DNA of 64,000 nucleotides from a virus. This document shows positions 1 to 64,000 of this stretch, in pieces (position 1 is the stretch's first letter; every line of letters begins with the position of its first letter). A program made the translations under genes and the position numbers. The notes under the pieces were generated by a model. The model had not been told where the DNA came from, ran no database searches, and saw nothing but the letters and a program-made list of their open reading frames with translations. The DNA is taken from positions 1 to 64,000 of IMG/VR virus record IMGVR_UViG_3300027396_000021. One strand, 5' to 3'.

Positions 1-110
1 AGATTTTCACCAAGTACTAAGGTTAACTGTCCGCGGTCAAAGTCGATGGCTTGGGTTTGATTACCCACGCTCATAAAATTCTTGACTGTTAAATTTTTAA
101 TTTTAATCAT
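1..110 (-). CDS. 46: Recombination endonuclease subunit gp46 (Rad50/SbcC-like), N-terminal fragment
   Basis: Only the first 36 or so codons lie in the window; the gene runs off the left edge. The reading frame begins MIKIKNLTVKNFMSVGN and continues to LTLVLGEN, which matches the start of Rad50/SbcC-type ATPases just before the Walker A loop (T4 gp46 has the same FMSVG-like opening). With gp47 it would form the Mre11/Rad50-like complex that resects DNA ends for recombination-dependent replication. Its ATG overlaps the stop of the upstream nuclease gene as ATGA, so the two are translationally coupled. The Walker A loop itself lies outside the window. Confidence 0.85.
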   Translation of the reverse strand, partial: MIKIKNLTVKNFMSVGNQTQAIDFDRGQLTLVLGEN

Positions 111-1117
111 AGTTCGCTATAAATTTCCAATAACAGTTTTTTATTGTAGGTGTCGCTTTCAATTGCATTGATCTGATTCATAACAATTGTGTCAACACTT
201 TCAAATTCTAAATCAATAGGAGTAACATTAGATTCAACTTCTACTTTTTCTGGAATCAGCATCAGCTCACGCAGATTATACTGCGGCATAAACTGTTCTT
301 TAATAAAGTTTGCCTCTTCAAAAGTAATAGGCAGGTCAATAGTTACACGGCAATGCATCTTTTCACGAAGCAGCTTATCTGGAGTATCAATAATTTGACT
401 TAGTTTATATGTTCTATAAACAGGTTGTCCAGGCCAAGTCTTAAACTCTGGAGTACCTCCCCAGTCTAATAACATCATACCACGTTCGTCATCACCCGCA
501 TCTGCATAGTTGTGAGGGAAAGCATTACCAATATACACAATCTTACCCTTTTGTTGACGCTTATGGAAGTGTCCTGAGAAGATATAGTCCTGATGTTGGA
601 AGTGATCGCTTTGCAACTGTCCGTGATCGGGCATCTGCACCATAGCGTTCATATAGAAATGCGGAAGTTCTAAGTGCCCAAAGATATATTTGCTTTTGAT
701 CTTAGGAACTTTTTGCCATTCATCTGCTACTAACCACGGAAGGATAGTAACATCTCCGTTTGTAAAAATTTCTCTAATTGGAACAACATTAGGAAATAGG
801 CGCATAAACTCTACAGAGTTAATTTCACGTTTGTCTTTGTAGAACAGATCGTGGTTGCCAAGTATAAAGTAAACTTTTTCAAACGAAGCACTAAGTCTTT
901 CTAAGTTTGAAAGAGTATAATTCATAGTACTAACGTCTGTGCTGGCACGATTGTGATGCCAGTCACCTAAAAAGATACACGTCTCTGCACCTTCTTCTTT
1001 GGCTGTATCACAAAACCACTTAACAAATTCTTCGCAGTCAATGTTATGTGTTCTGCTACCGCTTTTAAGACCAAAATGAATATCTGTGAAACAAGCTGCT
1101 TTTTTAAATAGATTCAT
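107..1117 (-). CDS. 47: Recombination endonuclease subunit gp47 (Mre11/SbcD-like)
   Basis: This 336-residue calcineurin-like metallophosphoesterase carries the family metal-binding motifs in order: DIH (D12, H14), GDWHHN near residue 51, GNHD near 87, a GHLE motif, and GHFHKR near 181. T4 gp47 is of similar size and pairs with gp46 to process DNA ends in recombination and recombination-primed replication. The adjacent, overlapping gp46 start supports the assignment over a generic phosphoesterase. Gene order (47 then 46, same strand) is the usual one in T4-like phages. Confidence 0.92.
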   Translation of the reverse strand: MNLFKKAACFTDIHFGLKSGSRTHNIDCEEFVKWFCDTAKEEGAETCIFLGDWHHNRASTDVSTMNYTLSNLERLSASFEKVYFILGNHDLFYKDKREINSVEFMRLFPNVVPIREIFTNGDVTILPWLVADEWQKVPKIKSKYIFGHLELPHFYMNAMVQMPDHGQLQSDHFQHQDYIFSGHFHKRQQKGKIVYIGNAFPHNYADAGDDERGMMLLDWGGTPEFKTWPGQPVYRTYKLSQIIDTPDKLLREKMHCRVTIDLPITFEEANFIKEQFMPQYNLRELMLIPEKVEVESNVTPIDLEFESVDTIVMNQINAIESDTYNKKLLLEIYSEL

Positions 1118-1148
1118 AGATTTATGTTACAGTATTTTTAATTAAAGG

Positions 1149-1994
1149 TCAATCCCAATCTTCGCCAGATGTGATTGTAACAGGTGCAGTATTAGCTCCA
1201 CTGCTACCACTGTTCTGTCTGGTCCAGCTCGGATTCATACCATTCATTTCAAGAATATCATCTCGAATATTTTGATTACGCTTCTCGATATTGATGATGC
1301 GAACAAAACTGTTAGTAACAGCAGCGGTATAATAAGCAAACGGGTTATCGGATTTGCTTTCATCAAATTGTAAACCAATTTGGGTGAGCTGAAGTATCGC
1401 TTGACCACGCATTTCATCGTTGTAAGTATATCCACGGACATTTCCTCTAGTTGCATAACGCTCACATAATTTAATAAACATACGAGCTAAGTTATTAGTC
1501 ATTTGTCCGTGATCTTTATCAAATTTACCTGTTTTAATTCCACCCTTCCAGTGACTTTTGCCTACACAGATCAATTCGTCATTGTCGTCAAACTTCCAGT
1601 GTTGATAAGGAGGAAAGTTTACTTTTTCGTGACTGTCGGCTGTATTCTTTAATGTCTTTTTACGACCGGGTGCTAGAGGAATATGATCAAATGTCATAAC
1701 ACGAAATACTAGATCGTGTTTGTCAATTTTCTTATAATCTATTTCGAATCCTTTTGCAGGAATTTTTTTACCCTGTTCTAGCATAGCTGCTTCGTGCGCT
1801 TGTTTTGCTAAACGTGCAGCCCTATTTCTTTTTGCTTCTGCTATAGTTCTAATGTTTATTTTTTCTAAGTTAGGAACAATTAAATCATATTCATGATATT
1901 CTTGTTTTGTATAAGAGCTATATGTAACTTTGCTTAAATGTATCTCTCTTAGTAGGTCCTTATTAGTTAGGTACTTAACTTTTGGTTGGTTCAT
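1149..1994 (-). CDS. 55: Late-transcription sigma factor gp55
   Basis: The 281-residue protein has a core, roughly residues 160-250, that reads like the gp55 family of T4-like phages: a YTYNDEMRGQAILQL segment, then FDESKSDNPFAYYTAAVTN and the basic NIEKRNQNIRDDILEMN. Family gp55 proteins are divergent sigma factors that recognise only the TATAAATA -10 element of late promoters and work with the sliding clamp. Residues 1-120 are basic and variable, and the acidic C-terminus ends in GEDWD. A GGAG ribosome-binding site at 2006-2009 lies 11 bases before the ATG. Late-promoter-like motifs elsewhere in this window fit its presence. Confidence 0.9.
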   Translation of the reverse strand: MNQPKVKYLTNKDLLREIHLSKVTYSSYTKQEYHEYDLIVPNLEKINIRTIAEAKRNRAARLAKQAHEAAMLEQGKKIPAKGFEIDYKKIDKHDLVFRVMTFDHIPLAPGRKKTLKNTADSHEKVNFPPYQHWKFDDNDELICVGKSHWKGGIKTGKFDKDHGQMTNNLARMFIKLCERYATRGNVRGYTYNDEMRGQAILQLTQIGLQFDESKSDNPFAYYTAAVTNSFVRIINIEKRNQNIRDDILEMNGMNPSWTRQNSGSSGANTAPVTITSGEDWD

Positions 1995-2021
1995 TATCTA
2001 GATTTCTCCACAATTAGTAAT

Positions 2022-2030
2022 ATAATAGCA
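2022..2030 (-). promoter_or_regulatory. Possible extended -10 promoter for gp55
   Basis: Read on the minus strand this is TGCTATTAT, an extended -10-like element (TGN then TATTAT) about 28 bases upstream of the gp55 ATG. No convincing -35 hexamer stands at normal spacing, which is tolerated by extended -10 promoters. It would be a host-sigma (early or middle) promoter; AT-rich sequence makes chance matches common. Confidence 0.3.
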
Positions 2031-2042
2031 CATTTTTTGTCG

Positions 2043-2050
2043 AATAAATA
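2043..2050 (+). promoter_or_regulatory. Late-promoter-like element for the baseplate gene block
   Basis: AATAAATA differs by one base from the T4 late -10 consensus TATAAATA. It ends 28 bases before the ATG at 2079, the same distance seen for three other plus-strand genes here. The site is in the divergent gap between gp55 and the structural block. Confidence 0.5.
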
Positions 2051-2078
2051 GACTATATGACAAGGAAATATGCTCAAA

Positions 2079-3203
2079 ATGTCTTTATCTATTAATCCTC
2101 TTGCTCAATTGGTATCAAACATATCGCAGAGCGTTTCACAGGCTTCAAACGAAGCTGGCTCTGCAATGACTAGTTCTTTTTCTGAGCTATCGAAAATTGA
2201 TTTAAACAGTAAAATTTCTTCCTTGTCGGGAGAAATTGGGTCAGGACTTAACGGGCTAACAGGAAATATTAAAAGTTTAGCAGGAAGTGCTTCCGGATCA
2301 CTAGGTGGTATTTCTGGTTTAGGAAACATTTCGTCTGAAGTCCAGAGTAAGGTTGGAGGAGCAATTAATTCTTTGCAATCTGTAGCAGGTTCGACTAGTA
2401 ACATAGCAGCAGACATCTCCGGGGGGTTAAACAAATTAGCTGGAGGTTCTGTTGGCGGCGGCCTAATGGCATTAGCAACAGGAATTAGTAAGACAGCTGG
2501 AATGCTCAACAATATACTTAGTCTAAAGCGAGGAGCAAACATTCCATCGGGAGCAGATGCATTTGTTAAACAAGGCACGGCTATAAAATTAAACACAAAT
2601 CCTGGAAATGATTGGCGTGTAAGAATTAATTGCCAATGGAATACTTTTAATAGTCCGATGTTTGAACTTTTAAAAAATACAGGAGGAGTTGTTTGGCCTT
2701 ATAATCCAAATATAACTGTATCAACAAAGGCAGAATACAATTCTCAAAGTATGATTCACAGTAACTACCAAGTACACTCTTACAAAAATAGTGTTGTGGA
2801 TGATATTCAGATTAGTGGAGATTTTACCTGCGAAACAGAATCTGATGCAGCATATTGGATTGCAGCAACTACATTCTTTAAAACAGCAACTAAAATGTTC
2901 TTTGGTCAAGGAGCATACGCAGGAAATCCACCGTTGGTATGTAATTTATCTGGTTACGGTGCTAGTGTTTTTGATAACATTCCTGTAATTGTAAAATCTT
3001 TTTCGGTAGACTTAAAAGACGATGTAAACTACATTCACTGCGACAAGTGGAAAACAAATACGTGGGTTCCTGTTGTTAGCACTATAACAGTAACCGTTGC
3101 TCCTATATACAGCAGACAGCGTCTACGTCAATTCAGTTTACAAGATTACGCCAGTGGCGGAATGTCTATGAAGGCCAGTGGCGGTGGTGTAGGATATCTA
3201 TAA
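2079..3203 (+). CDS. Baseplate tail-tube junction protein (gp54/gp48-like)
   Basis: The predicted 374-residue protein has a low-complexity Ser/Gly/Ala-rich N-terminal half (residues 1-165). The C-terminal half carries motifs I associate with the tail-tube-like fold of T4-type gp54 (tube initiator) and gp48 (tube cap): VWPYNPNITVSTKAEYN, QISGDFTCETESDA, TATKMFFGQGAYAGNPP, and a final VTVAPIYSRQRLRQF. It sits directly before gp53. I cannot decide between gp54 and gp48. An in-frame ATG at 2070 has AGGA only 3 bases away; the ATG at 2079 fits the promoter spacing better, although AGGA is then 12 bases off. Confidence 0.72.
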   Translation: MSLSINPLAQLVSNISQSVSQASNEAGSAMTSSFSELSKIDLNSKISSLSGEIGSGLNGLTGNIKSLAGSASGSLGGISGLGNISSEVQSKVGGAINSLQSVAGSTSNIAADISGGLNKLAGGSVGGGLMALATGISKTAGMLNNILSLKRGANIPSGADAFVKQGTAIKLNTNPGNDWRVRINCQWNTFNSPMFELLKNTGGVVWPYNPNITVSTKAEYNSQSMIHSNYQVHSYKNSVVDDIQISGDFTCETESDAAYWIAATTFFKTATKMFFGQGAYAGNPPLVCNLSGYGASVFDNIPVIVKSFSVDLKDDVNYIHCDKWKTNTWVPVVSTITVTVAPIYSRQRLRQFSLQDYASGGMSMKASGGGVGYL

Positions 3204-3204
3204 T

Positions 3205-3504
3205 ATGGCAAAATATTCTAAAACAAGTCCTTGGTTAACTACTCCTCAGAATTCTTTATATATGGAATTGCTGAACATTCGACCTGTTCCAGCAGAAGCA
3301 GATGATTTTCGTTATATTATAGAAAATCAATATAAACACAGACCTGATTTGTTAGCATACGATGTATACGGCGATGCTAAGTTATGGTGGGTTTTCGTTC
3401 AAAGAAATATGAGCGTGTTAAAAGATCCAATTTACGATTTTACTCCTGGAACAACAATCTATCTTCCTAAAAAAACTAACTTAGAAAAATTCTTAGGAGT
3501 CTAA
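3205..3504 (+). CDS. 53: Baseplate wedge protein gp53
   Basis: The 99-residue protein contains the gp53-type block DDFRYIIENQYKHRPDLLAYD followed by YGDAKLWWVFVQRN and a LysM-like ending (PIYDFTPGTTIYLP). In T4, gp53 links wedges around the hub. This version is about half the length of T4 gp53 (196 residues), as I recall is usual in marine relatives, and keeps only the conserved core. It begins one base after the preceding stop, and the hub gene begins two bases after its own stop, so the three are one transcription unit. Confidence 0.82.
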   Translation: MAKYSKTSPWLTTPQNSLYMELLNIRPVPAEADDFRYIIENQYKHRPDLLAYDVYGDAKLWWVFVQRNMSVLKDPIYDFTPGTTIYLPKKTNLEKFLGV

Positions 3505-3506
3505 AT

Positions 3507-5948
3507 ATGGCATCTATTTTAGATTATCTTGGAAAAGCATTAGAAGTAAAAAAGCCCGACGGTACTCCTATTATTCCTAACCCTGTAAATTCTACTATTA
3601 ACATAGGGTCAGTATCTAATATTACAAATTTAGTTGCAGGCGGTGCAACAAACTTTTTAAGAAACGGGCAATCATCAATACTTCCTGATACAAAAACTAC
3701 AGCGGGTAGTGCAGTTCCTAATTTGCCAAATGTTAAACCAAACCCAATGGAACAATTTGCTTCTGTTAATGTGTTATGGACATTGGCTTGTTTAACTCCT
3801 GCACAATTTAATAACCCGTCGTCATATAGAAATTCACCAGCCGATTTAAAAAACATTGTATTTTCTTCAGCTGGAAGATTTGATGAACAACGTGTAAAAA
3901 CATTTTATGGTACACCTGAATATTATGTTAATAATTTTCAAATGAAATGTATTATTGGTTCAACTGAAAAAACAGGAAACAGTAATGCTATTAAATTTGA
4001 ATTTGACATCTACGAACCCTACAGTATGGGATTACTTTTACAAAGTATGCAGGTTGCCGCAGTAAACTCTGGCTATGCAAATTATCTAGACAATACTCCA
4101 TATTTGTTAAAAATGGACATTCAAGGTTTTGACGAATTAGGAGTTTCAATCAAAGCTGTTAAATCGAAATATTTTACACTAAAATTGGTTTCTATGAAAT
4201 TTAGTGTAAACGAGGGAGGAAGCAGCTATAAAGTAGAAGGTATTCCATACAACCATCAAGGTTTTTCAGACGCAATGAATACAACTTTCAAAGATATAAA
4301 AATCTTTGGAAAACAAAATGGTGTAGGTAATGTAGTTGAAGTACTAAGCACAGGAGATAAAAGTCTTGCAGCAGTATTAAATGATAATGAATATAGATTA
4401 AAAAAAGAACAGCAGATTAAGGAACAAGACGAATACCATATTGAGTTCCCTATACTTGCCAGCGACCTGTATTCGACCGCAGGCAATCCTCCTAAGACAA
4501 ATCGAGCAACAGTTAATCCTGCAATGACTGAACAGCAAAGGATGTTAGCAGAACAAACAGCAGACTTTGAAGAAGCAGATAGTAAACCAGTTAATCCTAT
4601 TGGGCTTGCTAGCTTAGGATTTGATCAAACTAGAGGCGGTAATCATATTTTTAAACGTGCTCAAGATCAGTATGATCCAAAGACTGGTGTTGTTAAACGA
4701 GATAATATGACCATTGATCCTAAGTTGAGAGCATTTCATTTTTCACAGGATCAAACTTTAACTTCAATTATAAATCAAATTGTGCTTAGTTCTAATTATG
4801 CATCAGATGCAATATCAAAAGCTAATCTAACCCCAGAAGGTTATATTAAATGGTTTAAACTAGATGTACAAATGAAATTGTTAAACTATGACGATTTAAT
4901 TGGAGATTATGCAAAAAAAATAACATATAGAGTTGTTCCTTATTTCGTGCATCAATCTATATTTGCAAATCCGTCAGCAGCACCTGTTGGTTATGCTGAA
5001 CTACAAAAGAGTGTATGTAAACATTATCAATATATCTACACAGGTCAGAACGTTGATATATTAAAATTTGACATAAACATTAACAATTTATTTTTTACAG
5101 GGGCAAATCCTTCTCCTGAAAGCAAGGCTGCAACAACAGCCAACCAAGACCAACAAGGGCCTGCTGAAAGAACTAACAGTTCTACAAAAAGCGGGCAAGG
5201 TCAAGATGCCAGCGCACAGGCAGCTCCAATGGGCAGAGCTAGGAAAAAAAGAGATCCTAAATTACTTGAAGGACTTAAAGGTGGTGCAGGATCTAAATCA
5301 ACTGAACAGAATGTTGCTGAAAACTTTCAATATGCTTTCCTTTCTGGAAATAGTGCAGACTTAGTTACTGTTGATTTGGAAATCCTTGGCGATCCGTATT
5401 GGTTGGTTGACAGCGGTATGGGAGGATATTTTTCCGGAGCTCCCAGCGAAACTTCTCAGATTACAAACGATGGTACAATGAACTACGAAAGTGGAAACGT
5501 CTATGTATATCTAACATTTAGAACACCGTCTGATGTAAATGAAACCACAGGCTTATACGATTTTTCAATTGCAGGAAAAGAAAGTCCGTTCGGTGGTATA
5601 TATCGTGTTAATATGGTAGAAAATTACTTTTCAGATGGATTTTGGAAACAGAAATTAAAATGTTTAAGAATGCCAGGACCACAGGGACCTGAGATTAATT
5701 CTGTAACAGGTGATACACCTGGACCAATTTCTAGAACAGATAACCAAGCTACTGAGATTAGTGATGCTGAGCCTAAAGATACATCAGTTGTTGACGATGC
5801 TGCATCATCGTCAAATTCAACAACAGATACAGCAACCGCTAATGGAAATACTGGACAATCTGGGCAAACTACACAAACCGTGACAACATCTAACAAAACA
5901 AAACCTGTTGCTGGTTACAGATATTATAGAGACCTAGGACAACAATAA
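3507..5948 (+). CDS. Baseplate hub-region structural protein (possible gp27 functional equivalent)
   Basis: This is an 813-residue protein with no catalytic motif. Residues 70-260 form a compact beta-rich domain (LWTLACLTPAQFNN, KFEFDIYEPYSMGLLLQSMQ, LLKMDIQGFDELG) that resembles hub proteins handling tail-tube symmetry. A second structured part (about 390-540) precedes a Gln/Ser/Lys-rich linker (about 540-600), a further beta domain (about 605-735), and a Ser/Thr/Asp-rich tail. Its place between gp53 and gp5 is where hub genes are found in T4-like phages. The gp27-equivalent label is inference from position and size; the stop overlaps the gp5 start by one base (TAATG). Confidence 0.6.
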   Translation: MASILDYLGKALEVKKPDGTPIIPNPVNSTINIGSVSNITNLVAGGATNFLRNGQSSILPDTKTTAGSAVPNLPNVKPNPMEQFASVNVLWTLACLTPAQFNNPSSYRNSPADLKNIVFSSAGRFDEQRVKTFYGTPEYYVNNFQMKCIIGSTEKTGNSNAIKFEFDIYEPYSMGLLLQSMQVAAVNSGYANYLDNTPYLLKMDIQGFDELGVSIKAVKSKYFTLKLVSMKFSVNEGGSSYKVEGIPYNHQGFSDAMNTTFKDIKIFGKQNGVGNVVEVLSTGDKSLAAVLNDNEYRLKKEQQIKEQDEYHIEFPILASDLYSTAGNPPKTNRATVNPAMTEQQRMLAEQTADFEEADSKPVNPIGLASLGFDQTRGGNHIFKRAQDQYDPKTGVVKRDNMTIDPKLRAFHFSQDQTLTSIINQIVLSSNYASDAISKANLTPEGYIKWFKLDVQMKLLNYDDLIGDYAKKITYRVVPYFVHQSIFANPSAAPVGYAELQKSVCKHYQYIYTGQNVDILKFDININNLFFTGANPSPESKAATTANQDQQGPAERTNSSTKSGQGQDASAQAAPMGRARKKRDPKLLEGLKGGAGSKSTEQNVAENFQYAFLSGNSADLVTVDLEILGDPYWLVDSGMGGYFSGAPSETSQITNDGTMNYESGNVYVYLTFRTPSDVNETTGLYDFSIAGKESPFGGIYRVNMVENYFSDGFWKQKLKCLRMPGPQGPEINSVTGDTPGPISRTDNQATEISDAEPKDTSVVDDAASSSNSTTDTATANGNTGQSGQTTQTVTTSNKTKPVAGYRYYRDLGQQ

Positions 5949-7558
5949 TGGCAGAATTACAAAGACCCTCAGCAGAAAATGAAGGACGTTCCGGTACTCT
6001 TGGTAACGGAATATATCTTGCGAGGGTTATTAGTCATTTAGATCCTACGTTTATGGGATCTTTAGAAGTTAATTTATTAAAAGACCAAGCAAATACCTCC
6101 GGCGAAGATGCCGAAACGTATATTGTAAAATATGCTCCGCCGTTCTTTGGCCATACACCTTTTGAGTTTATGGGTAAGAATGATGGCGCCAGTTCAACAA
6201 TTGACGGATATAACGACACACAAAAATCTTATGGTATGTGGTTTGTGCCTCCAGACATTGGTGTTAACGTTTTAGTATTATTTTTAAACGGAGATCCTGC
6301 TCAAGGATTTTGGTTTGCCTGCGCACCTGGTAGATACATTAATAATATGGTTCCAGCTATTGCTGGATCAACTGAAAATTCTTTAGATGCTACAGATAAA
6401 GCACGATACGGTCCAATGAAATCCTTAGATGGTAAACCGTTGCCGTTGCCAGTTGCAGAAATTAACAAACGTCTAAATGCAGATAAAGACCAAGAAATTA
6501 ATCCGGAAAAAATTAAAAAAGTTGTACATCCTATTGCCGATAGATTCTTAGAACAAGGTTTATTAGAAGACGATGTTAGAGGAGTTGTTAATTCGTCTCC
6601 ACGAAGAGAAGCACCATCTATGGTATTTGGTATTTCAACACCAGGACCAGTTGATAGACGAACTAATGCTAAGAAAGCAAAAGTAGGAAAATCAGATAGT
6701 CAGTCGGACCCTGTACCAGTCAGTCGTTTAGGCGGAACACAAATTGTAATGGATGATGGAGATGATAGATATCATCGAGCAACAGCAGCAGCAGATGGTC
6801 CTGTAAAATATATTGACTTATTAAACGACAAAGAAAAATATGAACCGGAAGTTCCTTACGGAGAATATTTTAGAATTAGGACCAGAACTGGTCACCAGTT
6901 GTTAATGCATAATTCTGAAGATATCATTTATATTGCTAATGCAAGAGGAACAGCTTGGATTGAAATGACCAGTAATGGTAAAATTGATATCTATGCCCAA
7001 GACAGCATCAGCATTCATACACAAAATGATTTAAATCTACGTGCTGATAGAGATATCAATTTTGAGTGTGGCCGCAATATGAACTTTAGAACAGAGACAG
7101 GAAAGTGGCACGCTGAAATAGGCTCAGATATGGAGTTTTTAATTAATAAGGATGCAAAACTGACCGTAGGATCTAATCTAGATATTCTTATTGGTGCTGC
7201 AACAAAATTTTCTACAAACACTAACTTTGATATTGCTGCCGGTGGTGAACTTAGAGTTAGTTCTACCGGAGATTTAAGCATAGGTTCTGGAGCACAAATT
7301 ATAGAAACGGCTCCAACAATCCACTTAAACGATACAACTAATGCAACACCTGCAGAAGTTGCAGATTTTGTTAAACCATACGACCTAAGAGATAACCCTG
7401 CAACAAGTACAACATCTAGTTGGGAAACTAAAAAGTATCAAGCTGGGGTTGTTCAGAGCTTTATGAAACGCATACCGATGCACGAACCTTGGGCCTTGCA
7501 CGAGAATCAAGCACCAGAACAATTGACTCCAGATAAAACAGATAGGGATGCAGACTAA
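5948..7558 (+). CDS. 5: Baseplate hub/spike protein gp5-like, without recognisable lysozyme domain
   Basis: The 536-residue protein starts with a gp5/VgrG-type OB-fold region (residues 20-135: NGIYLARVISHLDPTFMGSL, then MWFVPPDIGVNVLVLF and GFWFACAPG). A charged linker follows (about 150-270). The C-terminal region (about 300-480) has short repeats with alternating polar and hydrophobic residues (GKIDIYAQDSISIHTQNDLN, then RDINFECGRNMNFRTETG), as in triple-stranded beta-helix spikes. T4 gp5 carries a lysozyme between the two; no lysozyme signature is visible in this linker. The spike presumably punctures the outer membrane, leaving peptidoglycan cutting to another protein. Confidence 0.8.
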   Translation: MAELQRPSAENEGRSGTLGNGIYLARVISHLDPTFMGSLEVNLLKDQANTSGEDAETYIVKYAPPFFGHTPFEFMGKNDGASSTIDGYNDTQKSYGMWFVPPDIGVNVLVLFLNGDPAQGFWFACAPGRYINNMVPAIAGSTENSLDATDKARYGPMKSLDGKPLPLPVAEINKRLNADKDQEINPEKIKKVVHPIADRFLEQGLLEDDVRGVVNSSPRREAPSMVFGISTPGPVDRRTNAKKAKVGKSDSQSDPVPVSRLGGTQIVMDDGDDRYHRATAAADGPVKYIDLLNDKEKYEPEVPYGEYFRIRTRTGHQLLMHNSEDIIYIANARGTAWIEMTSNGKIDIYAQDSISIHTQNDLNLRADRDINFECGRNMNFRTETGKWHAEIGSDMEFLINKDAKLTVGSNLDILIGAATKFSTNTNFDIAAGGELRVSSTGDLSIGSGAQIIETAPTIHLNDTTNATPAEVADFVKPYDLRDNPATSTTSSWETKKYQAGVVQSFMKRIPMHEPWALHENQAPEQLTPDKTDRDAD

Positions 7559-7560
7559 TT

Positions 7561-7998
7561 ATGGGAACAAAAATTTATAATCAAAAAACAGTTGCAACAT
7601 CAAATGCACAAGTTACTACTAATTACGGAACTTTTACCTATAGGGGATTTAGTTCTTCAAACGGAGCAAAAAATTATAAACTTTATGACATTGATCTAGT
7701 TAAACAAGATCTAATAAATCATTTTTATATCCGCAAAGGAGAAAAATTAGAAAACCCAGAGTTTGGTACAGTCATCTGGGATATGTTATTTGAGCAGTTC
7801 ACTGAAGAAGTTAAAAAAATTATTGCAAAAGACGTCGAAGATATTATCAATTACGATCCTAGAATAGCAGTTAATGAGATTCAAATCGATACTACAGATC
7901 AAGGAATAAGAATTCAAGCAGATATCGTTTACGTTCCATTTAATATTAGTGAGCGTATGACGTTTAATTTTGATAAAAACAATTCTATCATAGTATAA
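7561..7998 (+). CDS. 25: Baseplate wedge protein gp25 (GPW/gp25 family)
   Basis: The 145-residue protein has the gp25 core: DIDLVKQDLINHFYIRKGEK, then the hallmark PEFGTVIWDMLFEQF and a final beta segment ending FNISERMTFNFDKN. The family sits in the wedge and triggers sheath polymerisation and contraction in T4, P2 and type VI secretion systems. The N-terminal 40 residues are an extra extension. It lies between gp5 and gp6, as expected for T4-like phages. Confidence 0.9.
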   Translation: MGTKIYNQKTVATSNAQVTTNYGTFTYRGFSSSNGAKNYKLYDIDLVKQDLINHFYIRKGEKLENPEFGTVIWDMLFEQFTEEVKKIIAKDVEDIINYDPRIAVNEIQIDTTDQGIRIQADIVYVPFNISERMTFNFDKNNSIIV

Positions 7999-8044
7999 AA
8001 TACCCACATAATTTTTATGGTAAATATTGGTATAGGGATAGGAA

Positions 8045-11000
8045 ATGACTACTACAAGCAGACAAAATAATTTAATTCTAAACCAAGACTGGACTAGAAT
8101 ATATCAGACATTTAAAAATGCGGATTTCAAATCTTACGACTTTGAAAATCTACGCCGCGTTATCATCACGTATCTGCGTGAAAACTACCCAGAAGATTTT
8201 AACGATTATATCGAATCTAGCGAATATATGGCGCTTATTGACGCTATTGCATTCTTAGGTCAAAGCCTATCCTTCCGCATTGATCTTGCTAGCCGTGAGA
8301 ATTTTATTGAACTTGCGGAAACAAAAGAAAGCGTGTTAAGGATTGCTCGTATGCTTTCCTATAACGCTAAAAGAAATATAGCTGCTAGCGGTCTGTTAAA
8401 ATTTACATCAGTGACTACTACAGATAGTATTGTTGACAGCAACGGAAAAAATCTTTCGCAACAGGTTATTTCTTGGAATGACCCAACAAACACTAACTGG
8501 TTAGAACAGTTTATTCTAGTTTTAAATTCTGCAATGGCAGATAACACAGAGTTTGGTCGAAGCCAAGGATCTGCTACAATTCAAGGAATTCCAACAGAAC
8601 AGTATCGTTTTAGAACAACCACTGCTGACGTTCCTTTGTTTTCTTTTAGTAAATCTGTTGCTTCTAGAGGAATGCCTTTTGAGATAGTTTCTACAGCATT
8701 TGCTAACAGTGAAAATATCTACGAAGAACCACCAGTGCCGGGCAACCAGTTAGGTTTTGTTTATCGTAATGATAGCACTGGACCTGGTTCAGCAAATACT
8801 GGATTCTTTTTAATGTTTAAACAAGGCACTATGCAACTTGCTGATTTTAGCATAGATGCTCCTACTACTAATGAAAAAATTGCAGTTGATGCAAATAACA
8901 TTAATAACAACGATGTTTGGTTATTTTCTTTAAATGCAGCCGGAGCCCAATTAGAAGAATGGACAAAAGTTTCAAGCCTTGTTGGAAATAATATTGCTTA
9001 TAATAGTGTTAATCAGAACGTTAGAAATATCTATGCAGTCAACACAAAAGAAAATGATAACATTGATTTAGTGTTTGCTGACGGAGTCTATGGTAATTTG
9101 CCACAAGGCCCTTTTAGAGTTTATTATAGAACCAGCAACGGATATAGATATACAATTTATCCAAACGATTTGCGAGGAATCAACATAAGCATTAATTATG
9201 TAAATGCTTCTGGCGTTGCTCATACTCTAACAATCGGGTTGGCACTACAGTCAACTATCACTAATTCTGCTGCTTCAGAAGATATCGATACAATTAGAAC
9301 AAATGCTCCTGCTGTATATTATACACAGAATCGTATGATTACCGCAGAAGATTATAATCTAGCACCGTTAACTAGTTCTCAAAATATTTTAAAAGTAAAA
9401 TCTATTAATAGAACTTCTAGCGGAATATCTAGAAACTACGATATCATCGATGCGTCTGGAAAATACAGTTCAGTTAATGTATTTGCTAATGACGGTTATA
9501 TCTATAAAGAAGAAACAGAAGAAACTTTAACTTTTAAATTTAATAATAGACTAGACATTATTAATTTTATAAGAGGTTACATCGAGCCTGTGTTTTCTAG
9601 TAACGAAGTATATAATTTTTATTTTACAAAATTTGATAAAATTTTATTCACAGACGATAAAACCGTTTGGGAAGCTGTCACCACAATAACACCAACTGGA
9701 TACTTTAAAAATACAGTAGATTCATCTTTAACAAAAGTTGGTAGCTATTCTACTAACCTATTAAAATATTTTTATGTAGGATCTCTTATCAAGTTTGTAC
9801 CAGAAGAAGGCAAAGCATTTAAAAACGGAGAAATGGTAGCAGCAGATCCTACAGATCCTTTACAGACTAATATGATATGGGCAGAGGCTGTTAAAATTAC
9901 TGGAGATGGCACAAACACAGGAAGGGGTGCTTTGACTAACGGATTGGGACCTATTGTATTAAACAAAACAGTTCCAACAGGAGCCATTGCTTCAAGAATT
10001 ATTCCTAGATTTATAAACGATTTAAATGTTTCTTTAGAAAACGAAATAGTAAATCAAGCATATCAAAATTTAAATTTTGGCTTGAGATACGATGTTGAAA
10101 CACTACAATGGTCGATTATAACATCATCTAATTTAAACTTAATTGATAATTTTACTCTAGGCAAATCTGGTGATATTTCAAACACCGGAGTCGACTCGTC
10201 ATGGATTGTTGCTTTTGTAAAAGAGGCTGACAGCTATACTGTTAGAGTAAGAAAGTTAAATTACATATTTGGAAGTTTACAACAAAATAGATTTTATTTT
10301 GATGCCAACGAAAAACGTTACAATGATCAAACAGGCAATGTTGTCAAAGATACAGTTACAGTTTTAGGTATCAATACATCGAGTGATTTTATAACTGAAT
10401 TAAAACAAGATGTTTCTTTTGAAATTAGTGATACTATAAAATTTGATGATGGATATGAAAGTACTTCAGAAATTAAATTATCATTCTATGATTCTAACAG
10501 TGATGGAATAATTGATAATCCTGAATCTTTTGAAACAATTGTGGGCGACGATCAGTCTTTAAATTATTTGTTTTTTAAACAGTCTGTTGATCAGTACGGA
10601 ACAGTTTACTACTCATTAATTGATAATTCAATTAACTCTGTGTTAGTTTTAGAAAAAGAATCAGTTGTTGATATTAACGATACTGCAACTTATCCAGACG
10701 GACAACTTATATATTTCTATGATGTTGACGAGGACGTGATTAAACAAGTTAATAGAACAACAAATACATTAGATCTAGTTACATCCTACAAAGCAGTTTT
10801 AGGCCGTCGAAATTTAAAATTCCAGTATGTTCACAATGCTACAACTTATCGTAGAATTGATCCTTCATCGAGTAACATTATTGACACATATATGTTGGTA
10901 AGATCATATGACGAAGATTACAGAATGTATTTACAGGGCGGAATATCTACAGAACCAACTCCACCAGATACAGAAGTATTAAGAACTACGTTTGGCGGAA

Positions 11001-11452
11001 CATTGTCTGCGATTAAATCTCTCAGCGACGAAATAGTTTACCATTCAGCCAAATATAAAGTATTGTTTGGATCTAAAGCTGATCCAAAATTACAAGCAAC
11101 ATTTAAGGTAGTGAAAAACCCAAATAAAACTATTAACGACAATGATTTAAAAGTGAGAGTAATAGGTGCAATTAACAATTTCTTTGATATTAACAATTGG
11201 GACTTTGGAGATAGATTTTATATGAGCGAATTGACAACTTATATTTTAAATTCCTGTGCTCCGGACCTAGCAAATATTGTTATTGTTCCAAAACAAACAA
11301 ATCAGGTATTCGGAAGTCTTTTTGAGATTCAAAGTAGATCGGACGAAATCTTAATTAGTGGTGCAACTGTTGATGATGTTGAAATAGTTTCGGCTATTAC
11401 AGCAGCTGAATTGGGTGCAAGTATTACAACTATTGTTTCAACAACTTATTAA
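8045..11452 (+). CDS. 6: Baseplate wedge protein gp6
   Basis: The 1135-residue protein opens with the conserved gp6 N-terminus (LNQDWTRIYQTFKNADFKSY, DFNDYIESSEYMALIDAIAF, LASRENFIELAETKESVLRI, ARMLSYNAKRN), which in T4 builds the ring joining the six wedges. It is clearly longer than T4 gp6 (660 residues); the extra length lies in the middle and C-terminal beta-rich parts (about 530-900). An AGGA site stands immediately upstream of the ATG after a 46-base gap from gp25. Gene order 25 then 6 matches T4-like phages. Confidence 0.88.
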   Translation: MTTTSRQNNLILNQDWTRIYQTFKNADFKSYDFENLRRVIITYLRENYPEDFNDYIESSEYMALIDAIAFLGQSLSFRIDLASRENFIELAETKESVLRIARMLSYNAKRNIAASGLLKFTSVTTTDSIVDSNGKNLSQQVISWNDPTNTNWLEQFILVLNSAMADNTEFGRSQGSATIQGIPTEQYRFRTTTADVPLFSFSKSVASRGMPFEIVSTAFANSENIYEEPPVPGNQLGFVYRNDSTGPGSANTGFFLMFKQGTMQLADFSIDAPTTNEKIAVDANNINNNDVWLFSLNAAGAQLEEWTKVSSLVGNNIAYNSVNQNVRNIYAVNTKENDNIDLVFADGVYGNLPQGPFRVYYRTSNGYRYTIYPNDLRGINISINYVNASGVAHTLTIGLALQSTITNSAASEDIDTIRTNAPAVYYTQNRMITAEDYNLAPLTSSQNILKVKSINRTSSGISRNYDIIDASGKYSSVNVFANDGYIYKEETEETLTFKFNNRLDIINFIRGYIEPVFSSNEVYNFYFTKFDKILFTDDKTVWEAVTTITPTGYFKNTVDSSLTKVGSYSTNLLKYFYVGSLIKFVPEEGKAFKNGEMVAADPTDPLQTNMIWAEAVKITGDGTNTGRGALTNGLGPIVLNKTVPTGAIASRIIPRFINDLNVSLENEIVNQAYQNLNFGLRYDVETLQWSIITSSNLNLIDNFTLGKSGDISNTGVDSSWIVAFVKEADSYTVRVRKLNYIFGSLQQNRFYFDANEKRYNDQTGNVVKDTVTVLGINTSSDFITELKQDVSFEISDTIKFDDGYESTSEIKLSFYDSNSDGIIDNPESFETIVGDDQSLNYLFFKQSVDQYGTVYYSLIDNSINSVLVLEKESVVDINDTATYPDGQLIYFYDVDEDVIKQVNRTTNTLDLVTSYKAVLGRRNLKFQYVHNATTYRRIDPSSSNIIDTYMLVRSYDEDYRMYLQGGISTEPTPPDTEVLRTTFGGTLSAIKSLSDEIVYHSAKYKVLFGSKADPKLQATFKVVKNPNKTINDNDLKVRVIGAINNFFDINNWDFGDRFYMSELTTYILNSCAPDLANIVIVPKQTNQVFGSLFEIQSRSDEILISGATVDDVEIVSAITAAELGASITTIVSTTY

Positions 11453-11457
11453 TAATT

Positions 11458-14400
11458 ATGGCAGATAAATTTTATCCTAAGAGCAACTTACCAATTAGAA
11501 GAACAGTTGAGCTATTGCCTTCTGTTTTTCAAACATCTAGTAACGATAAGTTTTTATCAGGAGTATTAGATCCTTTAGTCCAGCCTGGCGTATTAGATAA
11601 GGTTGTTGGATATGTAGGAAGAAGATACGAAAAAACTTACACTGGCACTGATGTATATGTAGATACAGACAATACTTTAAGAAGCAGATACCAATTAGAA
11701 CCCGGTGTTGTTTATAAAAATCTTAATAAAATTGAAAATTTTTATGACTACCTTGACTTTAAAAATCAGTTAAAGTTTTTTGGAAACATTGATGAGCGTG
11801 ACGACAAGATAACAGAACAAGAACATTATACTTGGAATCCTCCTGTTGATTGGGATAAGTTTATTAATTACAGAGAATACTACTGGCAACCAAGCGGTCC
11901 GCCAAGTTTACCTATATACGGCCAAACCGCCAAGGTAACAAGTACATATAAAGTTGTTTTAGGAACAACAGGAAACTCTTTTGTATTCACTCCTGATTCT
12001 TATACAAACAATCCTACAATTACTTTGTACAGGGGACAAACATATAAGTTTAAAGTTAATGCTCCGGGAGAAGGATTTTCTATTAGAACAAACTATGATA
12101 CCGGTTCATTAATTTTCCAACCTTATCACTCTTATAAAGCAGGAAGCCTTGCAGTTTATGATGGAAACCTATGGAAAGCTAAAAGAGATATTTCGCCAAG
12201 TGACGGCAGCTCTATTAGTATAGATAGTCAAGACTGGGAGTTTGTCGACCTAGCATCGTCGACTACTGCGTTAGAATATTCTAACGGTGTAACAAATAAC
12301 GGAACTCAGAATGGTACTTTAACATTTGAAGTGCCCTACGATGCTCCGGACACTTTATATTATCAAGGATTAATAACTCCAGATCGCTTTGGAAAATTTT
12401 TAATTGCCGACATAGAATCAAATTCTTTCATTAATATTAATAAAGATATTATTGGAAAATCTCAATACACTTCTAGCAACGGAATAGAATTATCAAGTGG
12501 AATGATTGTCGAATTTAGAGGAAACGTAACTCCTGCTGAGTACTCTCATAATAATTGGTTAGTCGAAGGAGTAGGCGATGCTATTACACTAACAAGATTC
12601 GATAGTCTGGTCGTTCCTGTATTGACAACAGATGTACCGGAAGTTTTATTTGACAATGAAGGATTTGATACGCAACCGTTTGACGATGCGACCGCATATC
12701 CAACATATAAAGATTATACAACAATTCGAAGAGATAGTAGAGATTTAAATCCCTGGAGTCGATATAACAGATGGTTTCATAGATCTGTTTTAGAAAAATC
12801 ATATTCCTTAAGAGGAGAAGATTTTCCAGCAACTGAATCTTTAAGAGCAAAAAGACCTATTATCGAATTTAAACCAAATCTACAGTTATATAACTTTGGT
12901 TCTGTAGCTAAACAAACAGTTGATTATTTAGATACAAATACTACTGATATTTTTAGTATCATAGAAGGTAGTTCTGGTTACAACATTGACGGTGAGTTTT
13001 TATTTGAAGGCGCAAGAGTTTTATTTGTTGCTGATACTGATAGTCTTGCAAATAATAAAATTTATGAAGTACAATTTATAACACATAATAATCTACGCCA
13101 AATACATTTAAAAGAAGCCTTAGATAGCGAATCTGCTGTTGGTAGTTGTTTATTAATTAGACGCGGCAATAAAAATTCTGGCAAGATGTTCCATTTCACA
13201 GGAACAGCTTGGAAAGAAAGCCAGCAAAAAATTACAGTTAATCAAAGTCCAATGTTTGACGGGTTTGACAACAACGGAATAAGTTTTTCTAATGAAGATA
13301 CATATCCGACTAATACGTTTGTTGGTACTGAAATTTTAAGTTATAAAGTTGGCTCTAGTGTTGTTGATAAAGAATTAGGATTTAGTATAAGTTATCTCAA
13401 CATCAATAATATCGGAGACATACAATTTAATTGGTCTTGGGATTCTGCTAAATTTGAATATGTGATCGATAGAGTTACATATTCTAAAGATCTAGCCACC
13501 GGCTTCTATAAATTTAACAACATCAACGGAGATGATTATCAAAACGGTTGGTTGCTAGCAGATACAAAATATTTTCAACCTATCATTGACAGTCAAATTG
13601 TAAAAGAATCTACAAACATTTTAACTTTTAATACTGTAAGATGGGAAAATCTCAAAGAAGATAACGAAATTAATTTTTATGTTAACGGTACAAAGTATCT
13701 TGGAGACTGGACACGAACTCTAGGAACTTTTACATTCTCAACAACATTTGAAATAAATGATGCAGTTTCTTTGAAATTAATTTCAGACATTGAACCAGAC
13801 CAAGGATATTACGAAATTCCTGTAGGTCTTGAAAAGAATCCATTTAACGATAATTTAATAACATTTACTCTTGGCCAAGCAATTGATCATTTAACAACTG
13901 CATTAGAGTTTAATATTGATATTACTGGCATAGTTCCAGGAAATTCTAATTTGCGTGATATATCTAATTTCCAAAAATTTGGAAAACGATTTTTAAAACA
14001 TTCTGGTTTAACTCCAGTAGTGTTGATGTCGCTATGCGATAAAACTCATAATATTGTTAAATCAATACAGTATTCTAAGCAGTCATATACAGAATTTAAA
14101 AATAATTTCTTATCAAGAGCATTAGAAATAGATTACAATGATAATATTCCAGATTTTGTCGATGAGATTATAAACAGTTTAACAAAAACTAAAAATTCAA
14201 CAAATCAATTTTCAGAGTCCGATATGATTGGTAGCGGAGCATTCACTTCAATAGTATATGAAGTTGATGATCCAGGAATAAAAACATTTTCTCTTAGCAC
14301 GAAATTTGATTTATCTACTCCTAGCAGTAGAGCCGTTTACGTTTATTTTAACGGAAACCAATTATTAAATTCTCAAGATTACACATTTAATTCTACTTTT

Positions 14401-17400
14401 GGTTTTGTACAGTTATCAGTTAATTTAACCGAAGGTGATGTAATTGAAATTAGAGAATATGTTTCTACATCTTCGAACTATATTCCAGCAACTCCAACGT
14501 CAATGGGATTGTATAAAAAATATACTCCAATGAAATTTGTTGATGATACCTATGTAGAACCAAGAGAAGTTATTCAAGGTCACGACGGTAGCATTTCAGC
14601 AACATATGGCGATTTTAGAGATGATCTATTATTAGAATTAGAATATAGAATTTATAATAATATCAAACAAGAATACAATGAAGACATTTTTAATATAGAC
14701 GATATTGTTGGCGGTTACTACGGTGTCGGATTATATAAAAAATCTCAATTGGACATTATAGTGTCTCAAGAATTTTTAAAATGGATTCAAAATACAAATA
14801 TTAATTATACATTAAATTCTTATTTTGACAGTCAAAATTCTTTTACATATACCTACACAAATATGACAGATCCTACAAGGTCTGAAAATTTACCAGGGTA
14901 TTGGAGAGGTGTGTATCAATATTTCTACGATACTGATCGACCACATCGTTGTCCTTGGGAAATGTTGGGCTTTAGTGAAAAACCAACTTGGTGGGAAAGT
15001 GAATACGGCCCTGCACCTTATACTAGAGGAAATTTAATTCTTTGGGAAGATTTAGCAAACGGAATTATACGTCAAGGTACAAGAAAGGGCAGATACGCTC
15101 GATATACAAGGGATACATTACTATCTCATATTCCTGTAGACGACGAAGGTCGTTTATTGAGCCCATTAGATTCTGGATTAGCTAGAGATTTTTCATTAAT
15201 TAACAATCAAGGATCGTTCGTATTAGGCGATATAGCTCCTGTCGAATACGCATGGAGATCAAGTTCTGAATGGCCATTTGCTGTTGTAATAGCAATGGCA
15301 TTAATGAGACCGTTTGAATTTATTTCGAATAATTTTAACAAAGACGGAGTATCTTTAAACAACCTAGGACAAACAATTTATTCGTCTACTGGCAAATTTA
15401 TTACAAAAGAAAATTATGGTCAATCAACTGACAATATAGTTGGTCTTGGAAAATATATTATCGATTATGTAAAATCAAAAGGTATCGATGAAACTACCTT
15501 ATGGGATAAGATTAATAATATTGATGTACAAATATCGCATAGAATGTCTGGATTTGTTGACCAGCAACAACAAAAATTTTTATTAGACTCTAAGAGTCCA
15601 GCAGCATCGTCATCTAGCGTATATGTTCCTCCAGAGAACTACGATATTATTTTTAATGTAAGTTCTCCTATTGCTAGCTTGTCTTACAGCGGAGTAATTA
15701 TAGAAAAAAATTCAAGCGGGTGGGTGTTAAAAGGCTATGACGATATACAACCATATTTTAATTATTTCCAAGCACTTCCAAACCAACGAGATCCTATTAT
15801 ATCTGTTGGCGGCACAAGTGAGAATTTCTTAGACTGGCAAGCTAATAAATTATACTCTAATGGAATATTAGTGAGATATGCCAACGAATTTTATAGAGCA
15901 CTTAAATCTCACACCAGCGGAGATGTATTTGACATTGATCTATGGAAAAAAGTAGCAGGAATTCCAAAAACTGGAGCAGTAGAAGCAAGCGGTAGAAGAA
16001 CATTTAACACACTGGTAGTTAAACGTCTAAGTTACGGAACACAATTTACAACTATTCAACAGGTTGTTGATTTCCTATTGGGGTACGAAGCCTATCTCAA
16101 ATCAGTAGGATTTATATTTGATAATTACGATCCTGAAAATAAAGTATCGCAAGACTGGCTATCTGCTGCAAAAGAATTTATGTTCTGGACCAAGCACAGC
16201 TGGCAAGTCGGATCGTTGATCTCACTAAGCCCTGCAGCACAAAAAGTTAACATAACAGTTCCTGTTGGCGTTGCTGATAGCGTATTAGAAGGATTTTACA
16301 ATTATCAAGTTCTTAAAGGTGACGGTAAACCTCTGCAACCAAAATATATTGATGTTAGCAGAAATTTTCAAAATATCACAGTTACTACCACAAATACCAC
16401 TGACGGTATTTACTATCTAAAGTTATTTTATGTTCTGAAAGAACACGTAACTATTTTTGACGATAAAACAGTTTTTAACGATACTATCTATGACAAGACA
16501 ACCGGTTACCGTCAAGGAAGAATAAAAGTACACGGATATAGAACAACCGATTGGGACGGAGATTATACCAGCCCAGGATTCTTATTTGATAATGTTAATA
16601 TACAACCTTGGGTACCATATACTGATTACAAGTTAGGCGATATTGTTTCTTATAAATCTTACAATTGGACTAGCTTGATTAATCAGCCGGGCTCTCAAAC
16701 ATTTAATGATGCCTATTGGAGCAAGTTAGATACAACTCCAGAAAAACAGTTAGTTCCTAACTTCGATTACAAAATTAAAGGGTTCTCTGATTATTTTGAA
16801 GTAACGTCAGACGGCCTAGACAAGAGTCACAGAGATTTAGCTCGTCATACAATAGGATATCAAACTAGAAATTATCTACAGAATCTTTCAGAAGATCCAG
16901 TTACACAATTTCAAATATATCAAGGATTTGTTCGTGAAAAAGGAACAGCAAATTCGATTACAAAAATATTTGGAAAATTAAGTCGTTCAGAAACTGATAG
17001 TATTTCTCTCAACGAAGAATGGGCATTTTTAGTAGGAAAAGTCGGAGGCGTTGATCAGCTTACTGAAGTTGAAATACAAATTGAAAAAAATAAATTAGAA
17101 GTTAACCCTCAACAATTTTTAATAGAAACTACTAAGTCTGCTTTAACTACAGATCAAAAGTATAGAATAACTTCTTCTGATTTTACAATAGTACCAACCC
17201 CATTTAATGTTAATATATCACCCACTGCTGATTTATCTTGCCCTTATACCGCAGGATATATTACTTCGACTACTATTGATCATTCTATTAAGACAAGAGA
17301 AGATTTATTAACTTTAGATATAAATTCTATAAAAGAAAATGATCACATTTGGGTTACGTTTGAAAAAGATTCTTGGACAGTATTAAGAGTTAACGAATCT

Positions 17401-20400
17401 GCCACTCTTGAAATAACTGACGTCACTCGTCCATCGGATACAACAGTTGTTATTACATTTAATCGTCCGCACTCTATTCAAATCGACGAGTATGTGGGCT
17501 TTAGAAACATATTAAATTTAGTAGGCTTTTATAAAGTTTCTAATAAAACTACTGCAACAATCACTGTTAATGTATCGTCAACGATTCAAGATCCTGTAAT
17601 TGATTACAGTACAATTACACGAGTTCAGTTAATAACTGAATGCAGATTTGCTGATTATCAATCTATAGACAACCAACAAGCAGCGTTATTAAAAAATAAA
17701 TCTAGATTATTTGTTGATTCTAATGATACAGGAAATTGGGAAGTTGTTGAAAAAAATAAACAGTATTCTCCTAAAACAATTTCTGACTACGGTGTAACTA
17801 ATCCGCTATTTGCCGGATCGTCAGTTCTGTACGACAATATTAATAAACAAATAATTTCAAGTATTCCAGGATCGGGAATAGTTGTAGTTTATGTTGAAAC
17901 TGATACCGGCCTACAAATAAAACAAATATTGTCTCCTCCAGTTAACACATATAGTAATGCAGTTGGATCGTTTGGTAAATCAATGGCGTTGTCACCGGAC
18001 GGAAGATTTTTAATTATTGGAACGCCTGAAGCCAGCGGATTAAAAACAAATTACCAAGGACCTTGGGAGTCTCAGGTAAGATATCAAACAAACGATATTG
18101 TGCTTTATTCCGGACAAATCTGGAGAGCCAAGAATCCTAACTATCTAGGTACTGACGGAAGTACAGTAGCAGCAGTTAACACTGATGATTGGGAAATTGC
18201 AACTAATATTCCAGTACTAACATCAGGAAGAGTTTCTGGTTTTTACAATCAAGGAATGATTGCAATATATGAATTTTCAAATGGAAGATACACAAATGCA
18301 AAAGCATTTGTAAGTCCTCGACCTGTTGAAAATGAAAAATTTGGATCTAATGTAACTGTAAGTTATGACGGTACAAATTATTATATGGCAGTTAGTGCTG
18401 TAGGATCAGTAAACAGTTCCGGAAGAGTTTATTTGTTTAAAAACACAGGAACCGACTGGGAACATTTAGAAAATTCTCACTATAAAGGAATTTATAATCC
18501 TTCAACAATTTATCGTGAAGGCGATATTGTATGGCAACCTGCACAAGATCCAATTGTAGAAGAAGTCAAGGGCAACCTATGGCAGGCACTTGAAACACAA
18601 CAAGGTGACGGCAGCACATTAACACTAGAATCATCTGGTTGGATAAAAGTTAGTGATGTTTCTACAAGCTGCTCTTTACCAACAAATGTGTCTATAGAAG
18701 ACGACGGCTCAACAGTTGCAGCTGGAATAATTTCAGTGGATCAACTTACAGAAATTATAAAACAAGATGAACAATTTGGTTATAGTTTAACAATGAGCCG
18801 AGACGGAAGTATATTAGTTGTTGGCGCTCCGTATGCCGACGGTCAATATTTTTCTAACTACAAAGGATTGTGGAGAGCCGATGTAGAATATGCAGAAGGA
18901 GAAGTTGTCAAATATTCAGATATCTATTATCGATTAGGAGATGCGTCAGGAAACCCAGATTCTACTTACAGAAGTCAAGGAGAAGATCCGTCGTCCAGTG
19001 CCAATTGGCAAGAAGTAGGCGATAGTGCTGCTAATCCTTCAGGAAAAGTTTTTGTATACAAGAAAACTAGTTATGATTTATATCAGTTAATCCAGACACT
19101 AACATCTGCAAACATATCATCTTATTCAGATGTGAGCATGGAAATAAATGTTGGAGATCAATTTGGATATTCTGTAGATGTTGACTCATCCGGTACTACA
19201 TTGATTATTTCTAGCCCACGATCAGACATAAATTATCAAAATCAAGGATCAGTATATGTTCTTAATTTTGATTCCAATATTTCTGAATTTAAAGTAAAAC
19301 AAAAATTAGAAAGTTATGAAATGTATCCAAGTGAATACTTTGGATACGGCGTTTCTATTAGCCCGGACGGATATAAAATAGCCATCGGTTCTAAAAACAC
19401 TTATTCGCATTATCCTATAATATTTGATTCAATGAGCGGAACACTCTTTGATCAAGGAAGAACTAGTTTCTATGTTGACCAAGGATACACCGGCGGCGTT
19501 TATATATTTGATAAAAAAGACAACGAATTTTTCTTAACAGAAAAATTAGAATCTGTACTTGTTGAAAATGAAAGTTTTGGTTATAGTATTGATTGTGTTG
19601 GATCAAAAGTATTAGTAGGGTCTCCTTATTATAGAAAAGATAATACAGGAGATTACATTGGTAATATAAGATTATTCAGCAAAGATTCTTCTGTTGATTC
19701 TTGGACTATTATATCTCAACAATCTCCTTTAGTTGACATAAGAAAAATTAATAGTGTTGAGTTATACGACAATATTAAAAATGTTAAAATACAGGATATA
19801 GATTTTATAGATCCTGCTAAAGGTAAAATCCTTAATTTAGCAGAAGAAGAAATTAAATTTAAAACACCATACGACCCTGCGGTCTATACTGTAGGAACTG
19901 AAGACGTAGTAGTTGATAGTTCTATTAACTGGCTAGAAAAAAATGTTGGACAGCTATGGTGGAATGTAGGTAATGCAAAATGGATGTATTCTGAAATTGG
20001 AGACATTTCCTACAGACAAGGTAATTGGACACAACTAGTAACTGGCGCAAGTATTGATGTTTACGAATGGGTGGAAACTCCGTTGTTGCCTAGCGAGTGG
20101 GCTGCTTTAGCTGATACAAACGAAGGCCTAGCAGTTGGAATTTCCGGCCAGCCATTATATCCTAATGATGATACCTATAGCACAAAACAATTTTATAATT
20201 CTATCAGTGGTCAAGTGAACAAGACTCTTTATTATTACTGGGTAAAGAATAAATCTACAGTTCCTTCTAATTTAAATTTTAGAAGAAAATCTTGCTCTGA
20301 AGTAGCTAGTTTGATATCAAACCCAGTAGGAACTGGACTACCGTTTATAGCATTTGTTGATTCTGATAAATTTATAACCTATAATTTTGATTCTATTATT

Positions 20401-23400
20401 CAATCAGATACTGCATTGCTTAATATAAAATATAAGAACGAATTAGGTATATCAATCCCAGTACATAAAGAATATCAATTAATGACTGAAGGTATTGCTA
20501 GCAGCTTACCAACACCTAAACTTGAAAATAAATGGATAGACAGTTTAGTTGGTTTTGATATTATCGGTAATAGAGTTCCTGATATCAACATTCCGGCAAA
20601 ACAAAAATACGGAATAGATTTTAGACCTCGTCAAAGTATGTTTGTTAACAAAGATGCAGCATTAAAACTTGTTGTTAACAAAATAAATTCTGTATTGTTA
20701 AAACAACCGTTTGCAACTATTATTGATTTTACAAATTTAAACTTAAAAGATTCAGCCCCTGCTGAAATCTTAAATCTATACGATGTTCAAGTTGACACTG
20801 AAATAGATTTGCAAAATGTAGGTACCATAAGAACCAAAAAAGCTGTGCTGTCTGCAAATATTGTAAACGGTGAATTAGACACTATTGATATTATAGATCC
20901 TGGTTTCGGTTATAAAGTAGTTCCTAATGTTGTTATTAATGGGGATGGCAAAGGTGCATCTGCAGAAGTAACTCTTGACAACCAAGGAAGAATTAGAACA
21001 GTAACAGTATTAACTAGAGGAAAAAAATACAGTACAATTAATGCGTCTGTTCGTTATTTCTCTGTATTAGTAAACTCTGATTCTACTATTAACAATTTCT
21101 GGAGTATATATTCTTGGGACGATGTAAGAAAAACTTTCTTTAGAACTCAATCACAAGCATACGATACTACAAGATATTGGAGTTATATTGATTGGTGGAA
21201 ATCTGGATACAATAACAAATCTAGAATTACCAAAGAACTATTAAGCATACACGACGAAGTAATTTATAAAATTTCCGTCGGCGACCTGATAAGAGTTAAA
21301 GAATATGGATCAGGTGGATGGGCAGTATTTGAAAAGGTCTCAGATACAGGCAGTACTTTCTTAGACAGATTTGAATTAATTTCGAGAGAAAACGGAACTA
21401 TAAAATTAAGTGACTCATTATACGACGCTTCAATCTTTGGAATTGGATTTGATAGATCGCAGGCGTATGATGATACAAATTACGATATTAACACATCTTT
21501 AGAATTAAGAAATATTTTAAAAGCTGTTAAAGAAGATATTTTCGTTGGCGATTTTAATATCGAATGGAACAATTTATTTTTTGCATCTATGAGATATGTG
21601 TTGTCTGAGCAACAATATGTTGACTGGATGTTTAAAACAAGTTTTGTAAATGCAACACACAACGTAGGAGCATTTAGTCAGCCAACTAACTATAAAAATG
21701 ATAATTTATCAAGTTATCAAGAATATATTAACGAAGTAAAACCTTTTAGAACTACTGTTAGAGAGTATGTTAGCCAATACACAACTCCTGAAAAATATGA
21801 TTTATCTGTAGCAGACTTTGATTTAGAACCAACGTTTTCTGTTAAAGATGGAAAAGTTATTCCGATCAAACTTGATAATGATTTATTAAATGTTTATCCT
21901 TGGAAGTGGTGGTCTGATAATAACGGATATTCGATTACAGATATACAAGTATACGATTCGGGAGAATTATACAAAACTCCACCTAAAGTATTAATTGAAG
22001 GATCTGGCACTGGCGCAACAGCACAGGCTTATATTTCTAATGGTAAAGTATCCGGCATTGTAGTTCTTAATGCTGGCCAAGGATACTTGTCTGCTCCTAC
22101 TGTTTCATTGGTTGGAGGAAATTCAGCCGGAGCTAGATCGGCCAAAGCAGTTGCAATCATTGGAAACAGTTTAATTAGATCACTTCATGTATCAGTTAAA
22201 TTTGATAGGTTAACAACTTCTGGATTGTATACTAGTTTTTCACAATCTGAAAGATTTGTTGCAACAGGAACAACATCGGTGTTTAATTTATCTTACGCAC
22301 CTTCCAGAGATAAAAATAAAATATCAGTTTATAAAAATAATCAATTATTATTAAATTCTGATTACACAATTACATTATATTATTCAACAGTTCCTGGATT
22401 TAAGAGTCTACAAGGAAAATTAAATTTTGCAATAGCACCGTCTGCAGGAGATATTATAGTAGTAAACTACGATAAAAATATTGAATTGTTTGATGCTGTT
22501 AATAGAATTGAACAGAAGTATAATCCTAAGGCGGGAATGATAGGAAAGGATCTAGGACAGTTAATGACAGGTATTGACTTTGGAGGTGTTCAAATCCAAG
22601 GTACTACCTTTGATGTTACTGGTGGATGGGACGCTCTGCCTTGGTTCACTGACAACTGGGATAGTGTTGAAGCAAATTCAGATTATTACCATGTCTGTGA
22701 TGGAAGCACAACATATGTTACTTTACCGTATGTTCCTGCAAACGGTCAAATTATTAACATCTACATAAAAAATTCAGTAACAGGAGAAATTATTAGAATT
22801 GACGATCCTAACTATACAGATGCTTGGGATTCGTCGGTTGCAATTAATCCTAACGCACAAATGCCATCTTTTGTCGGCGACGGTAATACTTCAAATATTG
22901 AAATTGGAACGTATATTTCTACCAGTGCCGGAGACATTTTAATTTTCCGCCCAATTGAAAGTGACGGCTCTGTAACTATTACAGATGACAACTTACTAGA
23001 TACAAAGGTTAGCGGAGGAACACTTTCTGCAATTGACGGAGCATATGTTACAGCCAATGGAGCAACGGTTGAAGAAATTATTATTAATGGTGGGTCGTTT
23101 ATTAGCCCTGAACAGGTACCAGCACCAGAAGAAAATGTTCCCGGCCAAGTATTAGATAGCGTATCTATCAAAGTATACAATAATATAATTAATGGCTCTG
23201 CTCCGTTGCACACAAAATTAATTCGAAGCACTGGAGTTGATACTAGTTTTAATATTGGTCAACCAGTGTTGCAAAATAGTTCAGTGATTGTTTATATTGA
23301 TAAAATTAAACAAGTAATCAATATAGATTATACACTTGATCTGATAAATCAGAAAGTTAATTTTGCATCAAGTCCACCAGCCGATTCCTTAGTTGAAATA

Positions 23401-25314
23401 TTATCAATTGGATTGGGCGGTCTTGGAATTATCGACTATCAAGAATTTATTGCTGACGGTAATACAAATTTATTTTTAACAAATGCAGATTACGATAATA
23501 CTTCTAATGTTTATGTAACATTAAACGGTAGATTATTTGATACAGGATTTAAAAATAGCACAGGGATAATTGATACAAACGGAAAAACTTTAGTTGAGTT
23601 TGGATTTAATCCCGAAGCCGGTGATACAATTAAGATTGTATGTTTATCAGCAACAACAGATATAGCACCTAGTGACTTATCTGTAATTAATATCAACACA
23701 CAAACAGTTTATTTTGAAGGAAGTACACGAACATTTGATATAGATGGATTTTTTGAATATTCTAGAGGAAGTTCGGGTAATGCTGTAATTGTTGAAGTTG
23801 ACGGTCGAATCCTAAAAGGATCTGATACAATTTATAGAACATACGACGGAACTAATAACGTTATTGTTCTAGGCCAGGATCCTTACGAAACTCCTGGAAG
23901 TATTTTGCCAAGCAACTTAAAAGTTTTTATTAATGATGTATTAGTAGAGTTCATTACTAATTATGTATTTGATGGTCCAACAAAAGAATTAACAATATAT
24001 CCTGATTCTTTAAACATTGGTGATATTATTAAAGTTGAAAATGACCTAAGACGAGAGTATACAATATCAGGAAATTCTGTTACGATATTAGACGATGTTT
24101 CGATGGTATCGGCAGACGAAACAGATAATGTTAAAATTGACATTACTTGGTTCAATGAATATCCTACTCTTGATATTGTTTCGGATGAAAAGACAGGAGG
24201 AAGAGTTAATATTCAATTATCTAGAATTCCTATTTCGTCTAGCTATGTATGGGTATACAAAAACGGAAATAGACTAATGTTAGATAAAGATTATTATGTT
24301 TCTTTACCAAGAGGAGCAATTTATCTAAAAGAAGATACAACCTCTGAAGATAAAATAAAAACAATTAGTTTTTCAAAATCTATTTTTAAATTACCAAGTG
24401 CATATGAAATTCACAAAGATATGCTCAACGTATATCACTTTAATAGATTCTCTTTAGATGACATTAAATTAGCATCTGATCTAAATTATTTTGATACTAC
24501 AATTACTTTAAATGATGCATCGTCATTGGCTGATCCTGTTAGAAATAGAAATATTCCTGGAGTTGTTTGGATTTCCGGTGAAAGAATAGAGTATATGACT
24601 AAAACAGAAAATGTTTTAGGACAATTAAGACGTGGTACACGAGGAACACCTATTGGAGAAAAATATTTAATTGATACTAAGGTAGCAGACGTTGGTTATA
24701 ATGATATTATTCCTTACGAAGACACACAAGAAAGATATGATTTTTACAGTGATGGAAGTAGTTTATTAATAGGTCCTCTTGAATTTATTCCAACTAAATC
24801 TAATAAAAATAGATGGTACAATTCTAATTTTTACATAACTAAGGGCATCTATGATGAAAAAATTAAGTATGTAACCGGCAATGTTATACAGGTTGATGAT
24901 AGTTTTTATACAAATATCAGACCTTGTATTAATATTAAACCTTTAGAATCTAACGATTGGGAAACTTACTGGGATTTAATTACAATTCCTACTAACTACG
25001 GACCTTGTGATACTATTGAAGTGTTTGCAGAGGGCCGAAGATTAGTAAAAGACCCGCAGGTTGTTTGGAGTGAAAATAACGGTATAGATGGATTTATTGT
25101 AACTGAAGCTGATTTTTCAGTTGACGGGTCATCAAACTATCTACGCTTAACTAACCCGTTAAAAGCTGGAACACGTATAACTTTAATTAGAAGAACAGGA
25201 AAAACCTGGTACGATAGAAGCGAAACATCGGCAAGTTCGGGTGTTACTTTGTTGAATAACAACACTCCTGTAGCTAAATTCATAGCGCAGAAGACCACTT
25301 CTATACCTGAATAA
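11458..25314 (+). CDS. Giant baseplate/fibre-like structural protein with FG-GAP propeller and carbohydrate-binding-like modules
   Basis: At 4618 residues this is by far the largest protein in the window. Residues 1-160 form a start that I recall from long structural proteins of marine T4-like phages (NLPIRRTVELLPSVFQTSSN, PGVLDKVVGYVGRRYEKTY). Six segments look like CBM5/12-type aromatic modules: about 221-264, 1458-1501, 1715-1761, 2199-2247, 2342-2400 and 2468-2523. Six FG-GAP-like propeller blades start near 2165, 2292, 2438, 2568, 2625 and 2705 (for example EQFGYSLTMSRDGSILVVGA), and three CBM-like modules lie between them. Glycine-rich repeat modules occur near 3132-3200 and 3495-3570. 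Fibre-type beta modules of the form VYxNGxxL-x-DY occur near 961-1001, 3622-3675, 3942-3986, 4017-4064, 4154-4211 and 4261. By position it may replace T4 gp7 and gp10; a role in surface recognition is inferred. Confidence 0.75.
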   Translation: MADKFYPKSNLPIRRTVELLPSVFQTSSNDKFLSGVLDPLVQPGVLDKVVGYVGRRYEKTYTGTDVYVDTDNTLRSRYQLEPGVVYKNLNKIENFYDYLDFKNQLKFFGNIDERDDKITEQEHYTWNPPVDWDKFINYREYYWQPSGPPSLPIYGQTAKVTSTYKVVLGTTGNSFVFTPDSYTNNPTITLYRGQTYKFKVNAPGEGFSIRTNYDTGSLIFQPYHSYKAGSLAVYDGNLWKAKRDISPSDGSSISIDSQDWEFVDLASSTTALEYSNGVTNNGTQNGTLTFEVPYDAPDTLYYQGLITPDRFGKFLIADIESNSFININKDIIGKSQYTSSNGIELSSGMIVEFRGNVTPAEYSHNNWLVEGVGDAITLTRFDSLVVPVLTTDVPEVLFDNEGFDTQPFDDATAYPTYKDYTTIRRDSRDLNPWSRYNRWFHRSVLEKSYSLRGEDFPATESLRAKRPIIEFKPNLQLYNFGSVAKQTVDYLDTNTTDIFSIIEGSSGYNIDGEFLFEGARVLFVADTDSLANNKIYEVQFITHNNLRQIHLKEALDSESAVGSCLLIRRGNKNSGKMFHFTGTAWKESQQKITVNQSPMFDGFDNNGISFSNEDTYPTNTFVGTEILSYKVGSSVVDKELGFSISYLNINNIGDIQFNWSWDSAKFEYVIDRVTYSKDLATGFYKFNNINGDDYQNGWLLADTKYFQPIIDSQIVKESTNILTFNTVRWENLKEDNEINFYVNGTKYLGDWTRTLGTFTFSTTFEINDAVSLKLISDIEPDQGYYEIPVGLEKNPFNDNLITFTLGQAIDHLTTALEFNIDITGIVPGNSNLRDISNFQKFGKRFLKHSGLTPVVLMSLCDKTHNIVKSIQYSKQSYTEFKNNFLSRALEIDYNDNIPDFVDEIINSLTKTKNSTNQFSESDMIGSGAFTSIVYEVDDPGIKTFSLSTKFDLSTPSSRAVYVYFNGNQLLNSQDYTFNSTFGFVQLSVNLTEGDVIEIREYVSTSSNYIPATPTSMGLYKKYTPMKFVDDTYVEPREVIQGHDGSISATYGDFRDDLLLELEYRIYNNIKQEYNEDIFNIDDIVGGYYGVGLYKKSQLDIIVSQEFLKWIQNTNINYTLNSYFDSQNSFTYTYTNMTDPTRSENLPGYWRGVYQYFYDTDRPHRCPWEMLGFSEKPTWWESEYGPAPYTRGNLILWEDLANGIIRQGTRKGRYARYTRDTLLSHIPVDDEGRLLSPLDSGLARDFSLINNQGSFVLGDIAPVEYAWRSSSEWPFAVVIAMALMRPFEFISNNFNKDGVSLNNLGQTIYSSTGKFITKENYGQSTDNIVGLGKYIIDYVKSKGIDETTLWDKINNIDVQISHRMSGFVDQQQQKFLLDSKSPAASSSSVYVPPENYDIIFNVSSPIASLSYSGVIIEKNSSGWVLKGYDDIQPYFNYFQALPNQRDPIISVGGTSENFLDWQANKLYSNGILVRYANEFYRALKSHTSGDVFDIDLWKKVAGIPKTGAVEASGRRTFNTLVVKRLSYGTQFTTIQQVVDFLLGYEAYLKSVGFIFDNYDPENKVSQDWLSAAKEFMFWTKHSWQVGSLISLSPAAQKVNITVPVGVADSVLEGFYNYQVLKGDGKPLQPKYIDVSRNFQNITVTTTNTTDGIYYLKLFYVLKEHVTIFDDKTVFNDTIYDKTTGYRQGRIKVHGYRTTDWDGDYTSPGFLFDNVNIQPWVPYTDYKLGDIVSYKSYNWTSLINQPGSQTFNDAYWSKLDTTPEKQLVPNFDYKIKGFSDYFEVTSDGLDKSHRDLARHTIGYQTRNYLQNLSEDPVTQFQIYQGFVREKGTANSITKIFGKLSRSETDSISLNEEWAFLVGKVGGVDQLTEVEIQIEKNKLEVNPQQFLIETTKSALTTDQKYRITSSDFTIVPTPFNVNISPTADLSCPYTAGYITSTTIDHSIKTREDLLTLDINSIKENDHIWVTFEKDSWTVLRVNESATLEITDVTRPSDTTVVITFNRPHSIQIDEYVGFRNILNLVGFYKVSNKTTATITVNVSSTIQDPVIDYSTITRVQLITECRFADYQSIDNQQAALLKNKSRLFVDSNDTGNWEVVEKNKQYSPKTISDYGVTNPLFAGSSVLYDNINKQIISSIPGSGIVVVYVETDTGLQIKQILSPPVNTYSNAVGSFGKSMALSPDGRFLIIGTPEASGLKTNYQGPWESQVRYQTNDIVLYSGQIWRAKNPNYLGTDGSTVAAVNTDDWEIATNIPVLTSGRVSGFYNQGMIAIYEFSNGRYTNAKAFVSPRPVENEKFGSNVTVSYDGTNYYMAVSAVGSVNSSGRVYLFKNTGTDWEHLENSHYKGIYNPSTIYREGDIVWQPAQDPIVEEVKGNLWQALETQQGDGSTLTLESSGWIKVSDVSTSCSLPTNVSIEDDGSTVAAGIISVDQLTEIIKQDEQFGYSLTMSRDGSILVVGAPYADGQYFSNYKGLWRADVEYAEGEVVKYSDIYYRLGDASGNPDSTYRSQGEDPSSSANWQEVGDSAANPSGKVFVYKKTSYDLYQLIQTLTSANISSYSDVSMEINVGDQFGYSVDVDSSGTTLIISSPRSDINYQNQGSVYVLNFDSNISEFKVKQKLESYEMYPSEYFGYGVSISPDGYKIAIGSKNTYSHYPIIFDSMSGTLFDQGRTSFYVDQGYTGGVYIFDKKDNEFFLTEKLESVLVENESFGYSIDCVGSKVLVGSPYYRKDNTGDYIGNIRLFSKDSSVDSWTIISQQSPLVDIRKINSVELYDNIKNVKIQDIDFIDPAKGKILNLAEEEIKFKTPYDPAVYTVGTEDVVVDSSINWLEKNVGQLWWNVGNAKWMYSEIGDISYRQGNWTQLVTGASIDVYEWVETPLLPSEWAALADTNEGLAVGISGQPLYPNDDTYSTKQFYNSISGQVNKTLYYYWVKNKSTVPSNLNFRRKSCSEVASLISNPVGTGLPFIAFVDSDKFITYNFDSIIQSDTALLNIKYKNELGISIPVHKEYQLMTEGIASSLPTPKLENKWIDSLVGFDIIGNRVPDINIPAKQKYGIDFRPRQSMFVNKDAALKLVVNKINSVLLKQPFATIIDFTNLNLKDSAPAEILNLYDVQVDTEIDLQNVGTIRTKKAVLSANIVNGELDTIDIIDPGFGYKVVPNVVINGDGKGASAEVTLDNQGRIRTVTVLTRGKKYSTINASVRYFSVLVNSDSTINNFWSIYSWDDVRKTFFRTQSQAYDTTRYWSYIDWWKSGYNNKSRITKELLSIHDEVIYKISVGDLIRVKEYGSGGWAVFEKVSDTGSTFLDRFELISRENGTIKLSDSLYDASIFGIGFDRSQAYDDTNYDINTSLELRNILKAVKEDIFVGDFNIEWNNLFFASMRYVLSEQQYVDWMFKTSFVNATHNVGAFSQPTNYKNDNLSSYQEYINEVKPFRTTVREYVSQYTTPEKYDLSVADFDLEPTFSVKDGKVIPIKLDNDLLNVYPWKWWSDNNGYSITDIQVYDSGELYKTPPKVLIEGSGTGATAQAYISNGKVSGIVVLNAGQGYLSAPTVSLVGGNSAGARSAKAVAIIGNSLIRSLHVSVKFDRLTTSGLYTSFSQSERFVATGTTSVFNLSYAPSRDKNKISVYKNNQLLLNSDYTITLYYSTVPGFKSLQGKLNFAIAPSAGDIIVVNYDKNIELFDAVNRIEQKYNPKAGMIGKDLGQLMTGIDFGGVQIQGTTFDVTGGWDALPWFTDNWDSVEANSDYYHVCDGSTTYVTLPYVPANGQIINIYIKNSVTGEIIRIDDPNYTDAWDSSVAINPNAQMPSFVGDGNTSNIEIGTYISTSAGDILIFRPIESDGSVTITDDNLLDTKVSGGTLSAIDGAYVTANGATVEEIIINGGSFISPEQVPAPEENVPGQVLDSVSIKVYNNIINGSAPLHTKLIRSTGVDTSFNIGQPVLQNSSVIVYIDKIKQVINIDYTLDLINQKVNFASSPPADSLVEILSIGLGGLGIIDYQEFIADGNTNLFLTNADYDNTSNVYVTLNGRLFDTGFKNSTGIIDTNGKTLVEFGFNPEAGDTIKIVCLSATTDIAPSDLSVININTQTVYFEGSTRTFDIDGFFEYSRGSSGNAVIVEVDGRILKGSDTIYRTYDGTNNVIVLGQDPYETPGSILPSNLKVFINDVLVEFITNYVFDGPTKELTIYPDSLNIGDIIKVENDLRREYTISGNSVTILDDVSMVSADETDNVKIDITWFNEYPTLDIVSDEKTGGRVNIQLSRIPISSSYVWVYKNGNRLMLDKDYYVSLPRGAIYLKEDTTSEDKIKTISFSKSIFKLPSAYEIHKDMLNVYHFNRFSLDDIKLASDLNYFDTTITLNDASSLADPVRNRNIPGVVWISGERIEYMTKTENVLGQLRRGTRGTPIGEKYLIDTKVADVGYNDIIPYEDTQERYDFYSDGSSLLIGPLEFIPTKSNKNRWYNSNFYITKGIYDEKIKYVTGNVIQVDDSFYTNIRPCINIKPLESNDWETYWDLITIPTNYGPCDTIEVFAEGRRLVKDPQVVWSENNGIDGFIVTEADFSVDGSSNYLRLTNPLKAGTRITLIRRTGKTWYDRSETSASSGVTLLNNNTPVAKFIAQKTTSIPE

Positions 25315-25317
25315 ATA
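25310..25317 (+). promoter_or_regulatory. Late-promoter-like element before the small structural gene
   Basis: AATAAATA overlaps the stop codon of the giant gene and ends 28 bases before the ATG at 25346. It differs by one base from the T4 late consensus. If it is used, transcription would start just downstream of the first in-frame ATGs (25319-25325), which favours the 25346 start. Confidence 0.45.
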
Positions 25318-25345
25318 TATGATGATGGAGTCAAACGAGAATAAA

Positions 25346-25993
25346 ATGTCGCAAAATCAAGAAAAAACTACACAGCCGCAGGAAAAACGCCCAAACGAAA
25401 CGGGCGGATTCCATTTTGAAGGGCATATTAAAATCTTCGATCCCGAGACCAAAGAGGTGTTTATTGATAAACGCAACGCTATCCATTACGAAAATATGTC
25501 AGTTGCAATGGTACAATCGTTGTCAAATCAAGGTCAAGGAACAGTATATCAAATGGTGTTTGGAACAGGCGGAACAACAGTAGATCCAACAGGGTTAATA
25601 ACATATCTAACTCCAAATACAACTGGTATTAATTCTAGCTTATATAACCAAACTTATTCAAAAATTGTTGATCAGAATTCGTCATCAAATACTGACCCGT
25701 TGAGAAATAAAATGGAAATTAGACATATCAGCGGAGCAACTTATAGCGACATTTTAATTAGTTGTTTATTAGACTACGGCGAGCCTTTAGATCAAGAAGC
25801 ATTTGATAACTCTGTTGATATGAATGGAGAATTTGTATTTGATGAACTGGGACTAATGAGCTACAACCCCAACGGAACAGGCAAATTGTTAACCCACGTA
25901 GTTTTCCACCCAGTTCAAAAATCGTTAAACAGATTATTACAAATTGACTACACAATTCGTATACAAAGTTTAACTGGATTTACAGGAGCTTAA
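25346..25993 (+). CDS. Virion structural protein, unassigned
   Basis: The 215-residue protein begins with a Gln/Lys/Pro-rich stretch, then GGFHFEGHIKIFDPETKEVF and KRNAIHYENMSVAMVQSL, and ends in a beta-rich region (FDELGLMSYNPNGTGKLLTH, QIDYTIRIQSLTGFTG). No enzyme motif is visible. It lies between the giant protein and the fibres, so a baseplate or fibre-attachment role is likely. In-frame ATGs at 25319, 25322 and 25325 would add up to nine residues; I chose 25346 because of its distance from the late-promoter-like motif. The ribosome-binding site is weak in either case (GAGA at 25337-25340). Confidence 0.62.
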   Translation: MSQNQEKTTQPQEKRPNETGGFHFEGHIKIFDPETKEVFIDKRNAIHYENMSVAMVQSLSNQGQGTVYQMVFGTGGTTVDPTGLITYLTPNTTGINSSLYNQTYSKIVDQNSSSNTDPLRNKMEIRHISGATYSDILISCLLDYGEPLDQEAFDNSVDMNGEFVFDELGLMSYNPNGTGKLLTHVVFHPVQKSLNRLLQIDYTIRIQSLTGFTGA

Positions 25994-25996
25994 TAA

Positions 25997-28108
25997 ATGC
26001 CATATATTGTTAATTTTACAGATAGTGCAAATAAGACTCCTATAACAGTATTTGATAATACATCAAACACTGATACTAGTTTAACATTTCCAGGTAGAAA
26101 CGTTACTGGGTACGGTCAGATTGTAGCCGAAAACTTTTTAGCATTATTAGAGAATTTTGCTTCAACAGACGAACCAATGAATCCTACAGAAGGACAACTT
26201 TGGTATAAGAGCGATGACGGAATTCTAATGATGTGGGACAACACAAGTTGGAAAGCAGCATCGGGAATTCAAAAGGGAACAACAGAACCAGCAGTTGCAG
26301 AAAGCAAGGTTGGTGAATTATGGGTAGATACAACTAATCAACAGCTTCGTATTTTTACAGGCACACGTTGGCTATTAGTTGGTCCTGCAGAAAGTTCTGT
26401 AGACGGTTTAAGATACGGACCAGTAGTTGAAAGTATTTCCGATTCGGATAACATCACTCGATATATTTTAACATTTTATATTGCAGATATTCCTGTAATT
26501 ATTTTTTCTAAAGACAGTTTTACCCCAAAAGTTTTAATTACCGGATTTGATATTATTCGATCAGGTATGAATATTTCATTGCCAACAACAGACTCTGCAA
26601 TAAATGAGTTTGTTGGAGGGTACCTTCCTACTTTATATGGAACAGCTAAAAATGCAAATGCCTTAAACATTGGCGGCGTTGAAGTTGCTGCCGGAAAATT
26701 TTTAAGATCTAATACAGTTAATACTACTGACTATGCGTTTAATATTAGAAATAATAACGGCTTAACCGTAGGTATTGACGGAACATTTAATATCGGAACT
26801 ACTGCTACCACCGCTAAGATTTATAATTCGGCAGCAGGCAGTTCGATTGATATACAGACAAACAGAAATGGTATTCCTTCTACTATTCTTAAAGTAGTTG
26901 ATAATACAGTTGGTATTAATCAAGCCAGTCCTACTGAAGCATTAGATGTTGACGGAAACATTAAACTTACTGGTTCTGTTATTGTAACAGATATTACAGC
27001 AAGTACAAATTTAAATAACGGAAGCATCAGGACCGCCGGCGGTGTAGCAATTTCTAAAAATCTTTTAGTTGGCGAGGGTGCTAGTATTGCTGGAGTATTA
27101 GAATCTAATACAATACAACCAAAAACAACTGATACCTTTAATCTAGGAACCGGATTAAAGAGATGGAATACAGTACAGGCTAAAACAATTATTGCAGATA
27201 CCATTCAAGGCGTCCTTGATGGAAATATTAGTGGTAATTCTAACACAGCGACATCATTAAAAAATGTTACAACATTTCAGTTATCCGGAGACGTTGTTAG
27301 TCCTGCAATTCAGTTCGACGGGCAAACAGGAAGTTACACTAAGATTTTTAACACAACTCTTACTGCAAACATTATTTCTAGTAAGTCCGAACCATTTCCT
27401 AAAGTATCTAAAAAGACAGATTATGTATTAACATATAGAGCAAGCGAATCTACAACTATATCGTCTGGTTTATTAAAACAAACAAGAGACACATTTGTTG
27501 GAGATATGGGTATTCCAATCGGTGGCATCATTCCATATGCAGGCGCAACAGCACCTTATGGTTTTTTATTTTGTGATGGATCAGAAGTTGAAAGATCAAA
27601 ATTTCCAGATCTATACGATGTAATTGGAACAACATATAATGGTACAGGTTCGTTAACTGGAGTCAACACATTTAGAATTCCGGACCTAAGAGGAAGATTC
27701 CCGTTAGGTAAAGATAATATGGACAACGGAGGCACAGTTCCAATATCAACAGGTGGATATGTTGATGCAGGTGGCGGCACAGCAGGCAGAGTAACTGACA
27801 CTAAGGCCCAGACTCTAGCAGGTACAGCCGGTCAAAGTTCTGTGACATTGACATTATCAAATTTACCAGAACACTCTCACTCTTTAAGTTCGTCAAGACA
27901 AGATTATAATGTTATTGCAGTCACAACTACCATTGATCCGGATGCAGTTACTGGACCAGGTCCAACCGCTCCAGGTCAGGCACAATATTTAAAAGACTCC
28001 GGAGGAATTAAAAAACCAACTGGAACAACATTAGGTACGGCTGTTGGTATTATGAATCCCTACTTGACTATTAATTATATTATTAGATCAGGTCCACCGT
28101 TATTCTAA
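25997..28108 (+). CDS. Tail fibre protein with C-terminal tail-collar domain (paralogue 1)
   Basis: This 703-residue protein shares its N-terminal about 200 residues with the next three genes (GYGQIVAENFLALLENF, GQLWYKS, LLVGP, IIFSKDSFTPK). The middle is repeat-rich fibre shaft (about 220-480). Residues about 505-575 form a phage tail collar domain: GGIIPYAGATAPYGFLFCDG, then FRIPDLRGRFPLGKDN. It ends with an EHSHSL metal-binding-like HxH motif and a hydrophobic tip. Collar domains occur in gp12-type short fibres and other receptor-binding fibres. It is the most diverged of the four paralogues at the N-terminus. Confidence 0.82.
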   Translation: MPYIVNFTDSANKTPITVFDNTSNTDTSLTFPGRNVTGYGQIVAENFLALLENFASTDEPMNPTEGQLWYKSDDGILMMWDNTSWKAASGIQKGTTEPAVAESKVGELWVDTTNQQLRIFTGTRWLLVGPAESSVDGLRYGPVVESISDSDNITRYILTFYIADIPVIIFSKDSFTPKVLITGFDIIRSGMNISLPTTDSAINEFVGGYLPTLYGTAKNANALNIGGVEVAAGKFLRSNTVNTTDYAFNIRNNNGLTVGIDGTFNIGTTATTAKIYNSAAGSSIDIQTNRNGIPSTILKVVDNTVGINQASPTEALDVDGNIKLTGSVIVTDITASTNLNNGSIRTAGGVAISKNLLVGEGASIAGVLESNTIQPKTTDTFNLGTGLKRWNTVQAKTIIADTIQGVLDGNISGNSNTATSLKNVTTFQLSGDVVSPAIQFDGQTGSYTKIFNTTLTANIISSKSEPFPKVSKKTDYVLTYRASESTTISSGLLKQTRDTFVGDMGIPIGGIIPYAGATAPYGFLFCDGSEVERSKFPDLYDVIGTTYNGTGSLTGVNTFRIPDLRGRFPLGKDNMDNGGTVPISTGGYVDAGGGTAGRVTDTKAQTLAGTAGQSSVTLTLSNLPEHSHSLSSSRQDYNVIAVTTTIDPDAVTGPGPTAPGQAQYLKDSGGIKKPTGTTLGTAVGIMNPYLTINYIIRSGPPLF

Positions 28109-28123
28109 TTAGGTTAAAAAAAT

Positions 28124-29938
28124 ATGGCATATCAAATTAATAAAACAGACGGTACAATCGTAGCAACAGTAGCAGACGGTCAAATTGATGAATTATCAAC
28201 TGACATAACTCTTATTGGAAAAAATTACAGCGGGTTTGGCGAAGCATTAAATGAAAACCTAATTAAAATATTAGAAAATTTTTCAAGTACTACTGCTCCA
28301 GAGCATCCTATTAAAGGCCAAGTATTGTACGATTCTTCTGAAAATAAATTAAAAGTTTACAACGGATCGACATTTGTACCGGTAAGTTCTGCAACTATTT
28401 CAAATACACAACCAGATACACTAGCTAGCGGAGATTTATGGTTTGATAACATTGGCGGCCAATTATATTTTTATGACGGTACAAATCCTATTTTATTAGG
28501 CCCAGCATATTCAGCTTCACAAGGATTAAGCGGTTTAAAAGTTGATAGTATTCTCGATACTCTTAACCAAACTCGAGTTATTACATACTTGTATAATAAC
28601 GGAATTTTATTAGGAATTTTTTCTAAAGACAGTTTTACACCTAAAGCAGAGATTATTGGATATTCTGGTAGTATCGAACCAGGATTTAATGCAGGAACAT
28701 TAGACGGATTAAAATTTAATGTAACTGTAACAAATTCAGAACAACTTGGCGGAGCAGTAGCAACGACCTATGTTCGTAGAGATACATCAAATGCGATTAA
28801 TGGACAACTACGAATTACCACAGACCAGGGTATAGTTATTGGATCAGCCGGTCAATCTAACTTGTATGTTACCAGCGGTGACATTTTTATGTCAAACGCT
28901 TCAACCGATAAGAATTTAATTCTTAACGTTCGAAAAGGCATTAACCAAGAAAACGCAGTTGTTATAGGATCATCTCAACGAACAATCGATCTATATTATG
29001 GATATGAAGATAGCCAAGTTAGAGTAGGTGGCGATTTAACCATTGTTGGAAATTTAGAAGTTCAGGGAACAACCACAACACTTAATACCAATGATTTAGT
29101 TGTAGAAGACAAAAACATAATCATTGCGAGTGTCACTAATCCAACAAATTCAACAGCCGACGGTGCTGGAATTACAATCAAAGGAACTACAGACAAAACA
29201 ATTTCCTATTCTAACGCTGATAACTGGTTAGATGTGTCAGAAACACTTAACTTAGATTCTGGCAAGGCTCTTTATATTGGCGGCACCAAGGTTATTGATG
29301 GAAACAGTTTAGGCTCTAGTATTACTAGTATTCCGGGTGTTAGTTCTTTTGGTACACAAACAGTAATTAACGTTGGTCCTGGAGCACCTCCGGTAGCTCA
29401 AATGAGATTAGAAAACCATAGAATATCTACGGTTTCTAGTAATTATGACGTTGAAATATTCCCTGACGGTACTGGTAACGTTGTTTTAAATGATTCAGCT
29501 AGAATTACAAATCTTGTTGATCCTATTGATCCGCAAGATGCAGCCACAAAAGAATATGTAGATAATACAATTGAAACAAGGCCGTTAGTTTTCAGTATGG
29601 ATTTATCTGATGCTAAATCAAACACCTATATTATTATTAATATATTAAATAATCTTGCTCCGCCGGCGGAATTTAGGTCTGGTACAGTGGCAAGAATATT
29701 ATGTACAATTAATACTAATAACGCAGTTACATTGGATATCAATTCACTTCCTCCTACAGTTAATACTAACCCCTTCTTAACAGATTTAGGAGGCGCCACA
29801 GGCCAAGCTGTTACAGGAATAACTTTTCCAACTGCTTCGATAACTGCCCAACCAATTGTAACAACTAGAATTATTAAAGAGTTTGTTTTAAACATTGGTG
29901 CTTGGATTTGGCAATCAGATACGTTATTACCACCATAA
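28124..29938 (+). CDS. Tail fibre protein (paralogue 2)
   Basis: The 604-residue protein has the shared N-terminal module (MAYQINKTDGTIVATVADGQ, KNYSGFGEALNENLIKILEN, GIFSKDSFTPKAEI). Shaft-like repeats follow, with the pattern GDLTIVGNLEVQGTTTTLNT, common in phage fibre shafts. A segment near residue 470 reads RITNLVDPIDPQDAATKEYV, a trimeric fibre motif seen near fibre tips. It has no collar domain; the C-terminus is a beta-rich head ending WIWQSDTLLPP. It follows the previous fibre after 15 bases. Confidence 0.78.
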   Translation: MAYQINKTDGTIVATVADGQIDELSTDITLIGKNYSGFGEALNENLIKILENFSSTTAPEHPIKGQVLYDSSENKLKVYNGSTFVPVSSATISNTQPDTLASGDLWFDNIGGQLYFYDGTNPILLGPAYSASQGLSGLKVDSILDTLNQTRVITYLYNNGILLGIFSKDSFTPKAEIIGYSGSIEPGFNAGTLDGLKFNVTVTNSEQLGGAVATTYVRRDTSNAINGQLRITTDQGIVIGSAGQSNLYVTSGDIFMSNASTDKNLILNVRKGINQENAVVIGSSQRTIDLYYGYEDSQVRVGGDLTIVGNLEVQGTTTTLNTNDLVVEDKNIIIASVTNPTNSTADGAGITIKGTTDKTISYSNADNWLDVSETLNLDSGKALYIGGTKVIDGNSLGSSITSIPGVSSFGTQTVINVGPGAPPVAQMRLENHRISTVSSNYDVEIFPDGTGNVVLNDSARITNLVDPIDPQDAATKEYVDNTIETRPLVFSMDLSDAKSNTYIIINILNNLAPPAEFRSGTVARILCTINTNNAVTLDINSLPPTVNTNPFLTDLGGATGQAVTGITFPTASITAQPIVTTRIIKEFVLNIGAWIWQSDTLLPP

Positions 29939-29956
29939 TCAATCGGAGCGATATAA

Positions 29957-32365
29957 ATGTCTTACGTTATTAATAAATTTAACGGTGAACAACTAATAGT
30001 ACTTGACGACGGTACTATAGACACCAGTACCAGCATCAACTTAGTTGGAAGAAACTATGTTGGCTATGGTGAAGCACAAAATGAAAATTTTCTGTGGTTG
30101 CTAGAAAATTTTGCTAATAATAAACCACCAGCAAGGCCGTTAACCGGGCAATTATGGTTTGATACTTCGGCCAATTTAGTCAAAGTATATAATTTAGAAG
30201 AATGGGTTCCTGTAGGATCAGCAATTTTAAGCCAAGATGCTCCAACAACCACAATAGCCGGATCTTTTTGGTTGGACACAAATGCTAATCAATTAAAAGT
30301 GTATACTGGCTCCGAATGGCAATTAATAGGACCAGAGGCGGTTAGAGGATTTGGATCGACTAAAGTTCGAGCAACTACACTAGATGATACTGTAGGAAAT
30401 CAACGTCCTGTTCTTATATTTGAAACAGATGATGTTCCTTTTGCAATATGTACAGCATCGGCGTTTACTATAAATCCTTATGCTGCAATAGATGGATTCG
30501 AAACTAATTTAACCGCTGGAATTAATTTATCATCAGCATCAAAAATAAATGGAAATGTTACAGGTAATGCTGGAACAGCTGACGCATTAAAAACTAGTCG
30601 AAATATTAACGGAGTACCTTTTAACGGAACTTCAAACGTAACTATTAAATCTTCTACAACACGTTCTTTGATTAGCGGATCATATATTGTAGGAAATGAT
30701 TTTGACGGAGCTCAAGAAACTACTTGGTCAGTAGACGCATCATCTACTAATGCTATTGGAAAAATTGTAGCTCGTAACAGCGAAGGCGGGTTTTCAGCAG
30801 GTACAATTACGGCTACATTTGTAGGAAATTTAACTGGCAATGTAACTGCAACCAGCGGAACTAGTAGATTTAATATTATTGAAGCTAATTCTTTTGTTGG
30901 CGCAACACTTTCGGGAAATGCGGCAACAGCTACTCAACTAGCCAATGCAAGAAAAATTAACGGTGTTAACTTTGATGGTACAAGTGATATAACAATACCT
31001 GCACCTGCAGGTATATTAACAGGCAATACACTGGCATCTAACGTATTAATGTCTAGTCTGACTTCTGTAGGAACTTTAACAGGGTTAAGTGTAGCAGATC
31101 TTGGAATAACTATAGGAAGTTCATCTCAATTTAATTTGTTTGTTGACGATAGTGTTCCTACAATTAGATCTGAAACAGGAGCATTAAATTTTGATCTAGG
31201 CCCAACTGGACCTGACATAAAACTTGTTGACACGTTAACATCGCTGTCATTAGGCGGCCCTAATTCTCCTGCACTAATAGGTGATAACATAACAAATTTA
31301 GGCATACCAAGTTACAAGTTTAACAATGTTTATGCTAATAATTTTAAAGGAAATGCAGATACTGCAACATTATCCTTAAGAGCAACTAATATTGTTGGCG
31401 GTGGCGCTGGCGCTCTAGTTATACAATCAGATCAAGATACAACAACAACGTTGGGTTTAGGACCGGATGGATTTGTTCTGAGAGCTAGACCAGGAGGACC
31501 TCAGTGGGAACCGTCAATTGGAATAGAACCAATAACTGCTGGTAATCATATCACGATGATTAATACTGCTACTAGCGGTAGTTTAAGTTTATACGATTCA
31601 TCACTTCCGGTTACTATTGGGATAGATGCTACTCCAAACAATGTTCCTTTAACCGTTGCATCTCGAGATGTATATGGAAACATAGCTGCAAATTCATTTG
31701 TTGGCGGATTATTAGGAAATGTTATTGGTAATGTTTCTGGAAATGCTGGAACAGTAACAAATGGTGTGTATACTACAGGAACTTATTCTAATCCAAGTTG
31801 GATTACTACGTTAGCAGGTTCAAAAGTTACAAGCATTCCAAATTCATCCTTACAAAATCCATCGATTACTATTAATGGGTATACAGTTTCTCTTGGCGGT
31901 GCAGTTAATATTGCACTTGCAGGTATTCCGTCAGGGGGAATTATTATGTGGAACGGATTAGTAGTATCAATTCCCTCTGGTTGGGCGTTGTGTAACGGCT
32001 CCAACGGCACCCCAGATTTACGAGACCGTTTTATAGTAGGCGCAGGTTCAACCTATGCAGTCGGAGCAACAGGTGGTAGCAAAGATGCGATTGTAGTAAG
32101 CCACTCGCACTCGGCTTCAGTTAATGACCCAGGGCACTCGCACAGTAATGTAACGCAATATGGCAACCCAATAACTCGAATGGGATCTGGAACAGGAAGG
32201 CAAGCCGGTACATCTCCTGACTCGGCGTTAGGAAAATCTGATAACGGATCGAACACAGATAACGCTAGTACAGGTATTTCAGTAAGCATTAGCTCAACAG
32301 GATCTTCGGGCACTAACGCAAACTTACCTCCGTACTATGCACTTTGCTTCATTATGAAACTGTAA
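29957..32365 (+). CDS. Tail fibre protein with collar domain and HxH motifs (paralogue 3)
   Basis: The 802-residue protein starts with the shared module (MSYVINKFNGEQLIVLDDGT, GRNYVGYGEAQNENFLWLLE). The long shaft contains repeats of the type TGNVTATSGTSRFNIIEANS. A collar domain at about 656-697 reads IPSGGIIMWNGLVVSIPSGW, ALCNGSNGTPDLRDRF. It is followed by SHSHSASVNDPGHSHS, two HxH pairs like the metal-binding repeats of T4 gp37, and a C-terminus ending NLPPYYALCFIMKL, typical of collar-family fibre tips. CGGAG at 29944-29948 is the probable ribosome-binding site. Confidence 0.83.
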   Translation: MSYVINKFNGEQLIVLDDGTIDTSTSINLVGRNYVGYGEAQNENFLWLLENFANNKPPARPLTGQLWFDTSANLVKVYNLEEWVPVGSAILSQDAPTTTIAGSFWLDTNANQLKVYTGSEWQLIGPEAVRGFGSTKVRATTLDDTVGNQRPVLIFETDDVPFAICTASAFTINPYAAIDGFETNLTAGINLSSASKINGNVTGNAGTADALKTSRNINGVPFNGTSNVTIKSSTTRSLISGSYIVGNDFDGAQETTWSVDASSTNAIGKIVARNSEGGFSAGTITATFVGNLTGNVTATSGTSRFNIIEANSFVGATLSGNAATATQLANARKINGVNFDGTSDITIPAPAGILTGNTLASNVLMSSLTSVGTLTGLSVADLGITIGSSSQFNLFVDDSVPTIRSETGALNFDLGPTGPDIKLVDTLTSLSLGGPNSPALIGDNITNLGIPSYKFNNVYANNFKGNADTATLSLRATNIVGGGAGALVIQSDQDTTTTLGLGPDGFVLRARPGGPQWEPSIGIEPITAGNHITMINTATSGSLSLYDSSLPVTIGIDATPNNVPLTVASRDVYGNIAANSFVGGLLGNVIGNVSGNAGTVTNGVYTTGTYSNPSWITTLAGSKVTSIPNSSLQNPSITINGYTVSLGGAVNIALAGIPSGGIIMWNGLVVSIPSGWALCNGSNGTPDLRDRFIVGAGSTYAVGATGGSKDAIVVSHSHSASVNDPGHSHSNVTQYGNPITRMGSGTGRQAGTSPDSALGKSDNGSNTDNASTGISVSISSTGSSGTNANLPPYYALCFIMKL

Positions 32366-32376
32366 GAAGTTTAACT

Positions 32377-32384
32377 AATAAATA
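32377..32384 (+). promoter_or_regulatory. Late-promoter-like element before fibre paralogue 4
   Basis: AATAAATA in the 45-base gap between two fibre genes ends 26 bases before the ATG at 32411. The motif and spacing match the other late-promoter-like sites in this window. Confidence 0.45.
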
Positions 32385-32410
32385 TATAAACATTTTGGGA
32401 CTATTAAACT

Positions 32411-34219
32411 ATGGCATACGAAGTTAACAAATTTAATGGAACGTTTTTAGTATCAGTTGCAGACGGTACAATTGATACAACTACAGATTTACGTTTCATT
32501 GGTAAAAATTACGCCGGGTACGGCGAAGTTCAAAACGAAAATTTCCTACATTTGCTAGAAAATTTTTCAAATACTACACCTCCACCGAAGTCTGTAACAG
32601 GTCAAATTTGGTATGATTCTCAAAATAAAAAATTAAAATTTTATGACGGGTCAAAATTTAAAGTTGCTAGCGGTGCAGAAGTTAGTTCTACAGCACCGTC
32701 TGGTTTAGCAACAGGTGATTTTTGGTGGGATTCGTCAGCAAAACAGTTGTATGCCTATAACGGAACTGGATATACGTTAGTTGGTCCAGTGTCCAGCCCA
32801 GACCTAGGAACTTCAATTATAGCTGGTGAAGTTGTAAAAGGAACTATTTCGTCTGATATTGGACCTCATACAATATTAAAAGTAATTACAAATGATAAAG
32901 TTGTTGGTATTTTCAGTAGAACTGAATTTACACTTGATAATGCACAAAATCCTATCGAAGATTTTACATATATTAAGAAAGGATTTACTCTAGCTAAATC
33001 ACAAACAGGTGTTTCAACAGACGACTACGTTATGTGGGGCACAGCTCAAAATGCGAATCAGTTAGGCGGAGTCAATGCTGATCAGTATATTAGAGTTGGT
33101 GATAACGCATTTACATCTGAAGTAGCATTCAGCGATCCTGGATTTACAGTAGGCGATGCAACCGGCGGTGATCTAAGAATTCGTGTTGAAAACGGCGACG
33201 AAACTATTATTGAAAACCGGTTAGGAAATCCTATATATTTTAGAATTTCAGTAGTTCCAACAGTTGATGAAAGAGATGTTGCTGTGATAACATCAACAGG
33301 TATTGTGCCTGGAGATAACAGCACTTATTCGTTAGGCACTGACAGCAGTAAATGGGTCAACGTTTATTCTACTACATTTACCGGAAGTCTTGTTGGAAAT
33401 GTTACTGGAAATTCAACAGGAACGCATACAGGAAGTGTTTTAGCCACCGACTCTACAGTATTAATAGACGGAACTACAAAACAGATTGGATACACTGGTG
33501 CAACCTTAGTAGGAACATTAACTGGTTCTGTAACAGGATCAGCATCGACCGCAACTAATGCTGGAAAATTAAATGACCTAGAAGCAACTAGTGATATTCC
33601 TGCAGGCGGCGTAGCATCTATCCCAATTAGAGATACAAGTGGTAACATTACTGCTAATCAATTTATTGGAACGTCTAATAATACAGATAAATTATTCCTT
33701 GACAAAACCAATGCAGTTACAGATCCTGCTTGGAGTGATTCAACAGAATCTACACAATATAGAACAGCAAGATTAACAGCAACTGCCTATTCTATTGCTG
33801 CTAGAGATTCTAGCGGAAATTTAACAGCAAATATATTCAATGGTACAGCAACAGCAGCTAGATACGCTGACTTGGCAGAAAAATATCTAACAGATAAAGA
33901 ATATGAACCAGGTACAGTTGTTATAGTAGGCGGAGAAAAAGAAGTTACAGCAGCAGATGTTAATACTCGTGCAATTGGTGTAGTTTCAACTAATCCTGCT
34001 TATATGATGAACAAAGATCTAGAAGGCGGAACATATATTGCTCTAAAAGGTCGTGTTCCTTGCAAAGTTTACGGCGCAGTTAAAAAAGGAGATCGCTTAG
34101 TTGCAGGACCAGGCGGCGCAGCTATTGCTGCACACGGCAATTATGCTAATGTATTTGCTGTGGCATTGGAATCAAACGGTAACGATGGCGTTAAATTAAT
34201 CGAAGCATTGGTGTTATAA
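32411..34219 (+). CDS. Tail fibre protein with peptidase-G2-like C-terminal domain (paralogue 4)
   Basis: The 602-residue protein has the shared N-terminal module (MAYEVNKFNGTFLVSVADGT, GKNYAGYGEVQNENFLHLLE) and a shaft with GNVTGNSTGTHTGSVLAT-type repeats. The last about 120 residues (482-602) contain ARYADLAEKYLTDKEYEPGT, GVVSTNPAYMMN and ALKGRVPCKVYGAVKKGDRL. This block ends many phage fibres and resembles the peptidase_G2/intramolecular-chaperone type of fibre end domain. Whether it self-cleaves cannot be told from sequence. It probably acts in trimerisation or at the fibre tip. Confidence 0.78.
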   Translation: MAYEVNKFNGTFLVSVADGTIDTTTDLRFIGKNYAGYGEVQNENFLHLLENFSNTTPPPKSVTGQIWYDSQNKKLKFYDGSKFKVASGAEVSSTAPSGLATGDFWWDSSAKQLYAYNGTGYTLVGPVSSPDLGTSIIAGEVVKGTISSDIGPHTILKVITNDKVVGIFSRTEFTLDNAQNPIEDFTYIKKGFTLAKSQTGVSTDDYVMWGTAQNANQLGGVNADQYIRVGDNAFTSEVAFSDPGFTVGDATGGDLRIRVENGDETIIENRLGNPIYFRISVVPTVDERDVAVITSTGIVPGDNSTYSLGTDSSKWVNVYSTTFTGSLVGNVTGNSTGTHTGSVLATDSTVLIDGTTKQIGYTGATLVGTLTGSVTGSASTATNAGKLNDLEATSDIPAGGVASIPIRDTSGNITANQFIGTSNNTDKLFLDKTNAVTDPAWSDSTESTQYRTARLTATAYSIAARDSSGNLTANIFNGTATAARYADLAEKYLTDKEYEPGTVVIVGGEKEVTAADVNTRAIGVVSTNPAYMMNKDLEGGTYIALKGRVPCKVYGAVKKGDRLVAGPGGAAIAAHGNYANVFAVALESNGNDGVKLIEALVL

Positions 34220-34220
34220 T

Positions 34221-35126
34221 ATGACTACAAACGGATCAGATATCTTATCTTCTGATTATAATTCTATCAGAGCCAAAGCAGTATCGTTGTTAGGCACAGG
34301 TTCAGGGCAACGTGGATATAATCAGACGATTCAATCGTCCGATGTGTTTGCAGGTAATCAAATCACTAAAGCCCAATGGGACGCATTGCGTTATGATATT
34401 GTTAATATTAAGTACCATCAGGATGGTGCTGTTCCTAACATAGTAACTATTAACTCCGGTGATTTAATTGGATACGGAGCATCTTATCCTAATAACAATT
34501 ATGACACAATAATTAATTCTGCAGTAGAAAATAAGTTTAATATTTCTCCAAGTACTTCCACAGTAACAACAAAAATAGGCCAAACAACAACATCGACTTG
34601 GTCTTCATCAGCCACAGTAACAGTTACAGTAACATTCTCCTCATCTGACGAAGCAAGATATTTCTTCAACAGTGGAGGAAAAATTAGAGTATCGTCGGCT
34701 TTTTCCGGAAATACATCAACATTACAAAATGGAGCCTGGGCTTATTTGTTATTAACTGTAGGTACAGTATCGTTTGGAGCAAATACTCATCCAACATTAA
34801 ATTATTACACTATGACTAATTCCTACCAAACGGTTTTTAGTCAAGCTCAAAGTACACCGTATTCTGCAAATAATTACAGCATAGAAGTTAAAACAGACGT
34901 AGCTGATAATTCAGAAGGTACTGCAAAAATATTATATTTTAAAATAACATTAAATGACGGATATACCGATCCAAGTCCAGGAAATCCACCTCCTCCGGGC
35001 GATTCTGTTAGCGGGACACTTTCGGTTGCTATTTCAGAATTAAAGGCTTCGGGAACACTATTACCAACCGGAAATTGGACAATAACTAGTCCTACATATT
35101 CAATTTCTAGTTATTCAGTTTATTAA
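34221..35126 (+). CDS. Structural protein of unknown role (tandem paralogue A)
   Basis: The 301-residue protein shares layout and motifs with the next gene: an N-terminal block (ILSSDYNSIRAKAVSLLGTG, WDALRYDIVNIKYHQDG), a centre with EARYFFNSGGKIRVSSAF, and a C-terminal proline segment (DPSPGNPPPPGD) followed by a short beta repeat. It begins one base after the preceding fibre stop. The predominance of beta structure and the late position suggest a virion or fibre-associated protein. I do not recognise a characterised family. Confidence 0.6.
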   Translation: MTTNGSDILSSDYNSIRAKAVSLLGTGSGQRGYNQTIQSSDVFAGNQITKAQWDALRYDIVNIKYHQDGAVPNIVTINSGDLIGYGASYPNNNYDTIINSAVENKFNISPSTSTVTTKIGQTTTSTWSSSATVTVTVTFSSSDEARYFFNSGGKIRVSSAFSGNTSTLQNGAWAYLLLTVGTVSFGANTHPTLNYYTMTNSYQTVFSQAQSTPYSANNYSIEVKTDVADNSEGTAKILYFKITLNDGYTDPSPGNPPPPGDSVSGTLSVAISELKASGTLLPTGNWTITSPTYSISSYSVY

Positions 35127-35142
35127 ATAATTAAATAACGAC

Positions 35143-36063
35143 ATGGCTGTTAATGATCTAATTAAAGTTGCGGATTACAATTCTATTCGTGCAAAAGTGG
35201 CTCAGGTATTTGGGACCGGCTCAGTAACCTACGGTTACGGACAAACATTACTAAGCAGCGATGTTTCAGTAAGCAGCAAAGTTACAATTAATGAATGGGC
35301 AAATTTAAAATATGATATAATAAATGCTTATGTACATCAAAACGGAACACTTCCTACTATTTTAACAGTAAACGAGGGAGGTACTGTACGTTACAGTACA
35401 ACAGATGCTCCAGTTACAACGTATGATACTCTTGCCACATCTATAGAAACTAATAGATTTTCAGTAGGAGCTGGTTTATCATTAGTTACCAGTACGGTGT
35501 CAACTTCTAGAAACGGATCCTGGAGCAATTCTGCAAAGGCAACTGTGCAATTTTATTGGGCCAATGCTACTCAAGCAAGACATTTTTTTAACAGTGGCGG
35601 AAAAATTCGAGTATCTGCTTCTTTAGGAACAGACGGTACTGCATCTGCACAAAATCAAAAGTGGAGAGAATTACTAGCAGCAGTTGGTTCTAGAGATTTT
35701 GGCGGATCGACATCTACAACTCCGGCAAACGGAGCAAGTTGGTACCAGTGTAATAATTCATTCCAAACATATTATAGTGCCAATGCTTCAAGTCCATACG
35801 GAAGCAATTCTATTCAATTAAAATCTAGAGTTGTTGATCAACCTTTGAATGTAAACGGACTTGCTGCGTCTGGCGAAATCGAAATAAATTTAGTTGACGC
35901 ATACTCCGATCCAGGTTTTCCTCCACCAGGGGACTTAGTTGACGGAACAGTAACAATGAATGTTAGTGTAGTTTATCCAACCGGAATCCTTTACCCTTTA
36001 GGAACAGGCAATTTTACTGTTACAAATCCAACGTTTAGTATTGGATCAATCACGTTCTCTTAA
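35143..36063 (+). CDS. Structural protein of unknown role (tandem paralogue B)
   Basis: The 306-residue protein is a diverged duplicate of the preceding one: NDLIKVADYNSIRAKVAQVF, LKYDIINAYVHQNGTLPTIL, ARHFFNSGGKIRVSASLG, DAYSDPGFPPPGDLVDGTVT. It ends the structural block; a 58-base gap with a promoter-like element and a palindrome follows. Conservation between the copies is highest in the N-terminal 60 residues and the FFNSGGKIRVS block. Function unknown. Confidence 0.6.
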   Translation: MAVNDLIKVADYNSIRAKVAQVFGTGSVTYGYGQTLLSSDVSVSSKVTINEWANLKYDIINAYVHQNGTLPTILTVNEGGTVRYSTTDAPVTTYDTLATSIETNRFSVGAGLSLVTSTVSTSRNGSWSNSAKATVQFYWANATQARHFFNSGGKIRVSASLGTDGTASAQNQKWRELLAAVGSRDFGGSTSTTPANGASWYQCNNSFQTYYSANASSPYGSNSIQLKSRVVDQPLNVNGLAASGEIEINLVDAYSDPGFPPPGDLVDGTVTMNVSVVYPTGILYPLGTGNFTVTNPTFSIGSITFS

Positions 36064-36088
36064 TTTTTTTCTCCCTACAATCCCACAA

Positions 36089-36096
36089 CATAAATA
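36089..36096 (+). promoter_or_regulatory. Late-promoter-like element heading the GT/radical SAM cluster
   Basis: CATAAATA, one base from the T4 late consensus, ends 25 bases before the ATG at 36122. Its last four bases overlap a perfect 20-base palindrome. It is the only promoter-like site noticed before a run of overlapping genes reaching 48749. Confidence 0.5.
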
Positions 36097-36112
36097 ATGT
36101 GCGCACATTATT
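36093..36112 (+). promoter_or_regulatory. Perfect 20-base palindrome over the predicted transcription start
   Basis: AATAATGTGCGCACATTATT reads identically on both strands, with no spacer. It spans from the end of the -10-like element across the expected start point and is followed directly by GGAG (36113-36116), the ribosome-binding site of the next gene. As DNA it could be an operator; as RNA only the downstream half would be transcribed if the promoter is used as predicted. No second copy was noticed. Confidence 0.5.
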
Positions 36113-36121
36113 GGAGATTGT

Positions 36122-36469
36122 ATGGACGACCTTTTGAAAAAATCGTTAGACTTTTCTAACTACCAACAAACTTTTTCAATTCAACGTAAAATCCTTAAAG
36201 AAAAAATTGAAGCCAAATTAACATACGGTGTTAATGGTGGAATATTTTATATTGATCAAACACTTCTAACTTTTGTTGAGATGCTTTGCAATAAAGGAAG
36301 GACAGATAGCATTATTCTAGATAAAAATAACACACCGATTTTAATCGAAAGTTTAGAAGATTTTAAAAATGAAATTTTTAATAGATATTTTGAATCGTCA
36401 AATGAATATTATACGGCCTATCAAAATTTAAAGAAAAGCCGATCTGTTGAAAAATTATTAGAACAATGA
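36122..36469 (+). CDS. Conserved phage protein of unknown function
   Basis: The 115-residue, mostly helical, charged protein contains FSIQRKILKEKIEAKLTYG, GGIFYIDQTLLTFVEML, and ends KKSRSVEKLLEQ. From memory, proteins of this kind occur near the fibre genes of T4-like marine phages, but I know no assigned function. GGAG five bases before the ATG is a good ribosome-binding site. Its stop overlaps the following glycosyltransferase start (ATGA), so it is the first gene of that cluster. Confidence 0.62.
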   Translation: MDDLLKKSLDFSNYQQTFSIQRKILKEKIEAKLTYGVNGGIFYIDQTLLTFVEMLCNKGRTDSIILDKNNTPILIESLEDFKNEIFNRYFESSNEYYTAYQNLKKSRSVEKLLEQ

Positions 36470-37326
36470 ATACAGGTATTTTAATTTATGCTCACAATAA
36501 TCGAACTCTCGATTACGCATTAATGTCTTTAATATCTGGAGGCCTTGCTAAAAAAAATTTAAATGTTCCTGTATCTTTAGTAACTGATCCTTCGACTGTT
36601 GAGTGGATGAAAGAATCAAACATATTTGAAAAAGCAATGTCAGTATTTGAAAATTTAATTATTATAGATAGACCGATTACAAACAATCAAAGAAAATTAC
36701 ACGACGGTGAGGAGTCTACAACTGTGCCGTTTATAAATTCTAATCGACATAGTGCCTGGGAATTAACACCTTACGATAGAACATTATTAATTGACAGTGA
36801 TTATTTAATTTTTTCAGATCATCTAAACAAGTACTGGAATGTTGATTGCGATGTTATGATAGGTGAATCTATTAACGACATTTATAGTAATGATAGATTA
36901 GGTTATTTAGATAAACATATATCTGATACTGGAATTAAAATGTATTGGGCAACCACTGTAATGTTTACTAAGAATGAAAATTCTAAACTATTTTTTGATA
37001 TGGTAGGTTTAATAAAAGAAAATTATGAATATTATTCAGACATTTTTGGATTTAATCCTACACAGTATAGAAATGATATTGCTTTCAGTATAGCAAAACA
37101 CATATTAGACGGATTTGAACAATCCTCAGTCAACTCGCTTCCGCCAGTGTTAACAACATTAGACAAAGATATTTTGTACAGCGTAGACAATGACAAATTA
37201 AAATTTTTAATAAATTACAATCTTGACAGTAATTATTTTCCTTCGTCTGTGAGCAATATAGATATTCATATTATGAATAAACAAAGTATTATTAGGCACA
37301 AAGATAAATTATTGGATTTAATATGA
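36466..37326 (+). CDS. Glycosyltransferase-like protein (GT-A fold, DxD motif)
   Basis: The 286-residue protein starts with a Rossmann-like strand and loop (GILIYAHNNRTLDYALMSL). D110-S-D112, within RTLLIDSDYLIF, is at the place of the DxD nucleotide-sugar and metal-binding motif of GT-A enzymes. The donor and acceptor are unknown. It overlaps both neighbours by four bases. The next gene is built alike (strand, then DVD near residue 90), so the two may be distant paralogues acting in sequence on one acceptor; that is inference. Confidence 0.6.
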   Translation: MNTGILIYAHNNRTLDYALMSLISGGLAKKNLNVPVSLVTDPSTVEWMKESNIFEKAMSVFENLIIIDRPITNNQRKLHDGEESTTVPFINSNRHSAWELTPYDRTLLIDSDYLIFSDHLNKYWNVDCDVMIGESINDIYSNDRLGYLDKHISDTGIKMYWATTVMFTKNENSKLFFDMVGLIKENYEYYSDIFGFNPTQYRNDIAFSIAKHILDGFEQSSVNSLPPVLTTLDKDILYSVDNDKLKFLINYNLDSNYFPSSVSNIDIHIMNKQSIIRHKDKLLDLI

Positions 37327-38162
37327 ATTTTGGATATTTGTTAATTGTTGCCGAAAACAAAACTGTAGATTATTTACAGTTGGCATATGCATTGGCACTT
37401 AGTATAAAAAACACACAAAAAGAAGGCTATGATAAAGTTGCCATAGTCATTGACGACAAATCTAAATTAGACAAATTAAAAAGCTCTTGGGTATTTGATC
37501 ACGTTATCGAATGGAGTCAAGAAACATTCTGGGATGGTAGAAGTTGGATGGATAAACTAACTCCATTTGACCATACGGTGTGTCTTGACGTCGATATGTT
37601 ATTTTTTAGAGATTACAGCCACTGGATTGATTATTTTGTTGAAAATTCTGAATTATATGTAGCTAATGACACGTATACATATCGTGGAGATTTAGTAACT
37701 AACGATTTTTATAGAAAAACTTTCACAAAAAATGATCTTCCAAATCTTTATTCTATGTGGACATTCTTTAAAAAAGATTCTAATTTAGCAGACGACTTTT
37801 TTAAGTTAGGTCGATATATAATTAAAAATCCAACTGAGTATTCTAATTTGTTTTTAACACAATATAAACCAAAGGTGTTAGGAACTGATGAAGCATTTGC
37901 CTTGTCTGCAAAAATTTTAGATATTGAGGCAGAAATAGCCTATAAATTAGAATTTCCTAAAATTGTACATATGAAGCCAATGATACAAAATTGGCCTTGG
38001 CCGTCTGACAAGTGGAGCAATCATATTGGATTTTATTTGAATAAAAAAGGAAATTTAAAATTAGGAAATTTTCAACAACATAATATTGTTCATTATGTTG
38101 AAAAAGATAAAATTACAGAAGAAATAGTTAGCATTTTAGAGGAAATAGTATGGAAGAAATAG
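37323..38162 (+). CDS. Glycosyltransferase-like protein (GT-A fold, DxD motif)
   Basis: The 279-residue protein opens FGYLLIVAENKTVDYLQLAY and carries D89-V-D91 in HTVCLDVDMLFFRD, the expected DxD position of a GT-A (GT8-like) transferase. Further on, VLGTDEAFALSAKI resembles the acceptor-side acidic motif of this fold, and HMKPMIQNWPWPSDKW follows near the C-terminus. It overlaps the previous gene by four bases and the next by 13. Specificity cannot be predicted. Confidence 0.62.
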   Translation: MNFGYLLIVAENKTVDYLQLAYALALSIKNTQKEGYDKVAIVIDDKSKLDKLKSSWVFDHVIEWSQETFWDGRSWMDKLTPFDHTVCLDVDMLFFRDYSHWIDYFVENSELYVANDTYTYRGDLVTNDFYRKTFTKNDLPNLYSMWTFFKKDSNLADDFFKLGRYIIKNPTEYSNLFLTQYKPKVLGTDEAFALSAKILDIEAEIAYKLEFPKIVHMKPMIQNWPWPSDKWSNHIGFYLNKKGNLKLGNFQQHNIVHYVEKDKITEEIVSILEEIVWKK

Positions 38163-38773
38163 TAATTGATGATTTTGATGTATGGTTAGCTAATTTTAAA
38201 ATTGCTGAAGTTAATTACGTTGCAGTCTTCGATCCTTTTTCCGGAAAAGTAATTTCCGTAGGGCCTGACACAGCATTTAAAGATGAAAAACATAAAGTAA
38301 ACATTGACACCTTAATTGCTGAATCTATTATTGATGGAAAATTGGGTATTGAAAAGTGTTTGGTTGATATTAACTCTAATGAATTTGAAATTTCTGAAAT
38401 TCGTACATTAACAAAGTTAGACGATATTTTACATAGAGTTGTTTCTTTAAAATATTCCGAAATAGAAAAACCAGATGTGTACATAACACACATAGCTGAT
38501 AGCGGTGTTTTAATTATAGAGTTATCTGAAGAATTTGGCGGAACAAAAAAGGTAAACCAAGAAGTTAAAAAACGAAATTTTGTTTGGGACGGAGATACTG
38601 AGATGAAATTTTACATCACCGAATATAACGATCCTAACTTGATTTTTGATACAATTTCTGTTAAAATTAATGAACTTATCGGAGATTCCAAGGTTATTAA
38701 CGATATAGATTATAGTACGTTTAGCGTTTATACAAGACGTCTGTTTAAAAATTATGTGATTGAATACAAATGA
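38150..38773 (+). CDS. Protein of unknown function in the glycosyltransferase cluster
   Basis: The 207-residue acidic protein has no motif I can name. It looks like two small alpha/beta parts: residues 1-125 (VNYVAVFDPFSGKVISVGPD) and 130-207 (FVWDGDTEMKFYITEYNDPN). GAGG stands seven bases before the ATG, inside the end of the preceding gene. Overlap on both sides (13 and four bases) shows it belongs to the cluster, perhaps as a non-catalytic partner or a structural protein. Confidence 0.5.
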   Translation: MEEIVIDDFDVWLANFKIAEVNYVAVFDPFSGKVISVGPDTAFKDEKHKVNIDTLIAESIIDGKLGIEKCLVDINSNEFEISEIRTLTKLDDILHRVVSLKYSEIEKPDVYITHIADSGVLIIELSEEFGGTKKVNQEVKKRNFVWDGDTEMKFYITEYNDPNLIFDTISVKINELIGDSKVINDIDYSTFSVYTRRLFKNYVIEYK

Positions 38774-39669
38774 AAACTATAGAATTTGATGTTATCTTTT
38801 TAAGTTACGACGAACCCAATGCAGATTTACACTACGCTGATCTTTGTACCAAAGTGCCTTGGGCAAAACGTGTACACGGTGTTAAAGGCAGTGATCACGC
38901 ACACAAAGCAGCAGCAGAACAAAGCGAAACTGATTGGTTTATTACTGTTGATGCAGATAATATTGTAGATCCTAGATTCTTTAATATTGATTTAGATATG
39001 AGCGATCCAAAGATACAGGTCTATGGATGGTGCGGCCGCAACGTTATCAATGGCCTGCGTTACGGTAATGGTGGATTAAAAATCTGGAAAAAAGATTTTG
39101 TTCTTAATATGAAGACACACGAGAACTCGGATAGTGATAGAGGACAAGTAGATTTTTGTTGGGAAGATGGTTATCGAAATTTTCCTTTAAGTTTTAGTGA
39201 TAGCATTATAACTGGAAGTCCGTTCCAGGCCTGGAGAGCAGGATTTCGTGAAGGCGTAAAAATGACTCTCCTTGACGGTGTCAAAGTACCTCCTATGGAA
39301 ATTAAACAACACATATGGTGGCACAATATTCATAGATTACGTATGTGGTCAACAGTTGGAGCTCACGAAGAACACGGTACTTATGCAGTATTAGGTGCTC
39401 GTATGGGAACCTGGATGACTAATTGTACAGATTGGAATTATGTTGACGTTAGAGATTTTGAAATCCTAAGAGAAATATATGAAACAAAAGTTAATCATAC
39501 CTTTGTAGAAGAAGATGCACAAGATTACGGAACTAAAATTAAACACGAATTAGGATTAGACTGGCCGTGGTTAGATGCACGTCAAAGCAAATATACATTA
39601 GATTTATACAATGAAACAATGAATCTAAACGATACATATTTTAAGATGCCGGTACCTGCAAATGTATGA
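38770..39669 (+). CDS. Glycosyltransferase-like protein (GT-A fold)
   Basis: The 299-residue protein begins FDVIFLSYDEPNADLHYADL followed by KRVHGVKGSDHAHKAAAEQ and WFITVDADNIVD, where D61-A-D63 is a clear DxD motif. A conserved NGLRYGNGGLKIWKKDFVLN follows, then several His/Trp-rich segments (MEIKQHIWWHNIHRLRMWST). The same arrangement forms the C-terminal domain of the next gene, so the two share ancestry. The sugar and acceptor are unknown. It overlaps the neighbouring genes by four and eight bases. Confidence 0.65.
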   Translation: MKTIEFDVIFLSYDEPNADLHYADLCTKVPWAKRVHGVKGSDHAHKAAAEQSETDWFITVDADNIVDPRFFNIDLDMSDPKIQVYGWCGRNVINGLRYGNGGLKIWKKDFVLNMKTHENSDSDRGQVDFCWEDGYRNFPLSFSDSIITGSPFQAWRAGFREGVKMTLLDGVKVPPMEIKQHIWWHNIHRLRMWSTVGAHEEHGTYAVLGARMGTWMTNCTDWNYVDVRDFEILREIYETKVNHTFVEEDAQDYGTKIKHELGLDWPWLDARQSKYTLDLYNETMNLNDTYFKMPVPANV

Positions 39670-41944
39670 TATTTTTTATGTTTCTAAAACTGAAGGAAAT
39701 GACGATACTTGGCTAAAAATAAAATCTAAGTATCCGTTATCTCAACGTTTGACAAACATAACAACATATGATCAGATTAAATCTAAATCTTTTACAAAAA
39801 TGTTCTGGGTTATCTGGGACGATATAGATTTAGTAGATACGTTTAATTTAACAGAGTACAAAGCCACTAAGTGGGACGATATGTATGTTCACGTTTTTAA
39901 AAACAGTGAACACTATGATGGTATATGTTTGTTTCCTAAATCAACTACAATTTCTCAAAGAGAATTTGATAATAGATTTTTTACAGACAAAAAAGAAATA
40001 GATATAGTTGCCAGTGTTCCGTTAGGATACGATAAATTTAATATTAATAATTACGATGATTATTTAAATGCTATTGAACATTCTAATACAGATATGTTTT
40101 GGGCAATTTGGCCTGACGTAAATGTCAAAAAAGATTTTAAATTTAATTATAAAGTTCCTAAGCATAATTCTAATATTGTCCATATTTTTAAAAATGGAGA
40201 ATTTTTTGACGGCATTTGCTTATTTCCAAAAAATGTAAAAGTTTCTAAGAGAGAATTTTATCATAGATTTTTTGCAGATAAAAAAGAAATAGATATTGTT
40301 GCAAGTACACCGAAAAAATATAGTGTATATTCTCCTAATACATTTGAAGAATATCAACAAATTAAAGATGATATGTTTTGGGTCGTATGGCCCGAGACTA
40401 AAATTATAAATGAATCGGTACTTGATTTATACTTTAGTCATCATAATACATATGATCGTAGAGAAAATCATATTTTTAAAAATTTATGTAATGATGTTGA
40501 GTCTTATATAAGCGGCATGGTTCTTTGCAGTAAGTATAAACAGATGTCCCCAACAGAGTTTGAAAGTCAATATGCCACTGATAAAAAAGAATATAATATT
40601 GTAGCAAGCAAATTTCAATATCCAGTATACAATATATCAACATACGATCAATATTTAGAAATTGTTAAAAACGAAAAACAAAAAATGTTTTGGTGCATAT
40701 GGCCTAACATTGAAATTTTAGATAATACTATTTTTGATTTATATTTTGATCCTAACGACGGCAAATATGATCACGATAGAGAAGAAAATCATATGTTTAA
40801 AAATTTATGCAATGATAAAGAATCCTATTTAAATGGTCTTGTTCTATGTTCAACATCTAAAATTATTTCTCAAAGAGAATTTAATAGACGATATTTAATT
40901 GATAAAAAAGAACACAATCGTGTTGTTAGCCGATATAGATATAATAGATATACGTTAACTACCTATGATGAATATCAACAAATTATAGAAAAAGAAACTC
41001 AACCTTTGTTTTGGGGAATATGGCCAGAAATTGATATAACTGACGAAACAGTTTTTGATTTATATTTTGATCCTAACGACGGCAAGTCCGATCACGATAG
41101 AAAAGAAAATCATATGTTCAAACATATGTTTAACGGTACAGAAATTTATATTAACGGGTTAGCATTATTTTCAAAGACAAAGGTTATAGGTCATCGAGAA
41201 TTTAAACATCGATTTTTAATAGAAAGAAAAGAACACGATCGTTTAGTTTCTAAGCATCGATTATATGACGTTGTTTTTATCAGTTACAACGAACCTAATG
41301 CAGATGAAAATTATAATAGATTGCTGGTCAAGTGTCCTCGAGCAAAAAGAGTCCACGGTGTTAAAGGAATACATCAAGCGCATATTAAGGCAGCTGAAAT
41401 GTGTAACACTGATATGATATGGATAGTTGATGGCGATGCAATCATTGAAGATAATTTTAATTTTGATCTAACTATGTCTAGTTATGACATAGATTGTGTT
41501 CACGTGTGGCGTAGTAGAAACCCAATAAACGATTTAGAATATGGTAACGGTGGTGTAAAATTATTACCAAGACTATTAACATTATCAATGGATGTAACAA
41601 CTCCGGATATGACAACTTCTATATCTAAAAAATTTAAAGCTATGGATGATGTATCGAACATTAATTCGTTTAATACAGATGAGTTTGCAACCTGGAGATC
41701 AGCATTTAGAGAATGTTGTAAATTATCAAGTCGTGTAATTGAACGTCAATATGAAGATGAAACACAACAAAGATTAGATGCTTGGTGTTCATTAGGAATT
41801 GATAAACAATATGGCAAGTATGCAATTGCAGGTGCTATTGCAGGACGTAAGTACGGAGAAGAAAATAAAAACAATCCCGATGCATTAAGAAAAATTAATG
41901 ACTTTGAATGGTTAAAGGAACAGTTTAGTGGAATACAACCGTAA
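39662..41944 (+). CDS. Five degenerate GT-like repeats fused to a glycosyltransferase-like domain
   Basis: The 760-residue protein consists of five tandem repeats of about 95-108 residues (starting near 34, 128, 225, 324 and 432) and a C-terminal domain (about 535-760) homologous to the preceding gene product. The C-terminal domain has FISYNEPNADENYNRLL, KRVHGVKG and IVDGDAII with D590-G-D592. Each repeat contains MFWxIWPxxxI, then HxFKN, GxxLCSKxxxISxREF and DKKExxxVAS. The MFWxIWP segment lines up with MIWIVDGDAII of the GT domain, so the repeats look like GT half-domains that lost DxD. They may bind glycans or serve as spacer and scaffold; this is inference. Confidence 0.68.
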   Translation: MYDIFYVSKTEGNDDTWLKIKSKYPLSQRLTNITTYDQIKSKSFTKMFWVIWDDIDLVDTFNLTEYKATKWDDMYVHVFKNSEHYDGICLFPKSTTISQREFDNRFFTDKKEIDIVASVPLGYDKFNINNYDDYLNAIEHSNTDMFWAIWPDVNVKKDFKFNYKVPKHNSNIVHIFKNGEFFDGICLFPKNVKVSKREFYHRFFADKKEIDIVASTPKKYSVYSPNTFEEYQQIKDDMFWVVWPETKIINESVLDLYFSHHNTYDRRENHIFKNLCNDVESYISGMVLCSKYKQMSPTEFESQYATDKKEYNIVASKFQYPVYNISTYDQYLEIVKNEKQKMFWCIWPNIEILDNTIFDLYFDPNDGKYDHDREENHMFKNLCNDKESYLNGLVLCSTSKIISQREFNRRYLIDKKEHNRVVSRYRYNRYTLTTYDEYQQIIEKETQPLFWGIWPEIDITDETVFDLYFDPNDGKSDHDRKENHMFKHMFNGTEIYINGLALFSKTKVIGHREFKHRFLIERKEHDRLVSKHRLYDVVFISYNEPNADENYNRLLVKCPRAKRVHGVKGIHQAHIKAAEMCNTDMIWIVDGDAIIEDNFNFDLTMSSYDIDCVHVWRSRNPINDLEYGNGGVKLLPRLLTLSMDVTTPDMTTSISKKFKAMDDVSNINSFNTDEFATWRSAFRECCKLSSRVIERQYEDETQQRLDAWCSLGIDKQYGKYAIAGAIAGRKYGEENKNNPDALRKINDFEWLKEQFSGIQP
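39761..41263 (+). repeat. Five tandem coding repeats of about 0.3 kb
   Basis: Within the 760-residue protein, units start near 39761, 40043, 40334, 40632 and 40955. Each encodes the order aromatic FWxIWP, HxFKN, GLxLCSK, ISxREF and DKKExxxVAS. Repeats 4 and 5 are the most alike (both contain FDLYFDPNDGK) and repeats 1 and 2 share GICLFPK, which suggests stepwise duplication. Confidence 0.75.
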
Positions 41945-43361
41945 TATAAAAGGCAACGAGTTGAAAGAAATAAATGGCAAGTATGAATCTAGATACTTTG
42001 CCGACGCTGACTACGTTCAAAAAAAACTTAATGAAGTAAGTCCTAGTTTTTGTTTGGCTAAATGGTATAATGTTAGTATACATATTCCTACAGGTAAGAC
42101 ACACAGTTGTTACCATCCTAGAGCACATCAAGTTCCATTAGAAGAAATACGTATTGATGTTAGTGCATTGCATAATACAAAGTATAAAAAAGAACAACGA
42201 AAGTTAATGTTAGAGGGAACTCGTCCTAACGAATGCGAATTTTGTTGGCAAATTGAAGATAGTGGAACACAGTTAAGTGATCGTGCTTACCGTAGCAAGG
42301 ATGTGTGGGAAGATGGTTTAATTGATGAAGCACAGTTAATAGGCTACTTGGGTAATTCTAATCCAAGATATGTCGAAGTTAATTTTAACCAAGCCTGTAA
42401 TTTTAAATGTAGTTATTGCAGTCCTCATCTATCTACTGCCTGGCATAAAGACGTTCAAGCAAATGGAGCATTTATTTTAAAGGATAGATGGCACAATGAT
42501 ATCAATTGGATGAAAAGTCTTAATATTGATAATGGTCCTGATAATCCCTATTTGTTAGCATTCTGGGAATGGTTGCCTCAAATATACCCAACACTACATA
42601 CTTTCCGTATGACTGGCGGCGAGCCGCTAATGGACAAGAACACATTTCGTATGTTTGATTACGTTAAAGAACATCCTAAAAAAGATTTACATTTAAGTAT
42701 AACTAGTAATTGTTGTCCACCTGGCGATCAGTGGAAAAAGTTTATGACAAGTCTTAAAGAAATTACTGATGCAAACGCCATTGATCATTTTATGTTATAT
42801 TGTTCTTTAGATTCTTGGGGAGAACAAGCAGAATATATTCGCAACGGGATGGATTTTAATTTACTGTATAACAACGTATGTGATTATTTGCAAAATAGTG
42901 AAAAACATAGTTTAACATTTATTATTACTTTTAATGTGTTAAGTTATACAGGATTTTATAACTACATTGAAAATATTCTTAAATTGAGAAAACAATTTAA
43001 TAAAGGTCGTCAATTAATTTGGTTTGATGTTCCTCAATTAATGGATCCTGATTTTTTAAATCCTAAATTAATGCCTGAACTAGTTTCTGAATTAGAGCGA
43101 ACAATTGACTTTATGAAATACAATCCGGAAACACGTTGGAATGAATTTAAAGGATTTAGTGATTTTGAAATCAGTAAAGTTCAACGATTAGTTGATTGGA
43201 TTAAATCGAATACAGGATTTAATACAGAGACAGCTAAAGAAAATTTTTATTTATTTTTTAGCCAGCACGACGAGCGAAGAGGTACAAATTTTTTAAATAC
43301 ATTTCCAGAACTAACTAATTTTTGGAAACAATGCGAGGCAATATGCAAGAAAGTAGAGTGA
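41928..43361 (+). CDS. Radical SAM protein with N-terminal twitch-like cysteine region (1 of 4)
   Basis: The 477-residue protein has the radical SAM cluster motif C157-x3-C161-x2-C164 (ACNFKCSYCSPH) and a downstream TGGEPL SAM-binding motif. Upstream are cysteines C42, C61 (HSCYHPRAH), C103 and C106 (ECEFCW), like the N-terminal twitch region of a phage-linked radical SAM group, which may hold an auxiliary Fe-S cluster. The substrate is unknown; SPASM/twitch enzymes often modify peptides or cofactors. The start is GTG, with AAGGA eight bases upstream inside the previous gene; a TTG near 41960 with AAAGG is an alternative. Confidence 0.82.
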   Translation: MEYNRNIKGNELKEINGKYESRYFADADYVQKKLNEVSPSFCLAKWYNVSIHIPTGKTHSCYHPRAHQVPLEEIRIDVSALHNTKYKKEQRKLMLEGTRPNECEFCWQIEDSGTQLSDRAYRSKDVWEDGLIDEAQLIGYLGNSNPRYVEVNFNQACNFKCSYCSPHLSTAWHKDVQANGAFILKDRWHNDINWMKSLNIDNGPDNPYLLAFWEWLPQIYPTLHTFRMTGGEPLMDKNTFRMFDYVKEHPKKDLHLSITSNCCPPGDQWKKFMTSLKEITDANAIDHFMLYCSLDSWGEQAEYIRNGMDFNLLYNNVCDYLQNSEKHSLTFIITFNVLSYTGFYNYIENILKLRKQFNKGRQLIWFDVPQLMDPDFLNPKLMPELVSELERTIDFMKYNPETRWNEFKGFSDFEISKVQRLVDWIKSNTGFNTETAKENFYLFFSQHDERRGTNFLNTFPELTNFWKQCEAICKKVE

Positions 43362-44704
43362 CATTTATTAAAAATGTTCGAGATAGATTAAACAAAGTAG
43401 GTGAAGGGTTTTGTGCAATGAAATGGTTGCACCAAACTTTATATCTGCACACAGGCGATAACCATAGTTGTTATCATCCACGTCCACACCATATACCATT
43501 AGATGAAATAGCAATTGATCCTAGTGCATTACATAATACAAAATGGAAAATGCAACAAAGAAAAACAATGTTAGAAGGTGGAAGACCGGAAGAATGTTAC
43601 TATTGTTGGAACATAGAGGATCTACCAGGCGAACATATTAGTGATCGAATGATACATAGCTCTAGTGATTTTTCAGAACCATTGATAGAATCGTTAGCAG
43701 AATTGCCGTGGGATGCTCCTATCAATCCGCGGTATCTAGAGGTCAGCTTTGGTAACGGTTGTAACTATCGTTGCGGATATTGCTGTCCACAAGCTAGTAC
43801 AATGTGGATGGAAGAAATTAAAAAACACGGCAATTACGACCTAACATATAATCAATACGGAATTGAATTTTTAGAACACGGAACATACTATGGACCTAAA
43901 GATGAAAATCCCTACATTGAAGCATTTTGGAAATGGTGGCCTAGTTTACGTAAAGACCTTCATACACTTCGTATTACTGGCGGAGAACCGTTAATGAATC
44001 CAGGAGCAATGAAATTTTTTGATTTGCTAGAAGATGAACCAGCCCCCCATTTAGAAATTACTCTAAACAGTAATTTAGGAGTTACCTTTGATAGAGTTGA
44101 TAGATTAATTACTCGAGTTACTAGTTTAGTTAAACAAAAGAAAATTCGTAAATTTAGTTTTTTTACTAGTATTGATAGTTGGGGCGAACAAGCAGAATAT
44201 ATGCGCACAGGGTTAAAATGCGACCACTGGGAACGCAATATGATTGAAGTTATTAAAGCTGGTGCAACTGTTAATTTAATGTGTACCTATAATGTTTTAT
44301 GTGTGACTAATTTTCAAAAGTTATTACATAAGGTAATTGAATGGCGTGAAAAGTTTGGATTTGAATCAGTATCCTTTGATACACCGTACCTAAAAGAACC
44401 TCCTCACTGGATGATTAACATACTTCCAACAGAGTTTATTAAATATCAAGAAGAAACATTACAATTTATTTTAGATAATAAACAATGGTTCACAGATGTT
44501 GAGTATGAAAAAATGTTAAGGGTAACTGATTATATGAAAGAGAACCCAGTTAGTCCTGAAAAAATAAAACAAGGTCAGAGAGATTTTTATTCATTTTTTA
44601 CAGAAAACGATAAAAGATTAGGAACAAGTTTATTAAAAACATTTCCTGAATATACAGAATTCTACAATTACTGTAAAACAATTTATGACAACTATGATAA
44701 CTGA
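43343..44704 (+). CDS. Radical SAM protein with N-terminal twitch-like cysteine region (2 of 4)
   Basis: The 453-residue protein is a paralogue of the one before it: GFCAMKW, HSCYHPRPHHIPLDE, ECYYCWNIED, then the cluster motif C140-x3-C144-x2-C147 (GCNYRCGYCCP) and RITGGEPLMN. The shared SIDSWGEQAEYMR segment follows, then a C-terminal DFYSFFTENDKRLGTSLLKT that repeats FYLFFSQHDERRGTNFLNT of the first copy. ATGs at 43331 and 43343 are possible; GAGG at 43335-43338 favours 43343. It overlaps the previous gene by 19 bases. Confidence 0.82.
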   Translation: MQESRVTFIKNVRDRLNKVGEGFCAMKWLHQTLYLHTGDNHSCYHPRPHHIPLDEIAIDPSALHNTKWKMQQRKTMLEGGRPEECYYCWNIEDLPGEHISDRMIHSSSDFSEPLIESLAELPWDAPINPRYLEVSFGNGCNYRCGYCCPQASTMWMEEIKKHGNYDLTYNQYGIEFLEHGTYYGPKDENPYIEAFWKWWPSLRKDLHTLRITGGEPLMNPGAMKFFDLLEDEPAPHLEITLNSNLGVTFDRVDRLITRVTSLVKQKKIRKFSFFTSIDSWGEQAEYMRTGLKCDHWERNMIEVIKAGATVNLMCTYNVLCVTNFQKLLHKVIEWREKFGFESVSFDTPYLKEPPHWMINILPTEFIKYQEETLQFILDNKQWFTDVEYEKMLRVTDYMKENPVSPEKIKQGQRDFYSFFTENDKRLGTSLLKTFPEYTEFYNYCKTIYDNYDN

Positions 44705-45917
44705 AAAAAATAAAAACTCTTGGTGTGTAAATGCGTTTCACGCAATGAGTGCCAACAATGATGGCAGTACAAAAATGTGCTGTATGATTGTAGATTCTTA
44801 TCAAAATTTAATGTTTTTTCCTAATAAATTAATGATTGGTAAAACATCTATCCAAGAAAATTTTAACAATAAAATAGCTGAAAAAATTAGAAATAATCTA
44901 GATAAAGGCGTTCGCGATCCGGCTTGTAAATTTTGTTGGGAAGAAGAAGATGGCGGCAGAAAAAGCAAACGTCAACGAGATAATGATCGATACTTTCACG
45001 AAATAGAATGGCGCGATCGAACTCCCTATACTGGCCTGGCAAAATTTGAATTAAATCTAGGAAACACCTGTAACATTAAATGCAGAACGTGCCATCCTTC
45101 TATTAGTTCTTTATGGATGAAAGAAGCCTATGACTTAGATCATAGTAGCAAAATGTCTTATAAGGAATATAGCGAAGGGATGAAGAAATATCATCAACAA
45201 TACGATGAAGACAGTCCATTTTGGGATGACCTTGCTAATAATTTAGAAACAATAAAACAGTTTGATTTTTATGGCGGCGAACCGTTCCTGAGCAAGAAGA
45301 TGTGGGAAATATTACGTATTTGTGTCGACAAGGGTTATGCAAAAGATATAGAGTTGCATTATAATACAAATGGAACCACCTGGCCAAAAGAAACAGAATT
45401 ATGGCAGCATTTTAAATATATTAATCTAAGTTTTAGTATTGACGGAATTGGAGAACAATTCGAATATATGAGATTTCCAGCCAATTGGAATGAAGTTTGT
45501 ATTAATATGCAACAGGCAAGATCTTATAAAGATACATACAAAAATATGTCCATTAGTTGGTGTATTACCTTAAGTTCTATTAACATATTTTACCTTCCTA
45601 ACATTTTAAATGAATATTATAAATCTTACCCTGACCTAGGAGTTTATCTAAATTTAGTACACGGCCCAGAACATTTTAATATTGGTAAAATGCCAGACAA
45701 TGTTAAAGAAGAAGTAATATCTAGATTAGAAAAAATTCCAAAAGAATACGTAAGTGCGTGGTATCAAATTCCTGGAATCATTGGATTTATTAAAAACGGT
45801 AAATTTAAAGATGCTGTTTGGCAAACATTTATTTCAACAATAAAAAAACATGACCAGTACAGAAATCAAGAATTTTCAAAGGTATTTCCTGAGTATTCGA
45901 AAATAATAGGTATGTAA
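44685..45917 (+). CDS. Radical SAM protein with N-terminal twitch-like cysteine region (3 of 4)
   Basis: The 410-residue protein keeps the same plan in shorter form: WCVNAFHAM, KMCCM, ACKFCWEEED, then C129-x3-C133-x2-C136 (TCNIKCRTCHP), FYGGEPFLS and SIDGIGEQFEYMR. It is more distant from the first two copies than they are from each other. The start overlaps the previous gene by 20 bases; an ATG nine bases further in is possible, and neither has a strong ribosome-binding site, suggesting translational coupling. Function beyond radical SAM chemistry is unknown. Confidence 0.82.
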   Translation: MTTMITEKNKNSWCVNAFHAMSANNDGSTKMCCMIVDSYQNLMFFPNKLMIGKTSIQENFNNKIAEKIRNNLDKGVRDPACKFCWEEEDGGRKSKRQRDNDRYFHEIEWRDRTPYTGLAKFELNLGNTCNIKCRTCHPSISSLWMKEAYDLDHSSKMSYKEYSEGMKKYHQQYDEDSPFWDDLANNLETIKQFDFYGGEPFLSKKMWEILRICVDKGYAKDIELHYNTNGTTWPKETELWQHFKYINLSFSIDGIGEQFEYMRFPANWNEVCINMQQARSYKDTYKNMSISWCITLSSINIFYLPNILNEYYKSYPDLGVYLNLVHGPEHFNIGKMPDNVKEEVISRLEKIPKEYVSAWYQIPGIIGFIKNGKFKDAVWQTFISTIKKHDQYRNQEFSKVFPEYSKIIGM

Positions 45918-45918
45918 T

Positions 45919-47172
45919 ATGAACTTTTGGAATTTTAATGAACTAACTCAGATGCACATAGAATTGACTAATGCTTGCAATGCTGCTTGTCCTATGTGCG
46001 TAAGATTTTATAATAATAGTCCTTTGACACGGCCCGATCTAGAAATAGGTCAAATAACATTAGAACAATTTAAAAAATATTTTCCTCCTGAAATTATTCA
46101 ACGTTGTAGTTTAATATTATTTTGTGGTGTACACGGGGATCCTTGTGTTGCTAGAGATATGTACGAAATATGTGAATATATAGATTCTGTAAATCCTAAT
46201 ATTTCTGTTAGAGTCAACACAAATGGCGGAATGCGCAGATCTATCTGGTGGGAAAAATTAGGAAAATTATTTTCTAAACATCCTTGGAGCAGTTCAAATT
46301 ATTGGTCAGTTACATTTAGCATAGACGGTCTTGAAGATACTAATCACATTTATAGACGAAATGTTGATTGGAAAATTCTTATGGAAAATGCAGAATCGTT
46401 TATTAATGCTGGTGGTCCTGCTATATGGGATTTCCTTATTTTTAAACACAACGAACATCAGATAATTGAAGCAAAACGTTTTTCTGAAAAGATGGGTTTT
46501 AAAGAGTTTGTTCCTAAAAAAGCACTAGGCGTTGACAACGGAACAGAGCTAGTACATTTGGTAGCTCTTAATAAAGAAGGAGAACTTGATTATACTATAG
46601 AAGCTCCTGTTGATCCAAAAAATAGAAATTTAGAAAATCCAACAGGTGTATCTCCAATAAAATATTATCCTTTTAAAATAGATAACTATCGATCATTAAA
46701 AGAAACAAAATCTACCGGTAAAGATTTTCAAAATCAAGTGTTAACTGTTTACGAAGATAAAATTTTAAAAACTGATAATACAAAATATGACGGGTGCAAA
46801 ATTAATTGCAAATCAAAAGTTTGGACAAATGGAAAAAAAGAAATATTTGTTGATAATTTTGGTCGAGTAATGCCTTGTTGTTATATTGGTACTCGATTAA
46901 ATGGATTATATTCAGAAGCAGCAACATTGCAATTACATAAACATATGAATGATTACGGATGGGATAAGTTTGATCTAAATATTCATTCGTTAGAAGAAAT
47001 TTTATCAAGTGGACATTTAGATCGTGTATTTGCAGATAGTTGGTCTAAGGACACTATTAAAGATGGAAAATTACTTTATTGCTCTGAAACCTGTGGCGTT
47101 CATAGCAGTATTGATAGAATTTTTACTCACGAAATAATTAAAGAAAATCCAAGATGGGCAAAAACTGTATGA
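45919..47172 (+). CDS. Radical SAM protein with C-terminal SPASM-like cysteines (4 of 4)
   Basis: The 417-residue protein differs in layout from its three neighbours: the cluster motif is N-terminal, C20-x3-C24-x2-C27 (ACNAACPMC), and the accessory cysteines are C-terminal (CKINCKS, VMPCCYIG, LLYCSETCG), as in SPASM-domain enzymes that carry auxiliary Fe-S clusters. FCGVHGDPC replaces the GGEP motif, a variation seen in this branch. The substrate is unknown. It begins two bases after the previous stop, and its stop overlaps the next start (ATGA). Confidence 0.82.
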   Translation: MNFWNFNELTQMHIELTNACNAACPMCVRFYNNSPLTRPDLEIGQITLEQFKKYFPPEIIQRCSLILFCGVHGDPCVARDMYEICEYIDSVNPNISVRVNTNGGMRRSIWWEKLGKLFSKHPWSSSNYWSVTFSIDGLEDTNHIYRRNVDWKILMENAESFINAGGPAIWDFLIFKHNEHQIIEAKRFSEKMGFKEFVPKKALGVDNGTELVHLVALNKEGELDYTIEAPVDPKNRNLENPTGVSPIKYYPFKIDNYRSLKETKSTGKDFQNQVLTVYEDKILKTDNTKYDGCKINCKSKVWTNGKKEIFVDNFGRVMPCCYIGTRLNGLYSEAATLQLHKHMNDYGWDKFDLNIHSLEEILSSGHLDRVFADSWSKDTIKDGKLLYCSETCGVHSSIDRIFTHEIIKENPRWAKTV

Positions 47173-48749
47173 GTTTAGAAATATTATATTCTGGTCAAGT
47201 TAGGTTTGCAGAAGCTGCTAAACGTCAAGCAGAATGTTTTAAAGATGTAAATCACAATAATATTTTTAGCGTACTTGATTATCTGCAAGATTCGCATTCA
47301 TCTCTTTCATTAAAATCTACTCATATGATAGAGGAAGATAAAACTTTTGAATTTGCATTAGACCACTTAAAAAACAAATTAAAACCTACTGTTGTCGATG
47401 TCTACAATAGGAGTCATTTGGTAGAATGGTATAAGTCTGCATACAAGGTCAGTGAAGAAGATAATTACAAAGTTTTTTATATTCAGCATATATATTCTTT
47501 TATACAAGGATTAAAAAAAACTAAATCCGAAGTTGTAATATCAATTACAACTGATTTAATAGTTGAAGGTGATATTAATGCATTTTTAAAAAATGTAACT
47601 CAAGATAAACCAAAAGTTTGGGTACATAGACATTCAGATTTAATTACTCCTCACGTTATAGCTTTAAACAGGCCTGCAATAGATACTATATGCCAACGCG
47701 GAGATGAATTTTTAAATAATTTTTTTAATCTGTATTCTAACTCAGAATGGGAGAGATCGGAAAAAATATGGGAATTATTGTTTGAATTTTGTAATATTGA
47801 ATTTAATAGTTTGTCAAATATATATCAATGTAAAATAAGACCTCTTATGACAATTAATGATGTAGACAAATCAATAAATCAATTGTCGATGATGTTTAAA
47901 AATTGGAGACAATACAAAGATATAAGCACAAATAGATCAAATTTTAAATTTGAAAAATCTAAAGTAACGAGAATTGTTGCATATGGTTGTAGTTATACAG
48001 CCGGAGATGAATTTTTAGATTATCAATTAAATCCCGATGCAGAAAAAATTAAAAGAGAAAAAGGAATAGAAGCTTGGTTTAAAATAAAAGAATCTTATGA
48101 TCCTTTATTAAGAAAAAAACTAATAGAAAAACAAAAATTATTAGCTTGGCCTGCAATATTAGCAAATAAATTGCAGGTAGAATTATCTAATAGATCTGAA
48201 GGAGCAAATTCTCTTCCTAATATTTTGTATCAAATTGAACATGATATTTCAGAAGGTCTAATATCTGATACTGATTTAGTCTTTGTAGGATTGACTTCTA
48301 TTGAGCGTTCTATATATTTTGGCAAACAGAAATCAAAAGCGGTATTATTAAAAATGAAAGAGCAATTTCCTTTACACCTTCAAGATTATCAAGCGCCTAT
48401 AATAGAATTTAAAAATGCTATGTATATGTTTTATTTCTATTATCTATGTTGGTCTCGATTAATACAAATATCAGAAAAAAATTTAAACAACAAACTGTTA
48501 ATTGTTCCTTGCATAAACGACGGAGGTTATAAACATTTTAAAGCTTCTTTTGAAGAGTATTTCAAAAAAGATATTGCTAGAATGCAACAAGAATGTTTAT
48601 CACATCCTTCTTTTATTACAGATAAAAATCTCTATGATTTTGTAAATGATAAATCTACCGAAATTCACGGATGCGGACATCCTACTCAAATAGTACACAA
48701 TAGATTTGTTGAGAATATTTTAAAAGTTTTAAAAGATTCCGTTAGTTGA
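47169..48749 (+). CDS. Two-part protein: glycosyltransferase-like N-terminus and SGNH-hydrolase-like C-terminus
   Basis: The 526-residue protein has an N-terminal half (1-265) with SLEILYSGQVRFAEAA and VVISITTDLIVEGDINAF, reminiscent of glycosyltransferase-fold proteins but without a clear DxD. The C-terminal half (about 265-526) has SGNH landmarks: a GCSYTAGDEF nucleophile block, EGANSLPNIL, and a late GCGHPTQIVHNRF with a possible catalytic His. SGNH enzymes commonly add or remove acyl esters on sugars. The ATG at 47169 overlaps the previous stop (ATGA), preferred over an ATG 15 bases earlier. The gene ends the cluster and overlaps a minus-strand gene by 21 bases. Confidence 0.6.
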   Translation: MSLEILYSGQVRFAEAAKRQAECFKDVNHNNIFSVLDYLQDSHSSLSLKSTHMIEEDKTFEFALDHLKNKLKPTVVDVYNRSHLVEWYKSAYKVSEEDNYKVFYIQHIYSFIQGLKKTKSEVVISITTDLIVEGDINAFLKNVTQDKPKVWVHRHSDLITPHVIALNRPAIDTICQRGDEFLNNFFNLYSNSEWERSEKIWELLFEFCNIEFNSLSNIYQCKIRPLMTINDVDKSINQLSMMFKNWRQYKDISTNRSNFKFEKSKVTRIVAYGCSYTAGDEFLDYQLNPDAEKIKREKGIEAWFKIKESYDPLLRKKLIEKQKLLAWPAILANKLQVELSNRSEGANSLPNILYQIEHDISEGLISDTDLVFVGLTSIERSIYFGKQKSKAVLLKMKEQFPLHLQDYQAPIIEFKNAMYMFYFYYLCWSRLIQISEKNLNNKLLIVPCINDGGYKHFKASFEEYFKKDIARMQQECLSHPSFITDKNLYDFVNDKSTEIHGCGHPTQIVHNRFVENILKVLKDSVS

Positions 48750-49034
48750 ATCTTTGATATCTTTTTTTAATTTATCGATATCGACTTTAAAATCTATTTT
48801 TTTAATTTCTTCTTTATATTCTTGCAGCGTATTAATTAATGTGTCTGCAATTGATTCTGGAGTTTGTTTTACTAATTCTGTTTTAATGTCAATCTCCCAT
48901 ACTCTGCCATCGCTAAATTCTAGATGTATTAATTCTAGATAAGCGACTGGCATAGTATTCATATAGAGATCTTCAAAGACCTCTGGCCACTCTTTTATTA
49001 AGTGGCGTGGAGGCTTAAACAACGGATTAGGCAT
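48729..49034 (-). CDS. Conserved phage protein of unknown function
   Basis: The 101-residue acidic protein reads PNPLFKPPRHLIKEWPEVFE and HLEFSDGRVWEIDIKTEL, and ends with an amphipathic helical stretch. No function is known to me; I recall similar proteins in T4-like marine phages. Its 3' end overlaps the convergent plus-strand gene by 21 bases, and its start overlaps the preceding minus-strand gene by eight. Confidence 0.55.
   Translation of the reverse strand: MPNPLFKPPRHLIKEWPEVFEDLYMNTMPVAYLELIHLEFSDGRVWEIDIKTELVKQTPESIADTLINTLQEYKEEIKKIDFKVDIDKLKKDIKDSTNGIF
48732..48768. terminator. Hairpin at the convergent junction, possible terminator
   Basis: AAAGATTC (48732-48739) pairs perfectly with GAATCTTT (48748-48755) around an eight-base loop, and a run of seven T follows at 48762-48768 for plus-strand transcripts. 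The other strand has a shorter T-rich stretch after the stem. The stem is AT-rich and modest in strength. The site lies inside the overlapping ends of two convergent genes, where a terminator is expected. Confidence 0.5.
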
Positions 49035-49680
49035 CGGCTGATTCTTCTGCCTTCTTGACGGTTTTCTTAGTAGGCGGATCTAGTGAATCTGCTTCACGTC
49101 TTAATCTTGCTGCTTCTTTGTACATTGCATCTGCCTGACTACGATAAGAACGAGCAATATCTTTATCAGTTAGTGCTTCGTTGGTGCTTGCCTGCGCTCT
49201 TAATGGTGCAGGAATATCAGGATCTACAATAGGCTCAGATTCTTGTACTGTTTTAGTTGCGGTTTTTTCAGTTTTCTTAGGAGCACCCGAAACGAATGTA
49301 TACAAATCGTCGATTGAACAATTCTTTTGTTCAGCAATTAAAACATTTAATTCAGACAACGCAATACTTGTTGTTGGAGTTGGAGTCATAACAACTGTAT
49401 CTGTAGCAACCTTGTGTAAACGGTTATCTGCCTGCATTGCTTGTAGCATTGGGCGACCGTCTGGAAAACTACGCATAAACATAATTTCACCAAATTCAAA
49501 AGCATCCTGTGCCTGTGGAGTTTCAACAACTTCCATAATAGCGTCGTGATAGCTGTCGGGTAAATTTGCCACAGGTAGTACTAATGCTGTGTTTGCTTCT
49601 CCGGGCAATGTTCTAAATACTACAAGAACCTTTGCACCAGTATTGGCCATTTTGCCAACGTGTTTATATGGACCTGCCAT
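49027..49680 (-). CDS. Conserved phage protein of unknown function
   Basis: The 217-residue protein begins AGPYKHVGKMANTGAKVLVV and has a structured N-terminal domain (to about residue 135) that includes GEIMFMRSFPDGRPMLQAMQ, then a Lys/Glu-rich tail (SYRSQADAMYKEAARLRREA) likely to be a coiled coil. I recall similar proteins in T4-like marine phages without an assigned function. GGAGG eight bases before the ATG is a strong ribosome-binding site. Confidence 0.58.
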   Translation of the reverse strand: MAGPYKHVGKMANTGAKVLVVFRTLPGEANTALVLPVANLPDSYHDAIMEVVETPQAQDAFEFGEIMFMRSFPDGRPMLQAMQADNRLHKVATDTVVMTPTPTTSIALSELNVLIAEQKNCSIDDLYTFVSGAPKKTEKTATKTVQESEPIVDPDIPAPLRAQASTNEALTDKDIARSYRSQADAMYKEAARLRREADSLDPPTKKTVKKAEESADA

Positions 49681-49682
49681 GA

Positions 49683-49913
49683 TTAAGCCTCCTTTTTAGA
49701 CACAGCTTCTAAGAAAGCATTCAGTTTGTTAAACACCTTACCAACTGCTTCTAATTCTGCTGCTTTGAACGCTCCTCTTGTTGTTGCAACTTCGATAATA
49801 TTTTTTAACGCAGCTAGATCGCTGATATTTAAATCGGGACCTTGTGCTGGCTGTTGCACTGGCGCTGCCTCTGGAGCAGCTGGTGCTTCTTGTTTTTGAA
49901 CTTCGTCTGTCAT
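49683..49913 (-). CDS. Small conserved phage protein of unknown function
   Basis: The 76-residue protein has an Ala/Pro/Gln-rich N-terminus and a helical C-terminal part (ISDLAALKNIIEVATTRGAF, KAAELEAVGKVFNKLNAFLE). The start at 49913 was chosen because AAGGAG lies seven bases upstream and the ATG overlaps the preceding stop (TAATG); an upstream in-frame ATG at 49937 lacks both. Function unknown; the T/S-RGAFKA-ELEAVG block is the conserved-looking part. Confidence 0.58.
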   Translation of the reverse strand: MTDEVQKQEAPAAPEAAPVQQPAQGPDLNISDLAALKNIIEVATTRGAFKAAELEAVGKVFNKLNAFLEAVSKKEA

Positions 49914-50182
49914 TAGTTTCTCCTTAACATTGGACACGCTAGAATAAAATAAGTTAATTCTTTTTGATCTTCAAATCCGATATAAAAAGTAGATCGTAAA
50001 GAACCGTTTTTATCAATTCCTGGTTGTTTATTGATAAAATATCTACCCTTCAATTTTGTTTTGACCCAGTCTTCCAATCCACTAAAAAGTTCATTTTCTG
50101 TAACACTGATTTTTTTAAAATGCGGCGGCACAATATGTACTTTTCTTTGTTTTAAAACGTCAATAGGATTAAGATCAAACAT
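49913..50182 (-). CDS. Small conserved phage protein of unknown function
   Basis: The 89-residue protein reads MFDLNPIDVLKQRKVHIVPP and then WVKTKLKGRYFINKQPGID and GFEDQKELTYFILACPMLRR. From memory, this opening and ending occur in T4-like marine phages, always uncharacterised. No ribosome-binding site precedes the ATG; instead TATAAATA lies only eight bases upstream, so a leaderless transcript is possible. Confidence 0.58.
   Translation of the reverse strand: MFDLNPIDVLKQRKVHIVPPHFKKISVTENELFSGLEDWVKTKLKGRYFINKQPGIDKNGSLRSTFYIGFEDQKELTYFILACPMLRRN
49920..49925 (-). promoter_or_regulatory. Ribosome-binding site fixing the start at 49913
   Basis: On the minus strand this is AAGGAG, six bases from the ATG that overlaps the preceding stop. 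No comparable site precedes the alternative ATG at 49937. Confidence 0.65.
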
Positions 50183-50190
50183 CGTGAAAA

Positions 50191-50198
50191 TATTTATA
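50191..50198 (-). promoter_or_regulatory. Exact T4 late -10 consensus just upstream of a start codon
   Basis: TATAAATA on the minus strand ends eight bases before the ATG at 50182. A T4-type late start would fall about three bases before the ATG, giving a practically leaderless message. A chance match in AT-rich DNA is possible. Confidence 0.4.
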
Positions 50199-50206
50199 AG
50201 TGTGAG

Positions 50207-50608
50207 TTATTCTGACACTGATTCTTGGCTAAGTCTTTTTGACAGGGCCTTGTTATGACCCATTTTTCGAATGTCTCCGGAAAATAGATATAGCTCAAAA
50301 GCAGATTTTTCTTTCATTACAATAATGTGTTTTTTGTTGATAAAAAATGGAGAATCTATAAAATTATCTAACCAAATAAGAACCTGCGGTGTGAAAGCAA
50401 ATTCTTGAGGAAAGTCTATTTTGTATGTTTTTATTTTAGCATACTCTTCAATAAAATTCAAAGCCTGCTCAGTCAATCTTAAACCGCCAGAATTTTTTGA
50501 ACGAATGTTCCACCACCAAACGGCCTTATACTTTTTGATAGTATCTGGATCAGTTGCTAATCCTGCCGCCTCCAAGAATACCCGTGTATAGGTATCCTTA
50601 GTATCCAT
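50207..50608 (-). CDS. Conserved phage protein of unknown function
   Basis: The 133-residue protein reads YTRVFLEAAGLATDPDTIKK, VWWWNIRSKNSGGLRLTEQA, FTPQVLIWLDNFIDSPFFIN and SAFELYLFSGDIRKMGHNKA. It looks compact and mostly helical. I recall relatives in T4-like marine phages, uncharacterised. It starts one base after the stop of the preceding minus-strand gene, so the two are probably co-expressed. Confidence 0.58.
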   Translation of the reverse strand: MDTKDTYTRVFLEAAGLATDPDTIKKYKAVWWWNIRSKNSGGLRLTEQALNFIEEYAKIKTYKIDFPQEFAFTPQVLIWLDNFIDSPFFINKKHIIVMKEKSAFELYLFSGDIRKMGHNKALSKRLSQESVSE

Positions 50609-50609
50609 A

Positions 50610-50894
50610 TTATTTTACCTCTTCACCGGTGGTAAGTTTATAAACTGCGAAGTCTGAAGTTTTAAAAAGTTTGTTTAATTTCTTTGCTAGGTTATATGCG
50701 TGACCAGGATTTGAAAATGATACTTTTTTATATTTAGGTCCTGGATAACTAGCAACCAAACTTCCGCTCTTTAAATTAAAAGGCTGGCCTTTATAGAATA
50801 CAGCCCAGATGGCTTCACTATCAAGTATTTGTTCAATTTTGAACGTTTCCTTGTTAGCGTATTCTAATAAGACAGTCGGTTTTGGTCTACTCAT
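50610..50894 (-). CDS. Conserved phage protein of unknown function
   Basis: The 94-residue protein contains IWAVFYKGQPFNLKSGS, YPGPKYKKVSFSNPGHAYNL and AKKLNKLFKTSDFAVYKL. The PGPKYKKVSFSNPGHA block looks like a conserved surface, and I recall it from T4-like marine phages without a function. Upstream lie a late-promoter-like CATAAATA and an inverted repeat whose loop contains AGGA, the only visible ribosome-binding site (12 bases before the ATG). Confidence 0.6.
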   Translation of the reverse strand: MSRPKPTVLLEYANKETFKIEQILDSEAIWAVFYKGQPFNLKSGSLVASYPGPKYKKVSFSNPGHAYNLAKKLNKLFKTSDFAVYKLTTGEEVK

Positions 50895-50895
50895 A

Positions 50896-50926
50896 ATATA
50901 CGTGTTTCCTAATTAACCACGTATAT
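50896..50926 (-). promoter_or_regulatory. Inverted repeat in the leader of the gene starting at 50894
   Basis: ATATACGTG (50896-50904) and CACGTATAT (50918-50926) are perfect nine-base arms separated by 13 bases. The loop holds AGGAAA on the minus strand. If RNA forms the hairpin, the ribosome-binding site is displayed in the loop. If transcription starts at the predicted late start, part of the first arm is missing and the symmetry would act as a DNA-binding site instead. Confidence 0.45.
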
Positions 50927-50933
50927 ATTTATG
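50926..50933 (-). promoter_or_regulatory. Late-promoter-like element on the minus strand
   Basis: CATAAATA on the minus strand ends 31 bases before the ATG at 50894 and shares its last base with the inverted repeat. The same octamer, also with a dyad starting at its end, is found at 36089-36096 on the plus strand. Confidence 0.4.
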
Positions 50934-50937
50934 CCTT

Positions 50938-51186
50938 TTAAAATGTTCCACCATCAAACTTAACATCAATTTGGGTAGATGCTTGTTTGATTTCAGATAA
51001 TAATTGGTGTATTTCAGTAACAGTTTTACCTAACTTTGATGTTAGGACGGCTAACTCAGAAGTAAGATCGCGAGCTTCTTGTATGGTAATTCTTATTTCT
51101 TTTTGCTGGCTTTTTTCAGCTATGGAAATTCGTTGAATTAACTTTTCAATAGTTGGTAGTGTAGTAGGAAGATTATTTTGAGACAT
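50938..51186 (-). CDS. Small helical phage protein
   Basis: The 82-residue protein is predicted from its heptad-like spacing to be one long coiled coil (IEKLIQRISIAEKSQQKEIR, DLTSELAVLTSKLGKTVTEI), ending in the short beta-like tail IDVKFDGGTF. Function unknown. It overlaps the end of the preceding gene by 14 bases. Confidence 0.52.
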   Translation of the reverse strand: MSQNNLPTTLPTIEKLIQRISIAEKSQQKEIRITIQEARDLTSELAVLTSKLGKTVTEIHQLLSEIKQASTQIDVKFDGGTF

Positions 51187-51649
51187 TAGACAACACCTGT
51201 TTCATTTCAATCTCAGTTTTAAAAGGTCCTTTAAAAGGATAACGTTCAAGAGTAATTTTTTTAGGACAAAAACTCTTAACCCATCCTTTATCAAATTTAA
51301 TAGTGTAATATCCTGCACAATACAAACTTTTACTATCTCCACTCTTTGTAAATAGCGGAAGTTTTTTTCGAATATCAAACATAGCATTATGCGGTTCTGT
51401 ACTTGTAGGATAACCGTGAACCTCATTAGGCAAGGCGTTGTGAGATTCTTTAACAATTTTAACTGTAAAGAATGTCTTACCAAATTCTTTTGTTAGACTT
51501 TCTTTTGTTTCGTAAATCTTTATTCCGGATTCGTTACTCATTACATATCGATCGTCTTCGTTTTTTCTCAACGTCGCGACCTTTTCTCCGTCTTGTTCTA
51601 CGATCCAAAATTTATCTGCAATGATGGCTTTAGCGTGTAACTCTGTCAT
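51173..51649 (-). CDS. Conserved phage protein of unknown function
   Basis: The 158-residue protein opens TELHAKAIIADKFWIVEQDG and continues KVATLRKNEDDRYVMSN and VHGYPTSTEPHNAMFDIRKK. The middle contains SKSLYCAGYYTIKFDKGW. I recall relatives in T4-like marine phages, uncharacterised. The start at 51649 has GGAGG at ideal distance; an ATG at 51679 overlaps the RNase H stop but has no ribosome-binding site. Confidence 0.58.
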   Translation of the reverse strand: MTELHAKAIIADKFWIVEQDGEKVATLRKNEDDRYVMSNESGIKIYETKESLTKEFGKTFFTVKIVKESHNALPNEVHGYPTSTEPHNAMFDIRKKLPLFTKSGDSKSLYCAGYYTIKFDKGWVKSFCPKKITLERYPFKGPFKTEIEMKQVLSNVSK

Positions 51650-51654
51650 AATTT

Positions 51655-51659
51655 CCTCC
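51655..51659 (-). promoter_or_regulatory. Ribosome-binding site fixing the start at 51649
   Basis: GGAGG on the minus strand lies five bases before the ATG at 51649, a near-perfect Shine-Dalgarno match, and decides against the longer reading frame from 51679. Confidence 0.65.
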
Positions 51660-51675
51660 GTCAAACTATTTGTTA

Positions 51676-52686
51676 TCATAGGGACATTGTTTCTCTTTGA
51701 TTACTACTGTATTTGGCATTTAATGGTTCTGCGTAAGACTGAGCCTGTTCTGAAATCTTTTTTAGATCCCAAGTATTACAGAATTTCATTAATCTAATAC
51801 CGACTTGTGTAACATCCTTATTTGCAGAGACGGCCTCTGCAATAGTTGTGGCAATAATTTCTTTAATATGGTCTGGTTGATGAGATAAGTCGATCAATCT
51901 GCGATTACGCTCGTAATCTTCTAATACACGATGCTCTACACCTTCGTGGTCAGTCCATCTCTGAAGCATGAGATTGTTCCACGCAAATCCTTTGCTTTTA
52001 CGATCTTCGAACGCTTCTGTAAGACCCACTTTGTTTTTTGTGCCTTTAGTACGCACACCTGGATACGCTGAGAAGACATTATCACTGGTATCACCACGCA
52101 TACATTTTTCAAACAAGAGCCATTCTGGGTTGGGCGCCGCTTTTGGTTCTTTAGTTTTTTTGTCAATAATTGATTTGCCTTTGTCATCAAAGAATCCTTC
52201 GTGTGTAATAGTTGTTTCCATTACACCGTTATATTGTTTCACATTGGGCGCAATTAACTGTGCAAAATCACTGTCTGTTGAAATGATCACGTGTTGATCC
52301 TGCGGATGACTTTGGATCCAGCCTGCAATAAGATCATCTGCTTCTAGTTGCGGATGTTGCATAACTGTGCAGTTAGTCTTATCTTTGATAAACTCTTTAA
52401 AGGTATCAAATGCTTCCCAAAACAGTTTATCTTCTTCTTGCTCACGTTCGTTCAAGGCAGCACGGGTTTCTTGACGATTACGCTTATACGGAGCATAATA
52501 GTCTTTTCGCCAGCTGCGACCTTCTAAACAGAAGATAACGTGATGACCTTGGAATTGTTGCCACGCTTTACGGATTGAATTTAAAGTAATATGAAAAGCC
52601 ATACCGAGTTTAATATCAGCATCGCCGTTGATTACGTGTCGTGCGCGAAAAAAAGTATTCGCAGTATCAACTAAAATATAAGCCAT
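51676..52686 (-). CDS. rnh: RNase H / 5'-3' exonuclease (T4 Rnh type, FEN-1 family)
   Basis: The 336-residue protein matches T4 RNase H in size (305) and motifs: ILVDTANTFFRA at the N-terminus, YAPYKRNRQETRA, LEADDLIAGWI, STDSDFAQLI, and GDTSDNVFSAYPGVRTKG. These carry the acidic residues that bind two metals in FEN-1-type nucleases, followed by the helix-hairpin-helix-like DNA-binding loop. In T4 it removes RNA primers from Okazaki fragments. It overlaps the upstream start by one base. Confidence 0.9.
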   Translation of the reverse strand: MAYILVDTANTFFRARHVINGDADIKLGMAFHITLNSIRKAWQQFQGHHVIFCLEGRSWRKDYYAPYKRNRQETRAALNEREQEEDKLFWEAFDTFKEFIKDKTNCTVMQHPQLEADDLIAGWIQSHPQDQHVIISTDSDFAQLIAPNVKQYNGVMETTITHEGFFDDKGKSIIDKKTKEPKAAPNPEWLLFEKCMRGDTSDNVFSAYPGVRTKGTKNKVGLTEAFEDRKSKGFAWNNLMLQRWTDHEGVEHRVLEDYERNRRLIDLSHQPDHIKEIIATTIAEAVSANKDVTQVGIRLMKFCNTWDLKKISEQAQSYAEPLNAKYSSNQRETMSL

Positions 52687-53123
52687 TAATTGTTCTTCTT
52701 TACGCTCTGTATGTCTATAACACCTGTATTAACAGGACCGCCGTAGTCGCCATCGACAACCACGTTTGCACAAAGTTCACGGAACCAACGATCTACGATT
52801 TCCTCGTCATTATCGCCATCGGCACCATATCCTTCTTGCTTTAATTTTAACACAAAATGCTCGTTCCAGTCAAGCTCAAAAAAACCGTTGCGAATGTTAT
52901 CTTGGTTAACGTGTGTATTTAGTACCCCCACCCACGGTTCTTTTTTACGATTAGCACGTTCTTTTGGACTCAGTTTAGCCAATTCTTCAGCTTCCTTGGC
53001 CTTTTCTGCAGCCTCTGCAGCCTTTTCGGCAATTTCTTTAGATGCTTCAGCAGCCTTTACAGCAGCCTCTGCTTCTGCTTTGATTTTATCAATACCTAGT
53101 AATTTTTCAATAAATTTGTTCAT
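52686..53123 (-). CDS. Phage protein with Ala/Glu-rich coiled coil, unknown function
   Basis: Residues 5-55 of this 145-residue protein are a long Ala/Glu/Lys coiled coil (EASKEIAEKAAEAAEKAKEA). The C-terminal part (60-145) is a conserved-looking domain with EPWVGVLNTHVNQDNIRNGF, FELDWNEHFVLKLKQEGYG and IVDRWFRELCANVV. I recall this C-terminal block in T4-like marine phages without a function. It lies between the small membrane protein and RNase H, sharing single bases with each. Confidence 0.57.
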   Translation of the reverse strand: MNKFIEKLLGIDKIKAEAEAAVKAAEASKEIAEKAAEAAEKAKEAEELAKLSPKERANRKKEPWVGVLNTHVNQDNIRNGFFELDWNEHFVLKLKQEGYGADGDNDEEIVDRWFRELCANVVVDGDYGGPVNTGVIDIQSVKKNN

Positions 53124-53296
53124 TAATTTTTACCCCATTGCACCTTAAGCCAAATTCTTTCCATTATATAATGTACCGCTGTTAGAATAATATGAATAAG
53201 AACAGCATCGCTTAACCCTGTCCAAATTGCAGTAATCAATAACGCAATAATTCTATAACTTACTGTCCGTACTACTGTTCTTGTTTTGGTCTCCAT
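53123..53296 (-). CDS. Small membrane protein, DUF2061-like
   Basis: The 57-residue protein reads ETKTRTVVRTVSYRIIALLI, then a hydrophobic stretch, and ends HYIMERIWLKVQWGKN. The Arg-Ser-Tyr-Arg start followed by a membrane span and a HYxxERIW ending is the DUF2061 pattern. It is probably inserted in the host inner membrane; its role is unknown. The ATG at 53296 overlaps the queE stop (TGATG), preferred over an ATG 12 bases upstream. Confidence 0.65.
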   Translation of the reverse strand: METKTRTVVRTVSYRIIALLITAIWTGLSDAVLIHIILTAVHYIMERIWLKVQWGKN

Positions 53297-54156
53297 CAGG
53301 TTCCCCACTCGTTCTTGAAGAGAGGCACTTGTAGTCGATCACTGTACCGCCATCCTTTTCGCATTGCCATTTCTGCCACGTTACGATTGTTAAGGGTATA
53401 CACGCTGTCAACTCCACCAACAGGCATAATATAAACAGGGCCCGTAAAACCTGCCTCGCGATATTCCTTAACAGCTCGTTCTGCATCTTTCAAATCCTCC
53501 TCAGAGGCTACTACAAATTTTAAGTATACATAACCCCAGTTTTGATAATCACAAACTATTTCTGGACGAATAGCATCTTCCCACTTTTCTCCAGAGCAAG
53601 GTAATTTAGCACTAACACTAAATGTAATTTCTTTGTTGTAATCTGGATGAGGCATTGTCCATTCTAACAAATAATCTTTAAAACTTTCTGACAGTTCTTG
53701 GGTGCCGTTTGTTTCAAAGGTAATTTCTTTTAGACCTGTCATCTTGGGATGACGCAACAAGTCTGGATAGGCACGTTGCCAACCTAGCAAAGGTTCACCA
53801 CCTGTGATAACTAGGTGTTCGTCCTGCCATTCGTTGTGTGGAAGAATTTCCATAATGCGTTCAGCAATAGCATCGCTAGTTAGCATTGGACTTAGGTCTT
53901 TAAACTCTGGATGCCAACTAGCATAGCTATCACAACCTGTAGATACCAACGGCAATGCTTCGTATTTTTCGTAAGGAGATCTCTTGTGTTGAATAACAAT
54001 ATCATCTGCCTCTGTGCTTAGTTCACCTCTAGGCATACCAAACCCGGCACACTTGAAGTTGCAACCAAATATACGTAAGAAAACAGAAGGCACACCCATA
54101 TAGCGGCCTTCACCTTGAATGCTGTAAAACAGCTCTGCGATTTTAATTTTACTCAT
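53296..54156 (-). CDS. queE: 7-carboxy-7-deazaguanine synthase QueE with displaced third cysteine
   Basis: The 286-residue radical SAM protein opens with the QueE hallmark LFYSIQGEGRYMGVPSVFLR. It has C32 and C36 (GCNFKCAGFG), but the third cluster cysteine is displaced: C75-D76-S77-Y78 stands after 38 intervening residues, where QueE usually has C-x3-C-x2-C-D-T. LVITGGEPLLGWQ and ITFETNGTQEL follow as expected. QueE converts 6-carboxy-tetrahydropterin to 7-carboxy-7-deazaguanine. FolE and QueD-like genes lie a few kb away on the same strand, which supports a 7-deazaguanine pathway. Confidence 0.85.
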   Translation of the reverse strand: MSKIKIAELFYSIQGEGRYMGVPSVFLRIFGCNFKCAGFGMPRGELSTEADDIVIQHKRSPYEKYEALPLVSTGCDSYASWHPEFKDLSPMLTSDAIAERIMEILPHNEWQDEHLVITGGEPLLGWQRAYPDLLRHPKMTGLKEITFETNGTQELSESFKDYLLEWTMPHPDYNKEITFSVSAKLPCSGEKWEDAIRPEIVCDYQNWGYVYLKFVVASEEDLKDAERAVKEYREAGFTGPVYIMPVGGVDSVYTLNNRNVAEMAMRKGWRYSDRLQVPLFKNEWGT

Positions 54157-54367
54157 TGTTTATTATACCTTTTTTTACAAAATTTGTCAAGTCTTCTTTG
54201 ATCAAACTCCAAGTGCCATCTTCGTTATCGATCCAAATTAAATTATCGCCTTCTTTCCAACCTGCTTCTTTTAATAGGTCTGGAGGAAATGGTAATATAC
54301 AATCTCCTGTTTCAGGATCTTCTTCAACATTAAGGGTCCAACTTTTAGATTCTATTTTTTTCGTCAT
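54149..54367 (-). CDS. Small AbrB/SpoVT-like protein
   Basis: The 72-residue protein contains ILPFPPDLLKEAGWKEGDNL followed by IWIDNEDGTWSLIK, the swapped-hairpin pattern of AbrB/MazE-like DNA-binding domains (leucine-rich helix, GWxxGD turn, closing strand). It could be a small transcriptional regulator or an antitoxin-like protein; no toxin partner is recognisable nearby. Overlaps queE by eight bases and the next upstream gene by 23. Confidence 0.55.
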   Translation of the reverse strand: MTKKIESKSWTLNVEEDPETGDCILPFPPDLLKEAGWKEGDNLIWIDNEDGTWSLIKEDLTNFVKKGIINNE

Positions 54368-54548
54368 TTTCTTTCTTCCAATGCTCGTAGTGTAATTTTC
54401 TACACTCTTCTTTAACTTTATTGGGAATATCCGGATGCCATTCTGCCATTCCGCAATCGTATATTCTTGTTTGAGGTTGCTTAGAACCTACTAAAATTAA
54501 AATAAAAAATATAGCAAAAATTGAAACTACAACAAGAATGTTTTTCAT
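54345..54548 (-). CDS. Small membrane-anchored protein
   Basis: The 67-residue protein has an N-terminal membrane segment (ILVVVSIFAIFFILILVG) followed by a short polar domain with two cysteines (YDCGMAEWHPDIPNKVKEEC) and a charged tail. This is an anchor or uncleaved signal type; no lipobox is evident. Function unknown. It overlaps its neighbours by 23 and four bases. Confidence 0.52.
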   Translation of the reverse strand: MKNILVVVSIFAIFFILILVGSKQPQTRIYDCGMAEWHPDIPNKVKEECRKLHYEHWKKENDEKNRI

Positions 54549-54745
54549 ATGTATTCACTTACTAGTATCTTGCACATAAGTCCATCGTGTTCATTATGAA
54601 AATGAAATTTCATACATTCTGTACTAACTTCAGTTCTATATCTATCTCCTGGCAATCCAAATTTTTCTACAATAGTTGCAGTTACATTATTCCAAAATGG
54701 CATATTATTTGTTTTTTCGTTCCACGGAACATTAATGGTTACCAT
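54545..54745 (-). CDS. Small protein of unknown function
   Basis: The 66-residue protein contains WNEKTNNMPFWNNVTATIVE and TECMKFHFHNEHDGLMCKI. I do not recognise a family. Overlaps of four and seven bases with its neighbours support that it is translated. Confidence 0.48.
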   Translation of the reverse strand: MVTINVPWNEKTNNMPFWNNVTATIVEKFGLPGDRYRTEVSTECMKFHFHNEHDGLMCKILVSEYI

Positions 54746-55131
54746 TTACGATAGTTTCCTTTTTCTGGAATAACGTGACGAACACCTCCTGTGGGGTCTT
54801 CCATATCACCTTTACGTCTTGGAATAAGATGAACGTGTGGCCAAGGAACTGTTTGTCCAGCAGCTGGGCCGTAATTCATACCTATGTTAAATCCGTCCCA
54901 TTCGCCTTGTTGTACTCTCTTAATACCGTCTCTAACTGCATCTTCAAAACAATCCATTAGAACAGCAACGGTATTATATTTAGGTACAAATAAAAGATGA
55001 CCCTCTGTTACCGGATAGATATCACGAAATACTTTTACGTGATAATCTTCTTCTATAAGTTCTGTCCACGGCGCTTTAGAATCTTCGATAAAACTAGGCT
55101 CGGCGGGAAATATTTTGTTTATATCGGTCAT
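54739..55131 (-). CDS. HIT-family hydrolase-like protein
   Basis: The 130-residue protein has the HIT layout: VFRDIYPVTEGHLLFVPKYN at residues 30-60 and a C-terminal PWPHVHLIPRR. In canonical HIT proteins the triad is H-x-H-x-H-x-x; here the first His is a Trp, while the central (nucleophile) and last His remain. HIT enzymes hydrolyse or transfer nucleotides (AMP-lysine, AppppA, similar). The nucleotide substrate here is not predictable. It overlaps its neighbours by four and seven bases. Confidence 0.75.
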   Translation of the reverse strand: MTDINKIFPAEPSFIEDSKAPWTELIEEDYHVKVFRDIYPVTEGHLLFVPKYNTVAVLMDCFEDAVRDGIKRVQQGEWDGFNIGMNYGPAAGQTVPWPHVHLIPRRKGDMEDPTGGVRHVIPEKGNYRKW

Positions 55132-55718
55132 TTTTCTATAAGTTCCTTTATTATATTATATACAATTTTATTACCGTTGTCAGTATAATGATTTGTGTAA
55201 CCTCTTTCTTTGCTCCAAAGAGTTGAAAAATCTGTATGATATTTTTCTATGGCTAATTCGGCAGCAATCTCTAAATGCGAAATACTAATATATTTTGTTT
55301 TTATTAAATTGTTTATTTTGTCTCGAATTAAATTATAGATATCAATTTGATATTCGTCGTCGTAGTGATATCTAAAAAATAGTTTAGCTGACAATAGATT
55401 AAAGTTAAAAGGATTAAAATGATTTTCGATATCGTGATATATTAAGTCACAATTTTTTCTAAATCCTGATTTTTGTATAGGATGATTTTTTGTATGAACC
55501 CTGCTAGGACTTGTATGACTGACTATCACAACATCAAATGATGTCGTGTTTACACTTTCTATTTGTTTTAGAATTTTGTATTCGCTTATTCCAGGTTCTG
55601 ATAAATTAGTAACATCGTAATCTTTAGCCAACAGATTAACCCAGCCTGTGTTTGAATCAGGCCAAACTGCTGAAAAACTATCTCCAGCAATTAATATTTT
55701 TTTAAACTGGTTAACCAT
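55128..55718 (-). CDS. SGNH/GDSL hydrolase-like protein
   Basis: The 196-residue protein shows the SGNH blocks in order: ILIAGDSFSAVW with the Ser nucleophile, NLSEPGISEYKI with the oxyanion-hole Gly, VVIVSHTSPSRVH at the block III position, and YTNHYTDNGNKIVY near the C-terminus with a candidate His. The enzymes are esterases or acyltransferases, often on sugars. It overlaps the neighbouring SGNH gene by 28 bases, suggesting a functional pair. The target is unknown. Confidence 0.62.
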   Translation of the reverse strand: MVNQFKKILIAGDSFSAVWPDSNTGWVNLLAKDYDVTNLSEPGISEYKILKQIESVNTTSFDVVIVSHTSPSRVHTKNHPIQKSGFRKNCDLIYHDIENHFNPFNFNLLSAKLFFRYHYDDEYQIDIYNLIRDKINNLIKTKYISISHLEIAAELAIEKYHTDFSTLWSKERGYTNHYTDNGNKIVYNIIKELIEK

Positions 55719-56518
55719 GGAATATAATGTTTGGCAACTAATTCGTGATAGCTAGTATTGTAGTGTTCTTTATCTTCAATAAGAAAATTTTCGTGATTAA
55801 ACCCTAATTGCTTTGTAAATGATTGAACTGTTTTAGAAGCAATTCTAGTATTTTTAAGTTTTCCGTAATAGTCAAACTGCGTTGGAAATTTTAATCTATC
55901 TGTAAAATTAAACAGATGTAAAGGCACTCCGTGGTCTGCGCAGATATTATCCCAGGTGTAAACACAATTTAAAAATTCTCTTTTTTCTACATAGGTATTA
56001 AGTTCGAAAAACAATTTAACCTGCATATATGTATGTTTTCGAAGATCCGGAACAATTAATCCATCAGTAGCACTAAATTCAACACCCGGATAATTTCCGT
56101 AATCGTCGTAAGTTGACTTGTTTAATAGCTGCATTGATTTTTCTCTAACAATTGCATCCATATATCTATGAATATTTTCATCGTCTGAATCGCACTTGAA
56201 AGTGAAATAATCAGATGGAATACAATCTTCTTTAGAAATATCGTCGTATGCTATAATGAATCTATTAAATGATGCTAGACAAATAAAGACCTCATCAATG
56301 TCATCGTACAAATTAAACATCGATATAAGCCAATCGGTATATAATCTGTTTGATGCACCAGACATAGCATAAACAATGACTGGCTTATTGTTTAATTTAC
56401 TGTAAATTTCTGCATAGTTGTTATCGTTCCATTGACTAAAACTGCCTACGCCTTTACTGTTCAAAACTGAAGTGTAGCCCATTGTGTGACTATCTCCAAT
56501 GAATAAAGTTCTACCCAT
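55691..56518 (-). CDS. SGNH/GDSL hydrolase-like protein
   Basis: The 275-residue protein starts GRTLFIGDSHTMGYTSVLNS (GDSH block I), then AMSGASNRLYTD (block II) and VFICLASFNRFIIAYDD (block III), with a late KEHYNTSYHELVAKHYIPWL holding candidate catalytic His residues. The ATG at 56518 shares a base with the upstream stop (TGATG); a TTG one codon earlier is less likely. A role in trimming or modifying host surface esters is possible but not shown. Confidence 0.68.
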   Translation of the reverse strand: MGRTLFIGDSHTMGYTSVLNSKGVGSFSQWNDNNYAEIYSKLNNKPVIVYAMSGASNRLYTDWLISMFNLYDDIDEVFICLASFNRFIIAYDDISKEDCIPSDYFTFKCDSDDENIHRYMDAIVREKSMQLLNKSTYDDYGNYPGVEFSATDGLIVPDLRKHTYMQVKLFFELNTYVEKREFLNCVYTWDNICADHGVPLHLFNFTDRLKFPTQFDYYGKLKNTRIASKTVQSFTKQLGFNHENFLIEDKEHYNTSYHELVAKHYIPWLTSLKKY

Positions 56519-56739
56519 CAATATCCCTTATTTTCTTTTGGTAGAGAATCTTCGCGAATAACAAATTCTCTCCCACCTAGGCTACCAACAAACGCTCTAG
56601 TATTCTCTTTATATACCATTTTAATTTTTAAAGTTTGAAAAGCAACTTCTAAAAATGCTTTAGGTTTGTAACCTAAAACGTGCATATCAAAATCTTTACC
56701 TGCATCTGTGCAATGTACCTTAACCTGTGCGTCGATCAT
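56518..56739 (-). CDS. Small protein of unknown function
   Basis: The 73-residue basic protein reads IDAQVKVHCTDAGKDFDMHV, KAFLEVAFQTLKIKMVYKEN and FVGSLGGREFVIREDSLPKE. The ATG at 56739 overlaps the phosphoribosyltransferase stop (ATGA), so I start there rather than 36 bases upstream. No known family recognised. Confidence 0.52.
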   Translation of the reverse strand: MIDAQVKVHCTDAGKDFDMHVLGYKPKAFLEVAFQTLKIKMVYKENTRAFVGSLGGREFVIREDSLPKENKGY

Positions 56740-57227
56740 TTTGCCCACCAATCTTCGTAAGGAAATTCTATCCAAACATCGTTTTCTGCCTTATTGACCT
56801 CAAATCCAACATAGTCCATTTTAACATTACACCCGCTGGCAAGATTATCTACAATTACAGCAAAGCGTACACTATTGTTCCAAATCATATCCCAACGCTC
56901 ATCGTGAGGAAAGCAACTGCTACGCCAATCGTCCATAATCCAATTAAGTGTAGCACCGCTATCGTTAATATCGTCTACAATAAGAATCTGTTTACCTGCA
57001 AATGCATCATCAGCCATCCATAGATTGCTTTCACTTGCTGTATGATCACGTAGGCTTACATTGAGTGAGTGCATTGGCACATCTAACCAATGACTAATCA
57101 TAACAGCAGGGAGCAAACCTCCCCGTGTAAGTCCTACAATGTAATCAGGTCGCCAAGTACCAAAGCTACGGCAAATTTTACTAACGTTTACTGTAAATTC
57201 ATTAAAATTAATTATGTGCTTGTTCAT
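56736..57227 (-). CDS. Purine-type phosphoribosyltransferase
   Basis: The 163-residue protein has the type I PRTase hallmarks: YIVGLTRGGLLPAVMISHWL near the N-terminus and the PRPP-binding ILIVDDINDSGATLNWIMD near residues 80-98. The family joins a nucleobase to PRPP. Its small size and the GLTRGGLLPA hood suggest a hypoxanthine/xanthine/guanine type, but specificity is not certain. It lies between FolE and QueE, so a link to guanine supply for 7-deazaguanine synthesis is possible but speculative. Confidence 0.78.
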   Translation of the reverse strand: MNKHIINFNEFTVNVSKICRSFGTWRPDYIVGLTRGGLLPAVMISHWLDVPMHSLNVSLRDHTASESNLWMADDAFAGKQILIVDDINDSGATLNWIMDDWRSSCFPHDERWDMIWNNSVRFAVIVDNLASGCNVKMDYVGFEVNKAENDVWIEFPYEDWWAK

Positions 57228-57645
57228 ATCGTGTTTTTAAATATTGTTCGTGTTGTACCCATTTACCGTTAACATCAAATCCCCATTCACGTTGTTTAGG
57301 GCCTGGCATAAAGATTGTCCAACATTCTACGCCCGGTTCTAATTCTACACGATGAAAACTTTTTGCCTTACAAATTCTAAAGTGTCCAGGTCTTCTCCAA
57401 AAGCGACCTTCTGGAGTAGTTTCCCAATAACCACCTTTTAGAATAAGTGTGGCATAAGGCCAGGGATGATCGTGAAGATCATCTGGATCACCTTTTAAAA
57501 ACTTGTGTAGGAAAATGTTAAATGGAAAACGGTCTCTATCTTTTAGAAATAGATAGTAGCGTTCTAAATATGGTTCGTCAGCTTCACGATCCATAACAAT
57601 ACGTTTACGACCCATACGTTCTAAGAGATTAAGAAACCATTTCAT
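57208..57645 (-). CDS. Cupin-fold protein
   Basis: The 145-residue protein contains NIFLHKFLKGDPDDLHDHPW followed by YATLILKGGYWE and a late KSFHRVELEPGVECWTIFMP, the two His-bearing beta motifs of a cupin barrel. Cupins bind metals and act as dioxygenases, isomerases or sugar-binding proteins; the activity here is unknown. The ATG at 57645 overlaps the preceding stop (ATGA). It overlaps the phosphoribosyltransferase start by 20 bases. Confidence 0.68.
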   Translation of the reverse strand: MKWFLNLLERMGRKRIVMDREADEPYLERYYLFLKDRDRFPFNIFLHKFLKGDPDDLHDHPWPYATLILKGGYWETTPEGRFWRRPGHFRICKAKSFHRVELEPGVECWTIFMPGPKQREWGFDVNGKWVQHEQYLKTRYEQAHN

Positions 57646-57860
57646 ACACGATCCTTTAACCAAGCATCAACTGTTGCTTCTGCTTCTTCTTGGGTAACTG
57701 CATACGCATAAATCCAATAGCAATCGTCTTTGCCCTTAATATCAAAAGGTACAGGACCATTAAACAGAATGCCATCTTCTAGCATACGTTTTACTTCAAA
57801 CTTCTTTAAATTTTTAGCACGATTAATTAAATCGTTAGCCATATCTACGGAATTACTCAT
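57642..57860 (-). CDS. Small protein of unknown function
   Basis: The 72-residue protein reads NRAKNLKKFEVKRMLEDGIL, FNGPVPFDIKGKDDCYWIYA, YAVTQEEAEATVDAWLKDRV. The compact alpha/beta sequence has no known motif. It is coupled to folE by an ATGA overlap, so it may be expressed together with the deazaguanine genes. Confidence 0.52.
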   Translation of the reverse strand: MSNSVDMANDLINRAKNLKKFEVKRMLEDGILFNGPVPFDIKGKDDCYWIYAYAVTQEEAEATVDAWLKDRV

Positions 57861-58606
57861 CGCGGTGCAAACTCCTGTTGTAGTTTAATGTTATCAAAGA
57901 ATTCCTTCTTTGTACCTGGATCATCTTTAAACGCACCTTTCAATACTGTAGTCTGCGTTAAAGAACTATGTGCCATAATACCACGGTTTTCACAACAACC
58001 GTGAGTGGCTTGGATGTAAACACCGAGGTCGGATGCAGCAGTGGCACGTTCTATTTCTCTAGCAATATCGTTGGCTAGTTCTTCTTGTAAGGTACCGCGA
58101 CGAGCGCACCACTGAGCAATACGAGTGTACTTAGACAAACCAATAAGTTTTTGTGCGGCGATGATGCCAATGTAAGCGACACCACTAACGGGCTGATGAT
58201 GATGACTGCACATAGAGCGCAACTCACTACGTACCACCAACATACCTTCGTAGCGATCTTCTGAGTCATTTGGAAATGCTGTTGCGCTTGGTGATGGGTC
58301 ATATCTACCTGCCATAATTTCGTTGAAGTACATCTTAGCCAGTCGACGTGCTGTACCTTTTGAGTTAGGATCTGTTTCTCGATCGATTAGCAAACGATCA
58401 AGAACTAGTTCAAATGCTTCAGTTGCTTCTTCAATTAAGATTTCTTTATCTTCTTCGCTGACATAATCACTGATATTGTCACCAGCCCAAAAACGTTTGC
58501 CTTCGCGTTTCATTTTAAAGCGAAGATGATCGCCTAAGTATGCTTCTTCATAGCCACCATCGCCTGCCATAGCGTCTAGTGCTGTTTCTTGTTTTTTTAA
58601 TTTCAA
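57857..58606 (-). CDS. folE: GTP cyclohydrolase I (FolE), TTG start
   Basis: The 249-residue protein has the FolE-I signatures: EIMAGRYDPSPSATAFP, the zinc ligand block RSMCSHHHQPVSGVAYIGI, GLSKYTRIAQWCARRGTLQE, and YIQATHGCCENRGIMAHSSL. It converts GTP to dihydroneopterin triphosphate, the first step to both folates and 7-deazaguanines. Start: the frame opens with TTG at 58606 with GGAG seven bases upstream; the first in-frame ATG (58570) has no ribosome-binding site. Phage FolE is commonly found with QueD and QueE, both present here. Confidence 0.9.
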   Translation of the reverse strand: MKLKKQETALDAMAGDGGYEEAYLGDHLRFKMKREGKRFWAGDNISDYVSEEDKEILIEEATEAFELVLDRLLIDRETDPNSKGTARRLAKMYFNEIMAGRYDPSPSATAFPNDSEDRYEGMLVVRSELRSMCSHHHQPVSGVAYIGIIAAQKLIGLSKYTRIAQWCARRGTLQEELANDIAREIERATAASDLGVYIQATHGCCENRGIMAHSSLTQTTVLKGAFKDDPGTKKEFFDNIKLQQEFAPR

Positions 58607-58613
58607 TTAAATT

Positions 58614-58617
58614 CTCC
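58614..58617 (-). promoter_or_regulatory. Ribosome-binding site supporting the TTG start of folE
   Basis: GGAG on the minus strand stands seven bases before TTG at 58606. It supports this non-ATG start over the ATG 36 bases further in. Confidence 0.6.
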
Positions 58618-58645
58618 GAGTTAATGTCGTGGATGACATAATAAG

Positions 58646-59719
58646 TTATTTTAGCATCTCTAAGAGATTATCGCAACTAAAATAATTCTTAGTTAAACGA
58701 TCTACCTGTTTATTTAGGCGAGGTAGATAGGATTCGTAATTTTCCATATAATGGACAATTCGATCTACTATTGCTCCTCTATGTGCCCTATAAGAATTAA
58801 AAGATTCTGTCCACTCTGAAGGATAAGAAAAATCTTTTAATGCCATTTCACTGTAACTGAGTCTGTCTGGAACCATAGGAATAGTTTTAGTAATAGCACC
58901 TTCGTACCAACTAATTCCAAGTGTTTCTTGTAGGTTAGCACTAAACACTAGTTTAGATTCGCCTAGCATATTATGATATTCGTTTTTTGTAAGTTGACGT
59001 TCTTGACAAACAATAAACTCATATTGAGGAAGTTGTTCTTTTAAGTCATAAAATATATCGACTTGTTTCTCTGGAGCAATACGATGCGGGAAAAGAATAA
59101 TGTTTTTCTTTTCCATTTCGCTGTACATACTTAAGGTATCTACCATATATTCCATTGGCCAACCTGTACGCATAATTTTATGTTTGGCAAACTCTCTAAC
59201 AATGTTGGAGTTTTCATAACCTAACAGATTTTTACAGAACATTTCGATATGAAATTCTGTAGCGAACCAATTATAATCGATTGCGTGATAGAATGCTTTT
59301 TCTGAGTGTCTAACCCAAGGAGTGTCACCAATAAGTCGACCTAAGAAATCTTGAGGATCATATGATCCGGCGTGCCACAATGCGTGAATTTTTACAGGAA
59401 TCTGTAAAAGCTCACTCATATATTTTAAGTTTATGATGCCAGGGTGCCAAGCATCAGTAAAGATAAAGTGATCATTAGGAGCCACTGATCCATTGCAAAA
59501 CAACCGACCCATTTGCTCAACTTGACTAGACTTATATATATTGGTGCCACCAAAATTAAGAAAAGCGCCAGGAGTGGTTGCACTAGGAATATCCGTAGGG
59601 CCAGATATAATTTGAACATCGTGTCCTCTCTTTTTAAGAAGTGCAGGAAGGTGGGTTTTCCACTCGCCTGTGTAACGAGTTTCTACTGCCTCAAGGTCGA
59701 CTAGGAAAACCCGTGCCAT
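58646..59719 (-). CDS. Glycosyltransferase (GT-B fold)
   Basis: The 357-residue protein starts ARVFLVDLEAVETRYTGEWK, a Rossmann strand plus loop, and has the GT-B C-terminal donor domain: ILFPHRIAPEKQVDIFYDL, then QLTKNEYHNMLGESKLVFSA and NLQETLGISWYEGAI, the Glu-rich motif that binds the sugar-nucleotide in GT4-like enzymes. Residues before the ATG at 59719 are open in frame but lie in another gene and are not used. The target is unknown: phage DNA bases, lipopolysaccharide or virion proteins. Confidence 0.75.
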   Translation of the reverse strand: MARVFLVDLEAVETRYTGEWKTHLPALLKKRGHDVQIISGPTDIPSATTPGAFLNFGGTNIYKSSQVEQMGRLFCNGSVAPNDHFIFTDAWHPGIINLKYMSELLQIPVKIHALWHAGSYDPQDFLGRLIGDTPWVRHSEKAFYHAIDYNWFATEFHIEMFCKNLLGYENSNIVREFAKHKIMRTGWPMEYMVDTLSMYSEMEKKNIILFPHRIAPEKQVDIFYDLKEQLPQYEFIVCQERQLTKNEYHNMLGESKLVFSANLQETLGISWYEGAITKTIPMVPDRLSYSEMALKDFSYPSEWTESFNSYRAHRGAIVDRIVHYMENYESYLPRLNKQVDRLTKNYFSCDNLLEMLK

Positions 59720-59720
59720 A

Positions 59721-59990
59721 TCAACGACCTCTGCGATCGTAGTTATTGTTTCGACCTTCGTAGTTATTACTACGACCTTCAAAACGTGGCTTATTACCTT
59801 GGTAAGGTCTACGAGGACGCTTACTTGCCAAGTAGGCTTGGTAATTTGCAGAATCTTTGCGATAAAGATCTGCAGGATTAAAATCACGCAACTCAAATCT
59901 GCAGAAATCGAGATACGCATCTAGGTCATCAAAGACCTTAACAACATCAGGACGACTTTCAAAGTAATCGATGTCCTTGTAGTTTTTCAT
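59721..59990 (-). CDS. Small protein with Arg/Asn/Gly-rich tail
   Basis: The 89-residue protein has an acidic N-terminal half (MKNYKDIDYFESRPDVVKVF, DLDAYLDFCRFELRDFNPAD) and a basic, low-complexity tail (NKPRFEGRSNNYEGRNNNYD, ending RRGR). RG/N-rich tails often bind nucleic acid. The tail is encoded by short near-repeats of cgtagttatt on the plus strand. It ends one base before the glycosyltransferase ATG. Confidence 0.55.
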   Translation of the reverse strand: MKNYKDIDYFESRPDVVKVFDDLDAYLDFCRFELRDFNPADLYRKDSANYQAYLASKRPRRPYQGNKPRFEGRSNNYEGRNNNYDRRGR

Positions 59991-60001
59991 CTTACTTTCC
60001 T

Positions 60002-60391
60002 TTAATATTTGATGAATGAACCATTTTCTCCGTCTTCGGAGACCTCAATCCAAACCTCGCGGCCTGGATACTTATTGGAGATAGCGTCATACAAATCGTC
60101 TGACATCATCTCGCAACTCTTAAAGTCTAAACTAAGTGTAGCATCTTTATAAAGATTCTGCAACCATCGTTTAAACTGAATAAACTCAATATCGCGGTCA
60201 TTATGTGTTACGCTAATCCAAACTTTAAAGTGAAAGATATGACGATGTGGATAGCCAAGGAAGCTAACATCATACTCGTCACCTGTAGCAAGGCTAGAAT
60301 CTGTAAGAGCCGCTGGATATTTGTGCATACCCTCTTTTTGAAATGTAACCCAAATCATTTTATTGGGTCTTTGGTCTTGCCTAATAATCAT
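60002..60391 (-). CDS. queD: QueD-like 6-carboxytetrahydropterin synthase (PTPS fold)
   Basis: The 129-residue protein has a T-fold pattern: EGMHKYPAAL and YPHRHIFHFKVWISV give three His ligands for zinc (GMH and HRH), followed by DRDIEFIQFKRWLQNLY, SCEMMSDDLYDAISNKYPGR and EVWIEVSEDGENG, the catalytic-region C-E and E motifs of the family. QueD converts dihydroneopterin triphosphate to 6-carboxytetrahydropterin, feeding QueE. It diverges from bacterial QueD, so I give this as likely. Overlaps the next gene by four bases (ATGA). Confidence 0.72.
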   Translation of the reverse strand: MIIRQDQRPNKMIWVTFQKEGMHKYPAALTDSSLATGDEYDVSFLGYPHRHIFHFKVWISVTHNDRDIEFIQFKRWLQNLYKDATLSLDFKSCEMMSDDLYDAISNKYPGREVWIEVSEDGENGSFIKY

Positions 60392-60615
60392 ACTGATAAC
60401 AGTCCTTTACACAATTCACCGACTTCCTCTTTAGTTAGATGAAAATTGTAGATACTTGTATCGTCAACATCACCGTCTTTATTTAGGCTTTCTTGAATAA
60501 AATTTACAGCATATAGACCTTTGGGTGCAACGCACTCCCAAGATTCTACACGCATACGGAATCCAGAATTTTCTTTAATTGTAAATTCTTTAATTTTTAA
60601 ATCAGGGTGTCTCAT
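60388..60615 (-). CDS. Small protein of unknown function
   Basis: The 75-residue protein reads RHPDLKIKEFTIKENSGFRM, YAVNFIQESLNKDGDVDDTS and YNFHLTKEEVGELCKGLLSV. It looks like a small beta sheet closed by a C-terminal helix. Overlaps of four bases on both sides show it is part of the operon. No family recognised. Confidence 0.52.
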   Translation of the reverse strand: MRHPDLKIKEFTIKENSGFRMRVESWECVAPKGLYAVNFIQESLNKDGDVDDTSIYNFHLTKEEVGELCKGLLSV

Positions 60616-60965
60616 CTCATTGCCTCCATCATAACAATTTTACTTAAGCGATCGCCTAGGTCTTCATTTTCAGTAACTACGTGCATAGTGTTATGATTGC
60701 GATCAGTCTTTCGATCGTAACCTCGAGTCTCTACAACGTACCCACCACTGGCTTTGTAAATCTGTAAACGAATACCGTCAGATTGAAGACGATCAGCTTC
60801 TACAGCCAAGGTTGGTACTGCATCCATATCGTCATTGTCGCTATTGAGCCAATTACGGATACGCTGTTTAAATGTAAGTTTCATTTCTTTCCTTTTTACT
60901 CTGCGAGCAGGGCGAATAGCTGATTGTTTAGCAGTCGCATAGTTTATTGCCTGTCCAGTACTCAT
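60612..60965 (-). CDS. Conserved phage protein of unknown function
   Basis: The 117-residue basic protein contains MKLTFKQRIRNWLNSDNDDM, GIRLQIYKASGGYVVETRGY and MHVVTENEDLGDRLSKIVMM. I recall the RIRNWL and YKASGGYVVE blocks from T4-like marine phages without a function. The ATG at 60965 overlaps the upstream stop (ATGA); an internal ATG at 60882 is the start of the conserved part. Confidence 0.57.
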   Translation of the reverse strand: MSTGQAINYATAKQSAIRPARRVKRKEMKLTFKQRIRNWLNSDNDDMDAVPTLAVEADRLQSDGIRLQIYKASGGYVVETRGYDRKTDRNHNTMHVVTENEDLGDRLSKIVMMEAMR

Positions 60966-61495
60966 TTAATAATTTCATCCTTGCCATATTGATCCCAATC
61001 TGTGAAGCGATCTCTTCCCAGAAGGTCCTGTAGGTTATGGCACCATACCCCAGGGTTAGTTGCACAAAAATCTTTGTCGTCGATCTTTAGTGTAGCATTA
61101 TAACCAAGTTGATTGATATAAGGTAATTTTACACTAATCTGCGGAATAAATCTACGCTTTTCGGTTAAACCGCTCTCGAGCAATCCTTCCGTTTCCTTAA
61201 CATCAAAGTCAAGCGTACACCAGAAACCGTCTTCTGCATCTAGACAAACGTAGATCATATCTTCCCACGGACGCCAAGTTTCTACATCATTAACGCCATT
61301 AGTTTGGAAACTTTGATTAGCACCAAAATAGATATGCTTGCAGTTATGATTACGTGCAAGTTCCATAATAACATATGGGTCGTGAACACCTACAACAAAT
61401 AAGGTCTTCATTCCAAATGCAGGAGTGCGTTCAATCTCCACACCAGTGAAGAATGTAATACCTTCGCTGACTCCGTCTGTGTAATCACGCTTCAT
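60962..61495 (-). CDS. Conserved phage protein of unknown function
   Basis: The 177-residue protein reads GITFFTGVEIERTPAFGMKT, FVVGVHDPYVIMELARNHNC and KHIYFGANQSFQ, then WEDMIYVCLDAEDGFWCTLD. The FFTGVEVE-type opening is, from memory, shared with other T4-like phages, and it has no recognisable catalytic motif. Overlaps of four bases on both sides. Confidence 0.57.
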   Translation of the reverse strand: MKRDYTDGVSEGITFFTGVEIERTPAFGMKTLFVVGVHDPYVIMELARNHNCKHIYFGANQSFQTNGVNDVETWRPWEDMIYVCLDAEDGFWCTLDFDVKETEGLLESGLTEKRRFIPQISVKLPYINQLGYNATLKIDDKDFCATNPGVWCHNLQDLLGRDRFTDWDQYGKDEIIK

Positions 61496-62058
61496 TCATT
61501 TTCCTTAAAGTCAATAACATTGCCATCTTCGTCGGCTTGGATAATACGACGATAACCGTTTTCGCCTTCAATCACAATAGGACCCCAAATCCACATTTCG
61601 CTATCACTAGAAGACCAATCTCTGCTTTCTAGTGCATCGTAATAGCCATCTTCTTCCATTGCTTCTTCAATTTCTGCTTGCTCATCTTCGTCAATGTCAT
61701 CTGGCCATTCTACGTCTGCCCAACAACCGTCAAAGGTTGATTCGAGCTCAACTTCTTCAATATTATTATAGTAGCAGTTGTTAATATCTATGCTGTCTTT
61801 AGATCCATCACCGCCTGGTACATAATCAAACTCAAACTTTGGCGGGTTTCCATCGTTAGTATAAACAATCCAAGATCCTCCACGCCAACCAGTTTTGTGA
61901 ATAATTTCTTGTCCGTCTTTAGTAAAGTGTTCGTGTTCTTCAATAGACTTTTTGTAGTATGTACTTACAGTCCAAGCGGTAAGTTCTTTCTTTTCTGTAG
62001 TTTCGTCGCTACTATATGATGGTGAGGTATCGTCTGATGAAAAAGGCCAAGTTGCCAT
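61492..62058 (-). CDS. Acidic phage protein of unknown function
   Basis: The 188-residue protein is strongly acidic (DDIDEDEQAEIEEAMEEDGY) with a Ser-rich start (SSDDTSPSYSSDETTEK) and a beta-rich middle (TGWRGGSWIVYTNDGNPPKF). A segment WADVEWPDDIDEDEQAEIEE is notable. Function unknown; high negative charge could mimic DNA or bind a basic partner, which is speculation. AAGGA lies upstream of the ATG. Confidence 0.55.
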   Translation of the reverse strand: MATWPFSSDDTSPSYSSDETTEKKELTAWTVSTYYKKSIEEHEHFTKDGQEIIHKTGWRGGSWIVYTNDGNPPKFEFDYVPGGDGSKDSIDINNCYYNNIEEVELESTFDGCWADVEWPDDIDEDEQAEIEEAMEEDGYYDALESRDWSSSDSEMWIWGPIVIEGENGYRRIIQADEDGNVIDFKENE

Positions 62059-62060
62059 AA

Positions 62061-62231
62061 TTATTTTTCCTTTTTAGCAAATAATCTTTTAATGGACTGA
62101 ATTAAATTATAGTATCTAAAATGATAATTGTCAAGAAATGCTGAGCTCAAAAGAGGTTCTCTATGCGGACATCTTCCTTGATTCCAATCACAATTTGGTT
62201 GAATTTGTAAATTACAGGTTTGGCATTTCAT
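62061..62231 (-). CDS. Small zinc-ribbon-like protein, 56 residues
   Basis: This frame reads MKCQTCNLQIQPNCDWNQGR, then CPHREPLLSSAFLDNYHFRY and ends IKRLFAKKEK. Cys3-x2-Cys6, Cys14 and Cys21-x-His23 could hold one zinc ion; the tail is basic. Its ATG overlaps the preceding stop (ATGA) and its stop lies just before the next gene, filling an otherwise empty 169-base gap, which strongly suggests it is real. Confidence 0.7.
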   Translation of the reverse strand: MKCQTCNLQIQPNCDWNQGRCPHREPLLSSAFLDNYHFRYYNLIQSIKRLFAKKEK

Positions 62232-62410
62232 TCTTCCAACCCCGCCTGTTTTGCCCTTAGCATTTCGATCTCATCTTTTAAAAAGAGTCGTTTCTTTTTA
62301 AGTTCGTGAATATTCTCTTCCCCAAATATTCCTGTTCTTTCCATATCGTCTACTTTTTTATCAAGCATACGATGTGCTTCTTCCAAGTGCTTAATTCTAT
62401 TTTCGTACAT
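62228..62410 (-). CDS. Small coiled-coil protein, DUF465/YdcH-like
   Basis: The 60-residue protein starts YENRIKHLEEAHRMLDKKVD and ends HELKKKRLFLKDEIEMLRAK. The EAHRMLDKKVD and ELKKKRLFLKDEI blocks are the YdcH/DUF465 pattern of two antiparallel helices. GAGG precedes the ATG at 62410, which begins one base after the HNH stop. Function is unknown in the family. Confidence 0.68.
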   Translation of the reverse strand: MYENRIKHLEEAHRMLDKKVDDMERTGIFGEENIHELKKKRLFLKDEIEMLRAKQAGLEE

Positions 62411-62411
62411 A

Positions 62412-62813
62412 TTAAACCTCTTCAAATAAAGTTGTGAACATCTTATTTGTATAAGAATATTTCTTTTTGTGATCTCCAAACATTTTACTTTTTTCGTTAT
62501 GGCAATTTGCGCACAAGATTTTTAAATTGTCTGAAGATGTATTGCCTTTATCACCGTCGTGATGATCTATGGTAAGACTTCTATACGGATCTCTACAAAA
62601 CCATCCAAGGTATCCTGATTGGTTTTCGCATCCTTTTGATTGCATCCATTCGTCCACTTCAAACCTTAACACAGTTCTATGAAGATTGCAAAAAGTTTTC
62701 CATTTCCAGGTAGGTGTACCATCTTTTTTAACATAACCTTTATGGTACCCTACTTGAGTATTGCAACCGGGTAAACTACATTTAGGAGCGTGATTCCTAG
62801 ATAGAGATCGCAT
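62412..62813 (-). CDS. HNH endonuclease
   Basis: The 133-residue protein has the HNH core LTIDHHDGDKGNTSSDNLKI followed by CANCHNEKS, the His-Asn-His nuclease and the zinc-binding cysteine pair. An upstream N-terminal part has further Cys/His (CSLPGCNTQVGYHKG, TFCNLH). Free-standing HNH genes in T4-like phages are often homing endonucleases. It sits beside the TGT-fold gene and does not interrupt it, so it may be a free-standing homing gene or a host-DNA cutter. Confidence 0.85.
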   Translation of the reverse strand: MRSLSRNHAPKCSLPGCNTQVGYHKGYVKKDGTPTWKWKTFCNLHRTVLRFEVDEWMQSKGCENQSGYLGWFCRDPYRSLTIDHHDGDKGNTSSDNLKILCANCHNEKSKMFGDHKKKYSYTNKMFTTLFEEV

Positions 62814-62821
62814 TTTAAGCC

Positions 62822-64000
62822 TTATTCAACTTTTAAATTATCCAACTCTTCGTCTTCTCTGTCGTCAGTCCAAGGAACTTCAACAGTTCCATCTTCTTTG
62901 ACTTCATCAAAAAGACTATCTACAATGTTAGTAACACCACCACGTAGACGAGCACCTTCTAAGTTTTGTAAAAATCCAAGACGTTCTGCTTCAGCAATCA
63001 TTTCAAATGCTTCTTCTTTAGTCTTGAGTTCAAACAATTCTTCAACAAATCTATTAAAATACAGAATGTTGCGCGGTACCCATTCTGAGTATTCATCACT
63101 TTTATCTGCATCTTTAACCTTGCGCCAGTGTCTCCAATCTGGTCTGTGACTTGCATATTCAATATCTGCTAGATTATTAGATCTTTGAACAGCACGAATG
63201 TGACATTCAACATTATGACCCATCATTAGAGCATAGGCAAAACTATCCCAAGAAGTTTTACCTTCTTTACCAATCTTGTTTAACATTCCCGGTGCATAGT
63301 GGCAAATATCAGCGACTGTAAGTCTGCGACCAAAATCGGATTCGAAAGGAAAAGGTATATCGTGCCGTCTGGCAAGACTCTTATTGTCCGGGGCTTTATC
63401 CATGATAACAGAGAATCGCTTATTGGTATGTTGGGCGTTAGTATATACCAATCCGTGAGCTGTTGCGATGAAAGGTGATGCGCAGTCAAAGGAAATTGTG
63501 AAGTTTTCATTTACGTGCTTTCTAATTTGACGCTGAATGCTTGTTAGATAACAAGCCCAGTCCAACTGTGCAGTACCCAAGAAGTGCATCCAATCCTTGC
63601 CTTCTAGCATACCGTCAAACCGCATAGTAATCAGTCTACGTAGTGTAATAGGCATCTTACACATATTAGCACCACCCATAGCCCATCCTTCTGCGGCTCT
63701 GTCTCCGTACTTGCTAGTATCGGAGTATTCTTTTACACCCTGGTACCACGCTTCTGCGTTTTCCCAGTTACTACCCTGTAAAACATTTAACAGTTTAGTA
63801 CCGCCATCTTTTGCACCTAAACGATTTTGAATAAAATATTCATTGTTAAATCTTGTTTTATCTAAACAATCTTGAAATGATTTTAAACCTGTCTTTGGAC
63901 TATGAATATGGTCACAAGCCCAGGTCGGAACGTCTAGCATCATTGACCAATCAGCAGTAACATCTAGCCAAGTTAAGATCTTTTCGCGAGTTTTATTTGC
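62822..64000 (-). CDS. TGT/DpdA-fold transglycosylase-like protein, 5' end outside window
   Basis: The frame stays open to the window edge; 392 residues are visible, and the true start lies beyond. Motifs line up in order with tRNA-guanine transglycosylases: MMLDVPTW (cf. the family catalytic Asp block), LLNVLQGSNW (VQGG), GWAMGGANM (GLAIGG), HFLGTAQLDWACYL (LMGVGTPEDLL), ISFDCASPFIATAHGLVYTN (FDCVLPTRNARNG). The nucleophile Asp of FDC is kept. The C-terminal CxCxxC zinc site of TGTs is absent. Phage DpdA proteins share this fold and insert 7-deazaguanines into DNA; FolE, QueE and QueD-like genes in this operon fit that role. Confidence 0.72.
   Translation of the reverse strand, partial: ANKTREKILTWLDVTADWSMMLDVPTWACDHIHSPKTGLKSFQDCLDKTRFNNEYFIQNRLGAKDGGTKLLNVLQGSNWENAEAWYQGVKEYSDTSKYGDRAAEGWAMGGANMCKMPITLRRLITMRFDGMLEGKDWMHFLGTAQLDWACYLTSIQRQIRKHVNENFTISFDCASPFIATAHGLVYTNAQHTNKRFSVIMDKAPDNKSLARRHDIPFPFESDFGRRLTVADICHYAPGMLNKIGKEGKTSWDSFAYALMMGHNVECHIRAVQRSNNLADIEYASHRPDWRHWRKVKDADKSDEYSEWVPRNILYFNRFVEELFELKTKEEAFEMIAEAERLGFLQNLEGARLRGGVTNIVDSLFDEVKEDGTVEVPWTDDREDEELDNLKVE

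Follow-up and report, generated by a model that had tools for sequence, protein, structure and literature searches.

Eleven open reading frames (g1–g11), all on the plus strand between positions 36122 and 48749 of the 64,000-nt window (the whole stretch of viral DNA analysed here), are supported as one transcription unit of glycosyltransferase-like and radical-SAM genes located behind the tail-fibre genes. Across 70 non-redundant viral loci, the fibre-linked gene U, then g1, g2, g3, g4, g5 and radical SAM, succeed one another in an order that hardly changes, and a variable zone of cassettes comes next; g9–g11 belong to this zone, outside the conserved core. The arrangement is already published in part, as the fibre-linked glycosyltransferase and radical-SAM cassettes of pelagimyophages (PMC7029224, in the portion of that paper available to us). 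The features of the region are as follows.

34221..35126, plus strand: U1, Ser/Thr-rich protein (27.6% S+T) behind the fibre genes, proposed acceptor
35143..36063, plus strand: U2, tandem relative of U1 (23.5% S+T) directly before the operon, proposed acceptor
36090..36096, plus strand: late-type promoter element ATAAATA, 32 nt upstream of g1
36093..36112, unstranded: perfect 20-bp palindrome between promoter and g1
36122..36469, plus strand: g1, 115-aa core protein, by core synteny
36466..37326, plus strand: g2, GT8-like, by profile match to glycogenin
37323..38162, plus strand: g3, GT8-like and distantly paralogous to g2 (21% identity)
38150..38773, plus strand: g4, core protein (structure model pLDDT 82.9)
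38770..39669, plus strand: g5, GT-A-like, with invariant DxD (D61, D63 in A5)
39662..41944, plus strand: g6, GT-A-like domain preceded by some five N-terminal repeats that lack DxD
41928..43361, plus strand: g7, N-twitch radical-SAM protein (NF033640, 309.8 bits)
43322..44704, plus strand: g8, N-twitch radical-SAM protein (NF033640, 296.1 bits)
44685..45917, plus strand: g9, N-twitch radical-SAM protein opening the variable zone (NF033640, 309.2 bits)
45919..47172, plus strand: g10, radical-SAM protein (Pfam Radical_SAM), possibly of SPASM type
47154..48749, plus strand: g11, whose C-terminal part, starting near residue 265, is SGNH-like (hhalign)

Operon layout, promoter and the upstream U genes

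The initial annotation described eleven packed genes running from a late-promoter-like element to a convergent end, and this layout was confirmed. Nine of the ten junctions overlap (in order, 4, 4, 13, 4, 8, 17, 40 and 20 nt, a 1-nt gap, and 19 nt), the g7/g8 overlap shrinking from 40 to 19 nt if g8 begins at its own ATG at codon 8, and a minus-strand ORF (48729–49034) faces g11. ATAAATA is rare in the window, with seven copies compared with 42.5 (sd 6.7) in shuffles; six of them, including that at 36090, sit 8–40 nt upstream of a same-strand gene start, and the remaining one lies within g7 on the minus strand. A single copy of the T4 octamer TATAAATA is present, with 12.0 copies expected. Among relatives, ATAAATA was found before g1 in 29 of 60 distinct 80-nt regions and before U in 10 of 97, and before none of g2–g8. 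The proposed late timing fits in this phage but may not extend to all relatives: a divergent group has a sigma-70-type promoter before g1 (5 of 62 distinct upstream regions), so that the enzymes there may precede virions. A conserved leader hairpin is not claimed: of 41 distinct leaders in relatives, just 14 have a stem of at least 7, compared with 9.5% among shuffles and, for other upstream regions, 43 of 333.

The genes g1–g8 demonstrate dN/dS values of 0.02–0.38 where computable (nine hand-chosen pairs). No membrane-like segment was detected in g1–g11 by a hydropathy scan (top 19-residue value 1.38), in contrast to the seroconversion Gtr modules of temperate phages, which are membrane-bound and alter a glycan through membrane proteins. 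The baseplate protein of this phage is nearest to those of Atu_ph07/SCTP-2/PA5oct-type phages. An A-type Fe-S carrier gene is present in the same record (71001–71303), as is a QueE-like gene (53296–54156).

Upstream of the operon, U1 and U2 rank first in S+T content among the 31 window proteins listed, followed by the fibres. In the PA5oct group, 11 Pseudomonas phage records match U2 (28–30% over 69%), and phage Paride possesses U without the operon. We propose U as the glycan acceptor from its position and composition, fibres being Ser/Thr-rich anyway.

Protein families of the operon

At least four GT-A-like proteins had been annotated, and four candidates stand, g2, g3, g5 and g6, as putative glycosyltransferases. 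A joint g2+g3 family profile matches glycogenin (best E 9.8e-7, positions 13–106 of 272 only); for g2 or g3 alone, no glycosyltransferase family was found in Pfam. D112 and H268 are invariant in 19 sequences, the first Asp of the motif being sometimes replaced by Glu, and D112 (DxD) and the C-terminal H268 may belong to a GT8 metal site. The g5 protein aligns with the C-terminal domain of g6 and is assigned as GT-A-like by this homology; its own profile retrieved only two PDB chains, with E values that are not credible (0.1–0.22). The structure model of g6 (mean pLDDT 87.1, pTM 0.51) places its GT-A-like domain near the SunS/ThuS peptide glycosyltransferases, ppGalNAcT and polysaccharide enzymes; the fold matches include B4GALNT1 (Z 11.5, rmsd 2.6, 139 aligned) and ThuS (Z 10.7, rmsd 3.1, 138 aligned). 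However, IspD-type nucleotidyltransferases of like fold reach Z 10.7, IspD and MobA scoring nearly as high, so the match supports a predicted GT-A fold only.

Each of g7, g8 and g9 exceeds the curated 170-bit cut-off of the NCBIfam family NF033640 (N_Twi_rSAM), in agreement with the three N-twitch proteins annotated initially; these members are here bound to one operon of GT-like genes. The fourth, annotated as SPASM-type, is upheld as a radical-SAM protein (g10, 33.3 bits against a Pfam Radical_SAM cut-off of 29.5), whereas its SPASM match is sub-threshold (14.0 bits, E 0.062, cut-off 21.5); it scores 42.1 bits against NF033640, below the cut-off. Both g7 and g8 carry the CX3CX2C motif and four N-terminal Cys, which are invariant in 17 sequences of g7 (C42, C61, C103, C106, C157, C161, C164) and in 19 of g8 (C31, C50, C92, C95, C147, C151, C154). 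The g8 protein is highly conserved over these 19 sequences (73–90% identity), and its profile gave no strong match (MoaA E 0.03, viperin 0.2, DNA polymerase 0.8). We know of no substrate for NF033640-type proteins. Members of the operon's radical-SAM family and those from Bdellovibrionota are interleaved, and some Bdellovibrionota carry extensive arrays of these enzymes.

The core proteins g1 and g4 are orphans. The g1 protein exceeded no Pfam cut-off, matched no PHROG and had no credible PDB match; g4 had no PDB match at E ≤ 0.001 (best second-look Z 5.0) and three matches in the viral library at that threshold, two of them to uncultured phage proteins. The C-terminal part of g11 carries the SGNH motif residues and matches SGNH-like zone proteins, chosen by eye for the motif, in the block I region (hhalign probability 95.5%, E 1.5e-8); it has no Pfam match, hence none over a curated SGNH cut-off. 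A GT-like N-terminal half, the other part of the fusion annotated initially, found no backing in Pfam, blastp or hhalign: this half has no credible Pfam match, and g11 did not match the zone DUF6492 protein L043:13812 by blastp or hhalign (probability 0.6%). Relatives of about 280 aa match the C-terminal part of g11, from about residue 255–273, and 590-aa fusions in L062, L063, L075 and L076 combine DUF6492 at the N-terminus with g11 at the C-terminus. By these alignments, a GT-like/SGNH-like fusion exists in relatives, and for g11 itself the SGNH-like assignment concerns its C-terminal part. Protein cluster c8 mixes SGNH-like and DUF6492 proteins.

Conservation in relatives and known systems

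Conserved synteny had been set beforehand as the test of the operon, and it held. A pair was scored as adjacent when the partner was one of the two following recognised genes and lay within 900 nt. On this basis we found adjacency in viral loci for U-g1 (42/44), g1-g2 (48/48), g2-g3 (54/54), g3-g4 (52/55) and g4-g5 (52/52); a radical-SAM gene follows g5 within 4 kb in 41/41 loci, and U lies upstream of g5 in 39/40. A scan with g4 recovered radical SAM in 11/11 and U in 17/17, and a scan with g8 recovered an upstream g5 in 25/29 loci. The other four are L062, L067, L075 and L076, of which L075 and L076 keep a U-like gene and g6; L063 and L082 resemble them. The order fibre-U-g1-(g2)-g3-x-g5-radical SAM is also kept in the pelagic phage-like contigs L126, L128, L147, L154 and L157, and partly in L153. 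The refuting alternative of unrelated cargo genes thus fails for the core; g9–g11 lie in the variable zone.

The downstream zone is mosaic: L014 and L019 are identical in g8–g10 and different in g1–g5, and other gene types occupy the g9 and g10 places in other loci. None of the 77 distinct zone proteins (at least 120 aa, from g8 to the convergent genes) reaches hydropathy 1.9. Among ten representatives, four exceeded Pfam cut-offs (carbamoyltransferase, C-methyltransferase, B12-radical SAM and DUF6492) and four had no match, the others giving GDSL and methyltransferase matches below cut-off.

In the INPHARED phage collection, searched by tblastn and possibly omitting near records, no match was found for g3 and g8 at E ≤ 1e-5, for g5 and g6 at E ≤ 0.01, for g1 at E ≤ 0.1, for g4 at E ≤ 1, or for the g7-type and g5-type proteins of the pelagic contig L154 at E ≤ 0.01. 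The records that g9 matches by this search number 41 and include 39 Vibrio phages, with 21–23% identity among the best 30 of the 41. Two proteins of Vibrio phage K566 exceed the NF033640 cut-off; relatives of g5 or GT8 were not found in K566, KVP40 or Paride.

The initial statement that no such phage system had been described overlooks two reports, each cited here from the portion available to us. The pelagimyophage host-recognition region is variable and contains tail fibres and several glycosyltransferases, GT8 being the most represented family in these genomes, and two genomes differ there by added radical-SAM cassettes (PMC7029224, 2020). In that cluster as in the operon, GT8-like and radical-SAM genes accompany tail fibres; the available text mentions neither a fixed module nor the N-twitch type nor a promoter for an operon. 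The T4-like environmental genome TARA_ERS488813_N000010 has 12 radical-SAM genes and an A-type Fe-S carrier, discussed in the available text as Fe-S metabolism, with no glycan or fibre operon (PMC5332604, 2017). Mycobacteriophages Che8 and Rita bear glycans on their own structural proteins, for which phage-encoded glycosyltransferases were proposed; there the target is the major capsid protein, not fibres, and radical-SAM tailoring is not mentioned in the part of the source available (PMC11256854). In the literature searched, we found no description of the locked module, its radical-SAM type or its transcription unit.

Possible function and rival explanations

Our leading but tentative reading is that soluble enzymes glycosylate and tailor the fibre proteins of the virion, probably U. 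Gene order, protein families, conservation, the promoter element and the lack of membrane-like segments are observed; the expression time, the substrate, the sequence of steps, the chemistry and the purpose are inferred. Late in infection, a single mRNA starting before g1 would yield two GT8-like (g2, g3) and two GT-A-like (g5, g6) glycosyltransferases, with g1 and g4, as a guess, acting as adaptors or chaperones. The glycosyltransferases would assemble a short glycan, and their acceptor would be a fibre protein rich in Ser/Thr, most likely U1/U2 directly upstream; the N-twitch pair g7-g8 would next alter that glycan or the protein beside it. Downstream variable genes, here g9, g10 and g11 and in some relatives SGNH-like, carbamoyl- or methyltransferase genes, would then diversify the glycan for receptor binding or hiding from recognition. 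The sugar supply may come from the host, since a PF01370 epimerase, present in four of seven records, was not found in the 134.8-kb near-identical record. The synteny counts, the low hydropathy, the zone families, the S+T content of U1 and U2, the SunS/ThuS and ppGalNAcT fold matches and the A-type Fe-S carrier gene favour this reading. The g8-scan loci lacking an upstream g5, U without the operon in Paride, the sigma-70-type promoter in relatives, the missing DxD in the g6 repeats and the near-equal IspD and MobA fold scores weigh against it.

The initial suggestion, decoration of virion proteins or of a secreted or surface glycan, is partly supported, some glycan-type genes lying in the variable zone and membrane-like segments being absent from the hydropathy scan; envelope-glycan and fibre-peptide modification are the main rivals of our reading. 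The operon might instead remodel a host-envelope glycan, altering surface polysaccharide sugars or precursors and so blocking superinfection or re-adsorption to debris. We consider this unlikely, if well worth weighing: carbamoyl- and methyltransferase genes, present in the zone, occur in O-antigen loci too, and representatives picked around N-twitch loci (8/10 with a Pfam family, one a radical SAM and one an amine oxidase) include GT1, GT2, GT7, a DegT aminotransferase, an epimerase and a dTDP-sugar isomerase, many other such loci having no glycan-type neighbours. A Halobacteriovoraceae MAG (L252) has a g5-like glycosyltransferase and a g7-like radical-SAM gene within 8.5 kb, and the strongly hydrophobic proteins between them fit an envelope glycan, as does the sigma-70-type promoter of the divergent group. 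O-chain modification is also how the pelagimyophage glycosyltransferases were read (PMC7029224, in the part available). On the other hand, the hydropathy scan of g1–g11 and the 77 zone proteins points to no flippase, polymerase or lipid-phosphate transferase, and the late-type promoter and the fixed place behind fibre-like genes in most loci also argue against this role.

Somewhat less probable still, g7–g10 could cross-link, epimerise or methylate U or fibre peptides, the GT-like proteins being secondary or acting on the same sites. Peptide maturation is the best-known role of SPASM/twitch enzymes, the g6 fold matches the peptide S-glycosyltransferases SunS/ThuS, and g9 weakly matches NCBIfam peptide maturases, far under their cut-offs. 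The auxiliary clusters, taken initially as pointing to peptides or cofactors, do not decide the substrate, since twitch/SPASM enzymes acting on sugars and aminocyclitols exist too (BtrN, SpcY, DesII). A Pfam scan of g7–g10 found no PqqD/RRE-type family at E ≤ 1, a weak counterpoint, as divergent RREs can escape and the ORF list covered products of at least 60 aa. The mosaic zone would suit a hitch-hiking island of unrelated cargo pooled behind the fibres with no single pathway, and g9–g11 could be such cargo; for the whole operon this is improbable, because g1–g5 and radical SAM rarely separate and are under purifying selection, the held synteny largely refuting it for the core. Modification of DNA or a small molecule (a hypermodified base or cofactor) appears very improbable: carbamoyltransferases and glycosyltransferases are known from phage DNA modification and the QueE-like gene is present, but the operon lies behind fibres under a late-type promoter element.

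Extending the fibre-glycosylation pathway, it is conceivable, though doubtful, that the operon represents a new class of virus-encoded post-translational modification, in which aquatic, largely uncultured phages glycosylate a dedicated fibre protein U and rework the glycan by N-twitch radical SAM, a fixed core and swapped cassettes giving combinatorial decorations, with enzymes repeatedly exchanged with predatory Bdellovibrionota. The operon ties NF033640 proteins to four GT-like genes and a neighbouring structural-type gene, which makes the substrate question approachable on one purified virion. If the proposal is true, radical chemistry would vary the phage fibre surface and bear on host range, the annotation of many aquatic phage genomes would be affected, and the loci would be a source of soluble, mutually compatible glycan-tailoring enzymes.

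Gene layout and conservation of the module

Within its own IMG/VR virus record of 83.6 kb, the 64-kb window encodes a baseplate wedge protein whose closest relatives belong to Atu_ph07, SCTP-2 and PA5oct-type phages (61 records, all below 60% identity). The operon is found in the following setting.

1149-1994, late sigma factor (PHROG)
25997-34219, four fibre-type genes, 5' of U1 and U2
34221-36063, U1 and U2, two 300-aa Ser/Thr-rich genes between the fibre-type genes and g1
36122-48749, plus strand, operon g1-g11

In agreement with the initial annotation, which described closely packed, overlapping genes with a convergent end, g1-g11 are all on one strand and overlap at nine of ten junctions, and a convergent gene abuts the stop of g11. 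A single 4618-aa ORF (11458-25314) is located between the baseplate and fibre genes, and Pseudomonas phage Paride has a gene for a long virion structural protein at a comparable place. A QueE-like radical-SAM gene (phrog_2076; 53296-54156, minus strand) is also present downstream in many relatives.

Viral relatives were collected by scans with g8 (246 relatives, 80 loci kept), the g4 alignment (476 relatives, 80 loci kept) and g9 (nine loci). Among the 168 loci, 167 contain a key gene and 70 remained once near-copies were removed. Genes were considered adjacent when the partner was within 900 nt and among the next two recognised genes. The synteny search suggested in the initial annotation revealed a near-fixed order of U (the family of U1/U2) and g1-g5 in these 70 viral loci (U-g1 in 42/44, g1-g2 in 48/48, g2-g3 in 54/54, g3-g4 in 52/55, g4-g5 in 52/52), with a radical-SAM gene within 4 kb 3' of g5 in 41/41 and U upstream of g5 in 39/40. 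To allow for selection by the scans on g8 or g4, the partner half was counted separately within each scan: in the g4 scan, a radical-SAM gene occurs within 5 kb in 11/11 and U within 4 kb in 17/17 loci, and in the g8 scan, g5 is upstream in 25/29, being absent in L062, L067, L075 and L076. Part of this synteny may stem from common descent of one phage group. However, the window's g1 is only 29-63% identical to 12 relatives, and the fixed order, with more distant proteins, was also found in phage-like contigs of pelagic origin that had been binned into MAGs from the sea (L126, L128, L147, L153, L154, L157; g2 not called in L147 and L153, g5 not called in L153). In nine chosen pairs, dN/dS of g1-g8 is 0.02-0.38 where dS is unsaturated.

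Enzymes of the operon and of the variable zone

Comparison of the g2/g3 profile with glycogenin gave an E-value of 9.8e-7 (positions 13-106). The predicted model of g6 (pLDDT 87.1, pTM 0.51) contains a GT-A domain at about 532-676, and its top Foldseek rows are chondroitin polymerase K4CP, SunS S-glycosyltransferase and RmlT. This domain is homologous to g5, where the DxD motif is invariant. The motif is absent from the N-terminal repeats of g6 (window 39662-41944), whose number ranges from 0 to 7 across 72 distinct complete copies when counted by motif and which, there and in relatives, look like GT-A half-domains that have lost DxD. The genes g1 and g4 are orphans.

The initial annotation counted three N-twitch and one SPASM-type radical-SAM proteins; NCBIfam assigns g7, g8 and g9 to the N-twitch type, and for g10, also a radical-SAM protein, the SPASM match is below threshold. 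Seven motif cysteines are invariant across 19 g8 and 17 g7 sequences. A gene for an A-type Fe-S carrier (PF01521) is present in the window's own record (G000, 71001-71303, minus strand) and in four of seven other records searched, including the near-identical G003. As for g11, annotated as a GT-like/SGNH-like fusion, the SGNH-like C-terminal part was recovered, and the N-terminal part is unassigned, with no support found for a GT-like nature. Fusions of ~590 aa in L062, L063, L075 and L076 match a DUF6492 protein N-terminally and the SGNH-like part of g11 C-terminally.

Beyond g8, gene content varies between phages, with extra radical-SAM and, by motif, SGNH-like proteins. Among ten zone representatives, Pfam matches over cut-off comprise a carbamoyltransferase, a C-methyltransferase, a B12-binding radical SAM and a DUF6492 protein; GDSL and methyltransferase matches are below cut-off, and four have no match. 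Loci L014 and L019 share identical g8-g10 and differ in g1-g5, which indicates that parts are exchanged. By hydropathy, no membrane-like segment was found in g1-g11 or in 77 distinct zone proteins of at least 120 aa, taken between g8 and the convergent genes at loci with both ends in view.

Relatives outside the module

Paride has the same type of baseplate, and its U homologue (29% identity over 69% of U2) closes its same-strand block, with convergent genes directly after. Its record contains no g5 or GT8 relative; U can occur without the operon. When genomes were scanned with the g8 alignment for just two conserved peptides, 67 loci were confirmed, 49 of them Bdellovibrionota by record title (Bdello-, Bacteriovor-, Halobacteriovor-, Oligoflexia); almost all are contigs from MAGs, of which some may be phage or prophage, and phage fibre-U genes are present in six. 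Viral and bacterial rows are interleaved in a tree that was built by a quick method, with long-branch warnings, from 176 of the 485 candidate rows after removal of redundancy; it has 15 viral label changes, at least 11 of them forced by starred branches. Two Bdellovibrionota MAGs, with 25 and 33 NF033640 matches in all, carry N-twitch arrays:

G012:C9:77000-100000 (L251, L252), nine proteins over cut-off genome-wide
G014:C1:745500-775000 (L249, L250), 19 proteins over cut-off genome-wide

A second island in a 281.7-kb relative (G001:C1:230000-258500; L244, L245) contains many radical-SAM genes and an epimerase; inspection by eye adds genes of short-chain dehydrogenase, SGNH-like and PP-loop ATPase-like type. 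A 74% g8 homologue accompanied by g9-, g10- and SGNH-like genes is present on L097, a Flavobacteriales MAG contig of 5.5 kb that is probably a misbinned phage piece.

Promoters and proposed function

ATAAATA is about six-fold rarer in the window than expected (7 observed, 42.5 expected), and TATAAATA is likewise depleted (1 observed, 12.0 expected). Six of the seven ATAAATA copies are 8-40 nt 5' of gene starts, one of them 32 nt before g1, and none is inside the operon on its strand. This depletion of both motifs, with ATAAATA nearly confined to gene starts, is a late-promoter avoidance signature. In relatives, ATAAATA occurs in 29 of 60 distinct 80-nt regions 5' of g1, in 10 of 97 5' of U, and in none before g2, g3, g4, g5, g6, g7 and g8 (66, 69, 65, 68, 74, 47 and 71 regions). 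TAAATA, a 6-mer counted without control, is within 60 nt 5' of g1 in 41 distinct leaders and absent from eight loci. A divergent group carries TTGACA/T-N15-19-TATAAT in 5 of 62 distinct regions 5' of g1 (TTGACA in L068, L078, L083 and L085, TTGACT in L080); this pair precedes g6 in 1 of 77 regions and none of the other genes tested, and 21 such pairs were counted on the plus strand across 2.39 Mb of partly overlapping loci. Thus, a transcription unit mostly begins at g1. Given the sigma-70-type promoters, the operon seems to have changed expression class in the divergent group, and lineages may differ in timing.

We rank decoration of the virion, on U or the fibres, first, with the chemistry as a proposal; the reasons are that U is a fixed neighbour, the promoter, the absence of membrane-like segments and the presence of glycan-type genes in the zone. 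Remodelling of the host envelope by the operon enzymes ranks second and is kept alive by L252, where a g5 homologue (240.7 bits), a methyltransferase-like gene and a g7-type radical SAM (515.2 bits) occur within 8.5 kb, with strongly hydrophobic proteins between them; this neighbourhood suggests a glycan-related role of the pair. Peptide chemistry by the radical SAMs ranks third.

The initial annotation knew of no described phage system with the full set. Published papers report radical-SAM cassettes and GTs within the fibre region of pelagimyophages (PMC7029224), radical-SAM-rich phages with Fe-S carriers (PMC5332604) and, for mycobacteriophages, virion glycosylation (through PMC11256854). 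Among open-licence PMC papers, none was found that describes the fixed module or the tailoring of virions by radical-SAM enzymes. A fibre tailored in this way would be the bold case. The avoidance signature could serve to map late units in phages of this kind.
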